64,000 nt of DNA, from IMG/VR virus record IMGVR_UViG_3300025122_000010, positions 20,103 through 84,102 of that record; one strand, 5' to 3'. The position numbers and the translations under genes were made by a program. Source of the stretch: a virus. Below the pieces are notes generated by a model. The model had not been told where the DNA came from and did no database searches. It saw nothing but the letters and a program-made list of their open reading frames with translations. The first letter of the stretch is position 1. Each line of letters opens with the position of its first letter. Below are positions 1-64,000 of this stretch, in pieces.

Positions 1-1
1 A

Positions 2-541
2 AGAGACATGACAGGTTGGAAAAATATTGGAGTCGATTCTGTAAAAGGCAATGTTGTTGATTATGTTACTGAAATGGGATTTGAAAAAATACCTTTAGAA
101 GATAGTAGTGTTGATCTTGTAGGTGCTTATGACGTGTTAGAGCACATACCAAAGCAAGTTTGTATGCTCGATGGTGATGAGCTGGTTAAGAAATTTCCAT
201 TAATCTTTCTAATGAATGACATATATAGAATATTAAAAGACGAAGGTGAGTTCCATATGGAGATTCCTTATTCAGATCAAGGCTATTATAGAGATCCAAC
301 TCATGTTACTAGATTATCTGAAGACTGGTATCATTACTTTCAGAATGAAGACAACTTGTATTATGATCAACGAATTGTAACTTGCAATTTCAAATTGAAG
401 AGTAGTAGTTTTAGAAGATATAAATGGAATGACAAAGATATAATGCGTAATGAATTGATAGCTGTTAAGAGTGTTAGTAGTAGTTCTATTGAAACACAAC
501 CAAAAATTTCTACTGAAGCAGACCACAAGCCTTTGATATGA
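2..541 (+). CDS. SAM-dependent methyltransferase domain protein, 5' end outside window
   Basis: The frame is open from the window edge, so the N-terminus, including the glycine-rich SAM-binding loop, is probably upstream. The first ATG at 8 is likely internal. The visible part has the later Rossmann methyltransferase motifs: NIGVDS (acidic motif II), the DLVGAYDVLEHIP segment typical of type-11 methyltransferases, and DIYRILKDEGEFHMEIPY, the usual motif after a ..LKPGG.. turn. The last 30 residues are low-complexity and Ser/Thr-rich. The substrate cannot be read. With a glycosyltransferase downstream, a role in surface or DNA sugar modification is possible. It overlaps the next gene by ATGA. 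Confidence 0.6.
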   Translation, partial: RDMTGWKNIGVDSVKGNVVDYVTEMGFEKIPLEDSSVDLVGAYDVLEHIPKQVCMLDGDELVKKFPLIFLMNDIYRILKDEGEFHMEIPYSDQGYYRDPTHVTRLSEDWYHYFQNEDNLYYDQRIVTCNFKLKSSSFRRYKWNDKDIMRNELIAVKSVSSSSIETQPKISTEADHKPLI

Positions 542-720
542 TTCTTTTTGATAAAGAAGTTTGGAGATATGGTAGATTATATATTGAATTAGATATAAGA
601 GACTGGAATGATCCACGTTGTATTTCAACATATTATGATGGATTTCATTATTGCATATTTTTTGGTCCTCTAGGAATTGATTTTCATACTGGCTATAGAT
701 TTGGAAAGGTATTTATATGA
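538..720 (+). CDS. hypothetical protein, 60 aa
   Basis: It is a short acidic and aromatic-rich protein (many Y, F, W, D) linked by ATGA overlaps to both the upstream methyltransferase gene and the downstream glycosyltransferase gene. That supports translation within the same operon. There is no membrane segment or motif that I recognise, and I do not know its function. Confidence 0.5.
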   Translation: MILFDKEVWRYGRLYIELDIRDWNDPRCISTYYDGFHYCIFFGPLGIDFHTGYRFGKVFI

Positions 721-1682
721 AAATACTTGTAGTTCAGACACCTCATTATGATTTTTGTGCAGCAACTCTTATTGAAGGCTTAAATGATTTAGAAATTTCA
801 GGAGAAGTAGAAGAATTGTATTGCACAGAGTCTTCAAATTATGGAGCTAGTGGTTTCAAAGGAGAGCAAGCTGTATTAGATCTCTATAGTGCTAAACAAT
901 TTGCTAAAGACAAAGCTGACTTAGTTATAATAACGTCAAATAACGATGTCAAAGAAAGCATATTAGAAGACTTGGATAAATCTAAGTTTGTATATATAGA
1001 TGGAGAAGATGTATTTCAATACAAGAAGAATCCACATGATTTTGCTTTATATTTCAAGAGAGAACTAAGAAAAGAAGGGATGGTTATTCACCCAAACGTT
1101 AAACCCTTCCCATTTGCAGCTGAAAAAAGATATTTCAGATACAAGAACTGGCATGATAAGAAGTATACAGTATCTTGTATGTTCGGACCACATGATGCTA
1201 CAAAGCCCTGGAGAACTGAAATAGAAAAAGCACTGTCAGAAGCTAATTTAAAAGATTCTATAATTGGTGCAGTGTTTGGTGGTGCTCCCCTTTCTAGTAT
1301 AGACACAGGGAATAGAGATCACAGTAATTATTATGATGCATTGGCTTTATCAAAAATGTCTGTTGACGCTCATGGAGCTTACGAATGTAATTCTGGCAGA
1401 TATTGGGAATCATTAGCAAATTGCTGTTGTCTATTTACTAGGAAAAATTTGATAGATATGCCCTTCCCTTTTATTGATGGAGAGCATCTTATAGAATTCG
1501 AGACCCATGAAGAGCTAGTAGACAAAATCGGTTTCTATATAGACAATGCAAGTTGCATACAACATGAAATATATATAAAAAAGATAGCAAAAGCAGGCTA
1601 TCAACACTTAAAGACTCATCATACTACAAAAGCTAGAGCACAGTATCTATTGTCTGAATGTAAGAAAGTTGGAATAATATAG
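717..1682 (+). CDS. CgeB-like glycosyltransferase
   Basis: This 321-aa protein has a two-domain glycosyltransferase layout. The N-terminus starts with the beta strand MKILVVQTP. The C-terminal half carries the CgeB/GT-B-like block YYDALALSKMSVDAHG, ECNSGRYWESLA, an FIDGEHLIEF turn, and a terminal H-x5-HHTT segment as in CgeB-like transferases. Such enzymes move a sugar from a nucleotide donor; donor and acceptor are not evident. Start ATG overlaps the preceding stop, with GGAAAGG ahead of it. The neighbouring methyltransferase suggests a modification cassette. A different GT-B subfamily is possible. Confidence 0.55.
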   Translation: MKILVVQTPHYDFCAATLIEGLNDLEISGEVEELYCTESSNYGASGFKGEQAVLDLYSAKQFAKDKADLVIITSNNDVKESILEDLDKSKFVYIDGEDVFQYKKNPHDFALYFKRELRKEGMVIHPNVKPFPFAAEKRYFRYKNWHDKKYTVSCMFGPHDATKPWRTEIEKALSEANLKDSIIGAVFGGAPLSSIDTGNRDHSNYYDALALSKMSVDAHGAYECNSGRYWESLANCCCLFTRKNLIDMPFPFIDGEHLIEFETHEELVDKIGFYIDNASCIQHEIYIKKIAKAGYQHLKTHHTTKARAQYLLSECKKVGII

Positions 1683-1692
1683 TAAAAACTGT

Positions 1693-1704
1693 ATATTTAT
1701 ATAG
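1693..1704 (+). promoter_or_regulatory. ATATTTATATAG motif, possible late promoter element
   Basis: The 12-mer ATATTTATATAG lies 26 nt upstream of the start at 1730, in one of the few gaps in this region. Exact copies occur upstream of the genes starting at 28726 and 60994. Recurrence before genes suggests a promoter box, but AT-rich background makes this uncertain. Confidence 0.3.
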
Positions 1705-1729
1705 ACAATTGGATATCTGGAGAATATAG

Positions 1730-3826
1730 ATGAAATTGTATGAAGGTATTACACACATTGATGATCTTGAGATCAGTAAGTTTATGGATTTGGCAAGACG
1801 TATGCAAAACAAAGATGCGTCTATTGAGCTATCTACAAAATGGGATGGGAGTGCTAATCTAGGATTTGGGGTTGATGAAGAAGGAAACTTGTATTTTGAT
1901 AGAGCTGTAAAAGGACAAGCTGAAAGAAGAAGAAGTCCAAATGACTGGCCTAAAAAGCCAATGTTTAATGCCATACGATCTGCAGTTGCTGCAATGTTGA
2001 CAAAGAAGAAAGAAATAGAATCTTTGATGCAGCCTGGTGAATGGACAGATTCTGAAATCATGTTTGAAACTATACCCAATTCAATAGAGTATGGTGACAA
2101 CATGATTATTGTTCATGATGTAAAATACAACAAATTAGTGAAAGCTCTTAGGGCTGCAAAAGCTAAGATAGATCTGTATTTCTTCAATCCTAAAACTGGC
2201 AAGATCGGAAAGCAAACACAAGAAGTGCGTTATGTATTCGGCGGTAAAGAAGTTATACCAACTAAGAAATACCAGTTGTCTATAAATGCTGATATTGATA
2301 GACTAGAAGAGTTTCTATCAGAACCAAATGATGTATTTAAAAACATGTCAAACTTTGAAGTACTAGGAACTAGATCAGTAGGAAAAGATAAAGATAGGAT
2401 TGCAAAAGAGAAAGCTAGACTAGCTAAAGAGATAAAAACACAACAGCTTTCTATAAAAGATAAGTTGATTGACCAGATACTAAATAAGATTCCTGCATCT
2501 AAAGTAGCTCCTCCTCCAGTATTTGATGATCAAGGTAACAACGTCTCAGGTAGTTGGCCTGAAGGGATAGTCATTAAAGATTTAGATTCAGGTGATCTAA
2601 CTAAAGTTGTGTCTGTATTTCCAGAGATCAATAAGTTTCTTTGGCATTACAGAGAAATGGCAATGAGAGGAGCTGGGCCTGCTGGTAAGTTTGTTCCCGG
2701 TATAATGCAAGTTTTCAAAGACGATATAGGTGATAAAGCATTTGGTGTAAAGCAATTGAAAGTTGCAGGTGTAGCTTCATATATAAGAAAGAAATATCCA
2801 GGACAGCCTGCTAATGAGAAACTACTATTTTTCTTAAGAGACAAGAAATTCAAATTCAATAGAGCTAATCAAACAAAGAGCTTGTTTCTAAAAGCTGTCA
2901 AGAAAGCATTGACTGATCTGAATAGCTTGAGAAGAGAGTTTGAAACAGTTGGTAAGAAACAAACATTGAAAGTGCAAAAGGGCACATTCCAAAGAGTTGT
3001 ACAATATAGTCCAGTTCAAATTAGAAAAACATATGAGACTTTCATTACAGTAGAAGACGAATTGAAAGCAATGCTAAAGAAAGTACAGAATGCAACTGCC
3101 AAAACACCCGAAGGGCTAGCTGTCCAATTGCTAAGAATATATTTTGGTAGAGACAATATGAAAAAGATGAATGAAGACTATGATAGTATAATTAATAGAG
3201 TTAGAAACATAATCAAAGAGAGATATTTAACTGAAGCTGCTAAACGAACTAAGATTGGTATAATACTTGGTAGGTTCCAACCTCCACAAAAAATGCATAT
3301 TGAACTTATAGAAAGAGCTTTAAAAGAAAATGATCGTGTCTATGTATTTGTAGCTGGACAGGGCACAGACAAAAGAAATCCAATACCTCATCAACTTAGA
3401 GCAAATGTTCTTGAAAAATTTGTTAATGACAAAAGAGTTCAGATCTATGCTGCTAAAAGTGGATTTCTACCAGCACTGATTGATTCACATGCTGACTTGA
3501 ATAATGTGGGTTTGATCAATGCATATTGTGGTACAGATAGAAAACCAAAATTCTTAGACATGTTCAAGTATTTTGACCATGATGATATAAAAATAAAAAT
3601 CAACGTGTTAAAGAGAGATCCTGATTCTGTCAGTTCAACAAAAGTAAGAGATGCTATTGGAAATAGTGATTATGAATTATTCAAATCATTAATGCCAGTT
3701 AAGTTAAGTAATAAAGATGCAATGTCACTATTTAAGAAATATCAAAGATTTATTAAGCCCATAAAAAATGAAGCATACATCAGAAAACTTGCAAGATCTA
3801 TATTAGAAAGGACATTTTCTAAGTGA
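1730..3826 (+). CDS. ligase-like nucleotidyltransferase fused to NMN-adenylyltransferase-like domain
   Basis: This 698-aa protein has two catalytic-type domains. The N-terminal part has the covalent nucleotidyltransferase (DNA/RNA ligase) motifs: KWDGSAN with candidate nucleophile K37, EIMFETIPNSIEY near 110 as motif III, EGIVIK near 280 as motif IV, and a following K (LTKVV). A central 220-residue region is unassigned. The C-terminus from about 508 is a nucleotidylyltransferase fold of the NadM/NMNAT kind: IGIILGRFQPPQKMH followed by VSSTKVRDAI. The first His of the usual HxGH motif is Gln here and the Gly is Met, so activity is uncertain. It could seal RNA or DNA and make NAD, or regulate one with the other. 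Start ATG has GGAG 9 nt upstream. The leader MKLYE resembles those of the genes at 58-64 kb. Confidence 0.7.
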   Translation: MKLYEGITHIDDLEISKFMDLARRMQNKDASIELSTKWDGSANLGFGVDEEGNLYFDRAVKGQAERRRSPNDWPKKPMFNAIRSAVAAMLTKKKEIESLMQPGEWTDSEIMFETIPNSIEYGDNMIIVHDVKYNKLVKALRAAKAKIDLYFFNPKTGKIGKQTQEVRYVFGGKEVIPTKKYQLSINADIDRLEEFLSEPNDVFKNMSNFEVLGTRSVGKDKDRIAKEKARLAKEIKTQQLSIKDKLIDQILNKIPASKVAPPPVFDDQGNNVSGSWPEGIVIKDLDSGDLTKVVSVFPEINKFLWHYREMAMRGAGPAGKFVPGIMQVFKDDIGDKAFGVKQLKVAGVASYIRKKYPGQPANEKLLFFLRDKKFKFNRANQTKSLFLKAVKKALTDLNSLRREFETVGKKQTLKVQKGTFQRVVQYSPVQIRKTYETFITVEDELKAMLKKVQNATAKTPEGLAVQLLRIYFGRDNMKKMNEDYDSIINRVRNIIKERYLTEAAKRTKIGIILGRFQPPQKMHIELIERALKENDRVYVFVAGQGTDKRNPIPHQLRANVLEKFVNDKRVQIYAAKSGFLPALIDSHADLNNVGLINAYCGTDRKPKFLDMFKYFDHDDIKIKINVLKRDPDSVSSTKVRDAIGNSDYELFKSLMPVKLSNKDAMSLFKKYQRFIKPIKNEAYIRKLARSILERTFSK

Positions 3827-3832
3827 AGTTTA

Positions 3833-4081
3833 TTGTTACATTTTCAATACGTAATAAAGGGAATGATTCATATAACAATCCCTGATTATGAAACACAAGT
3901 TGGATATAAAAGTCATCAACATGCTTTTGTATATCCTGATTTGTTTTTAGAGGATCACTTTAAGATATTTCTTACACAGCTTTATTTAGATATTGAATTG
4001 CATACTACTTTTATAAATCCAACTGTAAGTGGAGGAAAGGCTAAGCATCATTACTATTTATGTAGAAATTTAGAAATCTAA
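3833..4081 (+). CDS. hypothetical protein, 82 aa
   Basis: The longest reading starts at TTG 3833. An ATG at 3863 (MIHITIPDYETQ) gives a 72-aa product and looks equally natural, so the start is undecided. The protein is His- and Tyr-rich and has no motif that I recognise. It sits 7 nt after the ligase/NMNAT fusion gene. The 80 nt that follow hold no gene. Confidence 0.4.
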   Translation: MLHFQYVIKGMIHITIPDYETQVGYKSHQHAFVYPDLFLEDHFKIFLTQLYLDIELHTTFINPTVSGGKAKHHYYLCRNLEI

Positions 4082-4161
4082 TCTGATATTTTGCAAGTTG
4101 TGGCAGGCGATTACGATCTTAAAGCATTGTATCTGTTTGCTGTAGAAAGGGGAAACATAGG

Positions 4162-5394
4162 TTGAGCAAGATATTTGCACCACAGAGCAAAGTAATAGCA
4201 AATGTTGATAGAGCTTTAGAGTTAGTCAAAGGAGACAATCCACCACCAGTTCTAGTAGAAGTGGATCCTTCAAATGCATGCAATCACGGATGTCATTTCT
4301 GCATCAGTTCGTATATTCACTTACCCGAATCTAAAGGATTGAGAACTTATGATAAGTCTATAATGCCAAAAGAAACTCTTATGATGCTATGTAAAGACTT
4401 GGCTGACATGGAAGTAAGAGCTGTCAATTGGACAGGAGGTGGAGAACCAACAATTAATCCCGGATTGAAGGACACAATAGAATATTTAGGTAGAAGAAAT
4501 GTTAAGATGGGGATGTTTACGAATGGGACACTGTTAGAAAAACATAATTTGTACGAAACTATGCTTCAGTATATGTCTTGGATAAGAGTTTCAGTAGATG
4601 CTGGAGTCTCTGAAACGTATAACTCTATTAGAAGGACAGTTAAAAACAAGAGTGACTGGAGTGTAATGTTACATAATTTGAGGAATCTGTTAAAATTGAG
4701 AGGAAATGTAAAGATAGATAGAGCTTATGCTGCTATGCCAAGAAAATTAACGTTACCAACTATAGGTGTTGGTTTCGTCATTACTCCAGATAACTTTACA
4801 GAGATTATAGACTTTGCAAAAGTATTTTCAGAATATAGTGTAGACTACTGTCAATTCAAACCAGAGATTGTAAACCTAGAAAGAGAAGATGGAGTACAAA
4901 GAGGACTAGAGTTTTGGGAAAATAGAGTGATGCTTCTGTTAGAAGAAGTTAAAGTTATTCTAGGTGATAAGTATCAGATCAATGACTATAAGCTAGAAGA
5001 CTTAAAGAACGGTAATGATTTTGGACGAACTTATAAGAAATGCCTGAGTTCACAACTTCAACCCTGTATCGGTGCTGATGGTGAAGTCTATGTTTGTACG
5101 AATCTCAGGGGATACAAAGAATACTCTTATGGTAATATCAATGACAAGTCATTCAAAGAGATTTGGGAAGATGTAGAAACCAGGCAATCAGTAATGTATA
5201 GAATTGAAGAAGAAAAGTTTAAAAACTGTACTCAACTATGCAAGCCACACGAAAGCAACAAGATGATGTGGACGCTATATAATTTGTATAATTCTTTGGA
5301 ATCAAACTCTCAGAGAAGTCAATTTGAGAAATATATGCTAGAAGAAGCAATGCCTAGAACTAGAAAACAATTAACACATTATGAGTTTATATAA
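4162..5394 (+). CDS. radical SAM enzyme with SPASM-like C-terminus
   Basis: This is a 410-aa protein. The 4Fe-4S/SAM motif CxxxCxxC is C40-NHG-C44-HF-C47, followed by the SAM-binding GGGEP segment (NWTGGGEPTINPG). The C-terminal third has more cysteines arranged like a SPASM or twitch domain: CIGADGEVYVC, GNINDKSFKEIW, and a final C-x4-C (CTQLC). Such enzymes modify peptides or small molecules by radical chemistry. The substrate is not evident and I see no precursor peptide gene beside it. Start TTG has AAGGGG about 9 nt upstream. Phage-encoded SPASM-type enzymes are unusual. Confidence 0.7.
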   Translation: MSKIFAPQSKVIANVDRALELVKGDNPPPVLVEVDPSNACNHGCHFCISSYIHLPESKGLRTYDKSIMPKETLMMLCKDLADMEVRAVNWTGGGEPTINPGLKDTIEYLGRRNVKMGMFTNGTLLEKHNLYETMLQYMSWIRVSVDAGVSETYNSIRRTVKNKSDWSVMLHNLRNLLKLRGNVKIDRAYAAMPRKLTLPTIGVGFVITPDNFTEIIDFAKVFSEYSVDYCQFKPEIVNLEREDGVQRGLEFWENRVMLLLEEVKVILGDKYQINDYKLEDLKNGNDFGRTYKKCLSSQLQPCIGADGEVYVCTNLRGYKEYSYGNINDKSFKEIWEDVETRQSVMYRIEEEKFKNCTQLCKPHESNKMMWTLYNLYNSLESNSQRSQFEKYMLEEAMPRTRKQLTHYEFI

Positions 5395-5434
5395 TCGCAT
5401 AAATTGATTATACTAGTTTGAAAGGAGCAATGAA

Positions 5435-5593
5435 ATGAAAAGGTTTTTAGAAAGATTAGGTAGAGGATTTGCTAGCGAGTTTTTAACGCCTAATGAAGCA
5501 AAATTTGTTAGGTGGTATGATATATTGTGGTTGATAATTCCTATAGCTGGTATTGCTATGTTTGTTGCTGTAGTAGAAAGGAAAACAGCATGA
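5435..5593 (+). CDS. small single-span membrane protein, 52 aa
   Basis: This reading frame has AAAGGAGC upstream and ends in an ATGA overlap with the ClpP-like gene. It has a basic, amphipathic N-terminus and one hydrophobic span (ILWLIIPIAGIAMFVAVV) followed by a short charged tail, so a membrane protein with one segment is likely. Translational coupling to the protease suggests co-expression. Function unknown. Confidence 0.6.
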   Translation: MKRFLERLGRGFASEFLTPNEAKFVRWYDILWLIIPIAGIAMFVAVVERKTA

Positions 5594-6195
5594 TATATAG
5601 TTCTATTACATGCGGTTCTAAAGATTTGGTAGTTATTGATAAATCTATAACTTGTAAAGTCATGTTGAAGGCTTTTATGAAAATAGAAGAGTTGATCAAT
5701 AACTCTGAGGATGTTGTTGAACATATTATGGTTATCATAGATTCTGAGGGAGGAGAAATAGAACCAGCATTTTTCTTGTATGACTATTTGTGTGATTTGA
5801 AAGACCGGGAAATCAATGTAGTTACTATGGCGATGGGAACTTGCAAGTCAGCAGCTGCACTAGTTTTTTCAGCTGGATCAGAAAGAGTTTGTGGACCTAA
5901 TACAACATTCATGATTCATGATATTGTGTTAACAATACCAGAAGAGAAAGCAACTAAAGAAGTGTTGTCGTATTCAGCTTATACAAATTATCAATCACAA
6001 AGATCTTTTGAGTTAATTGCAAAGTCTTTGAAACCCGAGTTTGATTTAGAATATATTGAAAATCAAGTTTCTGATAAAATCGAATGGTATTTTGATGGGA
6101 GGGGAGCACACACTTTAGGGTTGGCAACGGTTCTTTTTCGCGAGGAAGTGAGTAATGGCAAATCTACTGAGGCACAATGTACTAGTTCTGAATAA
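5590..6195 (+). CDS. ClpP-like serine protease
   Basis: This 201-aa protein has the ClpP/crotonase-fold order of catalytic residues: Ser in GTCKSAAAL (S87), His in FMIHD (H110) and a likely Asp in SDKIEWYFDG (D162). Spacing is close to bacterial ClpP. The SEGGEIEPAF turn matches the ClpP oxyanion-region loop. The ATG start at 5590 is chosen over an upstream GTG because it has AAAGGA ahead and begins the domain. Phage ClpP-like enzymes often process capsid precursors, but no capsid genes are nearby. A role in host protein turnover is equally possible. Its 3' end overlaps the HNH gene by 41 nt. Confidence 0.7.
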   Translation: MIYSSITCGSKDLVVIDKSITCKVMLKAFMKIEELINNSEDVVEHIMVIIDSEGGEIEPAFFLYDYLCDLKDREINVVTMAMGTCKSAAALVFSAGSERVCGPNTTFMIHDIVLTIPEEKATKEVLSYSAYTNYQSQRSFELIAKSLKPEFDLEYIENQVSDKIEWYFDGRGAHTLGLATVLFREEVSNGKSTEAQCTSSE

Positions 6196-6778
6196 ATACT
6201 GGATCCCAATTCACATAACAAGTGTGCGTGATGCTATAGGTTTAGTTTTTGTTGGTGCAGCAAAAGTGATTTCAACTTCTCAAATCGAAAATCTGCATGG
6301 AGAAGTTGTAGCTGAAGAGTTTGAAACATTGGACTATGACAACTGGGTTCTTGTCTCTGAATTTCTAGATACTGCAAAGTTCAATATTCTTAGCTCCGCA
6401 AAGTACAGACACTTCAAGCCTTGCGTCATCTCTCTGAATGGGTATGACGGGGTTCCAAAGTACGAGATCAGATTTTCAAGAACTTCTCTGTATGAAAGAG
6501 ATAGTGGCCAGTGTCAATACTGCGGAGCTAACCTAACTAAGACTCAAGCAACTATCGACCATATTACTCCTAAGTCTAGAGGTGGAAAGAACACTTGGGA
6601 CAACACTGTTCTTTGTTGCAAGAAGTGCAATGACAAGAAGGCTGACAAAACTCTGGGAGATGCTAAGATGAAATTGCTTAGCACACCAAAGAAGCCAACT
6701 TGGATTTCAACTAAGTTTGGTAGAACAAGAACAGTGAAGGAAAGAGAAGAGTGGAGTAAGTTCGTTAAATACGTATAG
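6155..6778 (+). CDS. HNH endonuclease family protein
   Basis: This 207-aa protein has a C-terminal HNH nuclease fold: YERDSGQCQYCGAN (CxxC), ATIDHITPKSRGG (the catalytic DH), WDN, and LCCKKCNDKKADKT (second CxxC). The N-terminal 100 residues (VLVLNKYWIPIHITSVRDAI) are the conserved extension seen in stand-alone bacterial HNH proteins. It may nick DNA as a free-standing homing or host-DNA nuclease. No intron is visible around it. The 41-nt overlap with the ClpP-like gene is long for this genome. Confidence 0.75.
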   Translation: MANLLRHNVLVLNKYWIPIHITSVRDAIGLVFVGAAKVISTSQIENLHGEVVAEEFETLDYDNWVLVSEFLDTAKFNILSSAKYRHFKPCVISLNGYDGVPKYEIRFSRTSLYERDSGQCQYCGANLTKTQATIDHITPKSRGGKNTWDNTVLCCKKCNDKKADKTLGDAKMKLLSTPKKPTWISTKFGRTRTVKEREEWSKFVKYV

Positions 6779-6788
6779 GAGAGATCTA

Positions 6789-7148
6789 TTGAATGAATTG
6801 ATTATTCAGATTATACTAGTAGCTATAATTTTTTCTAAGAATTTGTTCGATGCAGGAAGAGATCATACTTATTCTGATCCAGACTATAGACAGGGTAAAT
6901 ATTTAATATTCAGAGATAAATGGCATGCTATAAAAGTAGCTGCTTTCTATCCCTTGCAAGTTTTTGCTGTATTGTATTTTTTTCATCCCTATTTATGGTT
7001 ACCTATTGGTGGAGTCTCTTGGTATTTCTGGCAATTGGGTGAAAAAGTGTATGGTAAAACAGAGTGGGATAGTGCTGTTGATGATAGAGTCATAAATTTC
7101 TTTAAAACAATATTTAAAAGAGACAGGAAAAACAATGGGAAAAGTTAG
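6789..7148 (+). CDS. membrane protein, 119 aa
   Basis: Start TTG at 6789 has TAGGAGAG upstream; the nearby ATG at 6793 runs straight into a stop. The protein has an N-terminal hydrophobic stretch (IIQIILVAIIFS), a charged middle (DAGRDHTYSDPDYRQGKY) and a second hydrophobic, Trp/Tyr-rich region (FYPLQVFAVLYFFHPYLWLPIG). Two or three membrane segments are likely. No family is recognised. It overlaps the HAD gene by 14 nt. Confidence 0.55.
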   Translation: MNELIIQIILVAIIFSKNLFDAGRDHTYSDPDYRQGKYLIFRDKWHAIKVAAFYPLQVFAVLYFFHPYLWLPIGGVSWYFWQLGEKVYGKTEWDSAVDDRVINFFKTIFKRDRKNNGKS

Positions 7149-7497
7149 AGTGTTAGCAGTTGATTTTGATGGAACATTAGCAACATATGGCTCAGGGCAG
7201 TGGCCTACAATTGGTAAACCAAAGAAGGAAGTCATAGATCGAGTTAAAGAGTATAAAGCTAATAATTGGCAAATAATTCTTTGGACTTGTAGAAGCGGTA
7301 AGTATTTAGAAGAAGCAGTTGATTGGTGTAAAAATCTTGGATTAGAATTTGACGCAGTTAACAAAAACACTGAAGTTATAGCTGAACGCGAAGCAACTAA
7401 TCAAGGAGTAAGTTCATCAGAGGAGTTGTCACCAAAGATCTATGCTACCTTTTATTTAGATGACAAAAACGCAACAATTGACGAGTTCATACGATGA
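7135..7497 (+). CDS. HAD-superfamily hydrolase, small phage type
   Basis: This 120-aa protein has HAD motif I DFDGT (LAVDFDGTLATYG), motif II in WQIILWTCRSG and an acidic motif IV (FYLDDKNA). It lacks a cap domain. Small phage HAD proteins of this kind are usually predicted phosphatases for nucleotides or nucleic acid ends. It overlaps both neighbours (membrane protein and Nudix), so it is co-translated with them. Confidence 0.75.
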   Translation: MGKVRVLAVDFDGTLATYGSGQWPTIGKPKKEVIDRVKEYKANNWQIILWTCRSGKYLEEAVDWCKNLGLEFDAVNKNTEVIAEREATNQGVSSSEELSPKIYATFYLDDKNATIDEFIR

Positions 7498-7925
7498 AGC
7501 TACAAGAAACAAAAAAGAAAAAGATCATAAGAGCAGGAGTCATCCCATTCTTCATAAAAGATAAAAAGCTAGAAATGTTGTTCATGAAACCTTCAGATCC
7601 AAAGTATGGTGGTGCGCAATGGCAGATAGCTAAAGGAGAGATTGATGAAGGTGAGGCTATCATCAAGGCAGCTCTTAGGGAGGGCAAAGAAGAGCTTGGC
7701 TTATTACGTAGTAACATAGATCAGTTGTTTTCTCTTGGCAGTTTTTGGAATGGCGCTTTTCATTTATTTGCCGTGACTGTTAAGAGTAAGAAGAAATTTG
7801 CTAAATTTGGTGAAGAAACCGGTGCAGTAAGATGGATGAATTGGGGTGAAATCTTTACAGAAGGGAGGAGAGAGCAAATCAAGCTAGTGTCAACAGCTTA
7901 TAAGGTAATAAAAGCAGGAGTTTAA
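7494..7925 (+). CDS. Nudix hydrolase
   Basis: This 143-aa protein contains the complete Nudix box G-x5-E-x7-RE-x2-EE-x-G (residues from GEIDEGE to REGKEELGL). The ATG overlaps the HAD stop. Nudix enzymes cleave nucleoside diphosphates linked to another group, such as dNTPs, NADH, ADP-ribose or RNA caps; the substrate cannot be read. With the NMN-adenylyltransferase-like protein nearby, NAD metabolism or nucleotide sanitation are reasonable guesses. Confidence 0.85.
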   Translation: MKLQETKKKKIIRAGVIPFFIKDKKLEMLFMKPSDPKYGGAQWQIAKGEIDEGEAIIKAALREGKEELGLLRSNIDQLFSLGSFWNGAFHLFAVTVKSKKKFAKFGEETGAVRWMNWGEIFTEGRREQIKLVSTAYKVIKAGV

Positions 7926-7949
7926 TTGAGGAACATAAGTGATTATAAT
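7921..7949 (+). promoter_or_regulatory. candidate sigma70-type promoter for ssb-uvsX
   Basis: A perfect -10 box TATAAT (7944-7949) lies 17 nt after TTTAAT (7921-7926), a weak -35. It stands in the 70-nt gap before the ssDNA-binding protein gene, where a promoter is expected. Confidence 0.4.
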
Positions 7950-7997
7950 ATTTCGAGAGGTAAAAAAACTATCAAGGAGTAAAAAGGAGAAGAAAAA

Positions 7998-8891
7998 ATG
8001 AATTTGAATTTGGATAAGATCAAAGCTGCTTTAGATAAGTACGATAATCCACAAAGTGCAACAGGAGGTGGAAAAAACCAGTTTGGTGACAACCTTCTAA
8101 GGCTTAATCCTGCTAATGATGAGATTAGTACAGTCGTAAAGATTGTATCGAATAAGTTCAATCTTGAAGATCCATTCACTGAACTATATTTCCATTATGG
8201 TTTGCCTGGGCTTCAGTCTGCACTTTGCCCAAGAAAGATGCATAATGAACCATGTCCTGCTTGTGAATTTGGTTGGACAGTATTAGAGAAGTATAAGGAA
8301 ACTAGGATCGAGAAGGATAGGAAGCCACTTGATATTCTTATGCCTAATGTAAGAATATTTGTACCTGTCGTTGTAATGGAGGAGGAACAGAAGAAGACTA
8401 GGCTTTGGGGCTTTAGTCCAACAGTTCACAGGAAGCTTTTGAGTTGTATCGTTGAATTTGCTGAAGAAGGAATTGATATAACTGATCCTGAGAAGAGTCC
8501 TGAATTTAGAATCTCTGTAATTTCTAAAGCTAAGTCTAAGAAGTCGTTTAACACTATCGATATTGATCCTGTTAAGAAGGGCTTGTCTTACTCGATTACG
8601 AAGTTGGCTAATAAAGATGATGTTGCAGCAATCTTGGATTCATGCCCGAATGTTACAGATATTTACGAACCAAAGACACATGAAGAGATTTCAGAAGCTG
8701 TTGACAAGTATGCACAAGGCTCAGCTCCCAATACGACTACTTCGAGTACTGAAGAAGCTAGTACAGGGACTGAGAAGGATTATTCAAACGACAAAGAAGC
8801 CTCAGGTGAAGAAAGTGATTCGAGTGATAATTTGGAGAATTTGGCAGACAAATTCAGTAAAGCTATGAATGAAAGAGAAAGTGACGAATAA
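7998..8891 (+). CDS. single-stranded DNA-binding protein, T4 gp32-like
   Basis: This 297-aa protein has the gp32 His-Cys3 zinc site C77-x4-H82-x3-C86-x2-C89 (CPRKMHNEPCPAC) and an OB-like core. The last 60 residues form the acidic Ser/Thr/Glu/Asp-rich tail typical of gp32, which contacts replication and recombination partners. It coats ssDNA during replication and recombination. Start ATG has AAGGAG upstream. The UvsX gene follows 3 nt later, as expected for a recombination operon. Confidence 0.8.
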   Translation: MNLNLDKIKAALDKYDNPQSATGGGKNQFGDNLLRLNPANDEISTVVKIVSNKFNLEDPFTELYFHYGLPGLQSALCPRKMHNEPCPACEFGWTVLEKYKETRIEKDRKPLDILMPNVRIFVPVVVMEEEQKKTRLWGFSPTVHRKLLSCIVEFAEEGIDITDPEKSPEFRISVISKAKSKKSFNTIDIDPVKKGLSYSITKLANKDDVAAILDSCPNVTDIYEPKTHEEISEAVDKYAQGSAPNTTTSSTEEASTGTEKDYSNDKEASGEESDSSDNLENLADKFSKAMNERESDE

Positions 8892-8894
8892 TCA

Positions 8895-10052
8895 ATGGCG
8901 AAAAGAAGTGTAGTAATATCCGACGACAAAGGTAGTACAGATAACAAACCATCATTGTTCAATGACATGTTGATTGATGCACTAAAGAGCGATGTTGGTG
9001 GTTCATCTTTTATACTAGGTAGAGATGATTCTCCATCAGATGTAAAAGAGTGGATAAGTACTGGCAACACTGTATTGGATATGTGTATTTCAAACAACCC
9101 TAATTCTGACGGCGGTATACCAGTAGGGAGATTAACAGAGCTTCATGGTGATTCAAGTACTGGTAAGTCTCTTCTTGGCTACACTATATTGAAGAACTGT
9201 GCAGAAAAAGGTGGTGTTTCGGTATTACTAGATACTGAAAATTCAGCCAATGAAGAGTTCATGAAGATGTTGGGTTTGAAGCCTGAAGAGAACTTGGTGT
9301 ATTCTGTTCCTGACACTGTAGAAGATGTGTTCAAGTCTATTGAAACTATAATAAGAACTACAAGAAAATCTGACAAAGGTAGACTTGTAACTATAGTATG
9401 GGACAGTGTTGCAGCAACAAGCACAAAGAAAGAAATGGAAGAAGATGTTGGGCAAGCAAATGTGGCTCTTGTAGCAAGGACTATTGGACAAGGAATGCGA
9501 AAGATTAAGAGATTGCTAGGACATGAAAGAATTGCCCTAATATTCCTAAACCAGTTGAGATCAAAAATAGGAGTTGTCTTTGGTGACCCATATACTACTC
9601 CTGGTGGAAATGCAATCCCATTTTTTGCTGACGTCAGAATTAGGTTGTACACTGCTGGAAAAATCACTGTTGCGAAAGATGTCATAGGAATTACAACAAA
9701 AGCAAAAGTGATTAAGACTAGGTTTGGTCCACCGTTTAGAGAAGCAATGCTTAAAGTATATTTTGATAGAGGTCTTGTTCAAGAAGAGTCTTGGGAAGAG
9801 TACTTGAAAACAAAGAAATTCATAACTTCAGTCAGTGGAACAAGAAACTTTAAATTGAAGTTAGATGGGTCAGATGAAGCACATGAGTATAAGGGAAAAG
9901 AATTTGTAGAGTTTATAAGAAGCAATCCTGAGCTTAAAAGTAAGATAGAACAGATGATAAGGACCGATCTGTATGTCGAACAAGACCCAAGTAAAAGAGA
10001 GGAGGAAGAGAGCATAGAAGAGTTTACTGATGATGAAGTTGCCAACATTTAA
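8895..10052 (+). CDS. uvsX: UvsX/RecA-like recombinase
   Basis: This 385-aa ATPase has the Walker A sequence GDSSTGKS (85-92), a glutamate in LLDTENSA, Walker B VTIVWDSVAA and a DNA-binding-loop region around FLNQLRSKIGVVFGDPYTTPGG, as in phage RecA/UvsX proteins. The C-terminus is acidic. It forms filaments on ssDNA and drives strand exchange and recombination-dependent replication with the ssDNA-binding protein just upstream. Confidence 0.9.
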   Translation: MAKRSVVISDDKGSTDNKPSLFNDMLIDALKSDVGGSSFILGRDDSPSDVKEWISTGNTVLDMCISNNPNSDGGIPVGRLTELHGDSSTGKSLLGYTILKNCAEKGGVSVLLDTENSANEEFMKMLGLKPEENLVYSVPDTVEDVFKSIETIIRTTRKSDKGRLVTIVWDSVAATSTKKEMEEDVGQANVALVARTIGQGMRKIKRLLGHERIALIFLNQLRSKIGVVFGDPYTTPGGNAIPFFADVRIRLYTAGKITVAKDVIGITTKAKVIKTRFGPPFREAMLKVYFDRGLVQEESWEEYLKTKKFITSVSGTRNFKLKLDGSDEAHEYKGKEFVEFIRSNPELKSKIEQMIRTDLYVEQDPSKREEEESIEEFTDDEVANI

Positions 10053-10118
10053 AGTATTGAAGTTGCGGTAAAAAAACCAAACGAAGTTTATATTTAATCT
10101 ACAAGGAGGAAGTTGATT

Positions 10119-10358
10119 ATGCCTAATCCACATCTAACAAATGAAGTTGTTAACGCAGTTCAGACTCTTCAAGAGTATATTGAGAGTCAAAACAAGTCCA
10201 AGCGATCTGCAGCACAAAACAGGTCAACGGATTGGACTGGCGACGAAAGCAAGGACAGAATTAGATATTACGATACAAATATCGAAGCATTGAGAAATGT
10301 CCTTGCCGGTCATTCAGTATTTTCAAGTAACGGATGGTTGGAGGGCTTGCGATTCTAG
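10119..10358 (+). CDS. hypothetical protein, 79 aa
   Basis: The start ATG at 10119 follows a strong AGGAGGAAG. The protein is soluble and mostly helical, with polar residues and no recognised motif. It is the last gene before the strong terminator at 10381, so it ends the ssb-uvsX transcript. Confidence 0.6.
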   Translation: MPNPHLTNEVVNAVQTLQEYIESQNKSKRSAAQNRSTDWTGDESKDRIRYYDTNIEALRNVLAGHSVFSSNGWLEGLRF

Positions 10359-10380
10359 CAGTATACAGAAACTAGATCAC

Positions 10381-10411
10381 AAGGCCCTCTAAACTAGATT
10401 TAGAGGGCCTT
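10381..10411 (+). terminator. strong intrinsic terminator after uvsX operon
   Basis: A 13-bp perfect stem (AAGGCCCTCTAAA with TTTAGAGGGCCTT) with a 5-nt loop is followed by a T-rich stretch (ATTACTTTTTA). It separates the recombination operon from the tRNA island. Confidence 0.85.
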
Positions 10412-10618
10412 ATTACTTTTTATCAAGTAATATCAAGTAGTATAACAAAGGTTTCAACATGACCTTGTGAATATTCCTAACTTCATCATTTCATTAAATG
10501 TATGGAGATATGGAACTTAGTTATATAACAAAGTGTTATATATCATGTAAGTTGTTTATTAACAACAACTTAAAGTACGCTCATTGACAACTAAATATTT
10601 TAACACATTTTTGAAGAA
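10412..10618 (+). repeat. gene-free AT-rich region with inverted and direct repeats
   Basis: No gene is visible in these 207 nt. Two perfect inverted repeats stand close together: TATATAACA/TGTTATATA (10522-10542, 3-nt loop) and AAGTTGTT/AACAACTT (10549-10571, 7-nt loop). Near 10420 the 8-mer ATCAAGTA is repeated twice within 20 nt. This lies between a terminator and the first island promoter. It could hold operator sites or part of a replication origin; neither is proven. Confidence 0.5.
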
Positions 10619-10622
10619 AATG

Positions 10623-10650
10623 TTTACTATCACTTAGAATTGATTATATT
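10623..10650 (+). promoter_or_regulatory. island promoter copy 1
   Basis: TTTACT (10623-10628), a 16-nt spacer and TATATT (10645-10650). The spacer (ending CTTAGAATTGAT) is nearly identical in three other copies at 12989, 16524 and 19820. It opens the tRNA island transcription unit. Confidence 0.7.
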
Positions 10651-10670
10651 ATAGATGTAAGGAAAAGGAA

Positions 10671-10873
10671 ATAGGAATCAAGCCTCTAACGGAGAGAGAC
10701 ATTGAACTTCAAATTCTGGTATTTGAATGGATGAGGTCATTTGAGATCTTTTCGAGGTTGGGGCCGACAACAAGGATGCTGCTTGGAGAGCATTTGGTGA
10801 TTGGGAATCAAGGCAAGATAAGGAAGAGCAATGCTTTATGGTTCATGAATTGCTCACTTCAATTTCCAGTTAA
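10671..10873 (+). pseudogene. possible frameshifted small gene at start of island
   Basis: Two adjacent frames look protein-coding. The first reads GIKPLTERDIELQILVFEWM and on to about 10745. A second frame, reached by a -1 shift, reads EVGADNKDAAWRAFGDWE through MVHELLTSISS to the TAA at 10871. No single frame covers both, and the sequence after the purine-rich AAGGAAAAGGAA has ATA where a start codon is expected. It may be a decayed gene, a sequencing indel or a frameshifted gene. Confidence 0.3.
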
Positions 10874-10917
10874 AAAAAGGAAGAAACGGAGATGGAGCCA
10901 CCCTGCTAAGATAGCCC

Positions 10918-11090
10918 GCGGCAACCTGGTTAAGCAGCCAGGGTTCATCACCAAGTGAACAGGGGCCGCTAGAAGCTGGTAAATTATGAAACAAGAGTAA
11001 AATACTAAAGCAATATCAGGGGGGTCGAGGGCAGTGGTCCTTGGCGAAAGCTAGGGTGACCGGTCCTTGGCCTCCCAGGTGGGGAGAGAA
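10918..11090 (+). ncRNA. structured leader RNA, function unknown
   Basis: Several perfect or near-perfect helices suggest a folded RNA. A three-way junction is closed by GCGGC (10918) and GCCGC (10965), with hairpins CCTGG/CCAGG and GTTCA/TGAAC inside. A hairpin at 11036-11061 is capped by a GAAA tetraloop (CCTTGGC GAAA GCTAGGG). A stem CTCCC/GGGAG at 11072-11086 covers the ribosome-binding site of the 35-codon frame at 11092. It lies downstream of promoter copy 1. I recognise no known RNA class. Confidence 0.4.
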
Positions 11091-11091
11091 A

Positions 11092-11199
11092 ATGTATCAC
11101 AAACGTTATTGGGCAGCAGTCTATGTTACTAGAGTTTGGAGGTTGAGACAGAGACTTCCTCATGTAACTGCTTTCGCAAAGAGTCTTGGGTTAATTTGA
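11092..11199 (+). CDS. small basic peptide, 35 aa
   Basis: ATG with GGGGAGAG just upstream. The product is strongly basic and aromatic (MYHKRYWAAVYVTRVWRLRQ and 15 more residues). The ribosome-binding site can pair in the hairpin at 11072-11086, so translation may be controlled by RNA folding. Short length makes chance possible. Confidence 0.4.
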   Translation: MYHKRYWAAVYVTRVWRLRQRLPHVTAFAKSLGLI

Positions 11200-11227
11200 T
11201 TCACCATCGAATCGAATTCAAATATGT

Positions 11228-11317
11228 TCCGGTGTAGCTCAATTGGCAGAGCGCTTGGCTGTTAACCAAGAGGCCCTTACAAGGTATAAGTAGGTTCGAT
11301 CCCTACCGCCGGAGCCA
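11228..11317 (+). tRNA. tRNA-Asn(GTT) with extended variable region
   Basis: Acceptor TCCGGTG/CGCCGGA, D stem GCTC/GAGC, anticodon stem CTTGG/CCAAG with loop CTGTTAA, T arm GTAGG-TTCGATC-CCTAC, discriminator G, CCA encoded. The variable region is about 19 nt and can form CCTT/AAGG, which is odd for Asn. Confidence 0.85.
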
Positions 11318-11325
11318 AAAAATGT

Positions 11326-11448
11326 GGGAAGGAGTGGTCACGAGAATGGACCACCTGACCTGAGAAAAAAATGGGATAAGCTCCAGATAATATCAGGTTA
11401 TGATCATCAGGGTAGCTCCTGAAGTCAGTGGAATTCTGACCCTTCCCA
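11326..11448 (+). ncRNA. tRNA-like RNA without readable anticodon
   Basis: A 7-bp acceptor-like stem (GGGAAGG 11326, CCTTCCC 11441) stacks directly on a T-arm-like hairpin (GTCAG, 7-nt loop, CTGAC). A D-arm-like hairpin TGGTC/GACCA follows the 5' strand. A variable-arm-like hairpin TCAGG/CCTGA (11407-11422) is present. In place of an anticodon arm there are about 50 nt, with ACCTGA/TCAGGT able to pair. The 3' end reads A-GGA, not CCA. It could be a decayed tRNA with an insertion or a dedicated tRNA mimic. Confidence 0.45.
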
Positions 11449-11472
11449 GGATTAAAAAAAAGGCAGAGATAT

Positions 11473-12165
11473 ATGACCAGAGAAGAAGTTGAAGCACGGA
11501 CAATCTATCTGGTGAGAGCAGGTTCTCACGCTTACGGTCTGAATACAGAGACTTCTGATGTGGACACTCGAGGCATCTGTATTCCAACAGAGGAAGCCAT
11601 TTATGGTCTTGGTAAATTCGAGCAGTATGAAGATAAGGTCAATGACACAGTCATCTATGATATTCGCAAGTTCTTCAGTCTAGCAATGAAGTGCAACCCA
11701 AATATCATTGAACTCTTGTTTGTCAATGACGAACACGTTCTAGAAATGAGTGGTATCGGAAAGGATCTGAGACAACACAGACGACTATTCGTCTCTCAGC
11801 TAGCAAGGAAGACATTTGGTGGATATGCAATCAGTCAAATGAAGAAGTTTCATAGATCAGCTCTCCAACCTGGAGCTCCGGAGCTAAACTACAAGAATGC
11901 AATGCACCTCATCAGACTCTTGAGGACAGGAATCAGCATTCTTCAAACAGGAGAGCCAATTGTCAACAGAGAGCATGATCGAAAAGAGCTTCTAGCAATT
12001 CGTAGAGGAGAGCATTCTAACGGTTCGATTATGGATATTGCAGATGAACTGTTTGAAAAGCTTGACCTCATGCCCTCAACCCTACAAAGTGAGCCGAACT
12101 ACGAGATGCTGAATCATCTACTCATCAGTTACATCAAAGGCTATCTGAAAGGGAATGACGGATGA
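11473..12165 (+). CDS. RlaP-like predicted nucleotidyltransferase
   Basis: This 230-aa protein starts with the polymerase-beta-fold motif GSHAYGLNTETSDVDTRG (GS plus DxD), then the YDIRKFFSLAMKCNPNIIELL segment typical of RlaP/YcgL-type predicted nucleotidyltransferases (Pfam family named for RNA-ligase-associated polymerase-beta proteins). A C-terminal helical part contains the MHLIRLLRTG motif. The family is associated by gene neighbourhood with RNA repair. Its location inside a tRNA island, between tRNA-Asn and the next tRNAs, fits a role at RNA ends. Substrate unproven. Confidence 0.7.
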   Translation: MTREEVEARTIYLVRAGSHAYGLNTETSDVDTRGICIPTEEAIYGLGKFEQYEDKVNDTVIYDIRKFFSLAMKCNPNIIELLFVNDEHVLEMSGIGKDLRQHRRLFVSQLARKTFGGYAISQMKKFHRSALQPGAPELNYKNAMHLIRLLRTGISILQTGEPIVNREHDRKELLAIRRGEHSNGSIMDIADELFEKLDLMPSTLQSEPNYEMLNHLLISYIKGYLKGNDG

Positions 12166-12419
12166 CAATTACGACTGCTGATCTGCGGCTAGGGCAACGT
12201 GGTAAGTTCCTGGGCACATTCCAGAACGAGTGGAGGCAGAGGACTGTTGAAATCTTCGAGCATATCACAGATCAAGCACTAGTCATCACAGTTGGTCGTC
12301 CTTTCGATGAGACTCAAGATCCTGTGATTTGCACCGAACAGAGGACAGACTACGAATCAACTCTTCAGAAGATCGCAGATTGTGAGAAGCATAACAGAGG
12401 AATGTATGTATTTGAATGA
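12162..12419 (+). CDS. hypothetical protein, 85 aa
   Basis: It is coupled to the nucleotidyltransferase gene by an ATGA overlap. The composition is mixed, with beta-rich predicted segments (GQRGKFLGTF, DQALVITVGRPFDE). No motif is recognised. Codon use is less AT-rich than in most genes of the window, as in its upstream neighbour, so the pair may have been acquired together. Confidence 0.55.
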   Translation: MTITTADLRLGQRGKFLGTFQNEWRQRTVEIFEHITDQALVITVGRPFDETQDPVICTEQRTDYESTLQKIADCEKHNRGMYVFE

Positions 12420-12430
12420 TGGGGCTAAAA

Positions 12431-12664
12431 ATGGCTAAGGAAAAGGTTGTTGTCGAATTCGATGCTGATGAAGAATTGTCAAAGAAGATCAAGAGAGCAG
12501 AAGCAAAGTTACGCAGAAAAGATACAAAGATTGAAATTCTAGAAGCAGAGTTAGCCGAAGCAGAACGAATCATAAAAAGCTATAGAGGTATTGACGGTGC
12601 ACTTCAAGAATTAGCAAGAGTTGCAGGAGATGTTGGATTGATTGATGGAGAATGGTATATTTGA
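12431..12664 (+). CDS. coiled-coil protein, 77 aa
   Basis: The ATG at 12431 follows GGGGC; an ATG at 12416 is possible but lacks a good ribosome site. Residues 15-55 form a charged heptad-like helix (ELSKKIKRAEAKLRRKDTKI), so a coiled coil is likely. Function unknown. Confidence 0.55.
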   Translation: MAKEKVVVEFDADEELSKKIKRAEAKLRRKDTKIEILEAELAEAERIIKSYRGIDGALQELARVAGDVGLIDGEWYI

Positions 12665-12671
12665 ATAATGT

Positions 12672-12751
12672 GGCCCCGTAGCTCCAAGGTATGGGAGAGC
12701 GTCTGGCTTGCACCCAGAAGGTTGAGAGTTCAATTCTCTCCGGGTCCACCA
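12672..12751 (+). tRNA. tRNA-Ala(TGC), copy 1
   Basis: Acceptor GGCCCCG/CGGGTCC (one C-T mismatch), D stem GCTC/GAGC, anticodon arm TCTGG-CTTGCAC-CCAGA, T arm GAGAG-TTCAATT-CTCTC, CCA encoded. Confidence 0.85.
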
Positions 12752-12758
12752 ACTTTGT

Positions 12759-12835
12759 GCCGGCGTAGCTGAGACTGGCTCTAGCAACGCCCTTGTAAGG
12801 CGTCGATGTGGGTTCGATTCCCTCCGCCGGCTCCA
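12759..12835 (+). tRNA. tRNA-Thr(TGT)
   Basis: Acceptor GCCGGCG/CGCCGGC, anticodon arm ACGCC-CTTGTAA-GGCGT, T loop TTCGATT with one T-T mismatch in the stem, discriminator T, CCA encoded. Confidence 0.85.
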
Positions 12836-12842
12836 TATTTAC

Positions 12843-12972
12843 AGATCAACAAATCGTCTAATGGAAAGACACTTTGCTTGAGGAGGGCTGGTTCGACTCC
12901 AGCTGACGCGTAGTAGCTCACGAGGGAGAGCGCTGAGAAGAAATGCAGGTTCGAATCCTGTTTTGTTGATCT
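12843..12972 (+). ncRNA. chimeric tRNA-like RNA with two T arms
   Basis: An 11-bp perfect stem (AGATCAACAAA with TTTGTTGATCT) closes 130 nt. Inside are a D-arm-like hairpin GTCT/AGAC, a T arm GCTGG-TTCGACT-CCAGC, a second D-like hairpin GCTC/GAGC and a second T arm CAGG-TTCGAAT-CCTG. There is no clear anticodon arm and no CCA. It looks like the 5' half of one tRNA and the 3' half of another, joined, either by deletion or as a functional RNA. Confidence 0.45.
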
Positions 12973-12988
12973 TTATTTTGAACTTTTG

Positions 12989-13016
12989 TTTACTATCACT
13001 TAGAATTGATTATATT
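12989..13016 (+). promoter_or_regulatory. island promoter copy 2
   Basis: TTTACT (12989), 16-nt spacer, TATATT (13011). The spacer matches copy 1 (ATCACTTAGAATTGAT). It starts transcription just before the tRNA-like RNA at 13038. Confidence 0.7.
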
Positions 13017-13037
13017 AGCTTATAAGGAAAAAGGAAT

Positions 13038-13126
13038 TGGTCGCACCTCTGATCGTCTAATTAGGGAAGACACCGCATATAAATGCGGAGATAAGGGTTC
13101 GATCCCCTCATGAGGTTACGCGATCA
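13038..13126 (+). ncRNA. tRNA-like RNA with extended acceptor stem
   Basis: Stem TGGTCGC/GCGATCA continues into ACCTC/GAGGT (12 bp with a TAC bulge). Inside are a D-like hairpin GTCT/AGAC, a hairpin CCGCAT-ATAA-ATGCGG where the anticodon arm should be, and a T-arm-like AGGG-TTCGATC-CCCT. The tetraloop leaves no anticodon. No CCA follows. It sits at the expected 5' end of the transcript from promoter copy 2. Confidence 0.45.
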
Positions 13127-13129
13127 CTA

Positions 13130-13212
13130 GGTAGAATGATAGGGCTTGCCGGCTTTAAATAACTTCTACCGATTGGGTATGGGGTTAGAGTTACGGCAAT
13201 AACTCTAACTCC
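13130..13212 (+). ncRNA. structured RNA segment with 13-bp hairpin
   Basis: GGTAGAA (13130) pairs with TTCTACC (13164). A 13-bp hairpin with one G-T pair spans 13181-13212 (arms GGGGTTAGAGTTA and TAACTCTAACTCC, loop CGGCAA). There is no T tract, so it is not an obvious terminator. It may stabilise or process the RNA ahead of the small gene at 13237. Confidence 0.4.
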
Positions 13213-13236
13213 TGCTCAACTTACTAGAGATTAGAT

Positions 13237-13413
13237 ATGCCAAAAATCAAAGACACATTCAAGATTGACGAAGTGATAGAGAAACTAATTCCATCATTGT
13301 TTAGACGAAGGGAGTTGTATGCGAAGCTAGCTGAATTAAACTTAAAGAACGATGAATTCAATAAACTGTTCACAAAGTTACACAATAATTTACTACCACA
13401 CAGGAGGAATTAA
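13237..13413 (+). CDS. hypothetical protein, 58 aa
   Basis: Reading frame MPKIKDTFKIDEVIEKLIPS and on to TAA at 13411. It is charged and helical. The ribosome site is weak (AGAGATT). Its stop lies 2 nt before the next start, and the AGGAGG of the next gene is inside its end, so the two are coupled. Confidence 0.5.
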   Translation: MPKIKDTFKIDEVIEKLIPSLFRRRELYAKLAELNLKNDEFNKLFTKLHNNLLPHRRN

Positions 13414-13415
13414 CA

Positions 13416-13610
13416 ATGCCTTTGTATCCAGATGTTAAGGTCAAGTTGGTGGGTTCAGACGGAAATGCTTTCGCTATTTTGGGAAAGGTTTCTAAGGCAC
13501 TCAAGCGAGCTGGGCATGGGGATGCGGCTGATAAGTATACTGAAGAGTCGATGGCTGGTGACTATGACAACTTACTTGTCACTGCTTGCAAGTATGTGAC
13601 GGTTAGCTAG
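13416..13610 (+). CDS. small conserved phage-type protein, 64 aa, paralogue A
   Basis: AGGAGG precedes the ATG. It shares the pattern D-x-n-GNAFAILGKV...GDYDNLL with the protein at 16672 (GNAYAVMGNV...GDYNNLL), so the two are paralogues. The N-terminal D-G-NAF-ILG-V block and the C-terminal GDYDxLL block recur in small proteins of other phages as far as I recall. Function unknown. Confidence 0.65.
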   Translation: MPLYPDVKVKLVGSDGNAFAILGKVSKALKRAGHGDAADKYTEESMAGDYDNLLVTACKYVTVS

Positions 13611-13618
13611 GAGGGAAG

Positions 13619-14125
13619 ATGAATACCCAAACGGTTAATCGAGTCAAGGGAATTGTTTCTCAGATGAAGCATCTTACTGACGAACTGGATTCTCTGATGA
13701 ATGATCTGGGAATAGAAGCAAGTGATTCTGTTAATGAAGATTTAGATCCATATGCTGTAGCAATGGCTTCAATGCATCAAAAGATATCAGATCAATTGCC
13801 AGAAGATGAGAAATTGGAAGTTTTCTATTCGGCTTATACAACTAGTCCAGCTGGATTTCCAGTTGACAACCTTGACAAAGTTGCAATTAAGGGACTAGCA
13901 GTTATTCAAGAAAATGCAGATGATTTTTTTGATGTTGGTGAAGACTATATTTCAGATATTTTGGAAAACCCAACCTGGCTTACATTAGCAGTTATCGCTA
14001 ACAGGATAATTATAACAACAGGAGACTATAATCACCAGTTTCTTGAGGGAGTTTGTAAGACAGCCGGTGCAATAATTGACGAAGGTGTTGAAGTTCCGGT
14101 TTACGAATTGTCAATGGGAAGTTAG
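13619..14125 (+). CDS. hypothetical protein, 168 aa
   Basis: Start ATG follows GGAGGGAAG. The protein is acidic. Residues 1-30 may form a helix; the rest is rich in short helices with no recognised catalytic motif. It is one of the larger genes inside the island and lies just before tRNA-Asp. Confidence 0.6.
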   Translation: MNTQTVNRVKGIVSQMKHLTDELDSLMNDLGIEASDSVNEDLDPYAVAMASMHQKISDQLPEDEKLEVFYSAYTTSPAGFPVDNLDKVAIKGLAVIQENADDFFDVGEDYISDILENPTWLTLAVIANRIIITTGDYNHQFLEGVCKTAGAIIDEGVEVPVYELSMGS

Positions 14126-14132
14126 GAAATGT

Positions 14133-14209
14133 AGGGCCGTAGATCAATTGGTCAGATCACTAGATTGTCAATCTAGAGGGTGCGAGTTCAAGTCTCGTCG
14201 GCTCTGCCA
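14133..14209 (+). tRNA. tRNA-Asp(GTC)
   Basis: Acceptor AGGGCCG/CGGCTCT, D stem GATC/GATC, anticodon arm CTAGA-TTGTCAA-TCTAG, T arm GCGAG-TTCAAGT-CTCGT, discriminator G, CCA encoded. Confidence 0.9.
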
Positions 14210-14221
14210 AAAAAATTAAAT

Positions 14222-14299
14222 CGGAGTGTAGGCTAGCTCGGCTAAGTCACCTGGTTTGGGGCCAGGACACCGGGGGTTCGAATCCCTCCACTCCGACCA
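14222..14299 (+). tRNA. tRNA-Pro(TGG)
   Basis: Acceptor CGGAGTG/CACTCCG, anticodon arm CCTGG-TTTGGGG-CCAGG, T loop TTCGAAT, discriminator A, CCA encoded. Confidence 0.9.
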
Positions 14300-14317
14300 A
14301 AAAAATCTTAGGAGATT

Positions 14318-14536
14318 ATGATGAGTAAACTCAAGGGAAGTATAATCTTGCATAGCGGAAGTATAATCTTGTATAGCTCCACCACTCATGGTCATCCAGG
14401 TTCACACTTGATTGATGACGACAAAGGAAACAAGGTTTGGATTCGTGCAGTATTCACTCCATCAGATACTCTAGAAGCTTTAGATGAAGCTGAGAAGTTT
14501 GATGATGAAATTGTTTTGAATACGATACCGATATAA
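14318..14536 (+). CDS. hypothetical protein with internal tandem duplication, 72 aa
   Basis: TTAGGAG precedes ATG ATG; start 14318 or 14321. A 21-nt unit is repeated in tandem near 14336 with one base changed, giving GSIILHS-GSIILYS in the protein. The rest is acidic. Function unknown. Confidence 0.55.
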   Translation: MMSKLKGSIILHSGSIILYSSTTHGHPGSHLIDDDKGNKVWIRAVFTPSDTLEALDEAEKFDDEIVLNTIPI

Positions 14537-14546
14537 GGAGTTTCAA

Positions 14547-14729
14547 ATGATTATCACTAGCTACTGTTATGTTATCTATATGGCTATTGTTCTTCTCAGA
14601 TTAGTTATGACAGCAGTATCGATCGTGTCCGAGCCCCAATATTGGGGCAAAGATGATACAAATTGGAGCACTCTTATTTCAATAATTGCTGGAGCATTTT
14701 TGGTATACGGAGTTCACAAAGGATGGTAA
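14547..14729 (+). CDS. small membrane protein, 60 aa
   Basis: AAGGAG precedes the ATG. It has two hydrophobic segments (YCYVIYMAIVLLRLVMTAV and LISIIAGAFLVYGV) separated by a polar loop. Function unknown. Confidence 0.55.
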   Translation: MIITSYCYVIYMAIVLLRLVMTAVSIVSEPQYWGKDDTNWSTLISIIAGAFLVYGVHKGW

Positions 14730-14732
14730 ACA

Positions 14733-14873
14733 ATGTCACGAACAGTTAGAAGTAAATATCGAAACATGGCTGCAAAGAATTCTAGGCAAAGCTCTGCAGG
14801 TCCTATGAAGCGTAAGCCAAAGTATGAGACTGCTCGTGAAGCTATTGAGAAGCAATTGATGGAAAAGGAATAG
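14733..14873 (+). CDS. small basic protein, 46 aa
   Basis: Frame MSRTVRSKYRNMAAKNSRQS to EKQLMEKE, with AAGGATGG upstream. It is rich in Arg/Lys/Ser, so nucleic-acid binding is possible. It ends 1 nt before tRNA-Trp. Confidence 0.5.
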   Translation: MSRTVRSKYRNMAAKNSRQSSAGPMKRKPKYETAREAIEKQLMEKE

Positions 14874-14874
14874 T

Positions 14875-14950
14875 TCGTCCCAATGTTCCAAGGCAGGCGG
14901 CAGAGTCTCCAAAACTCAGCGGCGAGGTTCGATTCCTCGGGGGCGAGCCA
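14875..14950 (+). tRNA. tRNA-Trp(CCA)
   Basis: Acceptor TCGTCCC/GGGGCGA, anticodon loop CTCCAAA closed by GAGT/ACTC, T arm CGAGG-TTCGATT-CCTCG, discriminator G, CCA encoded. Confidence 0.85.
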
Positions 14951-14958
14951 AAAATTGT

Positions 14959-15033
14959 GGCTAGGTGGTGTATCAGGTTGCACTTATGACTGAAGATCAT
15001 AAAGAGCGGGTTCAAATCCTGCCCTAGCCACCA
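14959..15033 (+). tRNA. tRNA-Phe(GAA)
   Basis: Acceptor GGCTAGG/CCTAGCC, anticodon arm TATGA-CTGAAGA-TCATA, T arm GCGGG-TTCAAAT-CCTGC, discriminator A, CCA encoded. Confidence 0.9.
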
Positions 15034-15049
15034 TTAAAACGAGAATAAT

Positions 15050-15304
15050 ATGGCAGATTCATTGGAAATACAATTAAGAGAAGCTTCATTACTTTTTTCA
15101 CAAAATTCAGATTGTTGTGCACCAAGTGATCTAGGTAGTGATATCAAGATAAGCATGATTGATGGAGGTGGAGGACCTTATTTTGTAATTGAAACAGAAC
15201 GTTGGGCAATGGATAAGCCGGAAGATTTAATCAAGCTATTAGAATATGCTAAGACATGTTTAGATTGGTTTAACAAAGACGACGTGGGGGATGGGACTGC
15301 ATGA
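15050..15304 (+). CDS. hypothetical protein, 84 aa
   Basis: It is an acidic protein with a GGGGPYFVIE turn and a C-terminal helix (DLIKLLEYAKTCLDWFNK). The ribosome site is weak. The 72 nt after it hold no gene. Function unknown. Confidence 0.5.
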   Translation: MADSLEIQLREASLLFSQNSDCCAPSDLGSDIKISMIDGGGGPYFVIETERWAMDKPEDLIKLLEYAKTCLDWFNKDDVGDGTA

Positions 15305-15376
15305 GGTGGTCACTTAGTTAAAGTGTAAGGGGTGTTTACTTATCTTCAATGATATTTATTCTAGAGGAGATAAGTA

Positions 15377-15967
15377 ATGAACTGTAAACATTGTGACAAA
15401 GAGTTAGTAGGAAAAAGAAAAGGCGCAAAGTATTGTGATATATACTGCTTAAACAGACATTCAAACGAGAATAGAATATTCACTGATTCACATAGAAAAA
15501 AGATAAGCGAAAAGCACAAAGGAAAGAGATTATCCGAAGATCATAAAAGAAAAATAAGTGAGAGTCTTAAAGGAGTTAACGTAGGTAAGAAACATTCTGC
15601 TGAATCAAAACATAACATGTCAGTAGCACGAAAAAAGTTATTAAAGAACAGACCAGATTTACATCCTAATAATCTTTGCAGAGGAAAAAAGAGTTATCCG
15701 CAAGAATTGTTATTTGATGAACTTACTAAAATCTTCAAAAAAGTAGATAATGAAGTCTATTATAAAAGCTATTGGATTGATCTATTAGTTAATGATATTT
15801 TAGCAGTTGAGGTAGATGGAGAGTTTTGGCATAAAGGAAGAGAAAATTCTGATAGAGAAAAAGATAGTGTAATTAGAACCAAATATAGTTTAGTAAGAAT
15901 ACCTGCAAAAGATGTTTTAAATGATGTCAACAAAGTAGTAAAGAGAATATGTGGGCTGGTAGTTTAA
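15377..15967 (+). CDS. homing-type endonuclease: zinc ribbon, NUMOD3-like repeats, PD-(D/E)XK nuclease
   Basis: This 196-aa protein has an N-terminal zinc-binding CKHC...YCDIYC region, then at least three NUMOD3-like repeats of the form SHRKKISEKHKGK / SEDHKRKISESLKG / SAESKHNMSVARK, which bind DNA. The C-terminal domain matches Vsr/DUF559-type nucleases (SYWIDLLVNDILAVEVDGEFWH). AGAGGAG precedes the ATG. The last codons and the stop lie inside tRNA-Ala copy 2 (overlap 15 nt). This is consistent with a mobile nuclease gene inserted at, and perhaps cutting, a tRNA gene. Confidence 0.75.
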   Translation: MNCKHCDKELVGKRKGAKYCDIYCLNRHSNENRIFTDSHRKKISEKHKGKRLSEDHKRKISESLKGVNVGKKHSAESKHNMSVARKKLLKNRPDLHPNNLCRGKKSYPQELLFDELTKIFKKVDNEVYYKSYWIDLLVNDILAVEVDGEFWHKGRENSDREKDSVIRTKYSLVRIPAKDVLNDVNKVVKRICGLVV

Positions 15968-16027
15968 TTGGGAAAATACTAGACTTGCACTCTTGTGTCA
16001 AGGGTTCGAATCCCTTCCGGTCCACCA
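15953..16027 (+). tRNA. tRNA-Ala(TGC), copy 2
   Basis: Acceptor GGGCTGG/CCGGTCC, anticodon loop CTTGCAC in a stem with one T-T mismatch, T arm AAGGG-TTCGAAT-CCCTT, discriminator A, CCA encoded. Its 5' 15 nt overlap the endonuclease gene end. The second Ala(TGC) gene is much diverged from the first. Confidence 0.8.
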
Positions 16028-16035
16028 AAAAACAT

Positions 16036-16107
16036 GGGCGAGTAACTCAAGCAATATTTTAGGCAGAGTACCGGTAGTTACGGGTTCGAATCCCGCCTCG
16101 TCCACCA
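16036..16107 (+). tRNA. degenerate tRNA, anticodon not readable
   Basis: Acceptor GGGCGAG/CTCGTCC, T loop TTCGAAT, discriminator A and CCA are intact. The middle 35 nt do not form a standard D plus anticodon arm: ACTC/GAGT pairs across a 17-nt loop and GTAACT can pair with AGTTAC. Probably a pseudo-tRNA or tRNA-like RNA. Confidence 0.45.
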
Positions 16108-16114
16108 ACTAAGT

Positions 16115-16188
16115 TGGCTCATACACTAACGGCAAGTGGACAGGCTTTGACCCTGTCGATCCTGGTTCGAATCCAGGTGGGCCAGCCA
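16115..16188 (+). tRNA. tRNA-Gln(TTG)
   Basis: Acceptor TGGCTCA/TGGGCCA, D stem CACT/AGTG, anticodon arm ACAGG-CTTTGAC-CCTGT, T arm CCTGG-TTCGAAT-CCAGG, discriminator G, CCA encoded. Confidence 0.9.
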
Positions 16189-16205
16189 AAAATTAAGGGG
16201 TTGCA

Positions 16206-16424
16206 ATGAAGATAACGAAAATCAAGAGTGAAGTTTCTGATACTGATGGGTTGTTCGTTACCATGACTAGACAAGAAGCTATGAGAGCAATCTCTTCTCT
16301 TGCTCATCAACTTGCAGAAAGAGACTCTAATTCAGGGAGAACGGAATGGATGAATGTTACGATGGTCGATGGTGATATTAAAGAACATAGCAAATACTTT
16401 TCAATTGCAGTTGAAGAGAAGTAG
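16206..16424 (+). CDS. hypothetical protein, 72 aa
   Basis: AAGGGG precedes the ATG. The sequence has a helix with QEAMRAISSLAHQLAERD and a beta-like C-terminus (YFSIAVEE). It lies between tRNA-Gln and tRNA-Val with 1 nt to the latter. Function unknown. Confidence 0.55.
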   Translation: MKITKIKSEVSDTDGLFVTMTRQEAMRAISSLAHQLAERDSNSGRTEWMNVTMVDGDIKEHSKYFSIAVEEK

Positions 16425-16425
16425 T

Positions 16426-16502
16426 GGGCGATTAACTCAGCTGGTTAGAGTACTTGCTCGACAAGCAAGAAGTCACTGGTTCGAATCCAGTATCGCCCAC
16501 CA
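16426..16502 (+). tRNA. tRNA-Val(GAC)
   Basis: Acceptor GGGCGAT/ATCGCCC, D stem ACTC/GAGT, anticodon arm CTTGC-TCGACAA-GCAAG, T arm ACTGG-TTCGAAT-CCAGT, CCA encoded. Confidence 0.9.
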
Positions 16503-16523
16503 AAAAAATATTTTGAGAAAATG

Positions 16524-16551
16524 TTTACTATTGCTTAGAATTGATTATATT
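16524..16551 (+). promoter_or_regulatory. island promoter copy 3
   Basis: TTTACT (16524), 16-nt spacer (ATTGCTTAGAATTGAT), TATATT (16546). It lies 22 nt upstream of tRNA-Glu(TTC). Confidence 0.7.
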
Positions 16552-16572
16552 AGCTATACGGAAACAAACTAT

Positions 16573-16650
16573 GACTCAGTGGAGCAACTTGGTCAGCTCA
16601 CTAGACTTTCAATCTAGAGGTTGCGGGTTCGATCCCCGTCTGAGTCACCA
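16573..16650 (+). tRNA. tRNA-Glu(TTC)
   Basis: Acceptor GACTCAG/CTGAGTC, D stem GAGC/GCTC, anticodon arm CTAGA-CTTTCAA-TCTAG, T arm GCGGG-TTCGATC-CCCGT, discriminator A, CCA encoded. Confidence 0.9.
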
Positions 16651-16671
16651 AAAACTAACTAGGAGGTTACA

Positions 16672-16926
16672 ATGCCTAAGTATGATGTTGATCTCCAGAC
16701 GGACCTTTCTGGTCCAGCAGGCAACGCATATGCAGTTATGGGCAATGTAGAATCAATTCTCAAGCAACTTAAACGACCTCCAATAGAGGTAAAGAAGTAT
16801 CTCAAAGATGCAAAGTCTGGAGATTATAATAACTTGCTTAAGGTAACAAATGAATGGGTTAATCTGATTGATACTTCGAATTCATATCCAGACATTCTTG
16901 GAGAAGTAGAAATAAAGCGAATATAA
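16672..16926 (+). CDS. small conserved phage-type protein, 84 aa, paralogue B
   Basis: AGGAGG precedes the ATG. It shares the GNAYAVMGNV and GDYNNLL blocks with the 64-aa protein at 13416 and has a 20-residue C-terminal extension. The two paralogues each follow an island promoter copy. Function unknown. Confidence 0.65.
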   Translation: MPKYDVDLQTDLSGPAGNAYAVMGNVESILKQLKRPPIEVKKYLKDAKSGDYNNLLKVTNEWVNLIDTSNSYPDILGEVEIKRI

Positions 16927-16929
16927 TAA

Positions 16930-17006
16930 GGCCCCGTAGTTCAATTGGCGAGATCGCCGGCCTCTCAAGCCGGAGACGAGGAGTTCAAATCTCCCCGGGG
17001 CTACCA
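16930..17006 (+). tRNA. tRNA-Glu(CTC)
   Basis: Acceptor GGCCCCG/CGGGGCT, anticodon arm CCGGC-CTCTCAA-GCCGG, T loop TTCAAAT, discriminator A, CCA encoded. It starts 3 nt after the preceding gene. Confidence 0.8.
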
Positions 17007-17014
17007 AAATTCAT

Positions 17015-17090
17015 CCACCCGTGGCGCAGGTGGTAGCGCACCGGACTTTTAATCCGTTGGTCGTAGGTTCGAATCCTACCGGGTGGACCA
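17015..17090 (+). tRNA. tRNA-Lys(TTT)
   Basis: Acceptor CCACCCG/CGGGTGG, D stem GCGC/GCGC, anticodon loop CTTTTAA closed by CGGA/TCCG, T arm GTAGG-TTCGAAT-CCTAC, CCA encoded. Confidence 0.9.
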
Positions 17091-17117
17091 AAAAAAACAA
17101 TCATAAGGAGAAGTAAG

Positions 17118-17360
17118 ATGAGCCGCTCCAAGCGGTTTGAACAAAGAGAAGATAGGGTAACTACAAAGAACGACAAGAAGAATCAGAATCGTAGTGAACG
17201 CAAACAACGAAAGGCATCTATTGCAGATCAGATTGCACTTGAGGAAGAAGAGGAGTTGCTGGATTTCCTAGAAGTGTGTGGTGATTATATCGATGATGAA
17301 GAATTTGAAAGAATGAAAAAGAAAGTTAAGGAATTGCAAAAGCACAGTAAGAACTTCTAG
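17118..17360 (+). CDS. charged protein, 80 aa
   Basis: AAGGAG precedes the ATG. The first half is very basic (KNDKKNQNRSERKQRKAS) and the second acidic then helical (LEEEEELLDFLEV). It may bind nucleic acid or protein partners through opposite charges. No family is recognised. Confidence 0.55.
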   Translation: MSRSKRFEQREDRVTTKNDKKNQNRSERKQRKASIADQIALEEEEELLDFLEVCGDYIDDEEFERMKKKVKELQKHSKNF

Positions 17361-17373
17361 AAAGGAAAGCAAA

Positions 17374-17577
17374 ATGATTAAGATCACGGTTTCAGTTCCT
17401 TGTATTGGTAGTGATGCTGAGGTCAGTATCCAAAAGTTGACTTCAATTACTAGAAGTCATGGAAAAACTACAACTCCTATCCAAGTTGATTTAAGTGAAT
17501 CACCCGGTCTTAATAAAGCAACAGTTTCACTTGAAGATTTAGAATCAGCAGTTAAAGCAATTAGGAATTCTATCTAA
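17374..17577 (+). CDS. hypothetical protein, 67 aa
   Basis: AAAGGAAAG precedes the ATG. It has a mixed beta-rich N-terminus and a C-terminal helix (LEDLESAVKAIRNSI). It ends 2 nt before tRNA-Tyr. Function unknown. Confidence 0.5.
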   Translation: MIKITVSVPCIGSDAEVSIQKLTSITRSHGKTTTPIQVDLSESPGLNKATVSLEDLESAVKAIRNSI

Positions 17578-17579
17578 GT

Positions 17580-17666
17580 GGGTCAGTATGCAAATTGGTG
17601 AAGCAGGCAGTCTGTAAAACTGTTCCGTAAGATCCGTTGTAGGTTCAAATCCTGCCTGACCCACCA
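17580..17666 (+). tRNA. tRNA-Tyr(GTA)
   Basis: Acceptor GGGTCAG/CTGACCC, anticodon arm GCAGT-CTGTAAA-ACTGT, long variable arm as expected for bacterial Tyr, T loop TTCAAAT, CCA encoded. Confidence 0.9.
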
Positions 17667-17676
17667 AAAATTTATT

Positions 17677-17752
17677 GGACCTCTAGCTCAATGGGTAGAG
17701 CAACTGACTCATAATCAGTAGGTTATAGGTTCAAGTCCTATGGGGTCCACCA
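17677..17752 (+). tRNA. tRNA-Met(CAT), copy 1
   Basis: Acceptor GGACCTC/GGGGTCC, D stem GCTC/GAGC, anticodon arm ACTGA-CTCATAA-TCAGT, T loop TTCAAGT, CCA encoded. It is probably elongator Met or lysidine-modified Ile. Confidence 0.85.
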
Positions 17753-17767
17753 AAAAGGAAAACAACA

Positions 17768-18214
17768 ATGTCTACTCGTTCTTGTATAGCTGCTCTATGT
17801 GATGATGGAAAGATCAGAGCTATCAATTGTCATTATGATGGTTACCCAGACGGTGGTGGTGTTGGTGGTGTTCTAGAACGCTCATTCAACGATCAATATA
17901 AGATCGAAGATTTGCTGAAGCTCGGAGCATTGAGTTGTTTGCACCATAGCATTGATTGTCCTCCAGGTCATTCATATGCTACACCAGTTGAAAGTTACAC
18001 TGTAGCATATCATCGTGATCGAGGAGAAGATTTAGAAGTTGGAGAAGAATACGATTTTGAAGAACGTGATCCTAAGGATGTTTTGAGGAAACTAAGAGAG
18101 ACTGGAGATTGGCAGTACGTTGACTTCTTGTATTACTGGAATGGAACGAAGTGGTATTACATATGCAACTATGATTGTGAACACACCAATCTACCAGGAA
18201 AAGGAACAAACTAA
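17768..18214 (+). CDS. conserved phage hypothetical protein (MSTRSCI family), 148 aa
   Basis: The opening MSTRSCIAALCDDGKIRAI and HYDGYPDGGG segment matches a small protein family that I recall from many large phages, whose role is unknown. It has several Cys/His residues and an aromatic C-terminus (YYWNGTKWYYIC). AAAAGGAAAA precedes the ATG. The next gene starts 1 nt after its stop. Confidence 0.65.
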   Translation: MSTRSCIAALCDDGKIRAINCHYDGYPDGGGVGGVLERSFNDQYKIEDLLKLGALSCLHHSIDCPPGHSYATPVESYTVAYHRDRGEDLEVGEEYDFEERDPKDVLRKLRETGDWQYVDFLYYWNGTKWYYICNYDCEHTNLPGKGTN

Positions 18215-18215
18215 C

Positions 18216-18635
18216 ATGCCACGTTTTGAAGATCAGTTAGAGATCGATAAAACAATAGATGAGTTCAACAGACTTGTAAGTATTTCAAAAGAAGTTGGTG
18301 AATTAGTTCTTTCAATTAGAAACCCAGGACTTAAAAATGAAACTGCTATTGATGTTGAATGTGGTTCCTGGGATCCACCTGATGATGTTGTTGTAAGTTT
18401 TTGGATATCTCAATACAGAGAAGATGAAGCAGTAACTTTCCCAAATAGTTATCTCAGAATGACTGATGAAGAAATAACTGCAATAGAAGAAGAGAAGAAA
18501 GAAGCATCGCGCTTAAAGTTAGAAGAAGCAAAAGAAGAAAAGAAGAAGAAAGATGCAGAAGAAGTGAAGACAAGAGAATTGGCTCAATACAAACAACTAC
18601 AAGAGAAATATGGAGAATCTATAGGAGAAGTCTAA
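18216..18635 (+). CDS. hypothetical protein with C-terminal coiled coil, 139 aa
   Basis: The ATG at 18216 is chosen because it follows AAAAGGAAC; the frame is open further upstream inside the previous gene. Residues 85-135 form a long Glu/Lys-rich helix (KEASRLKLEEAKEEKKKK), probably a coiled coil. A similar KLEEAKEEKEEE tail ends the protein at 25719. Confidence 0.55.
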   Translation: MPRFEDQLEIDKTIDEFNRLVSISKEVGELVLSIRNPGLKNETAIDVECGSWDPPDDVVVSFWISQYREDEAVTFPNSYLRMTDEEITAIEEEKKEASRLKLEEAKEEKKKKDAEEVKTRELAQYKQLQEKYGESIGEV

Positions 18636-18811
18636 TGTCTAGGATAATATATATCACTTCACCAGATTATTCAAGACATGCAATCACTGTAGAAAAGCTT
18701 GTTCCTTCAAAGCGTAGACCTAGAGTTAAGAGAGTTGTAGGTGTTAAGTCAATCCCTCTTTTGACTAAGGAGCAACGACATGCTAGAAAGGCAATTGACA
18801 TCTATGGATAA
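18635..18811 (+). CDS. small basic protein, 58 aa
   Basis: Frame MSRIIYITSPDYSRHAITVE and on, ending at TAA 18809. The ATG overlaps the preceding TAA (TAATG), and AGGAG lies upstream. It is Arg/Lys-rich in the middle (PSKRRPRVKRVVGVK). Function unknown. Confidence 0.5.
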   Translation: MSRIIYITSPDYSRHAITVEKLVPSKRRPRVKRVVGVKSIPLLTKEQRHARKAIDIYG

Positions 18812-18998
18812 GGAAAAAGAACTCAGTGATATCTACGAAGAATATATGTGGGAATTAGAACATTGGGCTAAAATCAGAGTTAAAGCGGAAAATCGAATTA
18901 AGGAAATTAGGTTCAAATTAGCCAAGTCGATCAACGCTACAAGAAGTTTTGATTCATCACAAGAGGTTGTTGACGAACTTATGCAAAGAGTTAGATAA
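18780..18998 (+). CDS. helical protein, 72 aa
   Basis: Start ATG 18780 has AAGGAG 8 nt upstream, better than the internal ATG at 18804. It overlaps the previous gene by 32 nt and runs directly into tRNA-His. It is Glu/Lys/Trp-rich and helical (EYMWELEHWAKIRVKAENR). Function unknown. Confidence 0.5.
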   Translation: MLERQLTSMDKEKELSDIYEEYMWELEHWAKIRVKAENRIKEIRFKLAKSINATRSFDSSQEVVDELMQRVR

Positions 18999-19075
18999 GG
19001 GGCGGTATGCTCAATTGGTAGAGCTCCAGGTTGTGGACCTGGCGGTTGTCAGTTCGACCCTGACCCGTCCCTCCA
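18999..19075 (+). tRNA. tRNA-His(GTG)
   Basis: Acceptor GGGGCGG/CCGTCCC, anticodon arm CCAGG-TTGTGGA-CCTGG, T arm GTCAG-TTCGACC-CTGAC, CCA encoded. The discriminator is T and the base before position 1 is A, which would give A-1:U73 instead of the usual G-1:C73. Confidence 0.85.
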
Positions 19076-19088
19076 AAAAGGTTATGCT

Positions 19089-19289
19089 ATGTTAGTTGCT
19101 ACTGTGTGTTATACAAATCTAGATAATTATGAAAGATATCACTGGCCAACTAAGATGTTTAATCCTAGAATTGGTGACAGAGTTTGTGCAAGAAATGATA
19201 GTGCACAGTTGTATATAAGCAGTATAGCACACGTACAAACTAAACATGGAGATGTATATCTGTACATTCATTTGAGTGGTGCAGTGTAG
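19089..19289 (+). CDS. hypothetical protein, 66 aa
   Basis: The frame starts at ATG 19089 with AAAGG upstream. It is a beta-rich sequence (DRVCARNDSAQLYISSI, GDVYLYIHLSG) that may form a small barrel. Function unknown. Confidence 0.45.
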   Translation: MLVATVCYTNLDNYERYHWPTKMFNPRIGDRVCARNDSAQLYISSIAHVQTKHGDVYLYIHLSGAV

Positions 19290-19320
19290 TATACAAAACT
19301 GTTTAGAAATGTAGAAATGT

Positions 19321-19398
19321 AGGGAGGTAGCCAAGTCCGGTTAAAGCGCATGTCTGATAAACATGTTATCGTGGGTTCAAATCCCACCCTCCCTACCA
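19321..19398 (+). tRNA. tRNA-Ile(GAT)
   Basis: Acceptor AGGGAGG/CCTCCCT, anticodon arm CATGT-CTGATAA-ACATG, T arm GTGGG-TTCAAAT-CCCAC, discriminator A, CCA encoded. Confidence 0.9.
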
Positions 19399-19432
19399 AA
19401 AAAAACATTGAGGTTACAATGTTCTCATTATT

Positions 19433-19507
19433 CCCCAGTTCGTCTAATGAATAGGATACGGAGCTACGGACTCTGTGATATAGGTTTGATCCCTATACTG
19501 GGGACCA
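19433..19507 (+). tRNA. tRNA-Arg(ACG)
   Basis: Acceptor CCCCAGT/ACTGGGG, anticodon arm CGGAG-CTACGGA-CTCTG, T stem ATAGG/CCTAT with loop TTTGATC, discriminator A, CCA encoded. Confidence 0.85.
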
Positions 19508-19523
19508 ATTTATTAGAGGTTTT

Positions 19524-19772
19524 ATGACTTACATCAATGTAAAATTTGATATCGATATTGCAATGGGGGCGGCAGCTGAAATAGAAATTGAAAAGATTAG
19601 ACAGTTATTGCTTAATCGAAGAGTTTCATTCACTAGTGACGATTATCACACCCAGACTACTAGAGAAGGAATAGTGAAACATGTAACAATAAAGTGGCGA
19701 ACTCATGAGTGCCGCATAGGTTTTGAGGACCAGGTAATGCATGAGGTTGTAGGAAACATTGAAATTCTCTAG
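19524..19772 (+). CDS. hypothetical protein, 82 aa
   Basis: AGAGG precedes the ATG. It has alternating strand and helix segments (YINVKFDIDIAMG, IEIEKIRQLLLNRR). No motif is recognised. Confidence 0.5.
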   Translation: MTYINVKFDIDIAMGAAAEIEIEKIRQLLLNRRVSFTSDDYHTQTTREGIVKHVTIKWRTHECRIGFEDQVMHEVVGNIEIL

Positions 19773-19780
19773 GAGATGGA

Positions 19781-19834
19781 ATGATAACTCAATTAGTTAT
19801 AAATTATTACGTTTTGTTGTTTACTATTGCTTAG
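19781..19834 (+). CDS. possible 17-aa hydrophobic leader peptide
   Basis: ATG with AGGAG 6 nt upstream encodes MITQLVINYYVLLFTIA and ends inside island promoter copy 4. The good ribosome site is the only support, and it may be a relic. Confidence 0.25.
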   Translation: MITQLVINYYVLLFTIA

Positions 19835-19847
19835 AATTGTTTATATT
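19820..19847 (+). promoter_or_regulatory. island promoter copy 4
   Basis: TTTACT (19820), 16-nt spacer (ATTGCTTAGAATTGTT), TATATT (19842). It lies 10 nt upstream of tRNA-Ser(GCT), so the transcript starts almost at the tRNA. Confidence 0.7.
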
Positions 19848-19857
19848 AGCTATGTAA

Positions 19858-19949
19858 GGAGGGTGACCGGCTGGACGAGGAACTAATTTGCTAAATTAGC
19901 AATGCAGCATCTGGCTGCATTAAGGGTTCAAGTCCCTTACCCTCCTCCA
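19858..19949 (+). tRNA. tRNA-Ser(GCT)
   Basis: Acceptor GGAGGGT/ACCCTCC, anticodon arm CTAAT-TTGCTAA-ATTAG, long variable arm (GCAGC/GCTGC), T arm AAGGG-TTCAAGT-CCCTT, CCA encoded. Confidence 0.9.
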
Positions 19950-19967
19950 ATTTGAAAGGATAGTAAA

Positions 19968-20351
19968 ATGGCTAATGACGAGAAGTGGCAGTTGCTTTAT
20001 GATGAAGCAAGTGCTGTAGGTTACAAAGCTGGTTTGGCATGCACTCCGAATCCGATATGTGTAGTAGAGCATGAAAACATGCTTGATGACAACTCACCAA
20101 TTAAGCACAGTTGGTATGTTTCAGAAGGAGCTTGCGGATTTGCTTGGGTTGTTGTAAAGCCAGGGACTTCAAGTTTTGCAAGGTGGTTGAAGAAGAACGA
20201 TATTGGTCACAAGCATTATTATGGCGGTTGGGCTATCTGGATCAGTGACCACGGACAGTCAATAGCTAGGAAAGATGCACACGCAAGAGCTATGTCTGAA
20301 GTCTTTAGAGAGAACGACATCAACTGTTATGCAGATTCGAGGATGGACTAA
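19968..20351 (+). CDS. conserved phage-type hypothetical protein, 127 aa
   Basis: GAAAGGA precedes the ATG. The sequence includes GYKAGLACTPNPICV, CGFAWVVVKPGTSSFARWL and YYGGWAIWISDHGQS, a pattern I associate with small conserved proteins of large phages with unknown role. Its stop overlaps the next start (TAATG). Confidence 0.6.
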   Translation: MANDEKWQLLYDEASAVGYKAGLACTPNPICVVEHENMLDDNSPIKHSWYVSEGACGFAWVVVKPGTSSFARWLKKNDIGHKHYYGGWAIWISDHGQSIARKDAHARAMSEVFRENDINCYADSRMD

Positions 20352-20602
20352 TGATTATCAAGAATGCTGAAACTCTATCTATATGCAGTGATCAACAGTT
20401 GTTCACGTTGATGAAGGATATCGAAGAATTCAGAACAGTAGGATATATTGGTACATCATTTCTCAGAAGCATTCATGACAATTTCTGTATAGTTTACTCT
20501 GATAAACTTTCAATTGATGTTACTGTTAATTGGATCGAAAGAGAGGCTGGACATCGTTGGTTTAAAAACGTAAAGAATGAAATAGGAGATCACAATGCGT
20601 GA
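20351..20602 (+). CDS. hypothetical protein, 83 aa
   Basis: Its start overlaps the previous stop. It is a mixed alpha/beta sequence with a cysteine (NFCIVYSDKLSIDVTVNWIE). The end overlaps the start of the frameshifted gene at 20595. Function unknown. Confidence 0.5.
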   Translation: MIIKNAETLSICSDQQLFTLMKDIEEFRTVGYIGTSFLRSIHDNFCIVYSDKLSIDVTVNWIEREAGHRWFKNVKNEIGDHNA

Positions 20603-21042
20603 TTCTATAATTAATTATTCATGGACTAGCTAAATACTCTCCTAGAAAGGCTGAGTTTCTAAGAGCACTATCTCAGCCGTTAGCTTCAGAAGCATGCGGA
20701 GATTGTGTTGTTGAAGTTAACGGAGTTAAGAAGACACTGCTAGAATGGACAGAAACTAGATGCAGTGAAATTCCTTTCTTTGAAAATCAGAAAAATCAGA
20801 AGGCAGAATGTGTTGGATATAATATATTTGTAGTGCCAGTTTTTCACGACCATAGTGGTGGCACATATAATCCGATAAACGCAAGTTACACAACACAGAT
20901 GTCAGATCTCGTTGTAAGAATAGAAGAAGATCAGATCCATATTAGCAAAGACAGACATGGAAAAGTAGGAGTTACAAGTCTTTGGGAAGTTGGAAATAGA
21001 CTACATAAGCTTATTATGTCCCTTCGTAACTCAGTTGGCTAG
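20595..21042 (+). pseudogene. gene interrupted by a +1 frameshift near 20631
   Basis: ATG 20595 with AGGAG upstream reads MRDSIINYSWTS and meets TAA at 20631. Skipping one base there opens a frame that continues for 136 codons (KYSPRKAEFLRALSQPLASE, then VEVNGVKKTLLEW, YNIFVVPVFHDHSGG) to TAG 21040. That second frame has no usual start codon before a GTG at 20833, and its sequence looks coding from 20632. The last codons lie inside tRNA-Lys(CTT). It may be a recent indel, a sequencing error or recoding. Confidence 0.5.
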
Positions 21043-21096
21043 AGTATCCGACTCTTAATCGGGAGGTCGTAGGTTCGAACCCTACCGAAGGGACCA
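21020..21096 (+). tRNA. tRNA-Lys(CTT)
   Basis: Acceptor CCCTTCG/CGAAGGG, D stem ACTC/GAGT, anticodon arm TCCGA-CTCTTAA-TCGGG, T arm GTAGG-TTCGAAC-CCTAC, CCA encoded. The upstream reading frame overlaps its first 23 nt. Confidence 0.9.
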
Positions 21097-21112
21097 AAAA
21101 AAAGAGATCATA

Positions 21113-21292
21113 ATGATACGCAAATTATGGATATATTTGTTTCACGATCTTACAGGAATGAGTTGTAGTTTTGTGAAGCATAAAGATCGTTATAAACACA
21201 TAGTTTACAAATGTGTAGGTTGTGGTAAGATTGTAGAGAGAGAAGTAATTGAACCGCCATCTGGTGATGCATCTTGGATAGGCGAGTATTGA
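21113..21292 (+). CDS. small zinc-ribbon-like protein, 59 aa
   Basis: Frame MIRKLWIYLFHDLTGMSCSF to SGDASWIGEY. It contains a CVGCG knuckle and an upstream MSC-x-F, so a single zinc site is possible. The ribosome site is GAGATCATA. Function unknown. Confidence 0.5.
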   Translation: MIRKLWIYLFHDLTGMSCSFVKHKDRYKHIVYKCVGCGKIVEREVIEPPSGDASWIGEY

Positions 21293-21303
21293 TTAATGAA
21301 TTT

Positions 21304-21381
21304 GGCCGGGTAGCCCAATTGGCAAGAGGCGCATGATTCAAAACCATGATGTTGAGAGTTCGACTCTCTCCCCGGCTACCA
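21304..21381 (+). tRNA. tRNA-Leu(CAA)-like, short variable region
   Basis: Acceptor GGCCGGG/CCCGGCT, anticodon arm CATGA-TTCAAAA-CCATG with an A-C closing mismatch, T arm GAGAG-TTCGACT-CTCTC, CCA encoded. Anticodon CAA gives Leu, but the variable region is only 5 nt, unlike the other Leu tRNAs here. Confidence 0.7.
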
Positions 21382-21409
21382 AATTAAAAAATGAACATGG
21401 AGAATTTGT

Positions 21410-21497
21410 GCCACTGTGGCGAAATCGGTAGTACGCGCTGGACTTAAAATTCAGTGATCGAAAGATCGTGAGAGTTCGAGTCTCTCCAGTGGCACCA
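21410..21497 (+). tRNA. tRNA-Leu(TAA)
   Basis: Acceptor GCCACTG/CAGTGGC, anticodon arm CTGGA-CTTAAAA-TTCAG, long variable arm (GATC/GATC), T arm GAGAG-TTCGAGT-CTCTC, CCA encoded. Confidence 0.9.
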
Positions 21498-21502
21498 AAT
21501 AT

Positions 21503-21525
21503 TTCGACTCCCTGATCCCCTACCA
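21503..21525 (+). pseudogene. remnant of a tRNA 3' end
   Basis: TTCGACT followed by CCCTGATCCCCTACCA resembles a T loop, T-stem strand, acceptor strand and CCA, with no matching 5' part nearby. It sits between two Leu tRNAs and suggests a deleted tRNA. Confidence 0.35.
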
Positions 21526-21559
21526 AAAACTAAGAGGTCATATTGCCGATAGACTAAAT

Positions 21560-21649
21560 GCCCGGGTGGCGTAATTGGTAGGCGCGCTAGACTTAGAATC
21601 TAGTGGAGTTTTTATCTCCGTGAGAGTTCGAGTCTCTCCCTGGGCACCA
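21560..21649 (+). tRNA. tRNA-Leu(TAG)
   Basis: Acceptor GCCCGGG/CCTGGGC, anticodon arm CTAGA-CTTAGAA-TCTAG, long variable arm (GGAG/CTCC), T arm GAGAG-TTCGAGT-CTCTC, CCA encoded. Confidence 0.9.
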
Positions 21650-21698
21650 AAAATTAAGTAAGACATTTTATTCAGTTGTTTATGATGATGCACATATT

Positions 21699-21773
21699 GG
21701 GGGTATAGTTAAATGGATATAACCTGGGTCTTCTAAACCCAAGATCGGGGTTCGATTCCCCGTGCCCCCACCA
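21699..21773 (+). tRNA. tRNA-Arg(TCT)
   Basis: Acceptor GGGGGTA/TGCCCCC, anticodon arm TGGGT-CTTCTAA-ACCCA, T arm CGGGG-TTCGATT-CCCCG, discriminator A, CCA encoded. Confidence 0.9.
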
Positions 21774-21793
21774 AAAATTAAAAGGATTCTGAA

Positions 21794-22198
21794 ATGCCAA
21801 GAATTCGTGGTTATACAATCTATAACAAGCAATTGACAGACATCACTGATGATGAGTACGATCAATTGCAGAAACTAGCTTTGAGAGGTGGTGCATTTAA
21901 AACTCATCTCAGGTTAAGTCAAAGAGACAAGGAGGAATACAAAGGGGAGAAGATATTTCTAATGAAGCACAACAGAAGTAAGAAGCTAGTAGGCTGGTCT
22001 TTGTGTTTCAAGCCCCAAGGCATCTATCTTTTTGTAGCAACAAAATTCAGACGAAAAGGATATGGGAAAGAGTTATATAGCAGAGCATTTAGTTACTTTA
22101 ACAGGAGACATAAGAAACCAACTATATTCAGACATGATATGAGAAGTAATAGATTCTATGATAAAGTTTCTGATGACTCCAAAATAAGGATAGCCTAA
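21794..22198 (+). CDS. GNAT-family acetyltransferase-like protein
   Basis: This 134-aa protein has the GNAT acetyl-CoA-binding region: strand GIYLFVATKF, then RRKGYGKELYSRAF with the R/Q-x-x-G-x-G/A loop as RRKGYG, and a C-terminal NRFYDK segment as in motif B. Such enzymes acetylate amino groups of small molecules, proteins or aminoacyl-tRNA. The target is unknown; a tRNA island location makes tRNA-linked substrates worth considering. Confidence 0.7.
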   Translation: MPRIRGYTIYNKQLTDITDDEYDQLQKLALRGGAFKTHLRLSQRDKEEYKGEKIFLMKHNRSKKLVGWSLCFKPQGIYLFVATKFRRKGYGKELYSRAFSYFNRRHKKPTIFRHDMRSNRFYDKVSDDSKIRIA

Positions 22199-22824
22199 TG
22201 AAAAAGGTTTATATTGAGCAGTGGATGCGAACAAAGGAGGAAAAAGCTTCTGGTAAGAAAACTGAAGTGGTGTATGCATTAGAAGTCGGTGAACACGTCG
22301 ATGTTCTAGCTTCTAGAATGGGAATGGGAACTAGATATTTTGCAAAAGGAAAGACTGATTGTTATTGGGTGCTTGATGCTAGAACAGGTTATAAGGTCTT
22401 AATCAACAAGCTAATATTTATGAGGATGTTAGAGGTTCATACAAATCAAGACTTGGAAGTTTACAAGATTCATGATAGAGCAGTTAGGGCTTTTCTATAT
22501 AGACGCCCTCCAATGGCATATGGTGTACAAATTACTCTAATTCATAATGAATCCATCATTCAAGGAGTCGATACATTCAGTTTGGGCGAATATGAAAATG
22601 AAACAAAGCGTTTTAGAACTGAAAGTGGTAATTATAGAAAGCAAGTAGCTGAAGCAAAAGCACTAAAGAAAGAAATTGAAGAAACAGAAGAATATGTAAA
22701 GAGATATCAAGAAATGATGGATGAAATACGATATGCAGCATCGGGTATACATACATTGAAAGAAAATTTGAGAACAATGAAGCACAATCTTCGTGTCTTT
22801 CGAAATATGGGAATTCTAGAATAA
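22198..22824 (+). CDS. hypothetical protein with C-terminal helix bundle, 208 aa
   Basis: Its start overlaps the acetyltransferase stop (TAATG). The N-terminal half is globular (VGEHVDVLASRMGMGTRYFA, GYKVLINKLIFMRM). The last 80 residues form a charged coiled coil (VAEAKALKKEIEETEEYVKR). No family is recognised. Confidence 0.55.
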   Translation: MKKVYIEQWMRTKEEKASGKKTEVVYALEVGEHVDVLASRMGMGTRYFAKGKTDCYWVLDARTGYKVLINKLIFMRMLEVHTNQDLEVYKIHDRAVRAFLYRRPPMAYGVQITLIHNESIIQGVDTFSLGEYENETKRFRTESGNYRKQVAEAKALKKEIEETEEYVKRYQEMMDEIRYAASGIHTLKENLRTMKHNLRVFRNMGILE

Positions 22825-22826
22825 GT

Positions 22827-22911
22827 GGAGGGTAGCGCTACTGGTAGCAAACTAGTTTTGAACGCTAGGCCAGGTGAAAGCCTGAGGGTTCGACTCCTTT
22901 ACCCTCCTCCC
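22827..22911 (+). tRNA. tRNA-Ser(TGA) ending in CCC
   Basis: Acceptor GGAGGGT/ACCCTCC, anticodon arm CTAGT-TTTGAAC-GCTAG, long variable arm (CAGG/CCTG), T loop TTCGACT. After discriminator T the gene reads CCC instead of CCA, so the 3' end would need repair or addition. Confidence 0.85.
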
Positions 22912-22929
22912 TAATAGAAAGTTACTTTT

Positions 22930-23040
22930 ATGTCAAAGTATAATATAGAACTCTTTGCAGAATACATCTGTTATGGAATGATGATGGGAATATTCTATTC
23001 GATCTATCTTGTAGCTTACTGTTTAATAATGACTTGGTGA
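22930..23040 (+). CDS. small membrane peptide, 36 aa
   Basis: Frame MSKYNIELFAEYICYGMMMG and a hydrophobic C-terminus ending at TGA 23038. One membrane span is likely. The ribosome site is weak. Confidence 0.4.
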   Translation: MSKYNIELFAEYICYGMMMGIFYSIYLVAYCLIMTW

Positions 23041-23044
23041 AAAC

Positions 23045-23230
23045 ATGATACCGAATCTTAATGTGAAAAGAGATATGGATAGAGATCGAAGAAATCGTCT
23101 AGCATATCTTGCTTTATACTACGCTATTCAGGGTGATGAAGAACGATCAGAGAAGATAAGAAAACTAGTCAAAAATCTAGGAGGTTGCAATGGAAAGAAT
23201 AGCGATGGGCAAGAAGAAGTCAATTGTTAA
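23045..23230 (+). CDS. hypothetical protein, 61 aa
   Basis: GGTGA precedes the ATG. It has a basic N-terminus (KRDMDRDRRNR) and a short helix with YYAIQGDEERSEKIRKLV. The next gene's AGGAGG lies within its 3' part, and the overlap is 41 nt. Confidence 0.45.
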   Translation: MIPNLNVKRDMDRDRRNRLAYLALYYAIQGDEERSEKIRKLVKNLGGCNGKNSDGQEEVNC

Positions 23231-23483
23231 AGAAGAAAAAATCGTATATACATTTACAGTTGCAGAAGTAATTGAAGCTTTAGAAGGAATTGATACTTCA
23301 GATGGAACTAGTTCATTCATCCCTTTTATTGAAAATTGTGAAATGAGAATTAACAGAGGAGATGGAGAATTTGTAACTGTTATTCCGAGTATGGATAAGA
23401 TTGAATTTGTGAATACATTCACAACTGCTGAAGAGTATAAAGAAGAATCACCTCATACAAGAGAAGAACTAGCTGCTCCTTGA
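23190..23483 (+). CDS. hypothetical protein, 97 aa
   Basis: A strong AGGAGG precedes ATG 23190. An internal ATG (MGKKKS) at 23205 is possible. It is acidic with a beta-strand core (KIVYTFTVAEVIEALEG). The stop abuts tRNA-Gly(TCC). Function unknown. Confidence 0.55.
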   Translation: MERIAMGKKKSIVKEEKIVYTFTVAEVIEALEGIDTSDGTSSFIPFIENCEMRINRGDGEFVTVIPSMDKIEFVNTFTTAEEYKEESPHTREELAAP

Positions 23484-23558
23484 GCCACTATAGTTTAGCT
23501 GGTAAAACACTAGCCTTCCAAGCTGAAGTCCTCGGTTCGATTCCGTGTAGTGGCTCCA
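23484..23558 (+). tRNA. tRNA-Gly(TCC)
   Basis: Acceptor GCCACTA/TAGTGGC, D stem GTTT/AAAC, anticodon loop CTTCCAA, T loop TTCGATT, discriminator T, CCA encoded. Confidence 0.85.
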
Positions 23559-23567
23559 AAATAATTA

Positions 23568-23641
23568 GCGGGTATAGTATAACGGTATTACGTGACGTTG
23601 CCAACGTTAATATACGAGTTCAATTCTCGTTACCCGCTCCA
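23568..23641 (+). tRNA. tRNA-Gly(GCC)
   Basis: Acceptor GCGGGTA/TACCCGC, anticodon loop TTGCCAA closed by GACG/CGTT, T arm ACGAG-TTCAATT-CTCGT, discriminator T, CCA encoded. Confidence 0.85.
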
Positions 23642-23643
23642 GA

Positions 23644-23719
23644 GGTCCGGTCGCCAAATGGTTAAGGTAGCAGGTTGCAACCCTGTAATTTGTGAGTTCG
23701 AATCTCACCCGGACCTCCA
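23644..23719 (+). tRNA. tRNA-Cys(GCA)
   Basis: Acceptor GGTCCGG/CCGGACC, anticodon arm GCAGG-TTGCAAC-CCTGT, T arm GTGAG-TTCGAAT-CTCAC, discriminator T (expected for Cys), CCA encoded. Confidence 0.9.
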
Positions 23720-23738
23720 TATTAAATAGGAGAATTCA

Positions 23739-23984
23739 ATGAGTCTGTTTTCTAGATGTAGACATAAATTTGAAAAGAAGATTGACGACAAAGGATACCA
23801 GTTTTGTGAGAAATGTGGAAAAGCAATTCAAGTAAAAACAAAATGCAATCACAAATGGGTTATTCATAGCGACACTGTTAAGACTACATTAAGAGATGTT
23901 ATTATCGAATTTCTATTTGTAATGAGATGTGAAAAGTGTGGTGAAATGAAGACTCATAGAATAGGAGTGAACGATCGATATTGA
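23739..23984 (+). CDS. zinc-ribbon protein, 81 aa
   Basis: TAGGAG precedes the ATG. Two CxxC knuckles (FCEKCGKA and RCEKCGEM) plus C-x-H pairs (SRCRHKF, KCNHKW) suggest one or two zinc sites. Such small proteins often bind nucleic acid or RNA polymerase. Function unknown. It stops 1 nt before tRNA-Leu(GAG). Confidence 0.6.
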   Translation: MSLFSRCRHKFEKKIDDKGYQFCEKCGKAIQVKTKCNHKWVIHSDTVKTTLRDVIIEFLFVMRCEKCGEMKTHRIGVNDRY

Positions 23985-23985
23985 T

Positions 23986-24071
23986 GTCCGAGTGGTGGAA
24001 TGGCAGACACGCTAGCTTGAGGGGCTAGTGGTAGAGATACCGTGCAGGTTCAACTCCTGTCTCGGACACCA
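23986..24071 (+). tRNA. tRNA-Leu(GAG)
   Basis: Acceptor GTCCGAG/CTCGGAC, anticodon arm CTAGC-TTGAGGG-GCTAG, long variable arm (GGTA/TACC), T arm GCAGG-TTCAACT-CCTGT, CCA encoded. Confidence 0.9.
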
Positions 24072-24092
24072 AATAACAAATGAGGTTTCAAA

Positions 24093-24314
24093 ATGACAAT
24101 ATTACAATTGCCAGTAAAAGTATTTTCTGAAGCAGTTGTTCGTTTCTTGTTGATGTGTTTGGGATGTGTGGTAGTTGTATTGCCAATCATTATAACATTA
24201 GATATGTTATTTGCTACATTATGCGTGATTGCAGGTTTCTGCATTGCATTCTATTTTGGTGCCACATGCGGCACTTTGTTAAATATGTATGGCACGGGAA
24301 TTGACATGAATTGA
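24093..24314 (+). CDS. membrane protein, 73 aa
   Basis: GAGG precedes the ATG. Two hydrophobic segments cover most of the protein (FLLMCLGCVVVVLPIIITL and LFATLCVIAGFCIAFYFGA). Function unknown. Confidence 0.55.
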   Translation: MTILQLPVKVFSEAVVRFLLMCLGCVVVVLPIIITLDMLFATLCVIAGFCIAFYFGATCGTLLNMYGTGIDMN

Positions 24315-24338
24315 AGACCACTTATTCAGAAGGAGAGA

Positions 24339-24491
24339 AAGTACCCGATCCAGATAACAGAGCTGAATACTCTACTGGTGGATCCTCCTCCTCGTGACTA
24401 CGTCTTTGGTACTTCCGTGGGTCTGCAGAAGACGCTTCTTGACCGTTGCGCAGCAGAGAAATGTCACTGTTCTTTAGAAGAATTAAAATAA
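24339..24491 (+). CDS. possible gene lacking a normal start, about 50 aa
   Basis: The frame KYPIQITELNTLLVDPPPRD, then YVFGTSVGLQKTLLDRCAAE and a Cys/His tail, looks coding and ends at TAA 24489. AAGGAGAG stands just upstream, but AAAGTA is found where ATG would be expected; the next in-frame start is GTG 24378. It may be a damaged gene. The 40 nt after it hold no gene. Confidence 0.3.
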   Translation, partial: KYPIQITELNTLLVDPPPRDYVFGTSVGLQKTLLDRCAAEKCHCSLEELK

Positions 24492-24530
24492 GTTTAATGC
24501 TAGAAGTTATTTATTATAACTAGATAGAAT

Positions 24531-24608
24531 GGGGCGGTAGCTAAAAGTGGTAAAAGCAGGACTCTTATAAAGTCAAGATAGCTGGTTCAACTCCAGCCCG
24601 CCCTACCA
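24531..24608 (+). tRNA. tRNA-Ile(TAT)
   Basis: Acceptor GGGGCGG/CCGCCCT, D stem GCT/AGC, anticodon loop CTTATAA closed by GACT/AGTC, T arm GCTGG-TTCAACT-CCAGC, CCA encoded. It would read AUA directly without lysidine. Confidence 0.85.
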
Positions 24609-24628
24609 AAAAAATCAAGGAGGCTCCA

Positions 24629-24781
24629 ATGAGTTCAAAATCTGATGCGTATAATTCAATTGTCATAGCTAAGGAAAGCATAAAAGATGGAAACACTGGA
24701 ACGAACAGAGCATTAATTGCAATCGCAAAATCTTTATTAGTAATAGCAGCAGCAATCAAAGAAAACAAACTGCCCGTGTAA
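24629..24781 (+). CDS. small protein, 50 aa
   Basis: AAGGAGGCT precedes the ATG. It has a polar N-terminus and an amphipathic helix (RALIAIAKSLLVIAAAIKEN). The last four codons and the stop lie inside tRNA-Val(TAC). Confidence 0.5.
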   Translation: MSSKSDAYNSIVIAKESIKDGNTGTNRALIAIAKSLLVIAAAIKENKLPV

Positions 24782-24847
24782 CTCAGTGGTTAGAGTTCCT
24801 GTCCTACAAACAGGTGGTCGTTGGTTCGAATCCAACCTCGGGCACCA
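24772..24847 (+). tRNA. tRNA-Val(TAC) with C at position 33
   Basis: Acceptor GCCCGTG/CTCGGGC (one T-T mismatch), D stem ACTC/GAGT, anticodon arm CCTGT-CCTACAA-ACAGG, T arm GTTGG-TTCGAAT-CCAAC, CCA encoded. Position 33 is C instead of the near-universal U. Confidence 0.8.
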
Positions 24848-24864
24848 AATAAATGGAGGTTTCT

Positions 24865-25128
24865 ATGAACAGTCTAAAAGGCAAACTTCAATTGGTTGCT
24901 GGAATCATTACTACTTTATGGGTGTTTGTTGCAATGTTTTGTAGTGAGCCAGGTTATCTTTATAGTTCAAAATGCGATTGTGAAGCTGCATTTACGTTTT
25001 TTGGAATTGTAGGCGGGTTTTCAATGATTTTTGCAATTATATATGGCATCAGGCAATTACTGTATGAAGGTGCAAAGAATTGCAAACTGAGAATAAGTTA
25101 TGACAATAATTCTAAAACAGAAGAATAG
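24865..25128 (+). CDS. membrane protein, 87 aa
   Basis: ATG 24865 has TGGAGG 6 nt upstream and is preferred over ATG 24853. Two hydrophobic segments (LQLVAGIITTLWVFVAMF and FFGIVGGFSMIFAIIYGI) flank a loop with CDC. Function unknown. The 52 nt downstream hold only a three-codon frame. Confidence 0.55.
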   Translation: MNSLKGKLQLVAGIITTLWVFVAMFCSEPGYLYSSKCDCEAAFTFFGIVGGFSMIFAIIYGIRQLLYEGAKNCKLRISYDNNSKTEE

Positions 25129-25180
25129 GAGGGTGCTAACATGACGTAACTATCTAACAACTAAAAATAGGAGACTAGTT

Positions 25181-25708
25181 ATGTCTGAAGATGAAGTACT
25201 TTTCGATCCAGAGTATAATCCTGAGTGGTATGAAAGAATGATTCTTTGGTTCTATCATAACATTTGGGAAAAAAGAGATGTTCGTAGAAGGTTAAGATGG
25301 TTTTGGCAAAGAAGAACCAGAGGATTCGATGATCTTGAACTTTGGAATCTTCATTATAGTTTCACAGATTTCATTCTTCCTAGATTGAAAGCATTCAGAG
25401 AACTCGGACTTATGGGTTGTCCTGTTCTTGAAGGTTATGAGTTTAATGGAAATCATGATGGAATGCACGATGAGTGGAAAGAGATTCTTGACAAGATGGT
25501 TAATGCTTTCTACTATATGAAAATAGATATGGAAGATATGCATTACCCTCCATCAAAAATGATGAAAAAAGAAGACGGAACAATTTACTTTAAGCACTAT
25601 CCAGGTTATAACTATGATGAATACACTACAGAAATGAAAAGAAGATGGGATGTTATTGAAGAAGGCTTAAAACTATTCGGTAAGTATTATCAAGGCATAT
25701 GGGATTGA
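25181..25708 (+). CDS. conserved phage hypothetical protein, 175 aa
   Basis: AGGAGAC precedes the ATG. The segment RRTRGFDDLELWNLHYSFTD, FILPRLKAFRE, and DEWKEILDKMVNAFYY is a pattern I recall from a widespread phage family of unknown function (the helix after W-DL and the EW--ILDKMI-AF block). It is rich in Trp/Tyr/Arg. Not assigned. Confidence 0.6.
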   Translation: MSEDEVLFDPEYNPEWYERMILWFYHNIWEKRDVRRRLRWFWQRRTRGFDDLELWNLHYSFTDFILPRLKAFRELGLMGCPVLEGYEFNGNHDGMHDEWKEILDKMVNAFYYMKIDMEDMHYPPSKMMKKEDGTIYFKHYPGYNYDEYTTEMKRRWDVIEEGLKLFGKYYQGIWD

Positions 25709-25718
25709 GGAGGTTTCT

Positions 25719-26054
25719 ATGATAATGTGGCATGTTGGTCCAGATGCTATAATGGACCATGCAAGAATAGTTAAGATTCTTTTATGTGATGCTATTGTCA
25801 GAAAGGGATATGTAACACAAGAACAAGGTAATGAAATTTGTGATAACATAATTATCACGTATGAACGTAAACCTCTTTTGAGCACTGCCTGGAATTGGGT
25901 GAGTGGTGATAAAGAGAAGTATTCGTTCATAGTTTCAGAACTTATTAATTGTTCTGGAAGAGAAAAAGATGTAGATCATATTTTAGCAAAGAAATCAGCA
26001 CCAAAGTTAGAAGAAGCAAAAGAAGAAAAGGAAGAAGAAACTAAAGACGAATGA
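25719..26054 (+). CDS. hypothetical protein, 111 aa
   Basis: A strong GAGGAGG precedes the ATG. The globular part has a possible helical core (IMDHARIVKILLCDAIV) and the tail is Glu/Lys-rich (KLEEAKEEKEEETKDE), like the tail of the protein at 18216. Function unknown. Confidence 0.55.
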   Translation: MIMWHVGPDAIMDHARIVKILLCDAIVRKGYVTQEQGNEICDNIIITYERKPLLSTAWNWVSGDKEKYSFIVSELINCSGREKDVDHILAKKSAPKLEEAKEEKEEETKDE

Positions 26055-26059
26055 ATTTG

Positions 26060-26133
26060 CGCGGGGAGGATCGGTTATCCCATCTGGTCTCATAAGCCAG
26101 ACTTCGTGAGTTCAACTCTCACCCCCGCTTCCA
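26060..26133 (+). tRNA. tRNA-Met(CAT), copy 2
   Basis: Acceptor CGCGGGG/CCCCGCT with a C-T mismatch at pair 1-72, D stem GGAT/ATCC, anticodon arm CTGGT-CTCATAA-GCCAG, T arm GTGAG-TTCAACT-CTCAC, CCA encoded. The 1-72 mismatch recalls initiators, but the three G-C pairs of initiator stems are absent. Confidence 0.75.
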
Positions 26134-26309
26134 TTTATAACTGAACAGAGTGACTGAATAATCCCTTCTTGGTGGGGATAAAGTACAGTTGACTAGTATG
26201 GTAGCTAGAGGCTGGTTCAGGGGATACCTTAGAGACAGATTAGCCAAGCTCCTGTTAAGAGAGTCTATTCTAGATATATATCTACTCTCTTCTCTGTTCT
26301 TACAAAAAT
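26134..26309 (+). other. tRNA spacer with hairpin, no clear gene
   Basis: No convincing gene here. A hairpin spans 26257-26291: AAGAGAGT/ACTCTCTT outside and TAGAT/ATCTA inside, followed by CTCTGTTCTT. It may be a processing site or weak terminator between two Met tRNAs. Confidence 0.4.
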
Positions 26310-26381
26310 ACCGGTAGCCCAGGTTTGGGGAGTGATTCTCATAAGATCATTCTTTGAGTTCAATTCTCTCTACCGGTACCA
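26310..26381 (+). tRNA. tRNA-Met(CAT), copy 3
   Basis: Acceptor ACCGGTA/TACCGGT, short D arm CCC/GGG, anticodon arm TGATT-CTCATAA-GATCA, T loop TTCAATT, CCA encoded. It could be Met or lysidine-type Ile. Confidence 0.75.
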
Positions 26382-26397
26382 ACTATGAGGTTTTGAT

Positions 26398-26750
26398 ATG
26401 ACTTCTGAAGATCATAAGATTCCAACTCCAAAAGAGTTTTTAGCAAAGCAAGATGACAAAAAAAGAAAAAAAGAGAAAAGCTAATTGACACTTGGAGTAA
26501 GTTATTCAAAACAGAATTGGAAGCAAAGTCAAAGTGTAAAGTAATTCCTCCAGCTGTAGTAAAGTTGCATGTTGTGAATCGTCTTGCAGAACATGAATTA
26601 ACTATACTCATCGATCATTTTTCAAGATATGGTTGGCATATGTATTATGTTCCAGAATCAGATACATCTTGGTCAATGACAGCAAAGAGCTATCATACAT
26701 TTATTAAGCATTATTATATGTTTAAGCCTGAAAATGATTGGAAAGCATAG
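26398..26750 (+). CDS. hypothetical protein, probably joined by a -1 frameshift on a run of seven A
   Basis: The first frame (ATG 26398, MTSEDHKIPTPKEFLAKQDD plus basic residues) ends at TAA 26482. The second frame, open from 26457, reads REKLIDTWSKLFKTELEAKS and continues to TAG 26748 (VVKLHVVNRLAEHELTIL, YYMFKPENDWKA). No good start serves the second frame. Between them, 26466-26472 is A-AAA-AAA in the first frame, a classic slippery heptamer; slipping back one base joins both into 117 aa. A homopolymer sequencing error would look the same. Function unknown. Confidence 0.5.
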
Positions 26751-26751
26751 T

Positions 26752-26827
26752 TGCCCTGTGGTCTAATTGGCACGACGCCTGGCTCTGGACCAGGAAATTC
26801 TAGGTTCGAATCCTAGCAGGGCAGCCA
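26752..26827 (+). tRNA. tRNA-Gln(CTG), last of the island
   Basis: Acceptor TGCCCTG/CAGGGCA, anticodon arm CCTGG-CTCTGGA-CCAGG, T arm CTAGG-TTCGAAT-CCTAG, discriminator G, CCA encoded. Confidence 0.9.
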
Positions 26828-26848
26828 AAACAAAAGGTTGTTTTAAAA

Positions 26849-27148
26849 ATGGACTTAGACGAAAAAATTGAAGCTGCAATAACACTCTTTGCATGTGGCC
26901 GGTATCATCGTATCAAAAGTGTAAAACGTTCTTTATTCAGAAAACATTGTGGAAAAAGATTTCATAAAATTGTTGTAGAATATTCTGGCAAAATGTGTGT
27001 TGAACACTTTAACACTGATCGTAGAAAAGTAATATGGGTATGTGATTGTGAGGAATGTGATTGTATAGCTTATTATAGTATTTGCTACGATGATTTTAAA
27101 TTCACATTGTTTTCTTTAAGAGAAAGACTAGAAAAGGTTACAACATGA
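26849..27148 (+). CDS. hypothetical Cys-rich protein, 99 aa
   Basis: AAAAGG precedes the ATG. It has a basic N-terminal half and a cluster of cysteines (WVCDCEECDC) that could bind metal. Its stop overlaps the start of the IMPDH-like gene, so the two are co-translated. Confidence 0.5.
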   Translation: MDLDEKIEAAITLFACGRYHRIKSVKRSLFRKHCGKRFHKIVVEYSGKMCVEHFNTDRRKVIWVCDCEECDCIAYYSICYDDFKFTLFSLRERLEKVTT

Positions 27149-28320
27149 GACCAGAAGAACTTAGGCCAGCTTTAGGCTTCAACGATATCGGTCTGCTCCC
27201 TGCAGATCGTAGTACTATCACATCTAGAAAGCAAGTAGATCTAACTACGAAAATTTCTAGAAATATTGAAATCAAATATCCTATCATTCTTTCACCTATG
27301 GACACTGTGTCAAGTGTCAAATCTTGTATAGCATTAAACGAAATAGGAGCAGCAGGCATTCTTCATAGATTCATGACTCCAGAAGAGCAAGCTGAAAAAG
27401 CACTTCAAATTAAGCAATCTCAAGTTGGAGAGGGAGGGCCGCGTTTATATGTAGCTATTGGATTGAATGATTATAAGGAACGTGTGAGAACTTTGCTTGA
27501 AGGGAAGTGTAAATTTGTAGATTTGCTCTTCCTTGATACAGCAAACGGTTCAAATATAAAGGTAGAAGAGTTTATGAAGTGGTGGAACAAAGGTTATAAT
27601 AACGATGGTAGTAGACTATTAGAAGATGAAAATGGTAAGTATTATGCAGTCAGTTCATCACCAGATTTAATCATTGGTAATACATTAACTAAAGCTTCTG
27701 TTGCAAGAGCAATTAATCTAGGAGCTGATGGTGTCAGACATGGAATAGGAGTCGGATCAGCTTGCATCACATCTAGAATGACTGGGATACAATGCCCTCC
27801 AATTACAGCATTGTATTATGGATGGAAAGCAATTCGTAATTGGGAACTAGAACAGATTGACAAGAGTTGCGGTGATGAAAGAGAAGATGTTACTCCTTCA
27901 CTTTTGCTAGATGGAGGAATCAAAACTCCAGGCGATTTAGCAAAAGCTATTGCAGCCGGAGCTGATGCAGTTATATCAGGAAGTATATTTGCTGGATGTA
28001 AAGAAACACCTGGAAAAATTATTGATATATTTCCTGATGATAACAGATATGGAATACCAAAGAAATTTAAGAAATACAGAGGTATGGCTTCTAAGGGAGT
28101 CGTGGAAGATTACGACTTATGGGATGGTGAACCTGAAAATCTATTTGTAGAGGGGGAAGAAAGGCTCGTACCATATGAAGGGAAACCTGTTGTTGAAGTA
28201 GTTCATGAGTTTGCAAATGGTCTTAAATCGGCTATGAGCTATCTTGGATATAGAAATCTTTCAGAACTCAAAGGTAGTTTATGGACAGAAGAAACGATTG
28301 GGATAAAGATGGGAGATTAA
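27145..28320 (+). CDS. IMP dehydrogenase / GMP reductase family enzyme
   Basis: This 391-aa TIM-barrel enzyme has FNDIGLLPADRSTI at the N-terminus, ILSPMDTVSS, AGILHRF, the catalytic-loop Cys near 207 (GIGVGSACITSRMTG), LLDGGIKTPGDLAKAIAAGA and a C-terminal YRGMASKG flap. The CBS pair found in most bacterial IMP dehydrogenases is absent. IMP dehydrogenase makes XMP for GTP synthesis, and GMP reductase works the other way. I cannot decide between them; the catalytic loop lacks the usual GPGS. It would shift purine pools toward or away from guanine. Phage copies are uncommon. Confidence 0.85.
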   Translation: MRPEELRPALGFNDIGLLPADRSTITSRKQVDLTTKISRNIEIKYPIILSPMDTVSSVKSCIALNEIGAAGILHRFMTPEEQAEKALQIKQSQVGEGGPRLYVAIGLNDYKERVRTLLEGKCKFVDLLFLDTANGSNIKVEEFMKWWNKGYNNDGSRLLEDENGKYYAVSSSPDLIIGNTLTKASVARAINLGADGVRHGIGVGSACITSRMTGIQCPPITALYYGWKAIRNWELEQIDKSCGDEREDVTPSLLLDGGIKTPGDLAKAIAAGADAVISGSIFAGCKETPGKIIDIFPDDNRYGIPKKFKKYRGMASKGVVEDYDLWDGEPENLFVEGEERLVPYEGKPVVEVVHEFANGLKSAMSYLGYRNLSELKGSLWTEETIGIKMGD

Positions 28321-28325
28321 CAGCG

Positions 28326-28484
28326 ATGTGGTTTAAAATATATGCACAGGAATCCTATAAGAGTAAGAAGATGGAGCTAGTTGCTATTGTAAAGAGTGAA
28401 GAGCTTTTAAAGCACGTTAAGTCATATTACGAAGGTCAATACGTTGATGTGAAGGTTGAGAGCTCAGATGAAAACCATGCATGA
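28326..28484 (+). CDS. hypothetical protein, 52 aa
   Basis: ATG 28326 follows GGGAG at the end of the preceding gene; the frame is open upstream but that part overlaps the enzyme gene. It is a small basic alpha/beta protein (MWFKIYAQESYKSKKMELVA). Function unknown. Confidence 0.5.
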   Translation: MWFKIYAQESYKSKKMELVAIVKSEELLKHVKSYYEGQYVDVKVESSDENHA

Positions 28485-28674
28485 AGCCAACTTTCGTTAT
28501 CATGATAAATCATGCAATAATTGCAAGCGTATGGATGTCAATGATAATGGGAAAGTGTTTGAGTCAAATTGTAGTATTGTTGGATTGACAAATTTATCAG
28601 TTGATTTATTCAGAGTCATAACTTGGAATGAGTCAAGAGTTTGCGATGAATGGAAGCTAATCTCAGCGAAGTGA
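28468..28674 (+). CDS. small Cys-rich protein, 68 aa
   Basis: ATG 28468 overlaps the previous gene by 17 nt. Cysteines in SCNNCKRM, SNCSIVG and RVCDEW could form a zinc or iron-sulfur site. This spacing recalls small phage zinc-binding proteins. Function unknown. Confidence 0.5.
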   Translation: MKTMHEANFRYHDKSCNNCKRMDVNDNGKVFESNCSIVGLTNLSVDLFRVITWNESRVCDEWKLISAK

Positions 28675-28685
28675 TATTTATATAG
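28674..28685 (+). promoter_or_regulatory. ATATTTATATAG motif, second copy
   Basis: An exact copy of the 12-mer found at 1693 and 60922, here 40 nt upstream of the secreted beta-barrel-like gene in a real intergenic gap. Confidence 0.35.
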
Positions 28686-28725
28686 TACGGTACAAAACCT
28701 TAAACATAAAAAAAGGGGAGAATAC

Positions 28726-29256
28726 ATGAGAAAGTATATCATGATGTTTGCAGCAATGTTTACATTGCTTTTTGCAGTATCACCTGCAGAAGCTGATAAC
28801 AAAGGCAAGATCGTAACATCAGCAGGTGTTGGTGTAGTAACTGTAGTTGATGAAGAGCTCATTGGTAACTTTGAAGGGATTGATGACAATTTGTATGGTA
28901 CGTCTATTGATCTCTATCTCACTAACGCTCAGACCGTTGGAATAAGAGCCGCTATCGCAACGTTCGATAATAAGATGTATGATATTAGTGGGAACTGGAA
29001 GTATCATTTCAGAGCTGATAAGCGATTCGTCCCTTATGCAGGAATTGGATGTGGTATCCAGACTATCGGTTTAGTAACTGACGGAACTAAGGGAACAGCT
29101 TCAATTGCACTTGGTGCTGAATATAGCATATCACCTCGTATTGGTCTCTTCCTAGAGTCTAAGGGTATTACTTCATTCGATAAGAGCACTGATGACAAGA
29201 ATGTTCGAACAGTATTTAATCAAGTGATGCTTGGTTTAACTGTTAACGCAAGATAG
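28726..29256 (+). CDS. secreted beta-barrel-like outer-membrane protein
   Basis: This 176-aa protein begins with a clear signal peptide (MRKYIMMFAAMFTLLFAVSP, cleavage likely after AEA). The mature part has alternating strands with Gly and aromatic residues (RFVPYAGIGCGIQTIGLV, TASIALGAEYSISPRIGLFL), typical of OmpA/OmpW-like barrels, and it ends in ...LGLTVNAR. AAAAGGGGAG precedes the ATG. Phages may use such proteins to change the host surface, for example to block superinfection. The family is not assigned. Confidence 0.6.
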   Translation: MRKYIMMFAAMFTLLFAVSPAEADNKGKIVTSAGVGVVTVVDEELIGNFEGIDDNLYGTSIDLYLTNAQTVGIRAAIATFDNKMYDISGNWKYHFRADKRFVPYAGIGCGIQTIGLVTDGTKGTASIALGAEYSISPRIGLFLESKGITSFDKSTDDKNVRTVFNQVMLGLTVNAR

Positions 29257-29363
29257 TTTCAAACTGTTTGGCAGTTCAGTTCAAAAACTGTCATACATAA
29301 AACCTCAAACCGGACTTTAAACTTATTTACAACGCCAGTCCGTCGTTGTTACGGAGGTGAGAC
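29257..29363 (+). other. intergenic region with inverted repeat
   Basis: No gene is visible. CGGACT near 29312 can pair with AGTCCG near 29336, just ahead of the strong ribosome site GGAGGTGA of the next gene. A regulatory hairpin is possible. Confidence 0.3.
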
Positions 29364-30179
29364 ATGGTGTATCAAGAAAAGTTGGTAGCAGCAATCCAGG
29401 TAGATGGTAAGACTCTTCGTGAGTCCCATCAAGGTAGTGGTTCCTCAGAAGTATTCCTTCCTTTTGGTTCAGAATACCGATTATTTTTCAAGAACATAGC
29501 GAATCGTAAAGTTCAAGTAGGAGTAAATGTTGATGGCAGAGAAGCAATTAAAGCTTTGCTTATCGATGCAAATTCTACTGCTACGCTTGAAAGATTCTTT
29601 GGTGATTCTATGAATGATGGCAATAAGTTCAAGTTCATAGAGATGATTAATGAAATTCGTGAACACAGAGGTGATCAGCCAGAAGATGGCTTGATTGAGA
29701 TTCGTTACAAGTTTGAGAAGGAAGTTATTAGACACGAAGTGCTTCATGAATGGGAAGAGTATTATCGTACGTATCCACGCAGGCGTCCAGGACGACGTGA
29801 AGACGGTCCGTTGCCATGGAAAGATTATTGGACTGTTAGTAGTGATGATTCAAGAGGAATTACTAAATCACTTGGTGGTGGCGGAACATCTAGTTCTATG
29901 TCGATGAGTTATGATGCTCCAGTAGCTGCAGCAGCACCAGCTAACGATCTAGGAATCACAGTAGAAGGGTCGTTTTCAAATCAGAGATTCAATTATGGGC
30001 ATATTGGTGAATTAGAAACAAAAGAACACGTAATTGTATTCCAGTTAAAGGGAGAGACTTCTCAGGTAGTAGTAGAAGTACCAATGACTACAAGAACCAA
30101 GATTCAATGTAGTTATTGTAGTACAAGAAATGTTTCTTCCAACAACTTCTGTAGAAAATGCGGAGCAGCAGTGAAGTAA
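29364..30179 (+). CDS. zinc-ribbon protein with long linker, 271 aa
   Basis: GGAGGTGA precedes the ATG. An N-terminal beta-rich domain of about 125 residues (VFLPFGSEYRLFFKNIANRK, VQVGVNVDGREAIKALL) is followed by an Arg/Pro-rich stretch and a Gly/Ser/Ala-rich linker. The last 30 residues are a zinc ribbon (CSYCSTRNVSSNNFCRKCG). The protein stands alone between a promoter-like gap and a terminator, so it may be made at a high level. Function unknown. Confidence 0.65.
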   Translation: MVYQEKLVAAIQVDGKTLRESHQGSGSSEVFLPFGSEYRLFFKNIANRKVQVGVNVDGREAIKALLIDANSTATLERFFGDSMNDGNKFKFIEMINEIREHRGDQPEDGLIEIRYKFEKEVIRHEVLHEWEEYYRTYPRRRPGRREDGPLPWKDYWTVSSDDSRGITKSLGGGGTSSSMSMSYDAPVAAAAPANDLGITVEGSFSNQRFNYGHIGELETKEHVIVFQLKGETSQVVVEVPMTTRTKIQCSYCSTRNVSSNNFCRKCGAAVK

Positions 30180-30210
30180 ATTGAGTTATAATTAAGAGTT
30201 TAGAAAAAAC

Positions 30211-30239
30211 GAGCGTCCTTTTGTTTAATCTGGGCGCTC
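30211..30239 (+). terminator. intrinsic terminator
   Basis: GAGCGTCC pairs with GGGCGCTC (8 bp, one G-T) around a 13-nt loop, followed by ATTTGATT. It closes the zinc-ribbon gene. Confidence 0.7.
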
Positions 30240-30296
30240 ATTTGATTAAAACAGTACGAGTTCAGCTAGAAAAACGATCAAACAGGAGTGTTAGAT

Positions 30297-30767
30297 ATGA
30301 ATATATCATTCTCTGGAACTAGAAAATACAAGACTAGTCAAGACAATATAGATAAAATGCAAAGAACAGCATATACTGTAATGGGTGATAATGAAGTAGA
30401 TAACATTTACTTTGGGGGAGCTGAAGGTGTAGATACAGAAATGCTAGTTCGATGTGGCAAGCTTAAAAATGTTGTTCCAAGTAAAAAGAAGCTTGTAGTT
30501 ATCCTTCCAAATGCCATAAAGGATCAGCCTGAGTTTGCTCAAAAAGTAATTATCAAATATGCTGACAATATAATAGAGCTTAAGAATCTAATAAATCAAG
30601 AAGATGGATACAAATCATATAGAAGAAGAAATGAAGAACTTATCAGAAAGTGCGACAAGCTTTATGCATTTCCTCTAAAGAAGAGTCATAACAGATCTGG
30701 AACTTGGATGACTATACGAATTGCACAAAAAGAAAATAAAGAAGTTCAAATCATTGAATTAGAGTAA
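30297..30767 (+). CDS. SLOG-like nucleotide-binding protein, 156 aa
   Basis: ATG 30297 has AGGAG 8 nt upstream. The sequence NISFSGTRKYKTSQ and YFGGAEGVDTEMLV followed by a basic/acid pattern and WMTIRIAQKENKEVQIIEL resembles the Rossmann-like SLOG/DprA/LOG superfamily, where GG-x-G-D binds a nucleotide. Roles include nucleotide sensing or hydrolysis. The match is by pattern only. Confidence 0.5.
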   Translation: MNISFSGTRKYKTSQDNIDKMQRTAYTVMGDNEVDNIYFGGAEGVDTEMLVRCGKLKNVVPSKKKLVVILPNAIKDQPEFAQKVIIKYADNIIELKNLINQEDGYKSYRRRNEELIRKCDKLYAFPLKKSHNRSGTWMTIRIAQKENKEVQIIELE

Positions 30768-30785
30768 ACTAACGAAAGGTTAGAC

Positions 30786-31061
30786 ATGCAAACTGTATGG
30801 AAGTTCCCATTGCCAAAAGAAGTCACACATCAGTTTAGTTTGGAGATGCCAAAAGATGGTTTGGATTTGTCTGTAAATTTTGATCCAAAAATAGAACAGA
30901 TTTGTTTGTGGAGTCTTGTCAAACCTGAGAATGAGACTGTAATTAGAAGTTTTGTTCTTGCTGCTACAGGACAAGATATTATCGGATGGAATATAATTAG
31001 ACACGTTGGAAGTTGTAGTGCTTTTGAAATTTTGTTTTATCACCTATTCGAAGTGGAGTAG
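30786..31061 (+). CDS. DUF7352-like conserved protein, 91 aa
   Basis: The pattern TVWKFPLP, FSLEMPKDGLDLSVNFD, ICLWSLVKPE and a final HLFEVE fits a small protein family that I recall in many phages and bacteria, with no known role. CGAAAGG precedes the ATG. It lies 2 nt before the 5' nuclease gene. Confidence 0.6.
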   Translation: MQTVWKFPLPKEVTHQFSLEMPKDGLDLSVNFDPKIEQICLWSLVKPENETVIRSFVLAATGQDIIGWNIIRHVGSCSAFEILFYHLFEVE

Positions 31062-31063
31062 TT

Positions 31064-32095
31064 ATGGCAAAGACAAGAATTTTGTATATTGATATGATGA
31101 ATTTGTTTATTAGGAATTTCGCTTCTTTACCTTTCACTAACGATCAAGGTGAGCATGTGGGTGCTCTTTTTGGGTGCTTGAATAGTTATTGCTCTTTGAT
31201 AAAGAAATTCGAGCCTGACATGGTTTTAGTGGCTTGGGAAGGGAAGGACTCTTCAAAGAGAAGAAGAGACCTTATGCCAGGGTATAAAGGCGGAAGGAAG
31301 TTTCATGGCTTTAATAAATCTGTGTTTGGAGACGATGTTGAAGCTGAAACAAAAGCGCTAACTAACCAGTTGACTAGACTAAAACAGTATATCACAAACT
31401 TACCGTTCTATCAAGCATCAGTCGACTATTTAGAAGCAGATGATTTGATTGGTTATTCTGTTGAGCATCTATTCAATGATGATGAAAATTTCCAGAATAT
31501 AATTGTTTCTTATGACAGAGATTATATCCAATTAGTAGGAAAAGGAACTGCCTTGTTTAGGCCAGTTAAATCAAAGGATTATCCGAAAGGACAGTTCTGT
31601 ACTGAAGGGACTGTCATTGAAGAGATGGGTTGTCATCCTAGAAATTATTTAATAATGAAATGTATAGTTGGTGACACTTCTGATGCAATTAATGGAATCT
31701 CGAGAGTGGGAGAAAAAACAGTTGCAAAAGATTTCGAGTGTTTACAGGCTTTGAAGAATGGGACTGATATTTATACTACTGAAGACATCTTCGATATCTG
31801 TGATTACAAGCTAGCTGAAGACCCAAAGAAAAATAAGAAGTATGGTAAATATTTAGAGCATAGGAAGTTGATAGAAAGGAACTATGAATTAATGCAATTA
31901 CTAGATCCAAACATAAGTATTACTTCAGTTCAAGCAATTGAACGAACATTTACAAATTTCTTACCAAAGTTTAAAAGCACACAGTTCAGGCTTATGTTAG
32001 TAAAGGATTCAATTGCACCGAGAAATATTACGAGTTGGGTCGACGCCCTTACAAATATACATCCAAAATCAATTTCATTTGAGCAAGGAGATTAA
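31064..32095 (+). CDS. 5'-3' exonuclease, T4 RNase H / FEN-like
   Basis: This 343-aa protein has the FEN/5' nuclease acidic residues in YIDMMNLF (N-terminus), EGKDSSKRRRDLMPGYKGGR, the YLEADDLIG block and SYDRDYIQLV, then GDTSDAINGI for the helix-hairpin DNA-binding region. It removes RNA primers and 5' flaps on the lagging strand. GGAG precedes the ATG. The helicase gene follows directly, forming a replication unit. Confidence 0.85.
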   Translation: MAKTRILYIDMMNLFIRNFASLPFTNDQGEHVGALFGCLNSYCSLIKKFEPDMVLVAWEGKDSSKRRRDLMPGYKGGRKFHGFNKSVFGDDVEAETKALTNQLTRLKQYITNLPFYQASVDYLEADDLIGYSVEHLFNDDENFQNIIVSYDRDYIQLVGKGTALFRPVKSKDYPKGQFCTEGTVIEEMGCHPRNYLIMKCIVGDTSDAINGISRVGEKTVAKDFECLQALKNGTDIYTTEDIFDICDYKLAEDPKKNKKYGKYLEHRKLIERNYELMQLLDPNISITSVQAIERTFTNFLPKFKSTQFRLMLVKDSIAPRNITSWVDALTNIHPKSISFEQGD

Positions 32096-33442
32096 ATGGC
32101 AGATCATACTGGCAATTTTGAAAAGTTTGGTTGGAAATTTCAAAATAGAGTCATTAGTGCATCTTTAAATGATGACAAGTTTTTCCAGCAAAATGTTGCT
32201 ATATGCAAACCTAGTTATTTCAGTAGTGACGCTCTCCAAACAATTTGGCAAGCAATTGTTGACTACTATCTTAAGTATAATGTAGCTCCTTCATTCGATT
32301 CTTTGTATGTTGAAATTGCAAAGATTGAGGATGATAATTTGGTCAATGATTGTAAGATCATGTTGGCTGAAGTTAATAAAGAGACTAATAAGAAGGACAT
32401 CAAGTCAGTAAAGGATACGGTTACTGACTTTTGCACGGAGAAAGAGATTGAACAAGCAATACTAGATTCAGTAGAGCTTCTAAAGAAGAATAAGAAAGAC
32501 GCAATTAAAACAAGAATAGAGAAAGCATTGAAACATGTCCATGCTGTAGATATCGGGCATGTTTATTTCGATAGACTTGAAGAGAGGTTGAAGCAGAACT
32601 TTAGAAACACAGTGCCAACTGGGTTTAAGCTACTTGATGGTGCTGACTATCTTGATGGTGGGTTGGGTGTTGGTGAAATTGGTGTTATAATGGCACCAAC
32701 TGGAGGAGGGAAGAGTTTCTGGCTTATGATGCTAGGTTACGGTGCTTTAAAGAATAAGGTAAATGTTGTTCATTATACATTTGAGCTTTCTGAAGTTAAC
32801 ATAGGAAGAAGATACGATGCTTGTATAAGTGGGATTCCAATGAAAGATCTTACTTCTAAATCTGATATGGTGCAAAAAGCATTGAAAGAGTTTGATGGTG
32901 GGAAGCTAGTAATAAAGGAGTTCCCAACAAAAAGTGCTAATATCAATAAGATCAAATTTCATATTGACAGACTTTTGTCATCTGATTTTGAGCCAGGTCT
33001 TATAATTATTGACTATGCCGATCTTATGATAAGCACAAAAGCATTTGAGCAAAAGACATGGGAATTAGAAGCAATCTATGAAGAGCTTCGTGGTTTTGGT
33101 ATGGAGATCAAGATTCCAATTTGGAGTGCTAGTCAGACTAATAGACTTGGATTGGATGGTGACATCATTGGTCTAGATAAGATTGCAGATGCGTATGCTA
33201 AAGCACAAGTTGCTGATTTCATTGCTACATTTTCTAGAAACATGGTTGAAAAAGAGAAGAATAAAGGTAAGTTTTATATTGCAAAGAACAGAATTGGTGT
33301 TGATGGAAAAGTATTTGGAGTTGATTTCAATCCTGCAACTGCTTCAATTGTATTGCAAGAATTTGATGAGCAAGTAAAATTAGAGGGTGATATTCAAAGC
33401 TTGTATAAAAAATATAAGGATAACAAAGATGGATGGGGATAA
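32096..33442 (+). CDS. replicative DNA helicase, DnaB / T4 gp41-like
   Basis: This 448-aa RecA-fold helicase has Walker A APTGGGKS near 200, VVHYTFELSE (motif 1a), Walker B LIIIDYADLM, the SASQTNR motif and the C-terminal FYIAKNRIGVDGKVFG region. The N-terminal 130 residues match a DnaB-type helical domain. It unwinds the fork and cooperates with the primase at 53427. AAGGAG precedes the ATG. Confidence 0.9.
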   Translation: MADHTGNFEKFGWKFQNRVISASLNDDKFFQQNVAICKPSYFSSDALQTIWQAIVDYYLKYNVAPSFDSLYVEIAKIEDDNLVNDCKIMLAEVNKETNKKDIKSVKDTVTDFCTEKEIEQAILDSVELLKKNKKDAIKTRIEKALKHVHAVDIGHVYFDRLEERLKQNFRNTVPTGFKLLDGADYLDGGLGVGEIGVIMAPTGGGKSFWLMMLGYGALKNKVNVVHYTFELSEVNIGRRYDACISGIPMKDLTSKSDMVQKALKEFDGGKLVIKEFPTKSANINKIKFHIDRLLSSDFEPGLIIIDYADLMISTKAFEQKTWELEAIYEELRGFGMEIKIPIWSASQTNRLGLDGDIIGLDKIADAYAKAQVADFIATFSRNMVEKEKNKGKFYIAKNRIGVDGKVFGVDFNPATASIVLQEFDEQVKLEGDIQSLYKKYKDNKDGWG

Positions 33443-33443
33443 T

Positions 33444-33668
33444 ATGAAAAAGTTAATTGTAACATATACTGTCTCTTCTGCTGACTATTCAGAGACTCAA
33501 ATTGCATATTCAAAAACAAGAGAATCAGAAAAAACAGAAACAGAAGCTAAAGACGTTATGAAGAGAGTGTTTGAAAGTACTAAAATTGAGTATAATGAAC
33601 ATCTAACAGTAGAGCTCTTAATCATTGAAAATGAGAATCAAAAAACCTTAGGCAAACTTGAAAAGTAA
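33444..33668 (+). CDS. hypothetical protein, 74 aa
   Basis: ATG 33444 follows GGGG at the end of the helicase gene. It is acidic with a beta-rich start (KLIVTYTVSSADYSETQIAY) and a helix of Glu/Lys. Function unknown. Confidence 0.5.
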   Translation: MKKLIVTYTVSSADYSETQIAYSKTRESEKTETEAKDVMKRVFESTKIEYNEHLTVELLIIENENQKTLGKLEK

Positions 33669-33680
33669 TGGAGAGATAGA

Positions 33681-35534
33681 TTGGACATATCACAGAAGAT
33701 ACTATCAGATGTAATTGTTTATTCAAACTATGCAAGATACATCCCCGAATTAAAGAGAAGAGAGACATGGGAAGAGATAGTTTCTAGAAATATGAGTATG
33801 CATATAAAGAAGTTCCCAAAGTTGAGAGAAGAGATTAAAGAAGTATATGAGAAATTCGTAGTAACTAAGAAGGTGTTGCCGTCAATGAGAAGCATGCAAT
33901 TTGGAGGGAAGCCAATTGAACTGTCACCAAACAGGATTTACAATTGTGCCTATCTTCCAATTGATCATTATGAAGCTTTCTCAGAGATAATGTTTTTGCT
34001 GTTAGGGGGAACAGGGATAGGGTATTCTGTCCAGTTTCATCATGTTGAACAATTACCAGAAGTTAGAAAGCCAATAAAGAAAAGAAGATATCTGATAGGT
34101 GATTCTATTGAAGGCTGGTCTGATGCTGTAAAAGTATTGGTTAAGTCTTATTTCTGTGAAAAATCTTTGCCGGACTTTGACTATTCAGACATACGACCCA
34201 AAGGAGCTAGATTAAAGACATCAGGGGGTATTGCTCCAGGACCAGAACCATTGAAGGATTGTTTGCACAATGTGAGCAAAGTGTTTGAAAGGAAAGAAGA
34301 TGGAACAAAGCTTTCAACAATAGAAGTTCATGATATAGTTTGTCATATAGCTGACGCTGTTCTTGCAGGAGGGATAAGAAGAGCTGCTCTAATCTCATTG
34401 TTCTCTTTCGATGACGAAGATATGTTAACTTGTAAATTCGGTAATTGGTGGGAGTTGAATCCACAAAGAGCAAGAGCTAACAATTCAGCTGTTATTATGA
34501 GACATAGAATTAGAGAGAAGAAGTTCTTTGAGTTTTGGGAGAAGATTAAGAATAACAAATCTGGCGAGCCGGGATTCTTTTTCTCTAACAACAGAGATTA
34601 TGGTGCAAACCCTTGTGCTGAGATATCTCTAAGAGACCATCAATTCTGTAATTTAGTTGAAATAAATGCTTCTGATGTAGAAAGTCAAGATGACTTAAAT
34701 GAAAGAGCAAAGGCAGCTGCATTTATAGCTACACTACAAGCAAGCTATACAAACTTTCATTATTTGAGAGAGATATGGAAAAGCCAGACTGAGAAAGATG
34801 CTTTAATAGGTGTTGGTATGACTGGTATAGCTAGTGGAAGTGTTCTAGAATTTGATTTAAAAGAGTCGTCAAAATTAGTAATTGAAGAAAACATACGTAT
34901 TGCAGCATTATTGGAAATAAACGCCGCTGAAAGAACCACTACAGTTAAGCCTTCTGGGACTAGTTCTCTTGTTCTTGGTTGTAGTTCTGGCATCCATCCC
35001 TGGCATAGCAAGTATTATATAAGAAGAAAGCAGATACTTAAAAACGAACCACTCTACATCTATTTGAAGAGAACAAATCCTAAGTTAGTTGAAGATGACT
35101 ATTTCAAACCTCACATACAAGCTGTAGTTGCAATTCCTCAGAAAGCACCAGAAGGTGCGATAACGAGATATGAACCTGTATTTGAAATGTTAGAGAGAGT
35201 TAAAAAGTTCAATTTAGAATGGATAAGAAATGGACATAACAATGGTGATAATACTAACAATGTTTCTGCTACGATATCTATAAATGATGGTGAATGGAAT
35301 AAAGTAGGTAAATGGATGTGGGAAAATAGAAAGGTATACAACGGCCTTGCCGTGTTCCCAAAAGAAGAACATAGTTATGTTCAAGCACCTTTTCAGGAGA
35401 TTGAAGAAGTGACATTCTTACAGCTGCTCTCTAATTTGAGAGATATTGATCTTACAAAAGTAGAAGAGTTGGATGATTACACTACTTTGAAAGCAGAACT
35501 AGCATGTGCAAATGGAGGTTGTGATATTTTATAA
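33681..35534 (+). CDS. nrdJ: class II (adenosylcobalamin-dependent) ribonucleotide reductase
   Basis: This 617-aa protein matches the monomeric B12-type reductase: LPSMRSMQFGG, the LLLGGTGIGYSVQ substrate loop, the finger-loop NPCAEISL near 310, TTTVKPSGTSSLVLG near 415 and a Cys-containing tail (CANGGCDIL) that would carry reducing equivalents. It makes dNTPs from NTPs without needing oxygen, but needs host cobalamin. Start TTG with GGAGAG upstream. It is slightly shorter than Lactobacillus-type enzymes. It sits at the head of the nucleotide cluster. Confidence 0.9.
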   Translation: MDISQKILSDVIVYSNYARYIPELKRRETWEEIVSRNMSMHIKKFPKLREEIKEVYEKFVVTKKVLPSMRSMQFGGKPIELSPNRIYNCAYLPIDHYEAFSEIMFLLLGGTGIGYSVQFHHVEQLPEVRKPIKKRRYLIGDSIEGWSDAVKVLVKSYFCEKSLPDFDYSDIRPKGARLKTSGGIAPGPEPLKDCLHNVSKVFERKEDGTKLSTIEVHDIVCHIADAVLAGGIRRAALISLFSFDDEDMLTCKFGNWWELNPQRARANNSAVIMRHRIREKKFFEFWEKIKNNKSGEPGFFFSNNRDYGANPCAEISLRDHQFCNLVEINASDVESQDDLNERAKAAAFIATLQASYTNFHYLREIWKSQTEKDALIGVGMTGIASGSVLEFDLKESSKLVIEENIRIAALLEINAAERTTTVKPSGTSSLVLGCSSGIHPWHSKYYIRRKQILKNEPLYIYLKRTNPKLVEDDYFKPHIQAVVAIPQKAPEGAITRYEPVFEMLERVKKFNLEWIRNGHNNGDNTNNVSATISINDGEWNKVGKWMWENRKVYNGLAVFPKEEHSYVQAPFQEIEEVTFLQLLSNLRDIDLTKVEELDDYTTLKAELACANGGCDIL

Positions 35535-35566
35535 AACAACATAACATTATTATAATGGAGAAAGAA

Positions 35567-35776
35567 ATGGAGGATGCTAATAAGAAAAAGCCCGGCTTGC
35601 AGTTCGAAGCTAGAGTTCAAGAGCTAGCAAGGAGGTATAAAACAATTGACAAGGTCTTTAGACACATGTCTTTAGGGCAAGTTTCTAGATACTATGAAAA
35701 GAATAGTTGTATATTTTTCAAAGATGGGACGTTAGTATACAACGAAACAACTGGAGAAATTTATGAGTCTATCTAA
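35567..35776 (+). CDS. hypothetical protein, 69 aa
   Basis: ATG 35567 has GGAG 8 nt upstream, so it is preferred over the ATG at 35555. It is a basic helical protein with an aromatic C-terminal half (CIFFKDGTLVYNETTGEIYE). It overlaps the next start by 14 nt. Function unknown. Confidence 0.5.
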   Translation: MEDANKKKPGLQFEARVQELARRYKTIDKVFRHMSLGQVSRYYEKNSCIFFKDGTLVYNETTGEIYESI

Positions 35777-36335
35777 CATGTTATTTAAGAACGCAGAGTT
35801 TCGATCAGTTGGGGTGCCTTCAAGAGTTTTGAATTATGCTGATTTGATTTCTGAAGAAGATGAAGAGAAGTATAGTCCAAAATGGATAGGGATGGTTGGG
35901 CAAAAGATGGATGGCATATGTAGAAATAAAGCAGTGTCATATTTTGATTGGGAAAGCTATGCAGATCAAGTTACGAAGATTGATTATGTATACAACAACG
36001 ATCTAGGGAAAACAGGAAATTTGTCAACTTCGATTATTGGTGTAGGTTATAATACTAGACCGTATCATAGTTGGGTGTTAGTTAAATCTGATTCTAAACT
36101 TAAAGAAATGAGAATACGAGGTTGCTCTGAAATAACAATTGCAGTTCTTTCATTTCAGAGTAAACTTAATGTATTGTGGTATAAAGGACTATATGTTATT
36201 CCGATTAATAATATATTCAATATGCCAACATGTAACATTAACGGCGAAAAAATAAGAGGCATCCCATTGTCAGAAGGAGAGTTCGAAGAATCTCATGAGT
36301 CTCTTAAAAAGTACAGATATGAGTTTTCACAATAG
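35763..36335 (+). CDS. hypothetical protein, 190 aa
   Basis: A mixed alpha/beta protein with no recognised motif. The middle has several strand-like stretches (YHSWVLVKSDS, EITIAVLSFQSKLNVLWYKG). It lies between the reductase and the dCMP deaminase and may serve nucleotide metabolism, but nothing in the sequence shows this. Confidence 0.55.
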   Translation: MSLSNMLFKNAEFRSVGVPSRVLNYADLISEEDEEKYSPKWIGMVGQKMDGICRNKAVSYFDWESYADQVTKIDYVYNNDLGKTGNLSTSIIGVGYNTRPYHSWVLVKSDSKLKEMRIRGCSEITIAVLSFQSKLNVLWYKGLYVIPINNIFNMPTCNINGEKIRGIPLSEGEFEESHESLKKYRYEFSQ

Positions 36336-36344
36336 GGGAGATTT

Positions 36345-36830
36345 ATGAGTAGAATTAATCGGTTAATGGAGGATGTGCAAGAGCTAGCAGATAAAAATGA
36401 TTTTTGCAACATGAAGATCGAATGGGATGAGTTGTTTTCTTCATTTGTGAAACTACTCTCTTATAGAAGTACGTGCGGCTCTGCAAAGAATGCCGCTGTT
36501 TTAGTTAGAGACAACAGGATAGTTTCAATTGGATATAACGGAGCAAAAAGCGGATATACAAATTGTAATAAAGAAAACTTAGAACTAGACTCATCTGGTA
36601 GTTGTTTGAAATGCATACATGCTGAGCAAAATTGCTTAGGATATGCAGCAAGAAATGGGATTGAGACAGAGGGTTGTACTATTTATTGTACTATGACACC
36701 TTGTCTTTCGTGTGCTAAAATAATGATAGCAGCAGGAATATCAACATACAAATACTTGATACCATATCGTTTGACAGAGGGCGTAGAGTACTTAAAAAGA
36801 TATGGAGTGGGGGTTATGAAACTGATATGA
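36345..36830 (+). CDS. dCMP deaminase
   Basis: This 161-aa cytidine/deoxycytidylate deaminase has the zinc-binding motif HAEQN (from CIHAEQNCLG) and PCLSC, and the substrate loop GYNGAKSGYTNC. It converts dCMP to dUMP, the substrate for thymidylate synthesis by the ThyX-like proteins downstream. GGGGAG precedes the ATG. It overlaps the next gene by ATGA. Confidence 0.9.
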   Translation: MSRINRLMEDVQELADKNDFCNMKIEWDELFSSFVKLLSYRSTCGSAKNAAVLVRDNRIVSIGYNGAKSGYTNCNKENLELDSSGSCLKCIHAEQNCLGYAARNGIETEGCTIYCTMTPCLSCAKIMIAAGISTYKYLIPYRLTEGVEYLKRYGVGVMKLI

Positions 36831-37837
36831 GTGGAAACCTTATTATTGGTGGAGGTCCTGCTGGACTAACATTTGCTTTTCTAAATCCTGAATTTGTTGT
36901 CTTAGATGCAAACCCAATGAGTCAAATTAAAACTAAGTATAAGCTTGGTCCAAGATTCATTCAAGTCAATCCCGACACTGTAAAATTCTTCAATGAATAT
37001 ACTGATGAGCTTATGTTAACCGACACAGTTCAAGTTGGTGTGAAGAAAATTGGCTATATGAGAGCGGCTGAACTAATAGAAGAAGCTGACGATAATTTTA
37101 AAAGGAGATATTCTTGGTTGACTCGAGGAAAGAAAGATTATGAAGAGAGCTTTCTTTCTGCAGGTAGAAATAAGATAGAGTTCTTTTATTTTTCAAGTAG
37201 TAGTTATATGATTGGTTTCCATCTTGCTTGTGATCAGTTATTTGACAGGATGATGTCTATATTACAGAAGAGATTGCAAATTGTAAAAGTCAATGTAAGA
37301 GCTATCAGCCCATTTAATAGCTTTATAAAATTAGAATGTAGTGGTAATGAATATGATGCAATCCCTCACAACTATGGAAGACTGGTTAGCACTCTTGATA
37401 TCAGAAAATTTGCAAGAATGACAGAAAGGCAAGCTTGGAAGCTTGGTATGGTTGACAACTTAGGCTTCACTCCAGCATTTAAAGTTAAGGAAAAACATTT
37501 TTATGTGACAGGGTGTAGTGAAGAAGATAAAAGATTAGATGCTGCTAATTTTGCTTATGTGTATTCTGTTGATGGTGTATACACTAGGAAAACAATACAC
37601 TATCCGTTCTACACAGTGTATGAAACTACTGATAAGTTACCGAATTTCCAGAAGTTCATAATGGGCAATCGAATAGTAGATAGATATGAAGACTTACCAA
37701 TTCAAATAGAAGATAGCATGAATATAACTAAGTTAGGGAATATTCAAATGCTGGGAAGGTATGCACAGTGGAATCACTCTATTAGATTTGACACTTTGTT
37801 TAAAGAATTTAGAAGAATTAGGAGGTTTTATGGATAA
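36827..37837 (+). CDS. FAD-dependent oxidoreductase-like protein
   Basis: This 336-aa protein starts with the dinucleotide-binding motif NLIIGGGPAGLTFAFL and VVLDANP. The C-terminus has MLGRYAQWNHSIRFDTLFK, matching the second FAD-binding region of the UDP-galactopyranose mutase / amine oxidase type. The middle has aromatic-rich substrate-binding segments. The substrate is unknown; sugar or nucleotide modification are options given the epimerase and methyltransferase nearby. Confidence 0.65.
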   Translation: MSGNLIIGGGPAGLTFAFLNPEFVVLDANPMSQIKTKYKLGPRFIQVNPDTVKFFNEYTDELMLTDTVQVGVKKIGYMRAAELIEEADDNFKRRYSWLTRGKKDYEESFLSAGRNKIEFFYFSSSSYMIGFHLACDQLFDRMMSILQKRLQIVKVNVRAISPFNSFIKLECSGNEYDAIPHNYGRLVSTLDIRKFARMTERQAWKLGMVDNLGFTPAFKVKEKHFYVTGCSEEDKRLDAANFAYVYSVDGVYTRKTIHYPFYTVYETTDKLPNFQKFIMGNRIVDRYEDLPIQIEDSMNITKLGNIQMLGRYAQWNHSIRFDTLFKEFRRIRRFYG

Positions 37838-38810
37838 GCTTGAACATATGTTTGAGACTCAAAAAGAGTTTGAAGATCACTTCTTCAGAAAAACATTTGG
37901 AGTTTCATTAGAAGAGTTCATGGAATCAGATAAAAATAAATTAGCTTGGAATAAAGAGTTTATTTTGTGTCTTATGAAAGAATCATCTGAGTTACTAGAC
38001 AACTTGAATTGGAAGCATCATACTGACTTGAATGTAGAGCAGTCTAAAGATAACTTCATTGAGAACTCTGTTGATTTGATGAAGTATCTTTTTGCTCTTC
38101 TTGCAATAAATGGTGTGAATGCTAATGAGTTGTTCAAAAAATTTGTTTCTAAATCAGTTGTTGTAAAAGCCAAATTCGAACAAAAGCTTTTGCTAGAACA
38201 ATTGAAGAAAGATAAAGATCGTAAAATTGCTGTAGTTGATATTGATGGAGTGTTGTCTGATTATCCAGATAGTTTTCTAGCTTCAACTCCATACTTGCAG
38301 AAATTCACTAATATTCAAGATGCAGTTTGCAATGATTATCCTCTATACAATGTTGCTAAAAAGCATTATAGAACAAGTGGGGTAAAAGCTAGCATTGAAA
38401 TAAGAGAGGGTGCAAAAGAACTTTTAGATTATCTCAAAGATTGTGGGTATTTCGTCATACTACTAACTGCAAGACCATATGATAAGGTAAGCAGAATCTA
38501 TCAAGACACATTGTATTGGCTTGACAAGAATAAATTGAAATATGATGCTATAATTTGGGAGAAAGAAAAAGCTAAGTATGCAATAAAGCATTTTAAAGAG
38601 AACAATGTAGTATTTTGCATTGATGACGAGGTGAAGCAAGTTAATAAATTAAGCTCAGAATTCAAAACATATTTTGTCACAAATGAGAAGCTGTATAGAA
38701 GTAGAGAACAGATGTTGGCAATGATCGGTTATTCATTGATAAACACTAATAATATAGTGTTATGTGACAATATGTGCGATGTTCTTCATGAAGTGAAAAA
38801 AGGAGAATAA
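37830..38810 (+). CDS. fusion: all-alpha NTP pyrophosphatase (MazG/dUTPase-like) and HAD nucleotidase-like domain
   Basis: AGGAGG precedes ATG 37830; the first codons overlap the previous gene. Residues 1-130 match the small all-alpha NTP-pyrophosphatase type (LMKESSELLDNLNWKHH, NFIENSVDLMKYLFALLAINGV). Residues 138-300 are a HAD domain: VVDIDGVLSDYP (motif I), VILLTARPYDK (motif II), CIDDEVKQ (motif IV). The first half is a paralogue of the protein at 47449. The fusion could hydrolyse a dNTP to dNMP and then to nucleoside. Confidence 0.65.
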   Translation: MDKLEHMFETQKEFEDHFFRKTFGVSLEEFMESDKNKLAWNKEFILCLMKESSELLDNLNWKHHTDLNVEQSKDNFIENSVDLMKYLFALLAINGVNANELFKKFVSKSVVVKAKFEQKLLLEQLKKDKDRKIAVVDIDGVLSDYPDSFLASTPYLQKFTNIQDAVCNDYPLYNVAKKHYRTSGVKASIEIREGAKELLDYLKDCGYFVILLTARPYDKVSRIYQDTLYWLDKNKLKYDAIIWEKEKAKYAIKHFKENNVVFCIDDEVKQVNKLSSEFKTYFVTNEKLYRSREQMLAMIGYSLINTNNIVLCDNMCDVLHEVKKGE

Positions 38811-38812
38811 AA

Positions 38813-39211
38813 ATGCATCAATTGTCAGTATGCATCTATGAGTTTCCAGCAGCAACATATGACATCCAACATTGGAAAACGAGATTTAAAGACAAAATAG
38901 CTTATATTGCAGATGCAGCTGAACTTACTGGTGACCCTAATGTTTATTATTTTCAAATGAAGGGTAGAAAAGTAAATGGTGGTTATGTTGGAGAAACTGT
39001 ATATTGTATACCTCATTATAGATTACATGATGTTATGTTACGCGATCCGATAGTAGAGATATTCGATGCTAGTATTACAATTAACTCTGTTTTTAAATTA
39101 ATATTAGTGGGAAGTTTTGACACAAGTATGTTACATAAAATCCTAGTACTAACTGACCAACTCAAATCAATGGGAATGAGGGATCTAAAAGATGAGCAAA
39201 AGAGAGATTGA
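38813..39211 (+). CDS. hypothetical protein, 132 aa
   Basis: AAAGGAG precedes the ATG. A beta-rich N-terminus (QLSVCIYEFPAATYDIQHW) is followed by a KGRKVNGGYVGETVYC turn and a helical C-terminus. No motif is recognised. It overlaps the next gene by 20 nt. Confidence 0.5.
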   Translation: MHQLSVCIYEFPAATYDIQHWKTRFKDKIAYIADAAELTGDPNVYYFQMKGRKVNGGYVGETVYCIPHYRLHDVMLRDPIVEIFDASITINSVFKLILVGSFDTSMLHKILVLTDQLKSMGMRDLKDEQKRD

Positions 39212-39770
39212 CAAAGCAATTGTAGAATGTGAGAGTTGCGAACTCCATATGTTGGAAGCAAATGACAATTCTTTGCAAGAAGAAAATGGTTACGGGAAAC
39301 TGGTGGGCAAGGAAGGGAGACAATCTAATGACATAATGATTGTAGGGCTAAATCCTTCAGGTGCTAGATTTGAAGGTCTAAAGCATCCATTTGATGCTAA
39401 TATGAGTAGCACAGTCTATAATGCTGGCACTGGTTTTATGAAGATGTTGAGACACATAGGTATTTATGACCATTGTTACGTAACAAATCTAGTAAAGTGT
39501 TCAACATTCGATAACACTGTAAGTAATGATGATTTCAATAATTGCAAAAAACACTTTGAGCTAGAATTAGAATATGCTAAACCCAAGCTTATACTGGCTT
39601 GTGGTAACCAAGTTTATGAATTCTTGACTACGTATTATAATAACACAGAGGCTAGTATAAAGAAGATATATCATCCTAGCTATTGTTTGAGCTATAATAG
39701 AATCAATGAAGATCAATATCTAAAACATATAGCTAATATCGTCGTTGAATTTGCTGAAAAGGGGAAATAA
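39192..39770 (+). CDS. uracil-DNA-glycosylase superfamily protein
   Basis: This 192-aa protein has the glycosylase-fold motifs VGLNPSGARFEG (GxNPS near the N-terminus), YVTNLVKCST (TNLVKC), LILACGNQVYEFL and IYHPSYCLS (HPS) near the C-terminus. An N-terminal CESCELH could ligate an iron-sulfur cluster. Such enzymes remove uracil from DNA. Together with dCMP deaminase and ThyX-like proteins it may keep phage DNA free of uracil or act on a modified base. Confidence 0.6.
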   Translation: MSKREIDKAIVECESCELHMLEANDNSLQEENGYGKLVGKEGRQSNDIMIVGLNPSGARFEGLKHPFDANMSSTVYNAGTGFMKMLRHIGIYDHCYVTNLVKCSTFDNTVSNDDFNNCKKHFELELEYAKPKLILACGNQVYEFLTTYYNNTEASIKKIYHPSYCLSYNRINEDQYLKHIANIVVEFAEKGK

Positions 39771-40802
39771 ATGATTAACGTATTTGTCACAGGTGAAGAG
39801 GGAACTATACCAAGAGCAATGAGAGTTATACCTAGTAATTGTCATATTGTAAATGGGGGTTACTTGAAATATGAACATTGGAAAACTCACCAAAGTTTTC
39901 AAGCTCGTCGGCGAGAAATCGATTTTTTAAACAGAGAACTACTCTTTGATTTGTTTTCCAAACACAGTGACGAAATTGATGTTGTGATTCATTCCGGTGC
40001 TTATGTAGGCACTGATTTTTGCGATAGCGATAGTGTAAAAGCAATTGAAACCAATAACATCGGAACTCAAAACATCATCGATATTTGCAATAATTTTAAG
40101 AAACCCTTGGTTCTTATTTCAACAACTGCTATTTTCGATCCCAGTAAGTATAGCTCATCTTCTCCGATAGATGAAAACACACTAATCAATCCACAAACAC
40201 TATATGGAGTAACAAAATACTTTTCAGAATTACAAGTAGAAAGACAGATAAAGGGAAAGTATTTTATACTAAGGCCTGTCTTTGGTTTTGGTGACTATCC
40301 AGACGATCTACATAGTGCATTGACTAAAGTTATTTATACTCTATATAAGAACTATACAGGGACCGAACAAACACTTGAACTTAAATTAGCACCATTCAAT
40401 CAAAAGTCTTATATTAGAGTAGAGAATATAGCAAATGTAATTTTGAAATTTGCTGAACGTATTATGGAACCCAAGGGACATTTTTTTAAGCACTATAATA
40501 TTGGCAAAAATTATTCATATGCAAGAGATTGGCATGAGATGATTGATGTTGTAGCTAATTGTTTTGGAAACTATGAAGCCCCGGACCACCCGGGTCATTC
40601 AATAGATGCAGATGTAATAATGGAGACGTTTAAAAGACAAATAATTTTTGATGCAGATGCTGACTATTTGGGTTGGCATAATATTAATGATAGCTCAATA
40701 TCAAGACTTAAAATAGAACAACTTATTTCTTTTGAAGAGGGTGTTCGAAAGACTGTAAATAGCGTAATACAAAACATTAACGTGGAGCCTTATTGGATAT
40801 GA
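39771..40802 (+). CDS. NAD(P)-dependent sugar epimerase/dehydratase-like protein
   Basis: This 343-aa SDR-type protein starts MINVFVTGEEGTIPRAM, a variant Rossmann nucleotide loop, and has DVVIHSGAYVG, then ISTTAIFDPSKYS and the catalytic YGVTKYFSELQ (YxxxK). This fits nucleotide-sugar epimerases and dehydratases. It would supply sugars for surface or DNA glycosylation, perhaps with the glycosyltransferase at 717. The glycine-rich loop departs from GxxGxxG, so cofactor use is uncertain. Confidence 0.65.
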   Translation: MINVFVTGEEGTIPRAMRVIPSNCHIVNGGYLKYEHWKTHQSFQARRREIDFLNRELLFDLFSKHSDEIDVVIHSGAYVGTDFCDSDSVKAIETNNIGTQNIIDICNNFKKPLVLISTTAIFDPSKYSSSSPIDENTLINPQTLYGVTKYFSELQVERQIKGKYFILRPVFGFGDYPDDLHSALTKVIYTLYKNYTGTEQTLELKLAPFNQKSYIRVENIANVILKFAERIMEPKGHFFKHYNIGKNYSYARDWHEMIDVVANCFGNYEAPDHPGHSIDADVIMETFKRQIIFDADADYLGWHNINDSSISRLKIEQLISFEEGVRKTVNSVIQNINVEPYWI

Positions 40803-41233
40803 TGATATTTTTTTCAGGACCGGATTGTAGTGGTAAAGACACTGTGATGCATGAAGTTGCACATTTATCAGAATACAAATATTACATGAGCCCTAGATCA
40901 CCGATATGTAATATTGTGTATGATGTTATATTTGATAGAAACATCGATTTATTTGAATCGAATATGAAAACTATAGCTGGACTACTTCCATTAGATGCAT
41001 ACTTTGTGTTAGTTATTGCTGATGTTGAAGTTCTAGTAAATAGGGCAATTAGTAGAGGTGAGCAACATGTGATATCAGAAAAGGATTTTGAAAAGCATTT
41101 GAGAATATACAAAGATGTTTTTGAAATGGTTAGCAATACTTACATACAGTATGCTGATAGGTTCCTTATTATTGATAACTCAGGTGATTTGGAGAAGACA
41201 GCTAAAACACTAAAGGTTAACCTATGCTTATAA
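40799..41233 (+). CDS. dNMP kinase, thymidylate-kinase-like
   Basis: This 144-aa P-loop kinase has MIFFSGPDCSGKDTVMHE (Walker A), a DR-containing lid region (SRGEQHVISEKDFEKHLR) and a C-terminal strand. ATG 40799 overlaps the previous stop; a TTG at 40793 is possible. It phosphorylates a deoxynucleoside monophosphate, probably dTMP, and follows the dUMP-to-dTMP steps. Confidence 0.7.
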   Translation: MMIFFSGPDCSGKDTVMHEVAHLSEYKYYMSPRSPICNIVYDVIFDRNIDLFESNMKTIAGLLPLDAYFVLVIADVEVLVNRAISRGEQHVISEKDFEKHLRIYKDVFEMVSNTYIQYADRFLIIDNSGDLEKTAKTLKVNLCL

Positions 41234-42096
41234 ATAAGTGGACTTTAAACTCAGTTCCATTTCGGGTTCCATTTGTAGGTGAGAAGTTAGGGTATTTTGA
41301 CTACAATGAGTGTGTTAGAGTGTTTTCAACTTACGATGAATTAGAAAACTTGAGTAAAATTGGAAACTGCTCAACAGACGAAGCAGTTGATAGAGTCAAA
41401 TTTGGTGATGTATATGATTCACATGCTCTAACATTTTTCTTGTATAACTTTTCTGCACTCCAAGTTATAGAAAACCATTATGGTAAAGTATCAGATAGTG
41501 TAATGCTTGAACTAGGTTGTAATAATGGATATGTCTCTAGATTGCTACAAAGGAATGGTTTTAAGATCAAAGAATATTGGGGTGTAGATTTTGATTTACA
41601 GTTTTGCATAGAAGGGTTAAGGAATTTTGGTAGTTCTGATCAGATATTTGGAAGCAATTTCATGTCAGGTGATATTAATAAGCCTTTGATGTTTAAAGAG
41701 GCATCATTTGATTTAGTATTTATGCAAGAAGCATTCGACCATTGCAAAGATAGATTCTTTTATGCTGAGCAATGTTTAAGTGAGATCAAAAGAGTGTTAA
41801 AACCAGATGGACATGCATATATAACATTGGTGTTTGAACATGAACACAGAGACCTCTATCATTGGGATCACAACTATGTTTGGAAAAAGCATGAGTTTGA
41901 AAATGTTGTTAGTGATTATTTCGACATTGTTAATTTTAATCCCTTGATGACATTTGATGAAGTTGTCAAGTCTAACACTTTCGATTCTTGGAAAGTTCGA
42001 AAAAACTGGCCCCATAAATTAGCTAAAATGTTTTGTGCAGGTTTTGTAGACGAGAAAGATACTGCTGTAGGGGCATATATGCTAAGGAGTAAGTGA
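41224..42096 (+). CDS. SAM-dependent methyltransferase
   Basis: This 290-aa protein has class I motif I VMLELGCNNGYVSRLLQ, motif II YWGVDFD, DLVFMQEAFDHC and a motif III-type LKPDGHAYITLVFEHEH. Substrate unknown. It is part of the run of small, overlapping genes between the reductase and the polymerase. Confidence 0.7.
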   Translation: MLINKWTLNSVPFRVPFVGEKLGYFDYNECVRVFSTYDELENLSKIGNCSTDEAVDRVKFGDVYDSHALTFFLYNFSALQVIENHYGKVSDSVMLELGCNNGYVSRLLQRNGFKIKEYWGVDFDLQFCIEGLRNFGSSDQIFGSNFMSGDINKPLMFKEASFDLVFMQEAFDHCKDRFFYAEQCLSEIKRVLKPDGHAYITLVFEHEHRDLYHWDHNYVWKKHEFENVVSDYFDIVNFNPLMTFDEVVKSNTFDSWKVRKNWPHKLAKMFCAGFVDEKDTAVGAYMLRSK

Positions 42097-42611
42097 TGCT
42101 AAATATGTTAATAAAAGATTGGAAAAACAGAATAGACAAACAATTTGAAGCTGGATTGTGGGTTGATGGTATTTCAGGTACTTATGAATTGACAAACTTT
42201 GAATATTCTATTTTACCAGTATTAGATAGTCTAGTTGAAGCACCAAATAGAGAAGAAATTATTGAAAGAAATTTTGTAATTGAAAGATCGAAATTAGTAG
42301 CAAATTATTTGCTTGATGACATGAATTCGAGACGTGCTTCATTTGTAAATAACTATGATGGAGAAGACAATCATTGTATTTCATATTTCCATCATTATAT
42401 AAGAGATAATAGTCACCCTAGTCATTGCATGAACGTGTATGTAAGAAGCATGAATTACGATACAAACTTTGTGTTTGACAACCAGACATTTTGTTTGGCA
42501 TATTGGGCAATTCATAATTTACTTACGCTTAAATATGTATTAGAACCAACTACGTATAGTTATATAAGAGTTTTTGTATTTTCACTACACAAATTTAAGG
42601 AAAATCAATGA
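42096..42611 (+). CDS. hypothetical protein, 171 aa
   Basis: ATG 42096 has AAGGAG upstream and overlaps the preceding stop. A His/Tyr/Asn-rich central part (HCISYFHHYIRDNSHPSHC) could bind a metal. No family is recognised. It ends with an ATGA-type overlap on the polymerase gene. Confidence 0.5.
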   Translation: MLNMLIKDWKNRIDKQFEAGLWVDGISGTYELTNFEYSILPVLDSLVEAPNREEIIERNFVIERSKLVANYLLDDMNSRRASFVNNYDGEDNHCISYFHHYIRDNSHPSHCMNVYVRSMNYDTNFVFDNQTFCLAYWAIHNLLTLKYVLEPTTYSYIRVFVFSLHKFKENQ

Positions 42612-45600
42612 AGCTAAAATACAAAAATGGAAGTAAGTTTGACACATACATTCCTCTACATGGACATAGCACTTATAGTTTGGGAGATGGTGTAGCTCGT
42701 CTTTCTGATATTGTAAGTAAAACTAAGGAGATAGGAGCTAATGCTGTAGGTCTAACTGAGCATGGGAATATGCTTTCATTTTTCAAGTTCTATAATGAAG
42801 CAAAAGCCAATGATGTAATTCCTATAATTGGTGTTGAGCTTTATGTGAATGACTTATTCTATGATGACAAAGAAGCATTCTTGAAAGCAAAGAGAAGCAA
42901 GGGTGATGAAGATGAAAATGAGCTTGAGTTAGATGCAGCAACAGATACAAGCAATGCACACTTTGTTGTTTACTGCAAGAACTTGAAGGGTATGCATAAT
43001 CTTATTCACTTGTCTAACATTGGTTTCTTTAATTTCTACAGGAAGCCCCTGGTTAAACTTGACATGATGTTTGAGCACCTGGATGAAAACAACATTGTAA
43101 CAACAGGTTGTGTAAACTCACCATTCAACAAACTCATATTGCTAGGTAAGTTGGATGAAGCTGAAAAACTATTGAAGAGATTCAAGAAACATTTCAAGGA
43201 TGATTTTTACTTTGAGATTCAAGCAAATGGAATGGAAGAGCAAAAGATTGTAAATGATTTCTATGAAGAGGCACATACTAGACATAATGTCAAACCTGTA
43301 TTTGCTCTTGACTACCATTATGCAAATAAGGAAGATTATTATATCCAGTATTTGAGTTTTCTAATCAAGAACAGACATACTGTAGAATCAATGCCACTTG
43401 AAGATTGGTTTTATACTGTAAGAAACTTGCACATCAAAGACATTGACGAAGTATATGAAGTTGCAAGTGATATCAATATTAATTTCTTGGAGCTAGCTCT
43501 TAACTCAACATTTGAAATAAGAGACAAGATAGAAATTGATATTCCAACATATCCAAATAATTATCCAAAGTATACTGAAAGTGACAGTGAAACAGATAAG
43601 TTGTTCCTTGAAGTTTTCACAAAGAAGTATAAAGAAAAGATCGATTCAGGAGTTATTCCGAAAGATCGTATCAAAGAATATGATGAAGTGATTGAAAAGG
43701 AAATACAGATTTTTAAGAAGAAAGACTTCATCAACTATCTAATGATTATATCAGATATATTAGATGGTTTTGTATATGCTTCTGGTGGTTCGACAGGAGC
43801 AGGTCGAGGTAGTGCAGCTGGGTCACTAATATTGTTTATAATGGATGTGACAAAGATTGATCCTGTGAAGCATGATCTCATGTTTGAGAGATTCCTGAAT
43901 GCTGACAGGAAGGATCCAGCTGACGTAGATATTGATATAGATAGTGTGACTCAAAAGAAAGTTGAAGGTTACATCAAAGATAGATATGGTGAAGAAAAGG
44001 TATGTCATATAATCAACTTTGCTAAGTTCGGAGCAAAGACAGCTGTAAAAGACTTATGCAGGATATTCAAGCTCGATTATAATCTATCAAATGCATTGAC
44101 TGGTTATTTTGACACACTTAGAACTGATTTACCGATTGGTGAAGAGTTAGATAAAACTGCAAAAATCGCAAAGACACAAGGGAATGCTAAACTTGTTAAG
44201 TTTATAGAAGACAATAGAGATACATTCATTGAATTAGGTAGTAGATTAGTTGGTATGGTAAGGCAAACAGGTAAGCATGCTTCCGGTATTTTGATTTCAA
44301 ACAAGGAGCTAGCTAATTCTGATTTGCCGATCTACAAAGTTAAAGGTGAAATAGTAACGGGAGTTCAAGAAGGTGGAGATGAAAGAGAAGTAAGTGAACT
44401 TGGTTATTGTAAGCTAGATCTTCTAGGCTTGATAACAGCATCGGTAATAAAGGACTCTCTAAATCTAGCTGAAGGGAATCATAAGTTGGAGAATATTGAA
44501 AGAGAGCTTCTAACATCTGAATTTGACGATGAAGGAGTATATGAGCAATTTGCTTTAGGCAACTGTAGAGACATATTCCAGTTTGGTTCAGATGGAATGA
44601 TACAGCTTATTAAGACTACTAAACCAACAAACATCGAAGATCTATCTGCTTTGAATGCAATGTATAGACCTGCATCATTGCAAGGTGGACAGATGGACAT
44701 GTATGTTGAATGTAAGAAAGACCCTGATATAGCTAGATTGAAATATGAAGCTATGCATCCTGATCTCTGGAAGATTTTACAACCAACTTATGGAGCATTA
44801 ATCTATCAGGAGCAAGTCCTTCTTATTCTCAGAGAAATAGGTGGGTTCACAATTGAAGAAGCTGATAATGGAAGAAAAGTTATGAAGCTTCTCCATAAGG
44901 GAAATCAGGAAAAAACTGATGATTTTTTCAAGATGCTTGACAAATTCAAAAGGGGAGCTAAAGAAAAAGGTATATCAGAAGAGGACACTGATTGGTTGCT
45001 TGATATCATGGGAAAGTATTCTGAGTACTGTTTCAATAGATCACATAGTCTAGCATACAGTATTAATGCATATGTTTCAATGTGGTTGAAAGTTCATTAC
45101 CCACTTGAATACTACATTGCACTACTCAACAACTCAACTGCAACTGATATTGGTCATTTCATGAAGACAGCTAAGGTGTCTGGTATCAAGTTCAAAGAGT
45201 TCGTTGTTGGTAACTCAGATATAGATTTCTCAATCGATCAAGACTCTTCTATCAAAATTGGTTTGACTGTTGTGAAGGGTTTGGCATCAAAAGACTATGA
45301 AAACATTATTGATCTAAACAAGTGTAATGATGTGAATGAATTGGTTAAAACTATAAAGAAGATAAGGATAACAAAACGAAGTTTTGAACCTCTATGTAGA
45401 TTAGGGTATTTCAAGAATATATTTGAAAACTCTGCTATGCTTGAAAAGATTCTCAATGAGATAAAGGTAAAGAAGAAGACTGTTATAGAAGAAGAGATAG
45501 AAAAGATAACATCAGAAGAAGTGGAAGACTATTCAGATGCTCAGAAGCTAGCATTTGAAAAGAAGTATCTACAGTTCTATCTATCAAAGCATCCATTTGA

Positions 45601-45922
45601 ACAGTTTAGGGACTTCATTGAAAAAGAAGAACCTGAAATGTTAGAGTCTATGTTAAGTCCGAAGCAAACTAATGATTTGATAGATGGGAAGTATATAGTC
45701 TATGGTGTTATTACTGACATCATAATGAAGAAGTCTAAGAACACAGGGAGAGAGTATTTCAGATTATTGTTAGAAGATGATGAACAGCATGTCTATGTCA
45801 CTATATTTAATGTCGCTGATATGAGAGATATTGGAGAAGGTGATTTGGTAATTATTGAGACTTCAAAGAACAACTTTGGTTTTGCAAAGGCAAGTAAAAG
45901 TAGAATCTACAAATTTAGCTAA
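42608..45922 (+). CDS. dnaE: DNA polymerase III alpha subunit
   Basis: This 1104-aa C-family polymerase has an N-terminal PHP domain (YIPLHGHSTYSLGDG, VGLTEHGNM), the palm with STGAGRGSAAGSL and DPADVDIDID near 440 (catalytic Asp pair), GKHASGILIS, AMYRPASLQGG, the fingers and QEQVLLILREIGG, a helix-hairpin-helix region and a C-terminal OB-like part (GKYIVYGVITDIIMKKSK). This is the main replicative polymerase of the phage, in place of the B-family enzyme of T4. AAGGAA precedes the ATG. No separate beta clamp or tau subunit is seen here. Confidence 0.95.
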   Translation: MKLKYKNGSKFDTYIPLHGHSTYSLGDGVARLSDIVSKTKEIGANAVGLTEHGNMLSFFKFYNEAKANDVIPIIGVELYVNDLFYDDKEAFLKAKRSKGDEDENELELDAATDTSNAHFVVYCKNLKGMHNLIHLSNIGFFNFYRKPLVKLDMMFEHLDENNIVTTGCVNSPFNKLILLGKLDEAEKLLKRFKKHFKDDFYFEIQANGMEEQKIVNDFYEEAHTRHNVKPVFALDYHYANKEDYYIQYLSFLIKNRHTVESMPLEDWFYTVRNLHIKDIDEVYEVASDININFLELALNSTFEIRDKIEIDIPTYPNNYPKYTESDSETDKLFLEVFTKKYKEKIDSGVIPKDRIKEYDEVIEKEIQIFKKKDFINYLMIISDILDGFVYASGGSTGAGRGSAAGSLILFIMDVTKIDPVKHDLMFERFLNADRKDPADVDIDIDSVTQKKVEGYIKDRYGEEKVCHIINFAKFGAKTAVKDLCRIFKLDYNLSNALTGYFDTLRTDLPIGEELDKTAKIAKTQGNAKLVKFIEDNRDTFIELGSRLVGMVRQTGKHASGILISNKELANSDLPIYKVKGEIVTGVQEGGDEREVSELGYCKLDLLGLITASVIKDSLNLAEGNHKLENIERELLTSEFDDEGVYEQFALGNCRDIFQFGSDGMIQLIKTTKPTNIEDLSALNAMYRPASLQGGQMDMYVECKKDPDIARLKYEAMHPDLWKILQPTYGALIYQEQVLLILREIGGFTIEEADNGRKVMKLLHKGNQEKTDDFFKMLDKFKRGAKEKGISEEDTDWLLDIMGKYSEYCFNRSHSLAYSINAYVSMWLKVHYPLEYYIALLNNSTATDIGHFMKTAKVSGIKFKEFVVGNSDIDFSIDQDSSIKIGLTVVKGLASKDYENIIDLNKCNDVNELVKTIKKIRITKRSFEPLCRLGYFKNIFENSAMLEKILNEIKVKKKTVIEEEIEKITSEEVEDYSDAQKLAFEKKYLQFYLSKHPFEQFRDFIEKEEPEMLESMLSPKQTNDLIDGKYIVYGVITDIIMKKSKNTGREYFRLLLEDDEQHVYVTIFNVADMRDIGEGDLVIIETSKNNFGFAKASKSRIYKFS

Positions 45923-45933
45923 AGGGATAAAAA

Positions 45934-46773
45934 ATGAACGGTTCATTAACTGAATATGCAGTATCAGCAATGCCAGCATCTATAGAACAAATGAGAGAAG
46001 TTTGTGGAACAGCACCTTCAAGTGATGTGGGACTAAAATCAGACGTCGAGGTGTTTCCAGATGGTGTAGATGTAACATTGGAAGATACTAATCACAACCC
46101 TTATAAAGCTATGTTTTGTGCTGCTACTGCAACTTGGGGTGACAATGAATATGAGCAAAAATGGGACAAGACATCTATAGAAAACAAACTTGAAGTCGTT
46201 AAGGCAGTGTTGACACACAACACACTTCCACTTGCTAGAGAAGTAGTAAGCTTCTTGTTTAGAGTGAAAGGATTGCCTCGTTGGTTGTTTGACCACCATA
46301 CTCACACACCGTTTTGCACATTTATGAGTATAGGTTGTAGGGATAACAACAAGAGTGATGCTGATCTAGTATTGCTTGGTTATAACGTAGTGGGCACAAC
46401 TCATGAAATTAATAAGACAACTTCTAGTTTTCAAATTAATGCTTTGAGACAAGCAAAAGAAATTTATCATGAAATTGTAAATGAGGGTAATGAAACTTGG
46501 CAATCAGCAAGAGCATTTCTACCTCAGTGCTATCAACATTCATATTACTTCTATCAGAACTTACTTTCAATGGGTTCTATGAGATTTGACATAACAAATA
46601 ACGAAGGTTTCAATCTGAAACATTTCTATGTGACTTCTATAAAAAATGCTATTACTGATAGATTTCCATTAATTGGAGACTATATGACAACAATTCTAAC
46701 TGATGGAGATTTTGAGAGAATTGAAGACTATAGATTAAAAGAAAATGATATCAAATTACTGGAGCAAAAATGA
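45934..46773 (+). CDS. ThyX-like protein 1 (flavin-dependent thymidylate synthase family)
   Basis: This 279-aa protein has the ThyX segment order: REVVSFLFRVKGLPRWLFDHH where canonical enzymes have the H-x-RHR helix, a SIGCRDN block near the S-x-Q-S-x-RY site, and SARAFLPQCYQHSYYFYQNL, matching the conserved ..ARxxLP-x9-N-R.. helix. The RHR-x7-S signature is not intact (FDHHTHTPFCTFMS), so chemistry may differ. AAAGGGA precedes the ATG. Its stop overlaps the start of a second ThyX-like gene. The two may form a hetero-oligomer making dTMP from dUMP. Confidence 0.55.
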   Translation: MNGSLTEYAVSAMPASIEQMREVCGTAPSSDVGLKSDVEVFPDGVDVTLEDTNHNPYKAMFCAATATWGDNEYEQKWDKTSIENKLEVVKAVLTHNTLPLAREVVSFLFRVKGLPRWLFDHHTHTPFCTFMSIGCRDNNKSDADLVLLGYNVVGTTHEINKTTSSFQINALRQAKEIYHEIVNEGNETWQSARAFLPQCYQHSYYFYQNLLSMGSMRFDITNNEGFNLKHFYVTSIKNAITDRFPLIGDYMTTILTDGDFERIEDYRLKENDIKLLEQK

Positions 46774-47456
46774 ATACAATTTCTAGAAATGGCATAGAAG
46801 TTCATAAGGGTGTGACTTGTTTGAAGGTTCACATTGATAAAGTTGACTCAAGTAGTGTTGTTTATAGAGTTGAAGGAACACCAATTTGTCAATGGGACCA
46901 GCATTCTAGAGCTAGGATAGGTGCTAAATTTTCAGATTACTGTGTGTCTAATGAAGCTCAATACGCTCTATATACTAATGTATTCAAAATGATGGAGACA
47001 GATGCAGCGTTTTGTTGTAGAGCTATACGAGCACTAGCAAATATAGAAGTCGCAAGAGCAACAGCAAAACAAAAAGCAGAATTCAATTTGATGTCAAGAA
47101 TATGTTCCTATAAAGTTGAGCAAACTTGGGATTCACTTAGAGGACAGATGTTTAGGAGACTGAAGTTCTGTGAAGAAGAGTTCATAGTTGGTTTACACTG
47201 GTTGTTGAAAACTGAATTGTTGCTAAAAACTAAATACTGGGAGAACATTAAAGGTTTCTTACCAGGATGTGATATTAAAGAAGAGTGTGATTATTCAACT
47301 GACTACTATCTAAGTAATATGTTTGGTTGTCTATTTGCTTCTTGTGGTCGTTGGCCAGCTGGAACTGATTATGCAACATTCAATAAATCATGCACAAATT
47401 TATCAGACTTGGAAGAACAACTCAACTTAGTAATACCGGGGGGATCTAATGAGTAG
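46770..47456 (+). CDS. ThyX-like protein 2
   Basis: This 228-aa protein shares the pattern of the preceding protein: VYRVEGTPICQWDQHSRARI aligns with GLPRWLFDHH, followed by AKFSDYCVSN and FLPGCDIKEECDY. An arginine and a histidine of the substrate-binding block remain (DQHSRARIG). It is more diverged from canonical ThyX at the C-terminus. GGAG precedes the ATG. The tandem arrangement suggests a duplication with division of the active site. Confidence 0.5.
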   Translation: MNTISRNGIEVHKGVTCLKVHIDKVDSSSVVYRVEGTPICQWDQHSRARIGAKFSDYCVSNEAQYALYTNVFKMMETDAAFCCRAIRALANIEVARATAKQKAEFNLMSRICSYKVEQTWDSLRGQMFRRLKFCEEEFIVGLHWLLKTELLLKTKYWENIKGFLPGCDIKEECDYSTDYYLSNMFGCLFASCGRWPAGTDYATFNKSCTNLSDLEEQLNLVIPGGSNE

Positions 47457-47835
47457 ACTACAACACATTTGGGATATACAGTTGGAATCACAAGAATTAG
47501 CTAACAAGGTTTTCAAAAACACAAATGCATGCACACCTGAGGGCTGTCCGGAAGAAAGGGAAGCAAAGTTTAAAGAAAATGTTTTATATCTTATAAAAGA
47601 AGCAACTGAGGTACTAGATGAGATAAACTATAAAAAGCATGTTATCACAAGAAAAGAAATAGATATAGAGAAAGTTAAAGAAGAGCTTGTCGATATATTC
47701 AAGTTCTGGCTTAATCTATGTCTGCTGTTTGGTATAACAGCTGATGATATGGTCAATAAGTTTCTTGAAAAGACTGTTATAGTCAATAACAAATTCAAGG
47801 AAGAAGCAAACAAGGCGAAGAAAAATGATGTTTGA
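47449..47835 (+). CDS. all-alpha NTP pyrophosphatase-like protein (MazG/dUTPase-like)
   Basis: This 128-aa helical protein has the metal-binding ELLD-type motifs: YLIKEATEVLDEINYKKH and EELVDIFKFWLNLCLLFGIT, then a DDMVNKFLEKTVIVNNKF tail. The same order is found in the N-terminal half of the fusion at 37830. It would hydrolyse dUTP, dCTP or another dNTP to dNMP, giving dUMP to the ThyX-like proteins just upstream. Confidence 0.7.
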   Translation: MSRLQHIWDIQLESQELANKVFKNTNACTPEGCPEEREAKFKENVLYLIKEATEVLDEINYKKHVITRKEIDIEKVKEELVDIFKFWLNLCLLFGITADDMVNKFLEKTVIVNNKFKEEANKAKKNDV

Positions 47836-48379
47836 AAAGAACATGGAAAAACTAACAACAGATGAGATAGAAAATAGTAAGAGAGGCGAGCTGTCAGCGA
47901 AGATTGTCTATAACACTATTATAGATAACAACTATAATCTATGGTTCATCTGCAATGAAGACGGGACTAGTATGTTTCATGTTGGTTTGACTAATACGAA
48001 TGAAGGCGGCGTCATTGGGTGGTCTAGTTTGCCTTTGTGTTTGAGGTATATAAACCGTAGAGTCGTAAAGAAAGTGCTTTTGAAAGCATTTGGAAGTGCT
48101 CTTGTGCTTTCAAAGATGTCGTTATTTCATCTACGAAATATGCTTAATCCATTCAATGCGGGTGTTCTAGGGACTATAATTGTCAATCCTTGTGAAGATA
48201 ATTTCTTCGTCCCAATACCCTTGACCTATTTTCCGGCAACACACAATAACAAAGAAGAAGACTTAGAATTAGATTTGAATATAGATGAAAACGAATATGT
48301 AAACGTTGAATATAACAAACAAACTAAAGAGTATGAGACTACAGATAATACTGACTATCTGCATTTAATTGAAAGTTAA
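47825..48379 (+). CDS. hypothetical protein, 184 aa
   Basis: Two adjacent ATGs (47825 and 47828) can serve as start. The protein has a central alpha/beta part with a basic stretch (RYINRRVVKKVLLKAFGS) and an acidic C-terminal tail (KEEDLELDLNIDENEYVNVE). It may bind nucleic acid or a replication partner. It is the last gene before the terminator-like RNA at 48416. Confidence 0.5.
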   Translation: MMFEKNMEKLTTDEIENSKRGELSAKIVYNTIIDNNYNLWFICNEDGTSMFHVGLTNTNEGGVIGWSSLPLCLRYINRRVVKKVLLKAFGSALVLSKMSLFHLRNMLNPFNAGVLGTIIVNPCEDNFFVPIPLTYFPATHNNKEEDLELDLNIDENEYVNVEYNKQTKEYETTDNTDYLHLIES

Positions 48380-48415
48380 CAACTTTCTTTTATATTTATT
48401 ACAAAGGGACCATAC

Positions 48416-48504
48416 GAGCTAACTGCCTACATAATCAATGCTGATCCTTGTCTCCCAACTATTATCAGCAGAATTTGAATGTGTATCCAGTTAGCTCTTT
48501 TTTT
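48416..48504 (+). ncRNA. branched hairpin ending in seven T: terminator or small RNA
   Basis: A 10-bp perfect stem (GAGCTAACTG at 48416, CAGTTAGCTC at 48488) is followed by TTTTTTT. The 62-nt interior contains TGCTGAT/ATCAGCA, a second stem. An ordinary terminator has a short loop, so this looks like an 80-nt folded RNA with a terminator end, or a transcription attenuator before the gene at 48516. Confidence 0.6.
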
Positions 48505-48515
48505 AGGAGGTGTTT

Positions 48516-48905
48516 ATGCTTGATATTGATGAGATAATGGAAGTAGATGAAGGGGATCTAAATACAAGAATACCCTTGATAAGGGAGAGTCTAAATAAGT
48601 TAGCACAAAGTATAAGAACAAGATTGCCTGAAAACATGCCAAATACAGAGCTAGTAGAGAAAGAAGATTTTAGATTATGGAGTCTTATAAATCTTATACT
48701 TGAAGGTAGTAACAACGATGAAGAGAACATTGCTTTCAATAGATTGTTGTATTTTCTTTTCGATGGGTGTAAAGGCAACACTTTAGAATTGCTAAGTCAA
48801 TTTGATTTAGAAGTAAAAACAAATGAATCAGGAAACTTTGTTTTTAATCTTATTGTAAATGAAGGAGAGTTTGAAGATGAACAAACCACCGAACTCAGGC
48901 CATGA
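48516..48905 (+). CDS. hypothetical acidic protein, 129 aa
   Basis: AGGAGG precedes ATG 48516. It is acidic and helical, rich in Leu/Asn/Glu (MLDIDEIMEVDEGDLNTRIP). No motif is recognised. It overlaps the next gene by 29 nt. It starts the operon that runs to the SbcDC fusion. Confidence 0.5.
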   Translation: MLDIDEIMEVDEGDLNTRIPLIRESLNKLAQSIRTRLPENMPNTELVEKEDFRLWSLINLILEGSNNDEENIAFNRLLYFLFDGCKGNTLELLSQFDLEVKTNESGNFVFNLIVNEGEFEDEQTTELRP

Positions 48906-49410
48906 CGACGAACTCATTGCAGTTACTGGCTTGATTGAAACCACTCTTATTGATTTAGGTAATGCAAGACTTATGATTCTTAATTCTTTAGCTAAATTAG
49001 ATAGTGCTTTTAGATATAGGAAAGTGAAAGAGCACCTAGGGATAAATAAATTCTTTGAATTCACTCAAGCTCATAATAAAGCTATTGCTCTGACTTCTTA
49101 TATAATGCCAGATATTGCTGAGCTTGTAAAACGTCTATATAAATTCGGTGACTCCCTGAACCAGGAAGCAAATAGACAACATGAAATGTCTGATGAAGAT
49201 TATCACCCTCCAGAGAGTGGTGTAAGTGACAACCTTACTGAGCAAATCAATAATTTAATGAAGGGTTCTATGGATTACGTCCAACAACAGGTTAACAATT
49301 TGGAGACAAATAAAAATGATGAACAACCCAGTGAAGAACAAGATAGTGAAGAAGCCCCGGAAAAAGAGACGCCCGAAGAAGATCAGGATGGAAGTGGAGA
49401 CCAAAACTAA
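48877..49410 (+). CDS. hypothetical helical protein with acidic tail, 177 aa
   Basis: ATG 48877 (MNKPPNSGHDDELIAVTGLI) has AAGGAG upstream; an ATG at 48859 is in frame but overlaps more. Residues 20-130 are helical, and the last 50 are Glu/Gln/Asp-rich (SEEQDSEEAPEKETPEEDQD). The tail overlaps, in another frame, with the basic N-terminus of the next protein. Confidence 0.5.
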   Translation: MNKPPNSGHDDELIAVTGLIETTLIDLGNARLMILNSLAKLDSAFRYRKVKEHLGINKFFEFTQAHNKAIALTSYIMPDIAELVKRLYKFGDSLNQEANRQHEMSDEDYHPPESGVSDNLTEQINNLMKGSMDYVQQQVNNLETNKNDEQPSEEQDSEEAPEKETPEEDQDGSGDQN

Positions 49411-49708
49411 AAATTGGGAATTCGGATTGTCTTTTACTGTTTTTCATAAACCCCCTAAAGAACTAGTTCCCACTAAAGAAGATATAGGAAAGTATTTAGA
49501 GGGTGCTGGATATAGTGAGAAAGACTATTTCAAACTCATTGAATTCAATAAGAATGATGTACTTACAATAAATTCTAGAGGCTCATTTCAAACATTCAAT
49601 AAAGATAGTGTAATTTTACATAGAAACGAAGACATAAGACATCAAACTGTAACTCTTAAAGATATACTACTCAAAGCAAAAACGAGAAGGAAGAAGGGGA
49701 GAAAATGA
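49316..49708 (+). CDS. hypothetical basic protein, 130 aa
   Basis: Start ATG 49316 gives a Lys/Arg-rich N-terminus that overlaps the previous gene by 95 nt. A shorter start at 49388 (MEVETKTKNWEFG) would remove most of the overlap but lacks a ribosome site. It ends with a basic KTRRKKGRK tail. Possibly DNA-binding. Function unknown. Confidence 0.45.
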   Translation: MMNNPVKNKIVKKPRKKRRPKKIRMEVETKTKNWEFGLSFTVFHKPPKELVPTKEDIGKYLEGAGYSEKDYFKLIEFNKNDVLTINSRGSFQTFNKDSVILHRNEDIRHQTVTLKDILLKAKTRRKKGRK

Positions 49709-49983
49709 ATGAGGGAATTGTTGAAAAGAAAGTAATAACTCTACAAGATTTTGACTCAAAGGGAGTCAACCCTGCAGATTTAGAACCACTGGATTATTTC
49801 AATGCTTTATCTAGAAGAGTAAGCCAAATTGAAAAACTTTATGCAATGTTCAGAGTTAGGATGGTAAACCTTGAAACTGAATTAGGGATGCAGGCGGAAA
49901 CCTCAAACAAAATAGAGAAAAGAATTGAATCGCTGGAAAAAGCTATTAGAGAGCAAAAAAACAAGGATGCAGAATCAGTATAG
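49705..49983 (+). CDS. coiled-coil protein, 92 aa
   Basis: ATG overlaps the previous stop; AAGGGGAG lies upstream. Residues 35-90 form a continuous charged helix (LSRRVSQIEKLYAMFRVRMV to EKAIREQ), probably a coiled coil. Function unknown. Confidence 0.55.
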   Translation: MNEGIVEKKVITLQDFDSKGVNPADLEPLDYFNALSRRVSQIEKLYAMFRVRMVNLETELGMQAETSNKIEKRIESLEKAIREQKNKDAESV

Positions 49984-50365
49984 AGAGTTAGCTAATTTTG
50001 AGAGGCGCTCACCTGGTCCTTATAGAAAAAGTTTGAAGAGAACTAAGCCCGAAAGAATGATGATTAAACTCTTAGATGAGTTGGTGTTAGACTATGTTGC
50101 TGAGTTCCCTGTAAGCTATGGTGGTGGATGGAAAGTGTTTGACTTCCTCGTTGAAGGCAAAATAGTTGTTGAAGTAGATGGGGACTATGTTCATGGAAAT
50201 GCTGAACTTATTAACATAAACTATGCTCACTTGAAAACTAAAAAGAACGACTTATCAAAGAGCTGGATAGCAAAAGAAAAAGGCTATATAATGCTGAGAT
50301 TTTGGGCATCAGAATTAGAGCGTGATCCAGAATTTGTGAAACACACAATAATAGAAAATCTATGA
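49967..50365 (+). CDS. PD-(D/E)XK endonuclease, DUF559/Vsr-like
   Basis: ATG 49967 with AAGGA upstream overlaps the coiled-coil gene by 17 nt. This 132-aa protein has a basic N-terminus, then KVFDFLVEGKIVVEVDGDYV, the D-x(n)-E-x-D/K nuclease core shared with the endonuclease at 15377 (LAVEVDGEFWH), and WIAKEKGYIMLRFWASEL. It may be a free-standing homing nuclease or a DNA repair nickase. It sits inside the recombination operon. Confidence 0.7.
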   Translation: MQNQYRELANFERRSPGPYRKSLKRTKPERMMIKLLDELVLDYVAEFPVSYGGGWKVFDFLVEGKIVVEVDGDYVHGNAELININYAHLKTKKNDLSKSWIAKEKGYIMLRFWASELERDPEFVKHTIIENL

Positions 50366-50378
50366 CGGAGAAAACAAA

Positions 50379-50861
50379 TTGGCAACGTTTAGAAATCTAA
50401 AAATCATAAAATTTGACAATATAGCTGTAAAAGGAGAATATGAGTATAAAGAAAAGCCCTGGATAATAATATTTCTAGTGGGCTTCAAGATGGGCCCTAC
50501 TGAACATGCAGAAACATACTTCAAGAATGAAGGTGAGATGCAAAGCTATATAGCAAACAGAAAATTAGGCAAGAATGGTTTGGGCCTTGATGCTGAAAAG
50601 GCACTCCCCACTGGCTGGCTTTGGGCTGGTTTGAGATATTCATACGACCATAACCCCAGACAATTTACGTTTGGAAAGACAACATCTTTCCAAGTCGAGT
50701 TCAATGCAGAAGTGCCAGAAGAAGTAGAAAAAATGGGTGATCAAGGAGCTAAGAAATTTATTGAAGCTGAGTTCAAGAGGATTGCTAAGAAATTCTCAGA
50801 AATTCCGAATTTACAAAGTGACGATTTGTTTACAATCAAGCCTGCAACTTCTATAAAATGA
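50379..50861 (+). CDS. hypothetical protein, 160 aa
   Basis: Start TTG 50379 has CGGAG upstream. A beta-rich N-terminal half (PWIIIFLVGFKMGPTEHAET) is followed by GWLWAGLRYSYDHNPR and a helical C-terminus (DQGAKKFIEAEFKRIAKKFS). It resembles a small structural or accessory factor, but I do not recognise it. Confidence 0.5.
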   Translation: MATFRNLKIIKFDNIAVKGEYEYKEKPWIIIFLVGFKMGPTEHAETYFKNEGEMQSYIANRKLGKNGLGLDAEKALPTGWLWAGLRYSYDHNPRQFTFGKTTSFQVEFNAEVPEEVEKMGDQGAKKFIEAEFKRIAKKFSEIPNLQSDDLFTIKPATSIK

Positions 50862-50869
50862 GGTGACAA

Positions 50870-51607
50870 ATGAAAGTGTTTTATAACTACTCTTTGAAAG
50901 GTGGTTGGTTTTTAAACACAGCAAACAACACATTTGAGAAAGTCTCTAAAAGATATATTGAACATGTCCCTGATGGGAGATTGTTCAAAGAAGTAAAGCC
51001 AAAGAAATATAGAGTCTTAAGAACTGAAGCTAAAGAAGTATTAGAGAGCTTAAATAGAGACTTAGAATTGAAAGCACTTGAAGTTGAAGAAGTAACTGAA
51101 TTTGCAGAACTTGAGATAATAGCACTCATCCAACCGGAATTAGCAAATAGAAAAAAGGGATGTAAGTATATTCTCAAACCACTTGAATGTGAATTCTATT
51201 CTATCAGTAAAGAACTCTATGCAACTCAAGGATTCAGTAAATTCAAGAGAGGTAGTGTGCTTCGTTTAGAGAAAGGTAAATGGAGAAAGCTGTTTGATAA
51301 ACTACCCACAACAGCAGATGACATAGCATTACAAAAGATTGAAGAACAGGTTGGAGATAATTTACTTTCTTGGATTTCTGAATTAAAATACAGTGAGAGG
51401 TGCAATGAATGTGTCAACATATGTAAACAACCAGAATATTTTGAGTTAATAGGTTGTAAAATCTTCAAGAAGAAAGAGGAACAGAATGAAAGAAAAAGTA
51501 GAAGTACAAGAGGTAATAGACGAAGTAGTGGAAGCACTAAACAAAAACCTGTTCAAGTCAGAAGAAGTGACACAGGAAAGAAAAGGCGCAGTAAAAGAGC
51601 TGTTTGA
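50870..51607 (+). CDS. hypothetical protein, 245 aa, long overlap with HD gene
   Basis: GAGGTGA precedes the ATG. The first 200 residues contain cysteines near 182-198 (RCNECVNICKQ, IGCKIF) that could bind a metal. The last 40 residues are Arg/Ser/Lys-rich and overlap the HD gene by 122 nt in another frame. Either both are real or the functional product ends earlier. Function unknown. Confidence 0.5.
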   Translation: MKVFYNYSLKGGWFLNTANNTFEKVSKRYIEHVPDGRLFKEVKPKKYRVLRTEAKEVLESLNRDLELKALEVEEVTEFAELEIIALIQPELANRKKGCKYILKPLECEFYSISKELYATQGFSKFKRGSVLRLEKGKWRKLFDKLPTTADDIALQKIEEQVGDNLLSWISELKYSERCNECVNICKQPEYFELIGCKIFKKKEEQNERKSRSTRGNRRSSGSTKQKPVQVRRSDTGKKRRSKRAV

Positions 51608-52109
51608 AGAACTAGGTGACAGATATTTTGTAGCCCCTGCAGCATTGAAGAAAGATTATCACTCATGCTTTCCTGGAGGGCTGGCATATCACTCATTGAA
51701 TGTAGTCAAGATAGCTCTTAAATTGAATGAAGCACTTGAAACAGATGTAAGTAATGATTCAATAGTTATTGTTGGATTGCTACATGATATAGGGAAAATC
51801 GGATCAGTTGGTGAGAATCCCAAGCCATATTGTAAAGATCAAGAGTCTTCATGGCATAGGGAAAAGCTAGGACAGCTCTACATATACAACGATGAGTTAA
51901 AGGATGGTTTGACAGTTCCTCAGAGATCACTTCGTATTTTACAAGCATTTAATGTCAATCTTTCTGACTCTGAATATACTGCAATTCTGTATCATGATGG
52001 TTTGTATTTGGAGCAAAACAGAACTCCTGAGTGCATGTATTCAAAAGATGCATTGATGAGAATTATACAGATAGCAGATAGTTATAGTGCTTTAGTTATG
52101 GAGATATAA
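51486..52109 (+). CDS. HD-domain phosphohydrolase
   Basis: This 207-aa protein has GGLAYHSLNVVKIAL (first His), GLLHDIGKIGSVGE (the HD pair), SSWHREKLGQLY and TAILYHDGLYLEQ with a further His-Asp. These are the metal ligands of HD phosphohydrolases, which act on nucleotides or nucleic-acid phosphates. GAGG precedes the ATG. It may act on dNTPs or a signalling nucleotide such as cyclic nucleotides. Confidence 0.75.
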   Translation: MKEKVEVQEVIDEVVEALNKNLFKSEEVTQERKGAVKELFEELGDRYFVAPAALKKDYHSCFPGGLAYHSLNVVKIALKLNEALETDVSNDSIVIVGLLHDIGKIGSVGENPKPYCKDQESSWHREKLGQLYIYNDELKDGLTVPQRSLRILQAFNVNLSDSEYTAILYHDGLYLEQNRTPECMYSKDALMRIIQIADSYSALVMEI

Positions 52110-52110
52110 T

Positions 52111-52443
52111 ATGTTTATGTATGTTGTTATAGTTGCTCTTGTTCTTTCCTCAATCATTTCTTTTGTTTTAGGAGTGCTGTTGTACAGGTCGATAAACAGG
52201 GCAACTTATTTAGAAACAGTATTCGAAAGTATGCATAGCAACCTTGGAACTTTTACCGTATTTTGTGAGAGCATTCTTAATAAACCATTGTATTCTAACG
52301 AACCAGTTCTTATGAATATGTTGTTGCAGATAAAAGAGCTCTATTCATTTTTGAGAACAGTTGAAGACTTTTATACATTTGATTTAGAGCTAACAGATGA
52401 TAATATGAAATTGGAGAAAGACAGTGTCGAAGAAGTTGAGTGA
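52111..52443 (+). CDS. membrane-anchored protein, 110 aa
   Basis: GGAG precedes the ATG. An N-terminal membrane span (VVIVALVLSSIISFVLGVLL) is followed by a soluble, acidic helical part. It lies in the recombination operon, so it may anchor a complex to the membrane. Function unknown. Confidence 0.5.
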   Translation: MFMYVVIVALVLSSIISFVLGVLLYRSINRATYLETVFESMHSNLGTFTVFCESILNKPLYSNEPVLMNMLLQIKELYSFLRTVEDFYTFDLELTDDNMKLEKDSVEEVE

Positions 52444-52921
52444 TATTAAAATATTTGAAGATATGACAGTTGACCAAGTGTTTAGTGAAATTTTTAGTAG
52501 AAGCACTGAAGAACGCGAACGTGCATTAAAAGTTTTCGATGAGATAACATCCCAACTCGAGGGAAAAGAAGACGTGTTCATGATTGGTGATAAAGCAAAT
52601 CCATATTTGGAGATAGCACAAAAATCTACTGACAACCTAACTAAAATGCTGGCAACAGTGCAGAGATTCCTTGATGTTGGAGAAGATCCTGAATCATCAA
52701 ATGACAAAGGAGAGCTCCTTAAGATTCTTAGTGAAAATAATTCACTTCCAGAAGAAATGAAAGAAAGAGATAAAGATTGTGAAGGGGAAGCTGGCGCTGA
52801 TGATGCATCTCTAACTGGGTATGATTTTTCAATTTTGGGGATAGACACAGAAAAGGAGAAGCCGAAAGAGCTAAAATTTAAAATAGGAATGCCCGATGAA
52901 AATTTAGAAAGGTTTAAATGA
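52424..52921 (+). CDS. hypothetical acidic protein, 165 aa
   Basis: Start GTG 52424 has GGAG upstream. The helical core (LSDIKIFEDMTVDQVFSEIF, AQKSTDNLTKMLATVQRFLD) and acidic linker with a C-terminal FKIGMPDENLERFK motif look like an accessory factor with a partner-binding tail. It overlaps the RuvC-like gene by ATGA. Function unknown. Confidence 0.5.
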   Translation: MSKKLSDIKIFEDMTVDQVFSEIFSRSTEERERALKVFDEITSQLEGKEDVFMIGDKANPYLEIAQKSTDNLTKMLATVQRFLDVGEDPESSNDKGELLKILSENNSLPEEMKERDKDCEGEAGADDASLTGYDFSILGIDTEKEKPKELKFKIGMPDENLERFK

Positions 52922-53430
52922 CACTTGGATTAGATATAAACACAAATTCAACTGGATATGCTGTACTAGACAAAGATGAGAAATTAATAAAATATGGTTG
53001 TATAGATACTTCAAAAGAAAAAGATTATTTCGATAAAGCTGCGAAGTTCGCTCTCCAGACTGCTGATGTGTTTGGAGAGCTTTCTTTTGAAAGAATCGGA
53101 ATAGAAGATATAATAGGCAAATTTGCTAGTGGTCGTTCCAGTGTAAAGATAATAATTGCATTAGCACAATTCAATGCACTGGCTAGTTTTCAGTGCTATG
53201 TGTTATGCAAAACAAAGCCTGAACATATAAATGTGAATAGAGCAAGGAGCCTTGCATTAGGTTTTAGTATTCCAAGGGGTGTAAATAAGAAAGAGTTTAT
53301 ATTAAAACTAGTTAGTGAATGGTATCCAGAAATTGAATGGCCGATGATGAAGAGAAAAAAAGCGCTTGCAAAAGAAGCATACGATATTTCAGATGCTATA
53401 ATAGTAGCTAAGGCAGTTTTGAGACTATGA
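52918..53430 (+). CDS. RuvC-like Holliday junction resolvase
   Basis: This 170-aa RNase H-fold protein has LGLDINTNSTGYAVLD (first Asp, D6), GIEDIIGKFASGRSSVKIII (Glu) and EAYDISDAIIVAKA (final Asp pair), the pattern of RuvC/phage resolvases. It would cut four-way junctions made by UvsX or at packaging. It is coupled to both neighbours by overlaps. Confidence 0.75.
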   Translation: MTLGLDINTNSTGYAVLDKDEKLIKYGCIDTSKEKDYFDKAAKFALQTADVFGELSFERIGIEDIIGKFASGRSSVKIIIALAQFNALASFQCYVLCKTKPEHINVNRARSLALGFSIPRGVNKKEFILKLVSEWYPEIEWPMMKRKKALAKEAYDISDAIIVAKAVLRL

Positions 53431-54437
53431 CAAAAGAGCAAGAACTTCGTGTTTTAATAAGCATATTGGGTGACTTCAAATCATATGACAATAACGACAA
53501 TTATGTTTTCCGTTGTCCGAATTGCAATCATAGGACTGCCCATCTTGCTGTCCAATTAGTAACACAGAAGTATCATTGCTTTATATGCGAATTCAGTGGA
53601 ATAGGACATGAGAGAAGCTTAAGAAGACTTGGCTTTTATAGACAAAGCAAGTTGTTTTCTGAAAAATCAGCAATATATAAGAGCTTCTCTAAAGAATATA
53701 TTGAAAGCTTGATAAGAGGTGACACACTCAATTTAAGCTATACTCAAACTGAAGACTTATTTATCCCAGCACATTATGAATATTTGTATAGAAATAGACA
53801 TAAATTTCTTTTCAATGTGGGATATAACTATCTTTTAAGTCGAGGTGTTGATGATGATGACTTGATAAAATACAATGTGTATTATTCAATTGAAGAAAGA
53901 AGAATTTTGATACCTTCTTTTGATTGCGACTTCAAACTAAACTATTACATTACTAGATCTGTAGATGATGGCGTATATAGCAAATATCTGAATCCAAAGT
54001 CAAACAAGACAAACTTGATATTCAATGAGTTCTTGATAGATTGGAGTTCAGAATTGATTCTTGTTGAAGGTGTGTTTGATGCAATATTATCAAGGAAAAA
54101 CTCTGTTCCGTTGTTGGGTTCAAGCATGAACAAAAGCACAAAGCTGTTTAGAGAAATAAAGAAGAACAACACACCAGTTGTCTTGGCTTTAGATCCAGAC
54201 GCACTTGATAAGCAGTGTAAAATAGCTGAGTTGTTGTTTAAAAACAATATATCGGTTTGCTCTTTAGATATGAGTAAAGAGAAAGGCGATGTTGCAGAAA
54301 TAGGTTGTGATAGACTTGACAGTTTGATAAGTTCTTCAAGTAGTTTTGATTTTACTCAATTGGTTCAATCTCACATGATAACTGGAGGCAGAATTGAGAA
54401 TAGCACACACAGCAGACTGGCACATACGCTTACTTAA
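53427..54437 (+). CDS. DNA primase, DnaG-like
   Basis: This 336-aa protein has an N-terminal zinc-binding domain (FRCPNCNHR and YHCFICEFSG) and a TOPRIM core (ELILVEGVFDAIL with Glu, then VVLALDPDALDK with DxD). It lays RNA primers for lagging-strand synthesis together with the helicase at 32096. Its C-terminal 44 nt overlap the SbcDC fusion gene. Confidence 0.85.
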   Translation: MTKEQELRVLISILGDFKSYDNNDNYVFRCPNCNHRTAHLAVQLVTQKYHCFICEFSGIGHERSLRRLGFYRQSKLFSEKSAIYKSFSKEYIESLIRGDTLNLSYTQTEDLFIPAHYEYLYRNRHKFLFNVGYNYLLSRGVDDDDLIKYNVYYSIEERRILIPSFDCDFKLNYYITRSVDDGVYSKYLNPKSNKTNLIFNEFLIDWSSELILVEGVFDAILSRKNSVPLLGSSMNKSTKLFREIKKNNTPVVLALDPDALDKQCKIAELLFKNNISVCSLDMSKEKGDVAEIGCDRLDSLISSSSSFDFTQLVQSHMITGGRIENSTHSRLAHTLT

Positions 54438-57400
54438 GAGACACAAAGAGTATAGAAAAGTATTTAAGGGCTTTAAAGACTCATTGATAAAAAATGAAAT
54501 AGATTTAATCGTAGTTGCTGGAGATGTGTTTCATAATAAAACAAGCTTATCTCCAGAAGCTATGAATTTAGCAACAGATATTTTTTCAGAACTATCAGAA
54601 GACTTTGACATCCATATTATCCCAGGGAACCATGATTGTATTGTAAACTTGCCAGGTAGATTAGATGCTATATCACCTGTGTTAAGACACACTCCTAATA
54701 AATCTAACAACAACCTATTCTTATACAAGAATAGCGGATTGTTCTATGATGAAAAGCATAAGATTTGTTTTGGTGTGTTCTGTATAAATGATGAAGCAAA
54801 TTTTCCAGTTGAAATAAAAGAAAGAATTGAAGACTATACTTATATTGCTTTATTCCACGGAGCATTGGATAAAGCAGTAACTGACGTTCACTATGTCTTA
54901 AACACTAGATATACTTGTAACATGTTTAAAGAGTATGATCTAGCATTGCTTGGTGACATACATAAGCATCAAGTGCTACTCAATGATGTTTCTAACTTCC
55001 CAAGAGTGGTATATCCTGGAGCACTCATACAACAAAACTTTGGTGAATCACTAGAAAAAGGATATGTAATTTGGGATTTAGACAAGAAGACTTGTGATTT
55101 TGAAAGAATGGAGAATGATCACGGTTACTATACAATGAAGATTTCTAAAGATGATGATGTAGATAGTGTAATAAGAAACATTTCTGATATGCCCAAATTT
55201 CCTAGTATAAGAGTTTTTATAGAGAGTTCTAGATACAACCAAGTTACATTGAGAAATATTGCTTCTACTATAAAAGAAATATACAATCCAACTACTCTTT
55301 CTATTGAAGTTGATAGTGAAACAATTATAAATGACTTGGAATTTGGTGACTTGAAAGTTGAAGATGTTTCTCAACTACATGTTCAACAGAAACTATTAAG
55401 AGACTGGTTTGCAGCATATGATGTGACAAATGTAGAATTAGAAAAGATTATGAATATGCATAGTAATTTTTTCTATTCTAATGTTGAAGATGAAGAGCAA
55501 ATACATAGAGGCACTAAATGGTCTGTTGATAACATGAAGTTCTCTAATACATTCTCTTATGGTAAAGACAACTCAATAGATTTCAATAACCTTAAGGGAC
55601 TAGTAGGAATATTCTCACCAAACAAAACTGGTAAATCAGCATTGCTAACAACCCTATTGAATGGTTTGTTTAATCTATCAGATAGAGTGTCCAGGAGAAA
55701 TCTCGCTGAATTGATAAACTTCAAAGAGAACTCAGCAAGCATAAACATCGAATTGTCAGTTGATAACAAGCGGTTTCGTATTGATAGAGAAATAGAGAAA
55801 TATGACGTTGAAAGAAATAAGGGACAATCTAAAGTTCAACTAGTAGATATAACTGATGATGAAGTTCTACTGTCTGGTGAATCAACTAAAAATGAAACAG
55901 AAAGAATATTGAGAAATATGATTGGTAGTTTTAATGATCATAGTATGATAACATTCGGAATGCAAGACAAGCTTACTAGCTTCATTGATTTGAATCAGTC
56001 ATTAAGAAAAGAAACTCTTTCAAGGTTTCTTGGTATTGATGTTATAGACAACTTGTTCTCTACAATAAAGACTGAATGTGATAGCTTGTCAAAGCTTATA
56101 CAACAATATAAGAACCATGACTTTACATCAATACTTTCTGCTTACACTGAACAGAAAAGTAAAGTAGAAAAAGAGATTGAAAGCTCAGAAGCATTGAAAA
56201 CTGAAATATCTAAAGAAGTCAACAATGTAAGAAACAACATAAGTTCAATGCAAGAGACATTATTTAATATTGATGGAGTCGAATATAGTGAAGAAGAGAT
56301 TCTTAAGAGTGTAGGTTCCTTTAAAGAAGCAATTAAAGAAAACAAAGAAAAAATATCTGATCTTGTTTCAAGAGAGAAAATCTATAAAGAAAGCAACAGT
56401 GGATTGAAACTACAATTAGAGAGCTTTGATAAGAGTGAAATCGATGAATTCATTTCAAAGCTCAATAATAATAGAGAGATGCTTCAAGCAGTAAGGAACT
56501 CCATTATATTGCTTAAGAAGGATATAAAGAACGCTAGTAGAATGGCAGGAAATCTAGAGAAGCATGACTGGTTTGAGAGCAATGAACTTTGTAAGAAATG
56601 CTCCTTCCTTTCAGATGCTTTTGGTGCTAAGAAATCTTTGGAAAACTACACTCTTCAAATTGAAGAAAAGCAAATAGAAGAAGAAAGAGCCAAGGAGAAA
56701 ACTGATAGATATGAGAATGCTGAAGAAAGACTAAGAGATTACCAAGCAATAGTAACTGAAATAGAGAGCAACAGAAGGAAATTGGAGCTTAATACCATAG
56801 AAATCGAATCACATCGGAACAAGTTGAATGGCAACAAGATAGAGTTATCATTATTTGAAGAATTGCAAAAACGTTATAAGAGAAACAAAGAGCAAATTGA
56901 ACATAACAGTGTGACTAAAGAGCTAATAGAGAAGCAACGTTCTGGTCTATCTGTATTCGAAGGTCAACTATCTAAAGTTGACAAGATGATAAATACAAAA
57001 AATTCAGAGTTAGGAACGATACTACAAAAGATTAATGACCTAGATGATTCAATAAAAGAGCTAGTTAAAATTGAAGAGCAGTTTAGACTTGCATCTTTAC
57101 TCAAAGACGCTCTTTCTAAAGACGGTATACCATTACAGATTATAGAGCAAGTCATACCAAGAATTAATGCTGAGTTAGTTAAGATACTATCAAATGTAGT
57201 AGATTTTGGTATAATATTTGAAATTGATAAAGAGTCTAAAGATATTGATATTTATATAGATGACGGAGATTGTGTTAGATCTATAAGCTTGGGTTCTGGA
57301 ATGGAAAGAACTATAAGCTCAATTGCTTTAAGAGCCGCTATAGCTAATATATCATTAATACCTAGTTGTAACTTGTTTATTATAGATGAGGGCTTTGGAA

Positions 57401-57573
57401 CTCTAGACTCTGATAATTTGAATAACATGAACATGATGCTTGGGTATCTAAAATCTACATTTGATACTGTTATAGTTATCTCGCATATTCAAGAAATGCA
57501 AGACATCTGTGACTATATAATATCAATTGAAAGAGATGAGAATGGGTATTCAAAGTTGAAGATTGGAGCATAG
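54394..57573 (+). CDS. fused SbcD-SbcC (Mre11-Rad50) nuclease-ATPase
   Basis: A single 1059-aa protein combines both subunits. The N-terminal 230 residues are a calcineurin-type nuclease: HTADWHI, VAGDVFHNK, IIPGNHDC, LLGDIHKH. From about 400 the ABC ATPase begins: Walker A FSPNKTGKSALL, a long coiled coil with a zinc-hook-like CKKC near 732, signature SLGSGMERT near 965, Walker B LFIIDEGFGTL and a switch His in VISHIQ. In T4 these are separate genes 47 and 46. Start TTG with GGAGG 7 nt upstream. It resects DNA ends for recombination. Confidence 0.9.
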   Translation: MRIAHTADWHIRLLKRHKEYRKVFKGFKDSLIKNEIDLIVVAGDVFHNKTSLSPEAMNLATDIFSELSEDFDIHIIPGNHDCIVNLPGRLDAISPVLRHTPNKSNNNLFLYKNSGLFYDEKHKICFGVFCINDEANFPVEIKERIEDYTYIALFHGALDKAVTDVHYVLNTRYTCNMFKEYDLALLGDIHKHQVLLNDVSNFPRVVYPGALIQQNFGESLEKGYVIWDLDKKTCDFERMENDHGYYTMKISKDDDVDSVIRNISDMPKFPSIRVFIESSRYNQVTLRNIASTIKEIYNPTTLSIEVDSETIINDLEFGDLKVEDVSQLHVQQKLLRDWFAAYDVTNVELEKIMNMHSNFFYSNVEDEEQIHRGTKWSVDNMKFSNTFSYGKDNSIDFNNLKGLVGIFSPNKTGKSALLTTLLNGLFNLSDRVSRRNLAELINFKENSASINIELSVDNKRFRIDREIEKYDVERNKGQSKVQLVDITDDEVLLSGESTKNETERILRNMIGSFNDHSMITFGMQDKLTSFIDLNQSLRKETLSRFLGIDVIDNLFSTIKTECDSLSKLIQQYKNHDFTSILSAYTEQKSKVEKEIESSEALKTEISKEVNNVRNNISSMQETLFNIDGVEYSEEEILKSVGSFKEAIKENKEKISDLVSREKIYKESNSGLKLQLESFDKSEIDEFISKLNNNREMLQAVRNSIILLKKDIKNASRMAGNLEKHDWFESNELCKKCSFLSDAFGAKKSLENYTLQIEEKQIEEERAKEKTDRYENAEERLRDYQAIVTEIESNRRKLELNTIEIESHRNKLNGNKIELSLFEELQKRYKRNKEQIEHNSVTKELIEKQRSGLSVFEGQLSKVDKMINTKNSELGTILQKINDLDDSIKELVKIEEQFRLASLLKDALSKDGIPLQIIEQVIPRINAELVKILSNVVDFGIIFEIDKESKDIDIYIDDGDCVRSISLGSGMERTISSIALRAAIANISLIPSCNLFIIDEGFGTLDSDNLNNMNMMLGYLKSTFDTVIVISHIQEMQDICDYIISIERDENGYSKLKIGA

Positions 57574-57653
57574 TGATTGATTACGATGAGATTCTTGACA
57601 ACATAAATAAAATAAGCTCAGGCAACCACAAAAGAACACAATCTAGAATTTGA
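57573..57653 (+). CDS. possible small peptide, 26 aa
   Basis: GTG start overlapping the preceding stop (TAGTG), GGAG upstream. It reads MIDYDEILDNINKISSGNHK plus six residues. The 63 nt after it hold no gene until the holin. It may be a truncated gene. Confidence 0.3.
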   Translation: MIDYDEILDNINKISSGNHKRTQSRI

Positions 57654-57716
57654 AAAAATATTTGAAACAAATCATAAATACGGAATTACAGTATGGAAGT
57701 ATCATAAGGAGGTGAC

Positions 57717-58229
57717 ATGATGGGAATAGGGGCATTGTTAAAGGGCGCTGCTGGTATTATCACTGGTGGACTTGGTGATCTACCTGGCAAGATAGTTGAC
57801 ACAGTATCAAGACAGTTTCCAGCTAAGATGTCAGATGCAGAAAAGAAAGCAATGGAAGTTGAAATCATGAAGGTTACAACTGCAACAGAAATCAAAATGA
57901 TGTCTGCTTGGAATAAGCAAGAACAACAGTTCCAGGATTTCACAAAAGAGATGGAGGGTACGGCATCTGATCTGAAAAGTATTCCAATTGTAGGACCTCT
58001 TGTTATATTCATGAGAGGTGCATTTAGACCAGTTTGTGCATATGGCACATTGTTTATTGATTTCATGGCACTTTCAGGCAAATGGAATATAGAAGCAATA
58101 GCAGCTACTAATGCTGATCAAGCTTGGGCATTACTATGGGCTATTAACATATGTGTTCTTACATTCTACTTTGGCGAAAGAGCTATCAAGAATGTAGCTC
58201 CGTTGATTGAAAGACTAATGAAGAAATAG
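57717..58229 (+). CDS. holin, 3TM (GTA-holin-like) family
   Basis: A very strong AAGGAGGTGA precedes the ATG. This 170-aa protein has the family pattern: glycine-rich start (GALLKGAAGIITGG), a charged helical middle, then IVGPLVIFMRGAFRPVCAYG and two further hydrophobic segments (TLFIDFMALSG, ALLWAINICVLTFYFG) with a basic end. It would permeabilise the inner membrane at lysis. Lytic enzymes may lie near; the gene at 58239 and the DUF5675-like gene at 60331 are candidates for associated roles. Confidence 0.75.
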   Translation: MMGIGALLKGAAGIITGGLGDLPGKIVDTVSRQFPAKMSDAEKKAMEVEIMKVTTATEIKMMSAWNKQEQQFQDFTKEMEGTASDLKSIPIVGPLVIFMRGAFRPVCAYGTLFIDFMALSGKWNIEAIAATNADQAWALLWAINICVLTFYFGERAIKNVAPLIERLMKK

Positions 58230-58238
58230 AGAATTTAA

Positions 58239-58568
58239 ATGAGATTAAGAGATTTGTTTGAATCTGAAGAAGATACTTGCGGTAGTGCAACTCTTCGAGC
58301 TTTTGGAATAACTACACCTGGAGCAACAAAATGGGCAAATGTTCAAACATTATTAAAAAAAGCAGGGCATAAATTAAGCCCAGAAGTTCCTGCTTGGGGA
58401 ACAAATAAGCCTACACTCAGTAGCTTTATTAAGAACCACAAAAATGGCGATTTTGTGATTTTCACATCAGATCATATAATGGCATTAAGAGATGGGAAAT
58501 TGACAGATACAGACGAAACTCGTGGCGGAAGACGTAAAGTAATAGAAGCTTACAAAGTGTCTAAATAA
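58239..58568 (+). CDS. papain-like fold protein, 109 aa
   Basis: This small protein has the order C (DTCGSATLRAFG), then KPTLSSFIKNHKNGDFVIF, HIMALRDGKLTD and GGRRKVIEAYKV. It matches a family of small papain-like proteins with a Cys-His-Asp arrangement that I know from phages and bacteria. Activity is not shown. It begins MRLRDLFESEED, one of the recurring N-terminal leaders in this region. Confidence 0.5.
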   Translation: MRLRDLFESEEDTCGSATLRAFGITTPGATKWANVQTLLKKAGHKLSPEVPAWGTNKPTLSSFIKNHKNGDFVIFTSDHIMALRDGKLTDTDETRGGRRKVIEAYKVSK

Positions 58569-58578
58569 GAGAATTTGA

Positions 58579-60015
58579 ATGAAACTTAGGAAAGTGCTCA
58601 TAAAGATGAATGAAGGAAAAACAGAGAAGGCTGCAGAGCAGTTTCTGTCTAAGATGGTAAGAAGTTCTCCATTCAAAGGGAAAGTGTATATTGCTGGAGG
58701 ATATGTCAGAGATGAATTTATGGGATTGGATCCTAAAGACATTGACATCGTAGTTGAACTGTCACAAGGAGGGATCAAATTCGCAGAGTATGTAACGAAA
58801 CAGATGGGCAACTATAAGAAGGGGTCCAATCCCGTTATATATCCAAAGTTTGGTACAGCCAAGTTCAATCTCAAAGGAAAGCATAACGGACTAGATCTAT
58901 CTGGAATAGAGGTAGAAGCTGTAATGTCCAGGTCAGAACAGTATACTAGAGGGTCAAGGAAACCAGATGTAAAGCCAGGAACACTAAAGCAAGATGTTGA
59001 AAGGAGAGATTTCACAGTAAACAGTTTGCTAAAAGATCTAACTTCGGGTGAAGTTGTAGATCTAACAGGACAAGGGAAAGCTGATATAAAGAAGGGTGTT
59101 ATTAGAACTCCTTTAGATCCGAATATAATCTTTTCAGAAGACCCATTAAGAATGCTAAGAGCTATTCGTTTCACAGTAAAATATGGTTGGGATTTACCTC
59201 TATTTATGATTAGAGCAATAAAGAAGAACTCCAAAAAGATTAATTCTATTTCATCAGAACGAATAAGAGATGAATTCGATAAGATGCTAGGAACCAAGAA
59301 ACCCAAGCAAGCTGTAAGATTATTGAAGATCACAGGTCTCATGCAACATATCATGCCTGAGCTACAATCTACAATAGGAGTTACACAAAACAAGTACCAC
59401 ACAGTAGATGTATGGAATCACCTTCTTGACGTATTAGAGAAGGTACCGACTGATGTCACCAAGAGATTGGCAGCACTATTCCATGACATAGGGAAACCTA
59501 CTGTTAAGAAGATTATAGACAATGAAGTGCATTTCTATCAGCATGAAGATATAAGTGCAGAGATTGCTGAGAAGATGATGAGAAGGTTGAAGTATCCTAA
59601 CGAAATCATTAGCAAAGTAACTTCTCTTGTTAAATCTCATATGAGACTAAAGAGTGCTGGTGATAAGGGAGAGAAGATTTCTGATAAGGCTCTAAGAAAA
59701 TTCAAGAGAAATGTAGGCGATCATCTCGAAGATGTATTAGATCTAATGGATGCTGATAACAAATCACATAGTGGTCATTCTTCTATACAAGGACAGATTC
59801 CAGGAATCAGAACTAGATTAAAGGGACTAAAGGACGCTCCTAAAACTGGCGGTAGCCAATACAGCATTCCGATAACGGGTGATGATATTAGAAATTTAGG
59901 AGTCAATCCTGGTCCCATCTATAAGAAAATACTATCAGCTGTGCAAGATGCTGCAGATGACGATCCGAGTCTAACTAGAAACCAAGCATTAGCAATTGTC
60001 AAGGGGATGATATAA
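58579..60015 (+). CDS. cca: CCA-adding enzyme / tRNA nucleotidyltransferase
   Basis: This 478-aa protein has the class II nucleotidyltransferase head VYIAGGYVRDEFMGLDPKDI (GG...DxD), the RRDFTVNSLLKDL motif, LRMLRAIRFTVKYG, a neck domain (RIRDEFDKML), then a C-terminal HD domain (LAALFHDIGKP). It adds or repairs CCA at tRNA 3' ends. Most island tRNAs encode CCA, so repair is the more likely role, apart from tRNA-Ser(TGA), which ends in CCC. It shares the M-K-L leader. Phage copies are rare. Confidence 0.9.
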   Translation: MKLRKVLIKMNEGKTEKAAEQFLSKMVRSSPFKGKVYIAGGYVRDEFMGLDPKDIDIVVELSQGGIKFAEYVTKQMGNYKKGSNPVIYPKFGTAKFNLKGKHNGLDLSGIEVEAVMSRSEQYTRGSRKPDVKPGTLKQDVERRDFTVNSLLKDLTSGEVVDLTGQGKADIKKGVIRTPLDPNIIFSEDPLRMLRAIRFTVKYGWDLPLFMIRAIKKNSKKINSISSERIRDEFDKMLGTKKPKQAVRLLKITGLMQHIMPELQSTIGVTQNKYHTVDVWNHLLDVLEKVPTDVTKRLAALFHDIGKPTVKKIIDNEVHFYQHEDISAEIAEKMMRRLKYPNEIISKVTSLVKSHMRLKSAGDKGEKISDKALRKFKRNVGDHLEDVLDLMDADNKSHSGHSSIQGQIPGIRTRLKGLKDAPKTGGSQYSIPITGDDIRNLGVNPGPIYKKILSAVQDAADDDPSLTRNQALAIVKGMI

Positions 60016-60320
60016 TGAAGTTAAGCGAAGCAACTTTTCAACCAGACGTAAATTCAATAGCTGGATTTGTAAAGAAGTTACACCCTGATGATGTTGACAA
60101 AGATGAGGATAGTATATCTTTCACTCATTATTATAAAGGTGGTAACAGAAAACAGGGAGTTAGTTCTGTAATTCACTTCACTCCAAAAGGTTATTACTAT
60201 GAAGGTGGAACTTTCGGAACGAAAGACAAGCTTAATAAGAAAATAAAGGCTACAACTAACAGTAATAGCTTGTTCAAAGAAATTCAAGACTGGCTCTGGG
60301 AAATGAACGTGTTAAACTAA
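60015..60320 (+). CDS. hypothetical protein, 101 aa
   Basis: AAGGGG precedes the ATG, which overlaps the CCA enzyme stop. It starts MKLSEATFQPD, the local leader type with L-x-E. The rest has a beta-rich central part (SISFTHYYKGGNRKQGVSSV). Function unknown; a virion or injected protein is possible. Confidence 0.5.
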   Translation: MKLSEATFQPDVNSIAGFVKKLHPDDVDKDEDSISFTHYYKGGNRKQGVSSVIHFTPKGYYYEGGTFGTKDKLNKKIKATTNSNSLFKEIQDWLWEMNVLN

Positions 60321-60330
60321 AGGATATAAT

Positions 60331-60822
60331 ATGATTCTAATTCTAGAACGTTTTTCTGATAATGGTGACAGCACTCTTGGTTTGTTGTACGTAAGAGCCC
60401 CGGCCTATAAAGCTTATAAGAAGCAGTTTCTATGTTTTACATTAGAAGATGAGAAGAGAACTAAGAAAATCTATGGTGAAACACGCATACCTGAAGGGAA
60501 CTATAATTTAAAACTAAGAACAGAAGGTGGTTTCCATGCTAGATATACACAAAGATTTGGGACAGATTTCCACAAAGGAATGCTCCAGATAATGAATGTT
60601 CCAAACTTTGAGGATGTTTTGATCCATACAGGTAATGATGATGGAGATACGGCTGGTTGTGTGCTAGTAGGAGATATAGCTGTACAGAATATTACAACTG
60701 AAGGATCGATCAGATCATCAACTGATGCTTACAAAAGAATATATCCAGATATTGCTGAACGACTATTGAATGGTGGATCTGTGCTTTTAATAATTAAAGA
60801 TGCCTCATTCCATGATTTCTAA
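60331..60822 (+). CDS. DUF5675-like protein, 163 aa
   Basis: The pattern TRIPEGNYNLKLRTEGGFHA, RYTQRFGTDFHKGMLQI, and VLIHTGNDDGDTAGCVLVG fits the DUF5675 family seen in phages and bacteria, with conserved His and Cys near the C-terminus. Its function is not established; the His/Asp/Cys layout recalls hydrolase or transpeptidase folds. AAAGGA precedes the ATG. It ends before the terminator at 60854. Confidence 0.7.
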   Translation: MILILERFSDNGDSTLGLLYVRAPAYKAYKKQFLCFTLEDEKRTKKIYGETRIPEGNYNLKLRTEGGFHARYTQRFGTDFHKGMLQIMNVPNFEDVLIHTGNDDGDTAGCVLVGDIAVQNITTEGSIRSSTDAYKRIYPDIAERLLNGGSVLLIIKDASFHDF

Positions 60823-60853
60823 CACATGAACTAAAAAATGAAGTATTGTACTG

Positions 60854-60888
60854 AAAAAGCTAGATATGATTATCTAGCTTTTTTTTTA
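60854..60888 (+). terminator. intrinsic terminator
   Basis: A 12-bp stem (AAAAAGCTAGAT/ATCTAGCTTTTT) with a 6-nt loop followed by eight T. It closes the holin-to-DUF5675 unit. Confidence 0.85.
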
Positions 60889-60921
60889 TTGCTATAAAGT
60901 GTAAAAACGACATCGTATTAA

Positions 60922-60933
60922 ATATTTATATAG
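60922..60933 (+). promoter_or_regulatory. ATATTTATATAG motif, third copy
   Basis: An exact copy of the 12-mer at 1693 and 28674, here after a terminator and 60 nt upstream of the gene at 60994, where a promoter must lie. Confidence 0.35.
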
Positions 60934-60993
60934 AATACTATATCTAGTAGAGTCTACACACAATTGTGAAAATAGAATGTACGGAGAAAATGA

Positions 60994-61428
60994 ATGGCAA
61001 TAGAAAGCACAGATCGTGCCAATATTTTAGCACCAGCAACAAGTAGTGCTACTGCAACTGAAGCATTAATGCTTGATTGTCAAGACTGGACTCTTACAGT
61101 ACCCGGACAATTAGGAATTGATGTTACAGCTTCTGGGTTGAAGGTTCAAGTAAATAATGCTAATGCAATGGATGCTGCTAAAGCAGATAGCTATGTTGCT
61201 CCAATTATGTATGGAATCAACTCTGTTAATAGAAATCTTAATCAGGTAGCTGCTTCAGCATCTGACTTTGAGGGAAACTGGGTCAATGTTGGCGATATGT
61301 CTGCTTCTGCTTATGTTGGTAATGGTCACTTTGAATGGGTAAGGATAGTTAGAGATGATCCATTTACAGGGTCTATGTCAGCATTCAAAGCTTATCTCAG
61401 ACGTTATCACGATGCCCCGATGGTTTAA
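60994..61428 (+). CDS. possible virion-associated protein, 144 aa
   Basis: GGAG precedes the ATG. The sequence is Ala/Ser/Asn-rich with no charged clusters (PATSSATATEALMLDC, YGINSVNRNLNQVAASASDF) and an aromatic C-terminus (FKAYLRRYHDAPMV). Such composition is common in phage structural proteins. It forms its own unit between a terminator and a hairpin. Not assigned. Confidence 0.5.
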   Translation: MAIESTDRANILAPATSSATATEALMLDCQDWTLTVPGQLGIDVTASGLKVQVNNANAMDAAKADSYVAPIMYGINSVNRNLNQVAASASDFEGNWVNVGDMSASAYVGNGHFEWVRIVRDDPFTGSMSAFKAYLRRYHDAPMV

Positions 61429-61436
61429 TTTAAATC

Positions 61437-61477
61437 GGGAGTGGAGTTTATTATTATATATAGTATGCTCTGCTCCC
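61437..61477 (+). terminator. hairpin after the 60994 gene, weak terminator candidate
   Basis: GGGAG/CTCCC and GAG/CTC stack around an internal TG/TG loop and an AT-rich 21-nt apical loop. No T tract follows, so termination is uncertain. Confidence 0.4.
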
Positions 61478-61504
61478 ATTACAATTCTAGTTAGGAGTAC
61501 TTAA

Positions 61505-61903
61505 ATGAAGCTTAAAAAGAAAGACTTAGTAAACTTGATTGTTGAAGTGATTGAAGAAGCAAAAGATTTACAATCTAAAATACAAAATACAGGTATCCCA
61601 TCTTCAGATGCAAAGTATTTACAAAAATTAATGGAGAAACTGGGAGCACATAGTGTGTATTCTAAGAAAGATTTCATAAAATGGAGGAATAAATATCGTG
61701 GTGGAGAAATTGCAGTTTTCTATCATAGAGATAAAATAACAAACATACCAGAACAACCAAAAAAATACCAAAGGCTGAGAGGAAAACCAGGATTTACTGT
61801 TGAATATCTTGCAAAAAACCGTAATGTTGTAAGTATAGGAGCAAAGTTATCAGATGCCATTAATGATATTTCTAAATTTATAAAAAACCACATTGAAAGT
61901 TGA
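61505..61903 (+). CDS. hypothetical basic protein, 132 aa
   Basis: AGGAG precedes the ATG. It starts MKLKKKDLVNLIVEVIEEAK, a longer version of the local leader with I-x-E triplets. The rest is basic and may bind nucleic acid (PEQPKKYQRLRGKPGFTVEY). Function unknown. Confidence 0.5.
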   Translation: MKLKKKDLVNLIVEVIEEAKDLQSKIQNTGIPSSDAKYLQKLMEKLGAHSVYSKKDFIKWRNKYRGGEIAVFYHRDKITNIPEQPKKYQRLRGKPGFTVEYLAKNRNVVSIGAKLSDAINDISKFIKNHIES

Positions 61904-61919
61904 TTGCAAGAGCAAATGA

Positions 61920-62108
61920 ATGAAGCTAAATGATTCATTAAATGAGCTGAATACAGCAAACATAGTTAAACATTTAAATCCGAAACAACGTCTCGCTGCT
62001 GTAATGGAAATAGCAGACAGCTTAATGCAAGATCCGAAATATGCAAAATACAAAGAGAAGTTAATAACAATGCGTCGCCTGGCTTCTGCAATGGCAATCG
62101 GCGTTTAA
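61920..62108 (+). CDS. small protein, 62 aa
   Basis: It starts MKLNDSLNELN (local leader with L-N-E) and continues as a helical basic segment (HLNPKQRLAAVMEIADSLMQ). The ribosome site is weak (AGAG). Function unknown. Confidence 0.45.
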   Translation: MKLNDSLNELNTANIVKHLNPKQRLAAVMEIADSLMQDPKYAKYKEKLITMRRLASAMAIGV

Positions 62109-62122
62109 CAACAGGAGGATGT

Positions 62123-62398
62123 ATGGCAAAGGAAGTTGTGGGAGTCCATCCAGGAACTGGACTTCCTTTAGTTCGTTCAAAACATAAGTTTGTGAAACCG
62201 AAGTCTGTTAATAAAAAAGAAGGAAGCAAGTTACCTCTTAACCCATTTTTCTGTCCTTGCAAAGATCCAGAGACAGGAGAGCAATGTGGTAAAATTATGG
62301 GACCTTGGGACACATACTGCTATAATTTGTATGGCATGTGTGAAGATTGTTTTAGGAAGCATAATAATCATGTTGAATTAAAGAAGCCCGAAGTTTAA
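62123..62398 (+). CDS. Cys-rich zinc-binding protein, 91 aa
   Basis: AGGAGG precedes the ATG. The C-terminal half has PFFCPCKDPETGEQCGK and TYCYNLYGMCEDCF, enough cysteines for two zinc sites. This one lacks the local leader. Function unknown. Confidence 0.55.
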   Translation: MAKEVVGVHPGTGLPLVRSKHKFVKPKSVNKKEGSKLPLNPFFCPCKDPETGEQCGKIMGPWDTYCYNLYGMCEDCFRKHNNHVELKKPEV

Positions 62399-62458
62399 AA
62401 TTCCCATAAACATAATTATAAAATAATGCGACAATTGAGTTACCAACGGAGACAATTA

Positions 62459-62890
62459 ATGCCAGATGTATACTTAAAATCACCTTTCAGACCAAATCCT
62501 AAGAATCCAGGAGCGTTTGCAGGGGCAGATGATATTGATGTAACTACAGTATCAGATACTAGAGTTAGAAGTGCTATTGAAGTTGTAGCAAATTATGTGA
62601 GCCTCATCCCTGAGATAAATGTAACATTTGAAGCTGATGTAATGCAGTTGAAGACACAAAGATATGGAGCTGTAAACGATGTCGGACTTGAAGCAGAATT
62701 GCAAAACGAACTAGATACAGTAGCAAAGAATATAGAAACAAATTTGAAGGATGAAGAGTTCAAGAAAGTGAAAGTCGAACCAATATGTGTTGATGTGACT
62801 CCAATGGGATGGGGCTCAGGAATTAATGGACTAGGTAGAACTGTGCTTTATATAGCTATTGGAACTTATAACTTAAGAGCAGAGATATAA
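62459..62890 (+). CDS. conserved phage-type hypothetical protein, 143 aa
   Basis: ATG 62459 has CGGAG upstream. A proline-rich N-terminus (MPDVYLKSPFRPNPKNPGAF) is followed by a helix-rich middle and a beta-rich end (PICVDVTPMGWGSGINGLGR). It could be a tail or virion protein, but no family is clear. Confidence 0.5.
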   Translation: MPDVYLKSPFRPNPKNPGAFAGADDIDVTTVSDTRVRSAIEVVANYVSLIPEINVTFEADVMQLKTQRYGAVNDVGLEAELQNELDTVAKNIETNLKDEEFKKVKVEPICVDVTPMGWGSGINGLGRTVLYIAIGTYNLRAEI

Positions 62891-62907
62891 ATCACAGGAG
62901 ACAAGGA

Positions 62908-63168
62908 ATGAAGTTGATATCTGCACTTAATGAAGAAAAGAGATTTGCTGCAGTTAAGAAGGGTGACAAATCCGTTTCTGTTGATGACGATACAGGAGTT
63001 GTAGTTGCCAAAGGGCCAGCTCTGGTATTAGCAAAGAAATACGACAAACATATGGCTGCAAACTTAGATGATTTCGGTTTTGATAAAGATTCTGAAGCAA
63101 TCGCTGTAAAAGACGACAATGATGGCAAAATTTACGTCTGGGGTTATGGCTCTGGACTTGGCGCTTGA
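62908..63168 (+). CDS. hypothetical protein, 86 aa
   Basis: AGGAGAC precedes the ATG. It starts MKLISALNEEKRF (local leader with L-N-E). The rest is a small alpha/beta domain (GDKSVSVDDDTGVVVAKGPA). Function unknown. Confidence 0.5.
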   Translation: MKLISALNEEKRFAAVKKGDKSVSVDDDTGVVVAKGPALVLAKKYDKHMAANLDDFGFDKDSEAIAVKDDNDGKIYVWGYGSGLGA

Positions 63169-63182
63169 GTGGAGAATTAAAA

Positions 63183-63551
63183 ATGAAGTTGCATGAAGTA
63201 CTACAAGAAGAAGAGAATAACAATACAGCAAAGATCAAAAAAGCCATTTCATTATTGGCAAAAGGTTACGCAAACAAGAAGTATTATAGAACCAAAGTTA
63301 AGTCAGATAATTATGATACTAGTTTCATTGTGACAATGAGTCTAGATGGTAATAAAAGTACTATATCATTCAACTTCAACAACGATAATGGTTCAGTCAC
63401 TCTAGATGACACAGGAGGAGCTGCAATACAAGATTGGCTTGGTGTTTCAAGTGGTGTAGTTGATGTTGATAGATTCAATAGAGTTGCACCTAAAGAGTTG
63501 AAATTCTGGAGTCAAAAAGCTCCTGAAGAGATGGAATTAGACGAACTATAA
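63183..63551 (+). CDS. hypothetical protein, 122 aa
   Basis: ATG 63183 has GGAG upstream; a TTG at 63165 is in frame but less likely. It starts MKLHEVLQEEENN (local leader with L-Q-E), then basic and beta-rich segments (DTSFIVTMSLDGNKSTISFN). Function unknown. Confidence 0.5.
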   Translation: MKLHEVLQEEENNNTAKIKKAISLLAKGYANKKYYRTKVKSDNYDTSFIVTMSLDGNKSTISFNFNNDNGSVTLDDTGGAAIQDWLGVSSGVVDVDRFNRVAPKELKFWSQKAPEEMELDEL

Positions 63552-63566
63552 AAGTTGAGATATAAC

Positions 63567-63767
63567 ATGCTATTAAGAGAGGCTATAAAAATTCCTGTTA
63601 AAGTGGGTGATACAATTCTTACAGGGCGCTTTAAGAACAAGAAGACTAAAGTCAATTCTATTGGTGAAGATGAACATGGCATGCCTACTATAAATGGCAG
63701 GAAAGTTGTTACATTCAGAACACTAAAACAAGAGAGCAACGATGAACAGTTTGGTGTTTACTTGTAA
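63567..63767 (+). CDS. hypothetical protein, 66 aa, with in-frame continuation after the stop
   Basis: ATG 63567 starts MLLREAIKIPVKVGDTILTG and ends at TAA 63765. Beyond the stop the same frame stays open to 63953 without a start codon near its beginning, so the original protein may have been longer. Leader type with L-R-E. Confidence 0.5.
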   Translation: MLLREAIKIPVKVGDTILTGRFKNKKTKVNSIGEDEHGMPTINGRKVVTFRTLKQESNDEQFGVYL

Positions 63768-63953
63768 GGTGGTTCAATAGGTGACAACAGAGACAAGAGT
63801 CCTATTGGTGGTGAGAAGTTTCCAACAAGAGCTCTTGCACAAGAGAAAGCTAAGAGGATGACTAAAGCACTGTCACCTGGTGAGAAGAAGTATTACAAAA
63901 TGAAGTATACTGTTAAACCAATTAAGAAATATAGGTGCAGTAATTGGATTTAA
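63768..63953 (+). other. open frame after the TAA at 63765, same frame
   Basis: This reads GGSIGDNRDKSPIGGEKFPT, then RALAQEKAKRMTKALSPGEK and a basic end to TAA 63951. It is coding-like (Lys/Arg-rich) but has no start until ATG 63858. It may be the second half of the preceding gene split by a nonsense change or read by stop-codon readthrough. After 63953 the last 47 nt show no complete gene. Confidence 0.4.
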
Positions 63954-64000
63954 ATTACAAGAAAATTTGGGATTTTATGTAGAAGGAAAATATTTAGATT

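What the first reader, a model, noticed from the sequence alone, without database searches (positions are those of the whole stretch)
58239..63767. Shared N-terminal leader resembling capsid-targeting peptides
Proteins at 58239 (MRLRDLFE), 58579 (MKLRKVLIKMNE), 60015 (MKLSEATF), 61505 (MKLKKKDL), 61920 (MKLNDSLNE), 62908 (MKLISALNE), 63183 (MKLHEVLQE), 63567 (MLLREAI) and the distant fusion at 1730 (MKLYEG) begin alike. All but 58579 carry an L/I-x-E triplet near the start. T4 internal proteins carry MKT-x-EF-type targeting peptides cut by the gp21 protease after L/I-x-E. These proteins, including the CCA enzyme and the ligase/NMNAT fusion, may be packaged and injected.
Basis: inference. Interest (0 to 1): 0.65.

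Follow-up and report, generated by a model that had tools for sequence, protein, structure and literature searches.

The report
Capsid-targeting leaders on phage enzymes
A short tag at the start of many unrelated proteins of this large phage looks like an address label that puts them inside the new virus head, so the phage may carry ready-made enzymes into the next cell; the tag is known from phage T4, but here and in relatives it sits on far more proteins, and published virion data from cyanophages fit it.

Summary
In detail: 7 of 13 late genes (57.7-64.0 kb) start M[KR]L against 3 of 119 elsewhere in the 84-kb record (p=1.5e-6); codons vary synonymously, the proteins are unrelated, and all listed leaders but 58579 carry L/I-x-E. 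Relatives in IMG/VR share the window's 60994-62123-62426 block. In 83 such loci 34 unrelated families start M[KR]L (consensus MKL-x-E-[VIA]-L-x-E); 88% have hydrophobic-x-E in residues 3-13, against 9% and 6% in control stretches. Their contigs encode a T4-type portal, terminase and, in 9 of 15 tested, an S77 (gp21-type) prohead protease. The consensus is the T4 capsid-targeting sequence MKTYQEFIAE minus one residue. Published virion proteomes of three cyanophages contain NMNAT enzymes; all three carry such a leader (MKNFSSFLTEA, MKSFLQFLKEA, MRFRQFIIEA), and 5 of 6 exact-position leader proteins of S-CREM2 are virion-detected. Not shown: cleavage, packaging or injection in this phage, whose record ends before its head genes. 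Packaging of CCA (58579) is plausible; of the 1730 fusion (MKLYEG) weakly supported. New variant of a known kind: T4-type targeting with a new consensus and a very large cargo set.

The parts
58239..58568 (+). 109-aa protein, leader MRLRDLFE; C-terminal half like phrog_3754 and a 'peptidase' of Pseudomonas phages
58579..60015 (+). CCA-adding enzyme (domains from residue 36) with N-terminal extension MKLRKVLIKMNE-GKTEKAAEQFL
   Evidence: 53% identical to the CCA domain of LR756501
60015..60320 (+). 101-aa protein of unknown family, short leader MKLSE-A (same short form as MKLSEANSK, MKLTEAIGS in relatives)
60331..60822 (+). DUF5675 protein, no leader; gene shared with relative L302
60994..61428 (+). 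144-aa protein without leader; gene of the block shared with relatives
61505..61903 (+). 132-aa protein with long helical leader MKLKKKDLVNLIVEVIEEA
61920..62108 (+). 62-aa protein, leader MKLNDSLNE
62123..62398 (+). 91-aa protein without leader; gene of the shared block
62426..62890 (+). 154-aa protein without leader; gene of the shared block (start may be 62459)
62908..63168 (+). 86-aa protein, leader MKLISALNE
63183..63551 (+). 122-aa protein, leader MKLHEVLQE
63567..63767 (+). 66-aa protein, short leader MLLRE-A
1730..3826 (+). 698-aa fusion: DUF6267-like KxDG domain + NMNAT/cytidylyltransferase; only MKLYE-G precedes the domain (weak leader)
7494..7925 (+).

Best explanation
The shared start M-K-L-x-[E/D]-[V/I/A]-L-x-E is a capsid-targeting propeptide of the T4 kind. 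During head assembly it docks otherwise unrelated proteins onto the internal core of the prohead; a gp21-type S77 serine protease then cuts after the hydrophobic-x-E triplet (after residue 5, 8 or 9, or at the end of the longer helical form), freeing the mature protein inside the head, from where it can be ejected with the DNA. Shown here: the leader, its enrichment, its recurrence in front of many unrelated families in relatives, the T4-type portal and S77 protease in those relatives, and leaders on NMNATs that others found in virions of cyanophages. Inferred: the protease of this phage, cleavage, packaging and injection.
For: Enrichment and unrelated cargo. Relatives sharing the window's block carry the start on 175 genes in 34 families: E at position 5 in 47%, V/I/A/L at 6 in 97%, hydrophobic at 7 in 65%, E at 9 in 32%; hydrophobic-x-E in residues 3-13 in 88% against 9% and 6% in control stretches and 24% in other families. 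S77 protease over the Pfam cut-off in 9 of 15 of these contigs, with Portal_T4 (E 9e-78) and T4-type terminase. L487 has the window's RuvC-primase-SbcC order followed by terminase, portal and S77. Register: T4 CTS residues 4, 7 (targeting) and 8, 10 (processing) (PMC9026906) fall on 3, 6, 7, 9. In G007 (S77 present) one paralogue family alternates MKFKEFLKE and MKLKELLTE at the same place. NMNATs of S-CREM2, S-SCSM1 and S-SZBM1 are virion-detected and start MKNFSSFLTEA, MKSFLQFLKEA, MRFRQFIIEA; 5 of 6 exact-position leader proteins of S-CREM2 are virion-detected (p=0.003; among non-structural proteins 2e-4).
Against: No protease, scaffold or capsid gene was found in the 84-kb record (ORFs), so the core of the model is untested in this phage. 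None of the window's leader proteins in the late region has a detected homologue in the relatives; the late genes shared with them are the ones without leaders. 58579 lacks a strict L/I-x-E; 1730 has at most a 5-residue leader while its homologues have 10 or more. The T4 targeting residue F7 is S, A or V in three window leaders. The patterns were chosen after seeing the leaders, and the S-CREM2 test is small. Virion detection may reflect carry-over, as the authors of those papers say.
Confidence: 0.78

Rival explanations
1. The leader does target proteins into the prohead, but the small proteins are core or scaffold components that are cut up or stay in the head, and are not injected cargo.
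For: Most leader proteins are 60-140 aa, of unknown family, and lie next to the head genes in relatives. T4 core proteins are cut by the same protease (PMC9026906).
Against: Leaders also sit on clear enzymes: NMNAT, Nudix, zeta-like kinase, pterin dehydratase, ADP-ribosyltransferase, HD hydrolase, ATP-grasp. The leader families vary much between relatives, unlike a scaffold.
Confidence: 0.17
2. The leader is another kind of address or interaction helix (for example for a replication compartment, the membrane or a chaperone) and the L-x-E triplet is incidental.
For: No cleavage has been measured; the assignment rests on sequence.
Against: Register with the T4 CTS, S77 protease in the same gene clusters, virion detection of leader-bearing NMNATs.
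Confidence: 0.06
3. Chance or ordinary N-termini: MKL is a common start and LxE a common triplet.
For: G003 and G004 have a nucleotidyltransferase starting MKLRELLQEM with almost no other leaders, so single look-alikes do occur.
Against: Fisher p=1.5e-6 in the record; 88% against 9% in relatives.
Confidence: 0.02
4. Recent duplication of 5' gene ends as a translation signal.
For: The genes are neighbours and share good ribosome-binding sites.
Against: Synonymous codon variation and amino-acid conservation at spaced positions 3, 5, 6, 7, 9.
Confidence: 0.01

Closest known systems
Phage T4 capsid-targeting sequence (IPI, IPII, IPIII, Alt) cut by gp21
   Same: About 10 residues at the N-terminus, unrelated cargo, hydrophobic residues at fixed spacing, hydrophobic-x-E site, S77 protease in the head gene cluster of relatives
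   Different: Consensus MKLxE[VIA]LxE, one residue shorter, Leu and Val/Ala in place of the aromatic residues; tens of cargo families instead of a few; metabolic and RNA enzymes among them
Virion-associated NMNAT/cytidylyltransferase of T4-like cyanophages (S-CREM2, S-SCSM1, S-SZBM1)
   Same: Related to the C-terminal half of the 1730 fusion; leader present; detected in virions by others
   Different: The passages read do not tie virion presence to a leader; the window fusion has a much shorter start
Ejection proteins of phiKZ-like giant phages (SPN3US)
   Same: Many injected proteins, prohead-protease maturation after Glu
   Different: Their propeptides are mostly over 100 residues with A-x-E sites (PMC5694885)

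Membership tests
T4-type capsid-targeting sequence | Short N-terminal peptide common to otherwise unrelated proteins | tested here: met
T4-type capsid-targeting sequence | Targeting residues at T4 positions 4 and 7 (aromatic in T4) | tested here: inconclusive
   Position 3 is always Leu; position 6 is V/I/A/L in relatives, but S, A or V in three window leaders and not aromatic
T4-type capsid-targeting sequence | Hydrophobic-x-Glu cleavage site at the end of the leader | tested here: met
   8 of 9 in the window; 88% of families in relatives. Presence of the site only, not its cleavage
T4-type capsid-targeting sequence | gp21-type S77 prohead protease encoded by the same phage | tested here: inconclusive
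   Not found in the 84-kb fragment (a fragment, so absence is not shown); present in 9 of 15 relatives' contigs
T4-type capsid-targeting sequence | Measured cleavage and packaging into the head | not testable with these tools
   Needs virion mass spectrometry; indirect support from published cyanophage proteomes
CCA-adding enzyme (58579) | PolyA_pol head, RNA-binding and HD domains | tested here: met
   the phage also has 34 tRNA genes at 11.2-26.8 kb
DUF6267 + NMNAT fusion (1730) | DUF6267 domain and CTP_transf_like domain | tested here: inconclusive
   CTP_transf_like met; DUF6267 not hit by Pfam, only suggested by alignment and by a 26% match to a G007 protein with HIEDL and KxDG motifs

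The most novel reading that the evidence does not exclude
Large phages with T4-type heads use a cheap, evolvable N-terminal tag to fill the virion with tens of different enzymes and effectors (NAD and tRNA enzymes, ADP-ribosyltransferases, kinases, Nudix and others), so that a delivered proteome, not only early genes, starts the infection; in a 735-kb megaphage the CCA enzyme even sits in a multi-domain protein with internal N-E sites that the head protease could cut.
Probability: 0.45. Interest if true: 0.85.

Novelty: new variant of a known kind. Interest (0 to 1): 0.7.

Why it matters
If right, the first 10 residues of a phage protein predict whether it travels in the virion. That would turn hundreds of 'hypothetical' phage proteins into testable injected-effector candidates, offer a reason why NMNAT keeps turning up in cyanophage virions, and give tags for loading proteins into phages other than T4. 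I found no paper in the held library that links such leaders to virion enzymes outside T4's own kin; most subscription papers and bioRxiv preprints were not searchable, so this is not proof of novelty.

Tried and rejected
Close relatives by CCA and DnaE protein patterns: none in IMG/VR. Megablast against phages: none. LR756501 as a near relative: rejected, only the CCA domain is close (53%), the rest is distant. G003/G004: distant, with DnaE, RecA and RuvC homologues but almost no leaders; their MKLRELLQEM nucleotidyltransferase is probably an ordinary helix, so pattern hits alone are not proof. The scans for leader patterns behind a ribosome-binding site (79 loci against roughly 3 by my own estimate) have no matched control scan, so I rely on neighbouring-gene tests instead. 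Known families for the window's small leader proteins: none but a weak one for 58239. Structure prediction was not run, since the question is about leaders and not folds.

Full report
What was claimed. Nine proteins, eight of them in the last 5.5 kb of the window, begin alike (MKL...), and all but one have L/I-x-E near the start.

The observation. The window is bases 20103-84102 of an 84,102-bp virus record that ends at the window's right edge. The nine starts are real and mostly have good ribosome-binding sites; codons differ synonymously. M[KR]L starts make up 7 of 13 late genes and 3 of 119 other genes (p=1.5e-6); with an LxE-type triplet 5/13 against 2/119 (p=8e-5). The patterns were chosen after seeing the leaders, so these p-values flatter somewhat. 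For comparison, the highest count of leader+LxE per 12 consecutive genes in five other large phage genomes is 1, 1, 1, 1 and 7; the last is G007, which has an S77 protease. The late proteins are not homologous to each other.

T4 register. In T4 the first 10 residues of IPIII suffice for targeting; residues 4 and 7 matter for targeting and 8 and 10 for processing (PMC9026906). That the T4 peptide reads MKTYQEFIAE is from my own knowledge; a T4-like genome in IMG/VR shows MKTYQEFINES and MKSFKEFINEA (L176) and a strong S77 protease (345 bits). MKL-x-E-V-L-x-E is this register with one residue less. The 9-residue form also occurs with aromatic residues: MKFKEFLKE and MKLKELLTE alternate within one tandem paralogue family of G007, and MRFRQFIIEA starts the virion-detected cytidylyltransferase of S-SZBM1.

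Relatives of the window. A scan for a ribosome-binding site followed by MKLxxxLNE returned, among others, three contigs (L302, L375, L393) that share the block 60994-62123-62426; L302 also has the DUF5675 gene. In them neighbouring unrelated genes start MKLSKVLNEN, MKLQDVLNEK, MKLADLFNEG, MRLKGLLNEA, MKLTDIIKEE, MKLSELLVEK and so on. These three were found by a leader pattern, which favours them; the further 80 loci were fetched by the terminase of L393, not by a leader. Over all 83 loci (some overlap the first three), 175 genes start M[KR]L and fall into 34 families by their mature parts. Position profile: E5 47%, V/I/A/L at 6 97%, hydrophobic at 7 65%, E9 32%. A hydrophobic-x-E triplet lies in residues 3-13 of 88% of families, against 9% and 6% in control stretches of the same proteins and 24% in other families. 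The short window forms (MKLSEA, MLLREA, MKLYEG) match short forms in relatives (MKLSEANSK, MKLTEAIGS, MRLKEAIDN). The long form at 61505 resembles MKIRKSELKELVQEVLDEA. These contigs carry Portal_T4, T4-type terminase and an S77 protease over the Pfam cut-off: 1 of 3, 8 of 12, domain checks. L487 has RuvC, primase and SbcC in the order of window 52918-57573, then terminase, portal and S77, which suggests, but does not show, that this phage has the same head module past the end of the record.

What the cargo is. Leader-bearing proteins in the various loci include NMNAT/cytidylyltransferase, DUF6267, Nudix, RimK-like ATP-grasp, HD hydrolase, ART-PolyVal, a zeta-like P-loop kinase, pterin-4a-carbinolamine dehydratase, and a weak rifampin-ADP-ribosyltransferase match. 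T4 Alt, also a head-packaged protein, is an ADP-ribosyltransferase (PMC9026906). In 173 leader proteins of the 10- and 9-residue types from the first two scans and LR756501, the mature parts form 95 clusters. In LR756501 (735 kb) the strict aromatic motif occurs in the first 25 residues of 45 of 975 ORFs and in residues 26-50 of 4 of 975. Its S77 matches are below the Pfam cut-off (E about 1e-5), one of them in an 807-aa ORF between portal-like and capsid-like ORFs, the last two named by eye.

Independent virion data. In S-CREM2 (PMC10665884 Table 3; OR473000) the proteins with the motif exactly at residues 4, 7, 8, 10 are gp6 (SAM hydrolase), gp13, gp14 (kinase), gp136, gp154 (cytidylyltransferase) and gp175; the first five are virion-detected, gp175 (55 aa) is not (p=0.003, or 2e-4 among non-structural proteins). 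S-SCSM1 NMNAT starts MKSFLQFLKEA and is virion-detected. DUF6267-type proteins without a leader (S-CREM2 gp87, S-SZBM1_141) are not in the virion lists. The authors caution that the enzymes may be carry-over. Many virion proteins without a leader are of course also detected, so the leader is at most a sufficient sign.

The two named enzymes. CCA: the catalytic head starts at residue 36; G007's CCA starts at the domain itself, so the window's N-terminus is an extension. It ends in MNE, not L/I-x-E; in LR756501 the same domain follows NHNMLNE-A inside a 1179-aa protein. The phage has 34 tRNA genes, so a CCA enzyme has an ordinary role too. Fusion 1730: its N-half resembles DUF6267 by alignment and motif, its C-half is NMNAT-like; homologues carry leaders of 10 or more residues before the domain, the window only MKLYE-G. 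I rate packaging of CCA as plausible and of 1730 as weakly supported.

Judgement. Leader as CTS-type propeptide: about 0.78. Known kind (T4 CTS), new consensus and scale. Cleavage, packaging and injection remain to be shown.

Noticed in passing
LR756501.1 (loci L004-L020), for example 11314-11850, 132555-133257, 474332-475854: The motif DPYGEE (mostly DPYGEExW) occurs 103 times in 88 of 975 ORFs of this megaphage: in 37 ORFs within the last 16 residues (a C-terminal tail) and in 20 within the first 35, often right after a leader. No phage paper in the library mentions it.
   Followed up: partly
LR756501.1 154863-158402 (L003 17856-21395): The CCA domain is the C-terminal part of a 1179-aa ORF with a deaminase-like N-terminal part and repeated N-E-N/DPYGEE linkers; it looks like several leader proteins fused into one.
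   Followed up: partly
G007 (IMGVR_UViG_3300009709_000002) 280-303 kb and 335-348 kb: Some 25 clustered genes of about 200 aa, probably paralogues, nearly all starting MKLKELLTE, MKFKEFLKE or similar.
   Followed up: partly
S-CREM2 OR473000 7704-10313 (gp12): The virion-detected Cas9-like protein has a leader-like LRFASFMAEA at residues 17-26, as if translation started further in or the leader were internal.
   Followed up: no
window 58239-58568: Right after the leader comes DTCG and later GDFVIFTSDHIMAL, reminiscent of papain-like peptidases; the C-terminal half matches a protein called peptidase in Pseudomonas phages.
   Followed up: no
window 11228-26827: 34 tRNA genes, interspersed with small ORFs.
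   Followed up: partly
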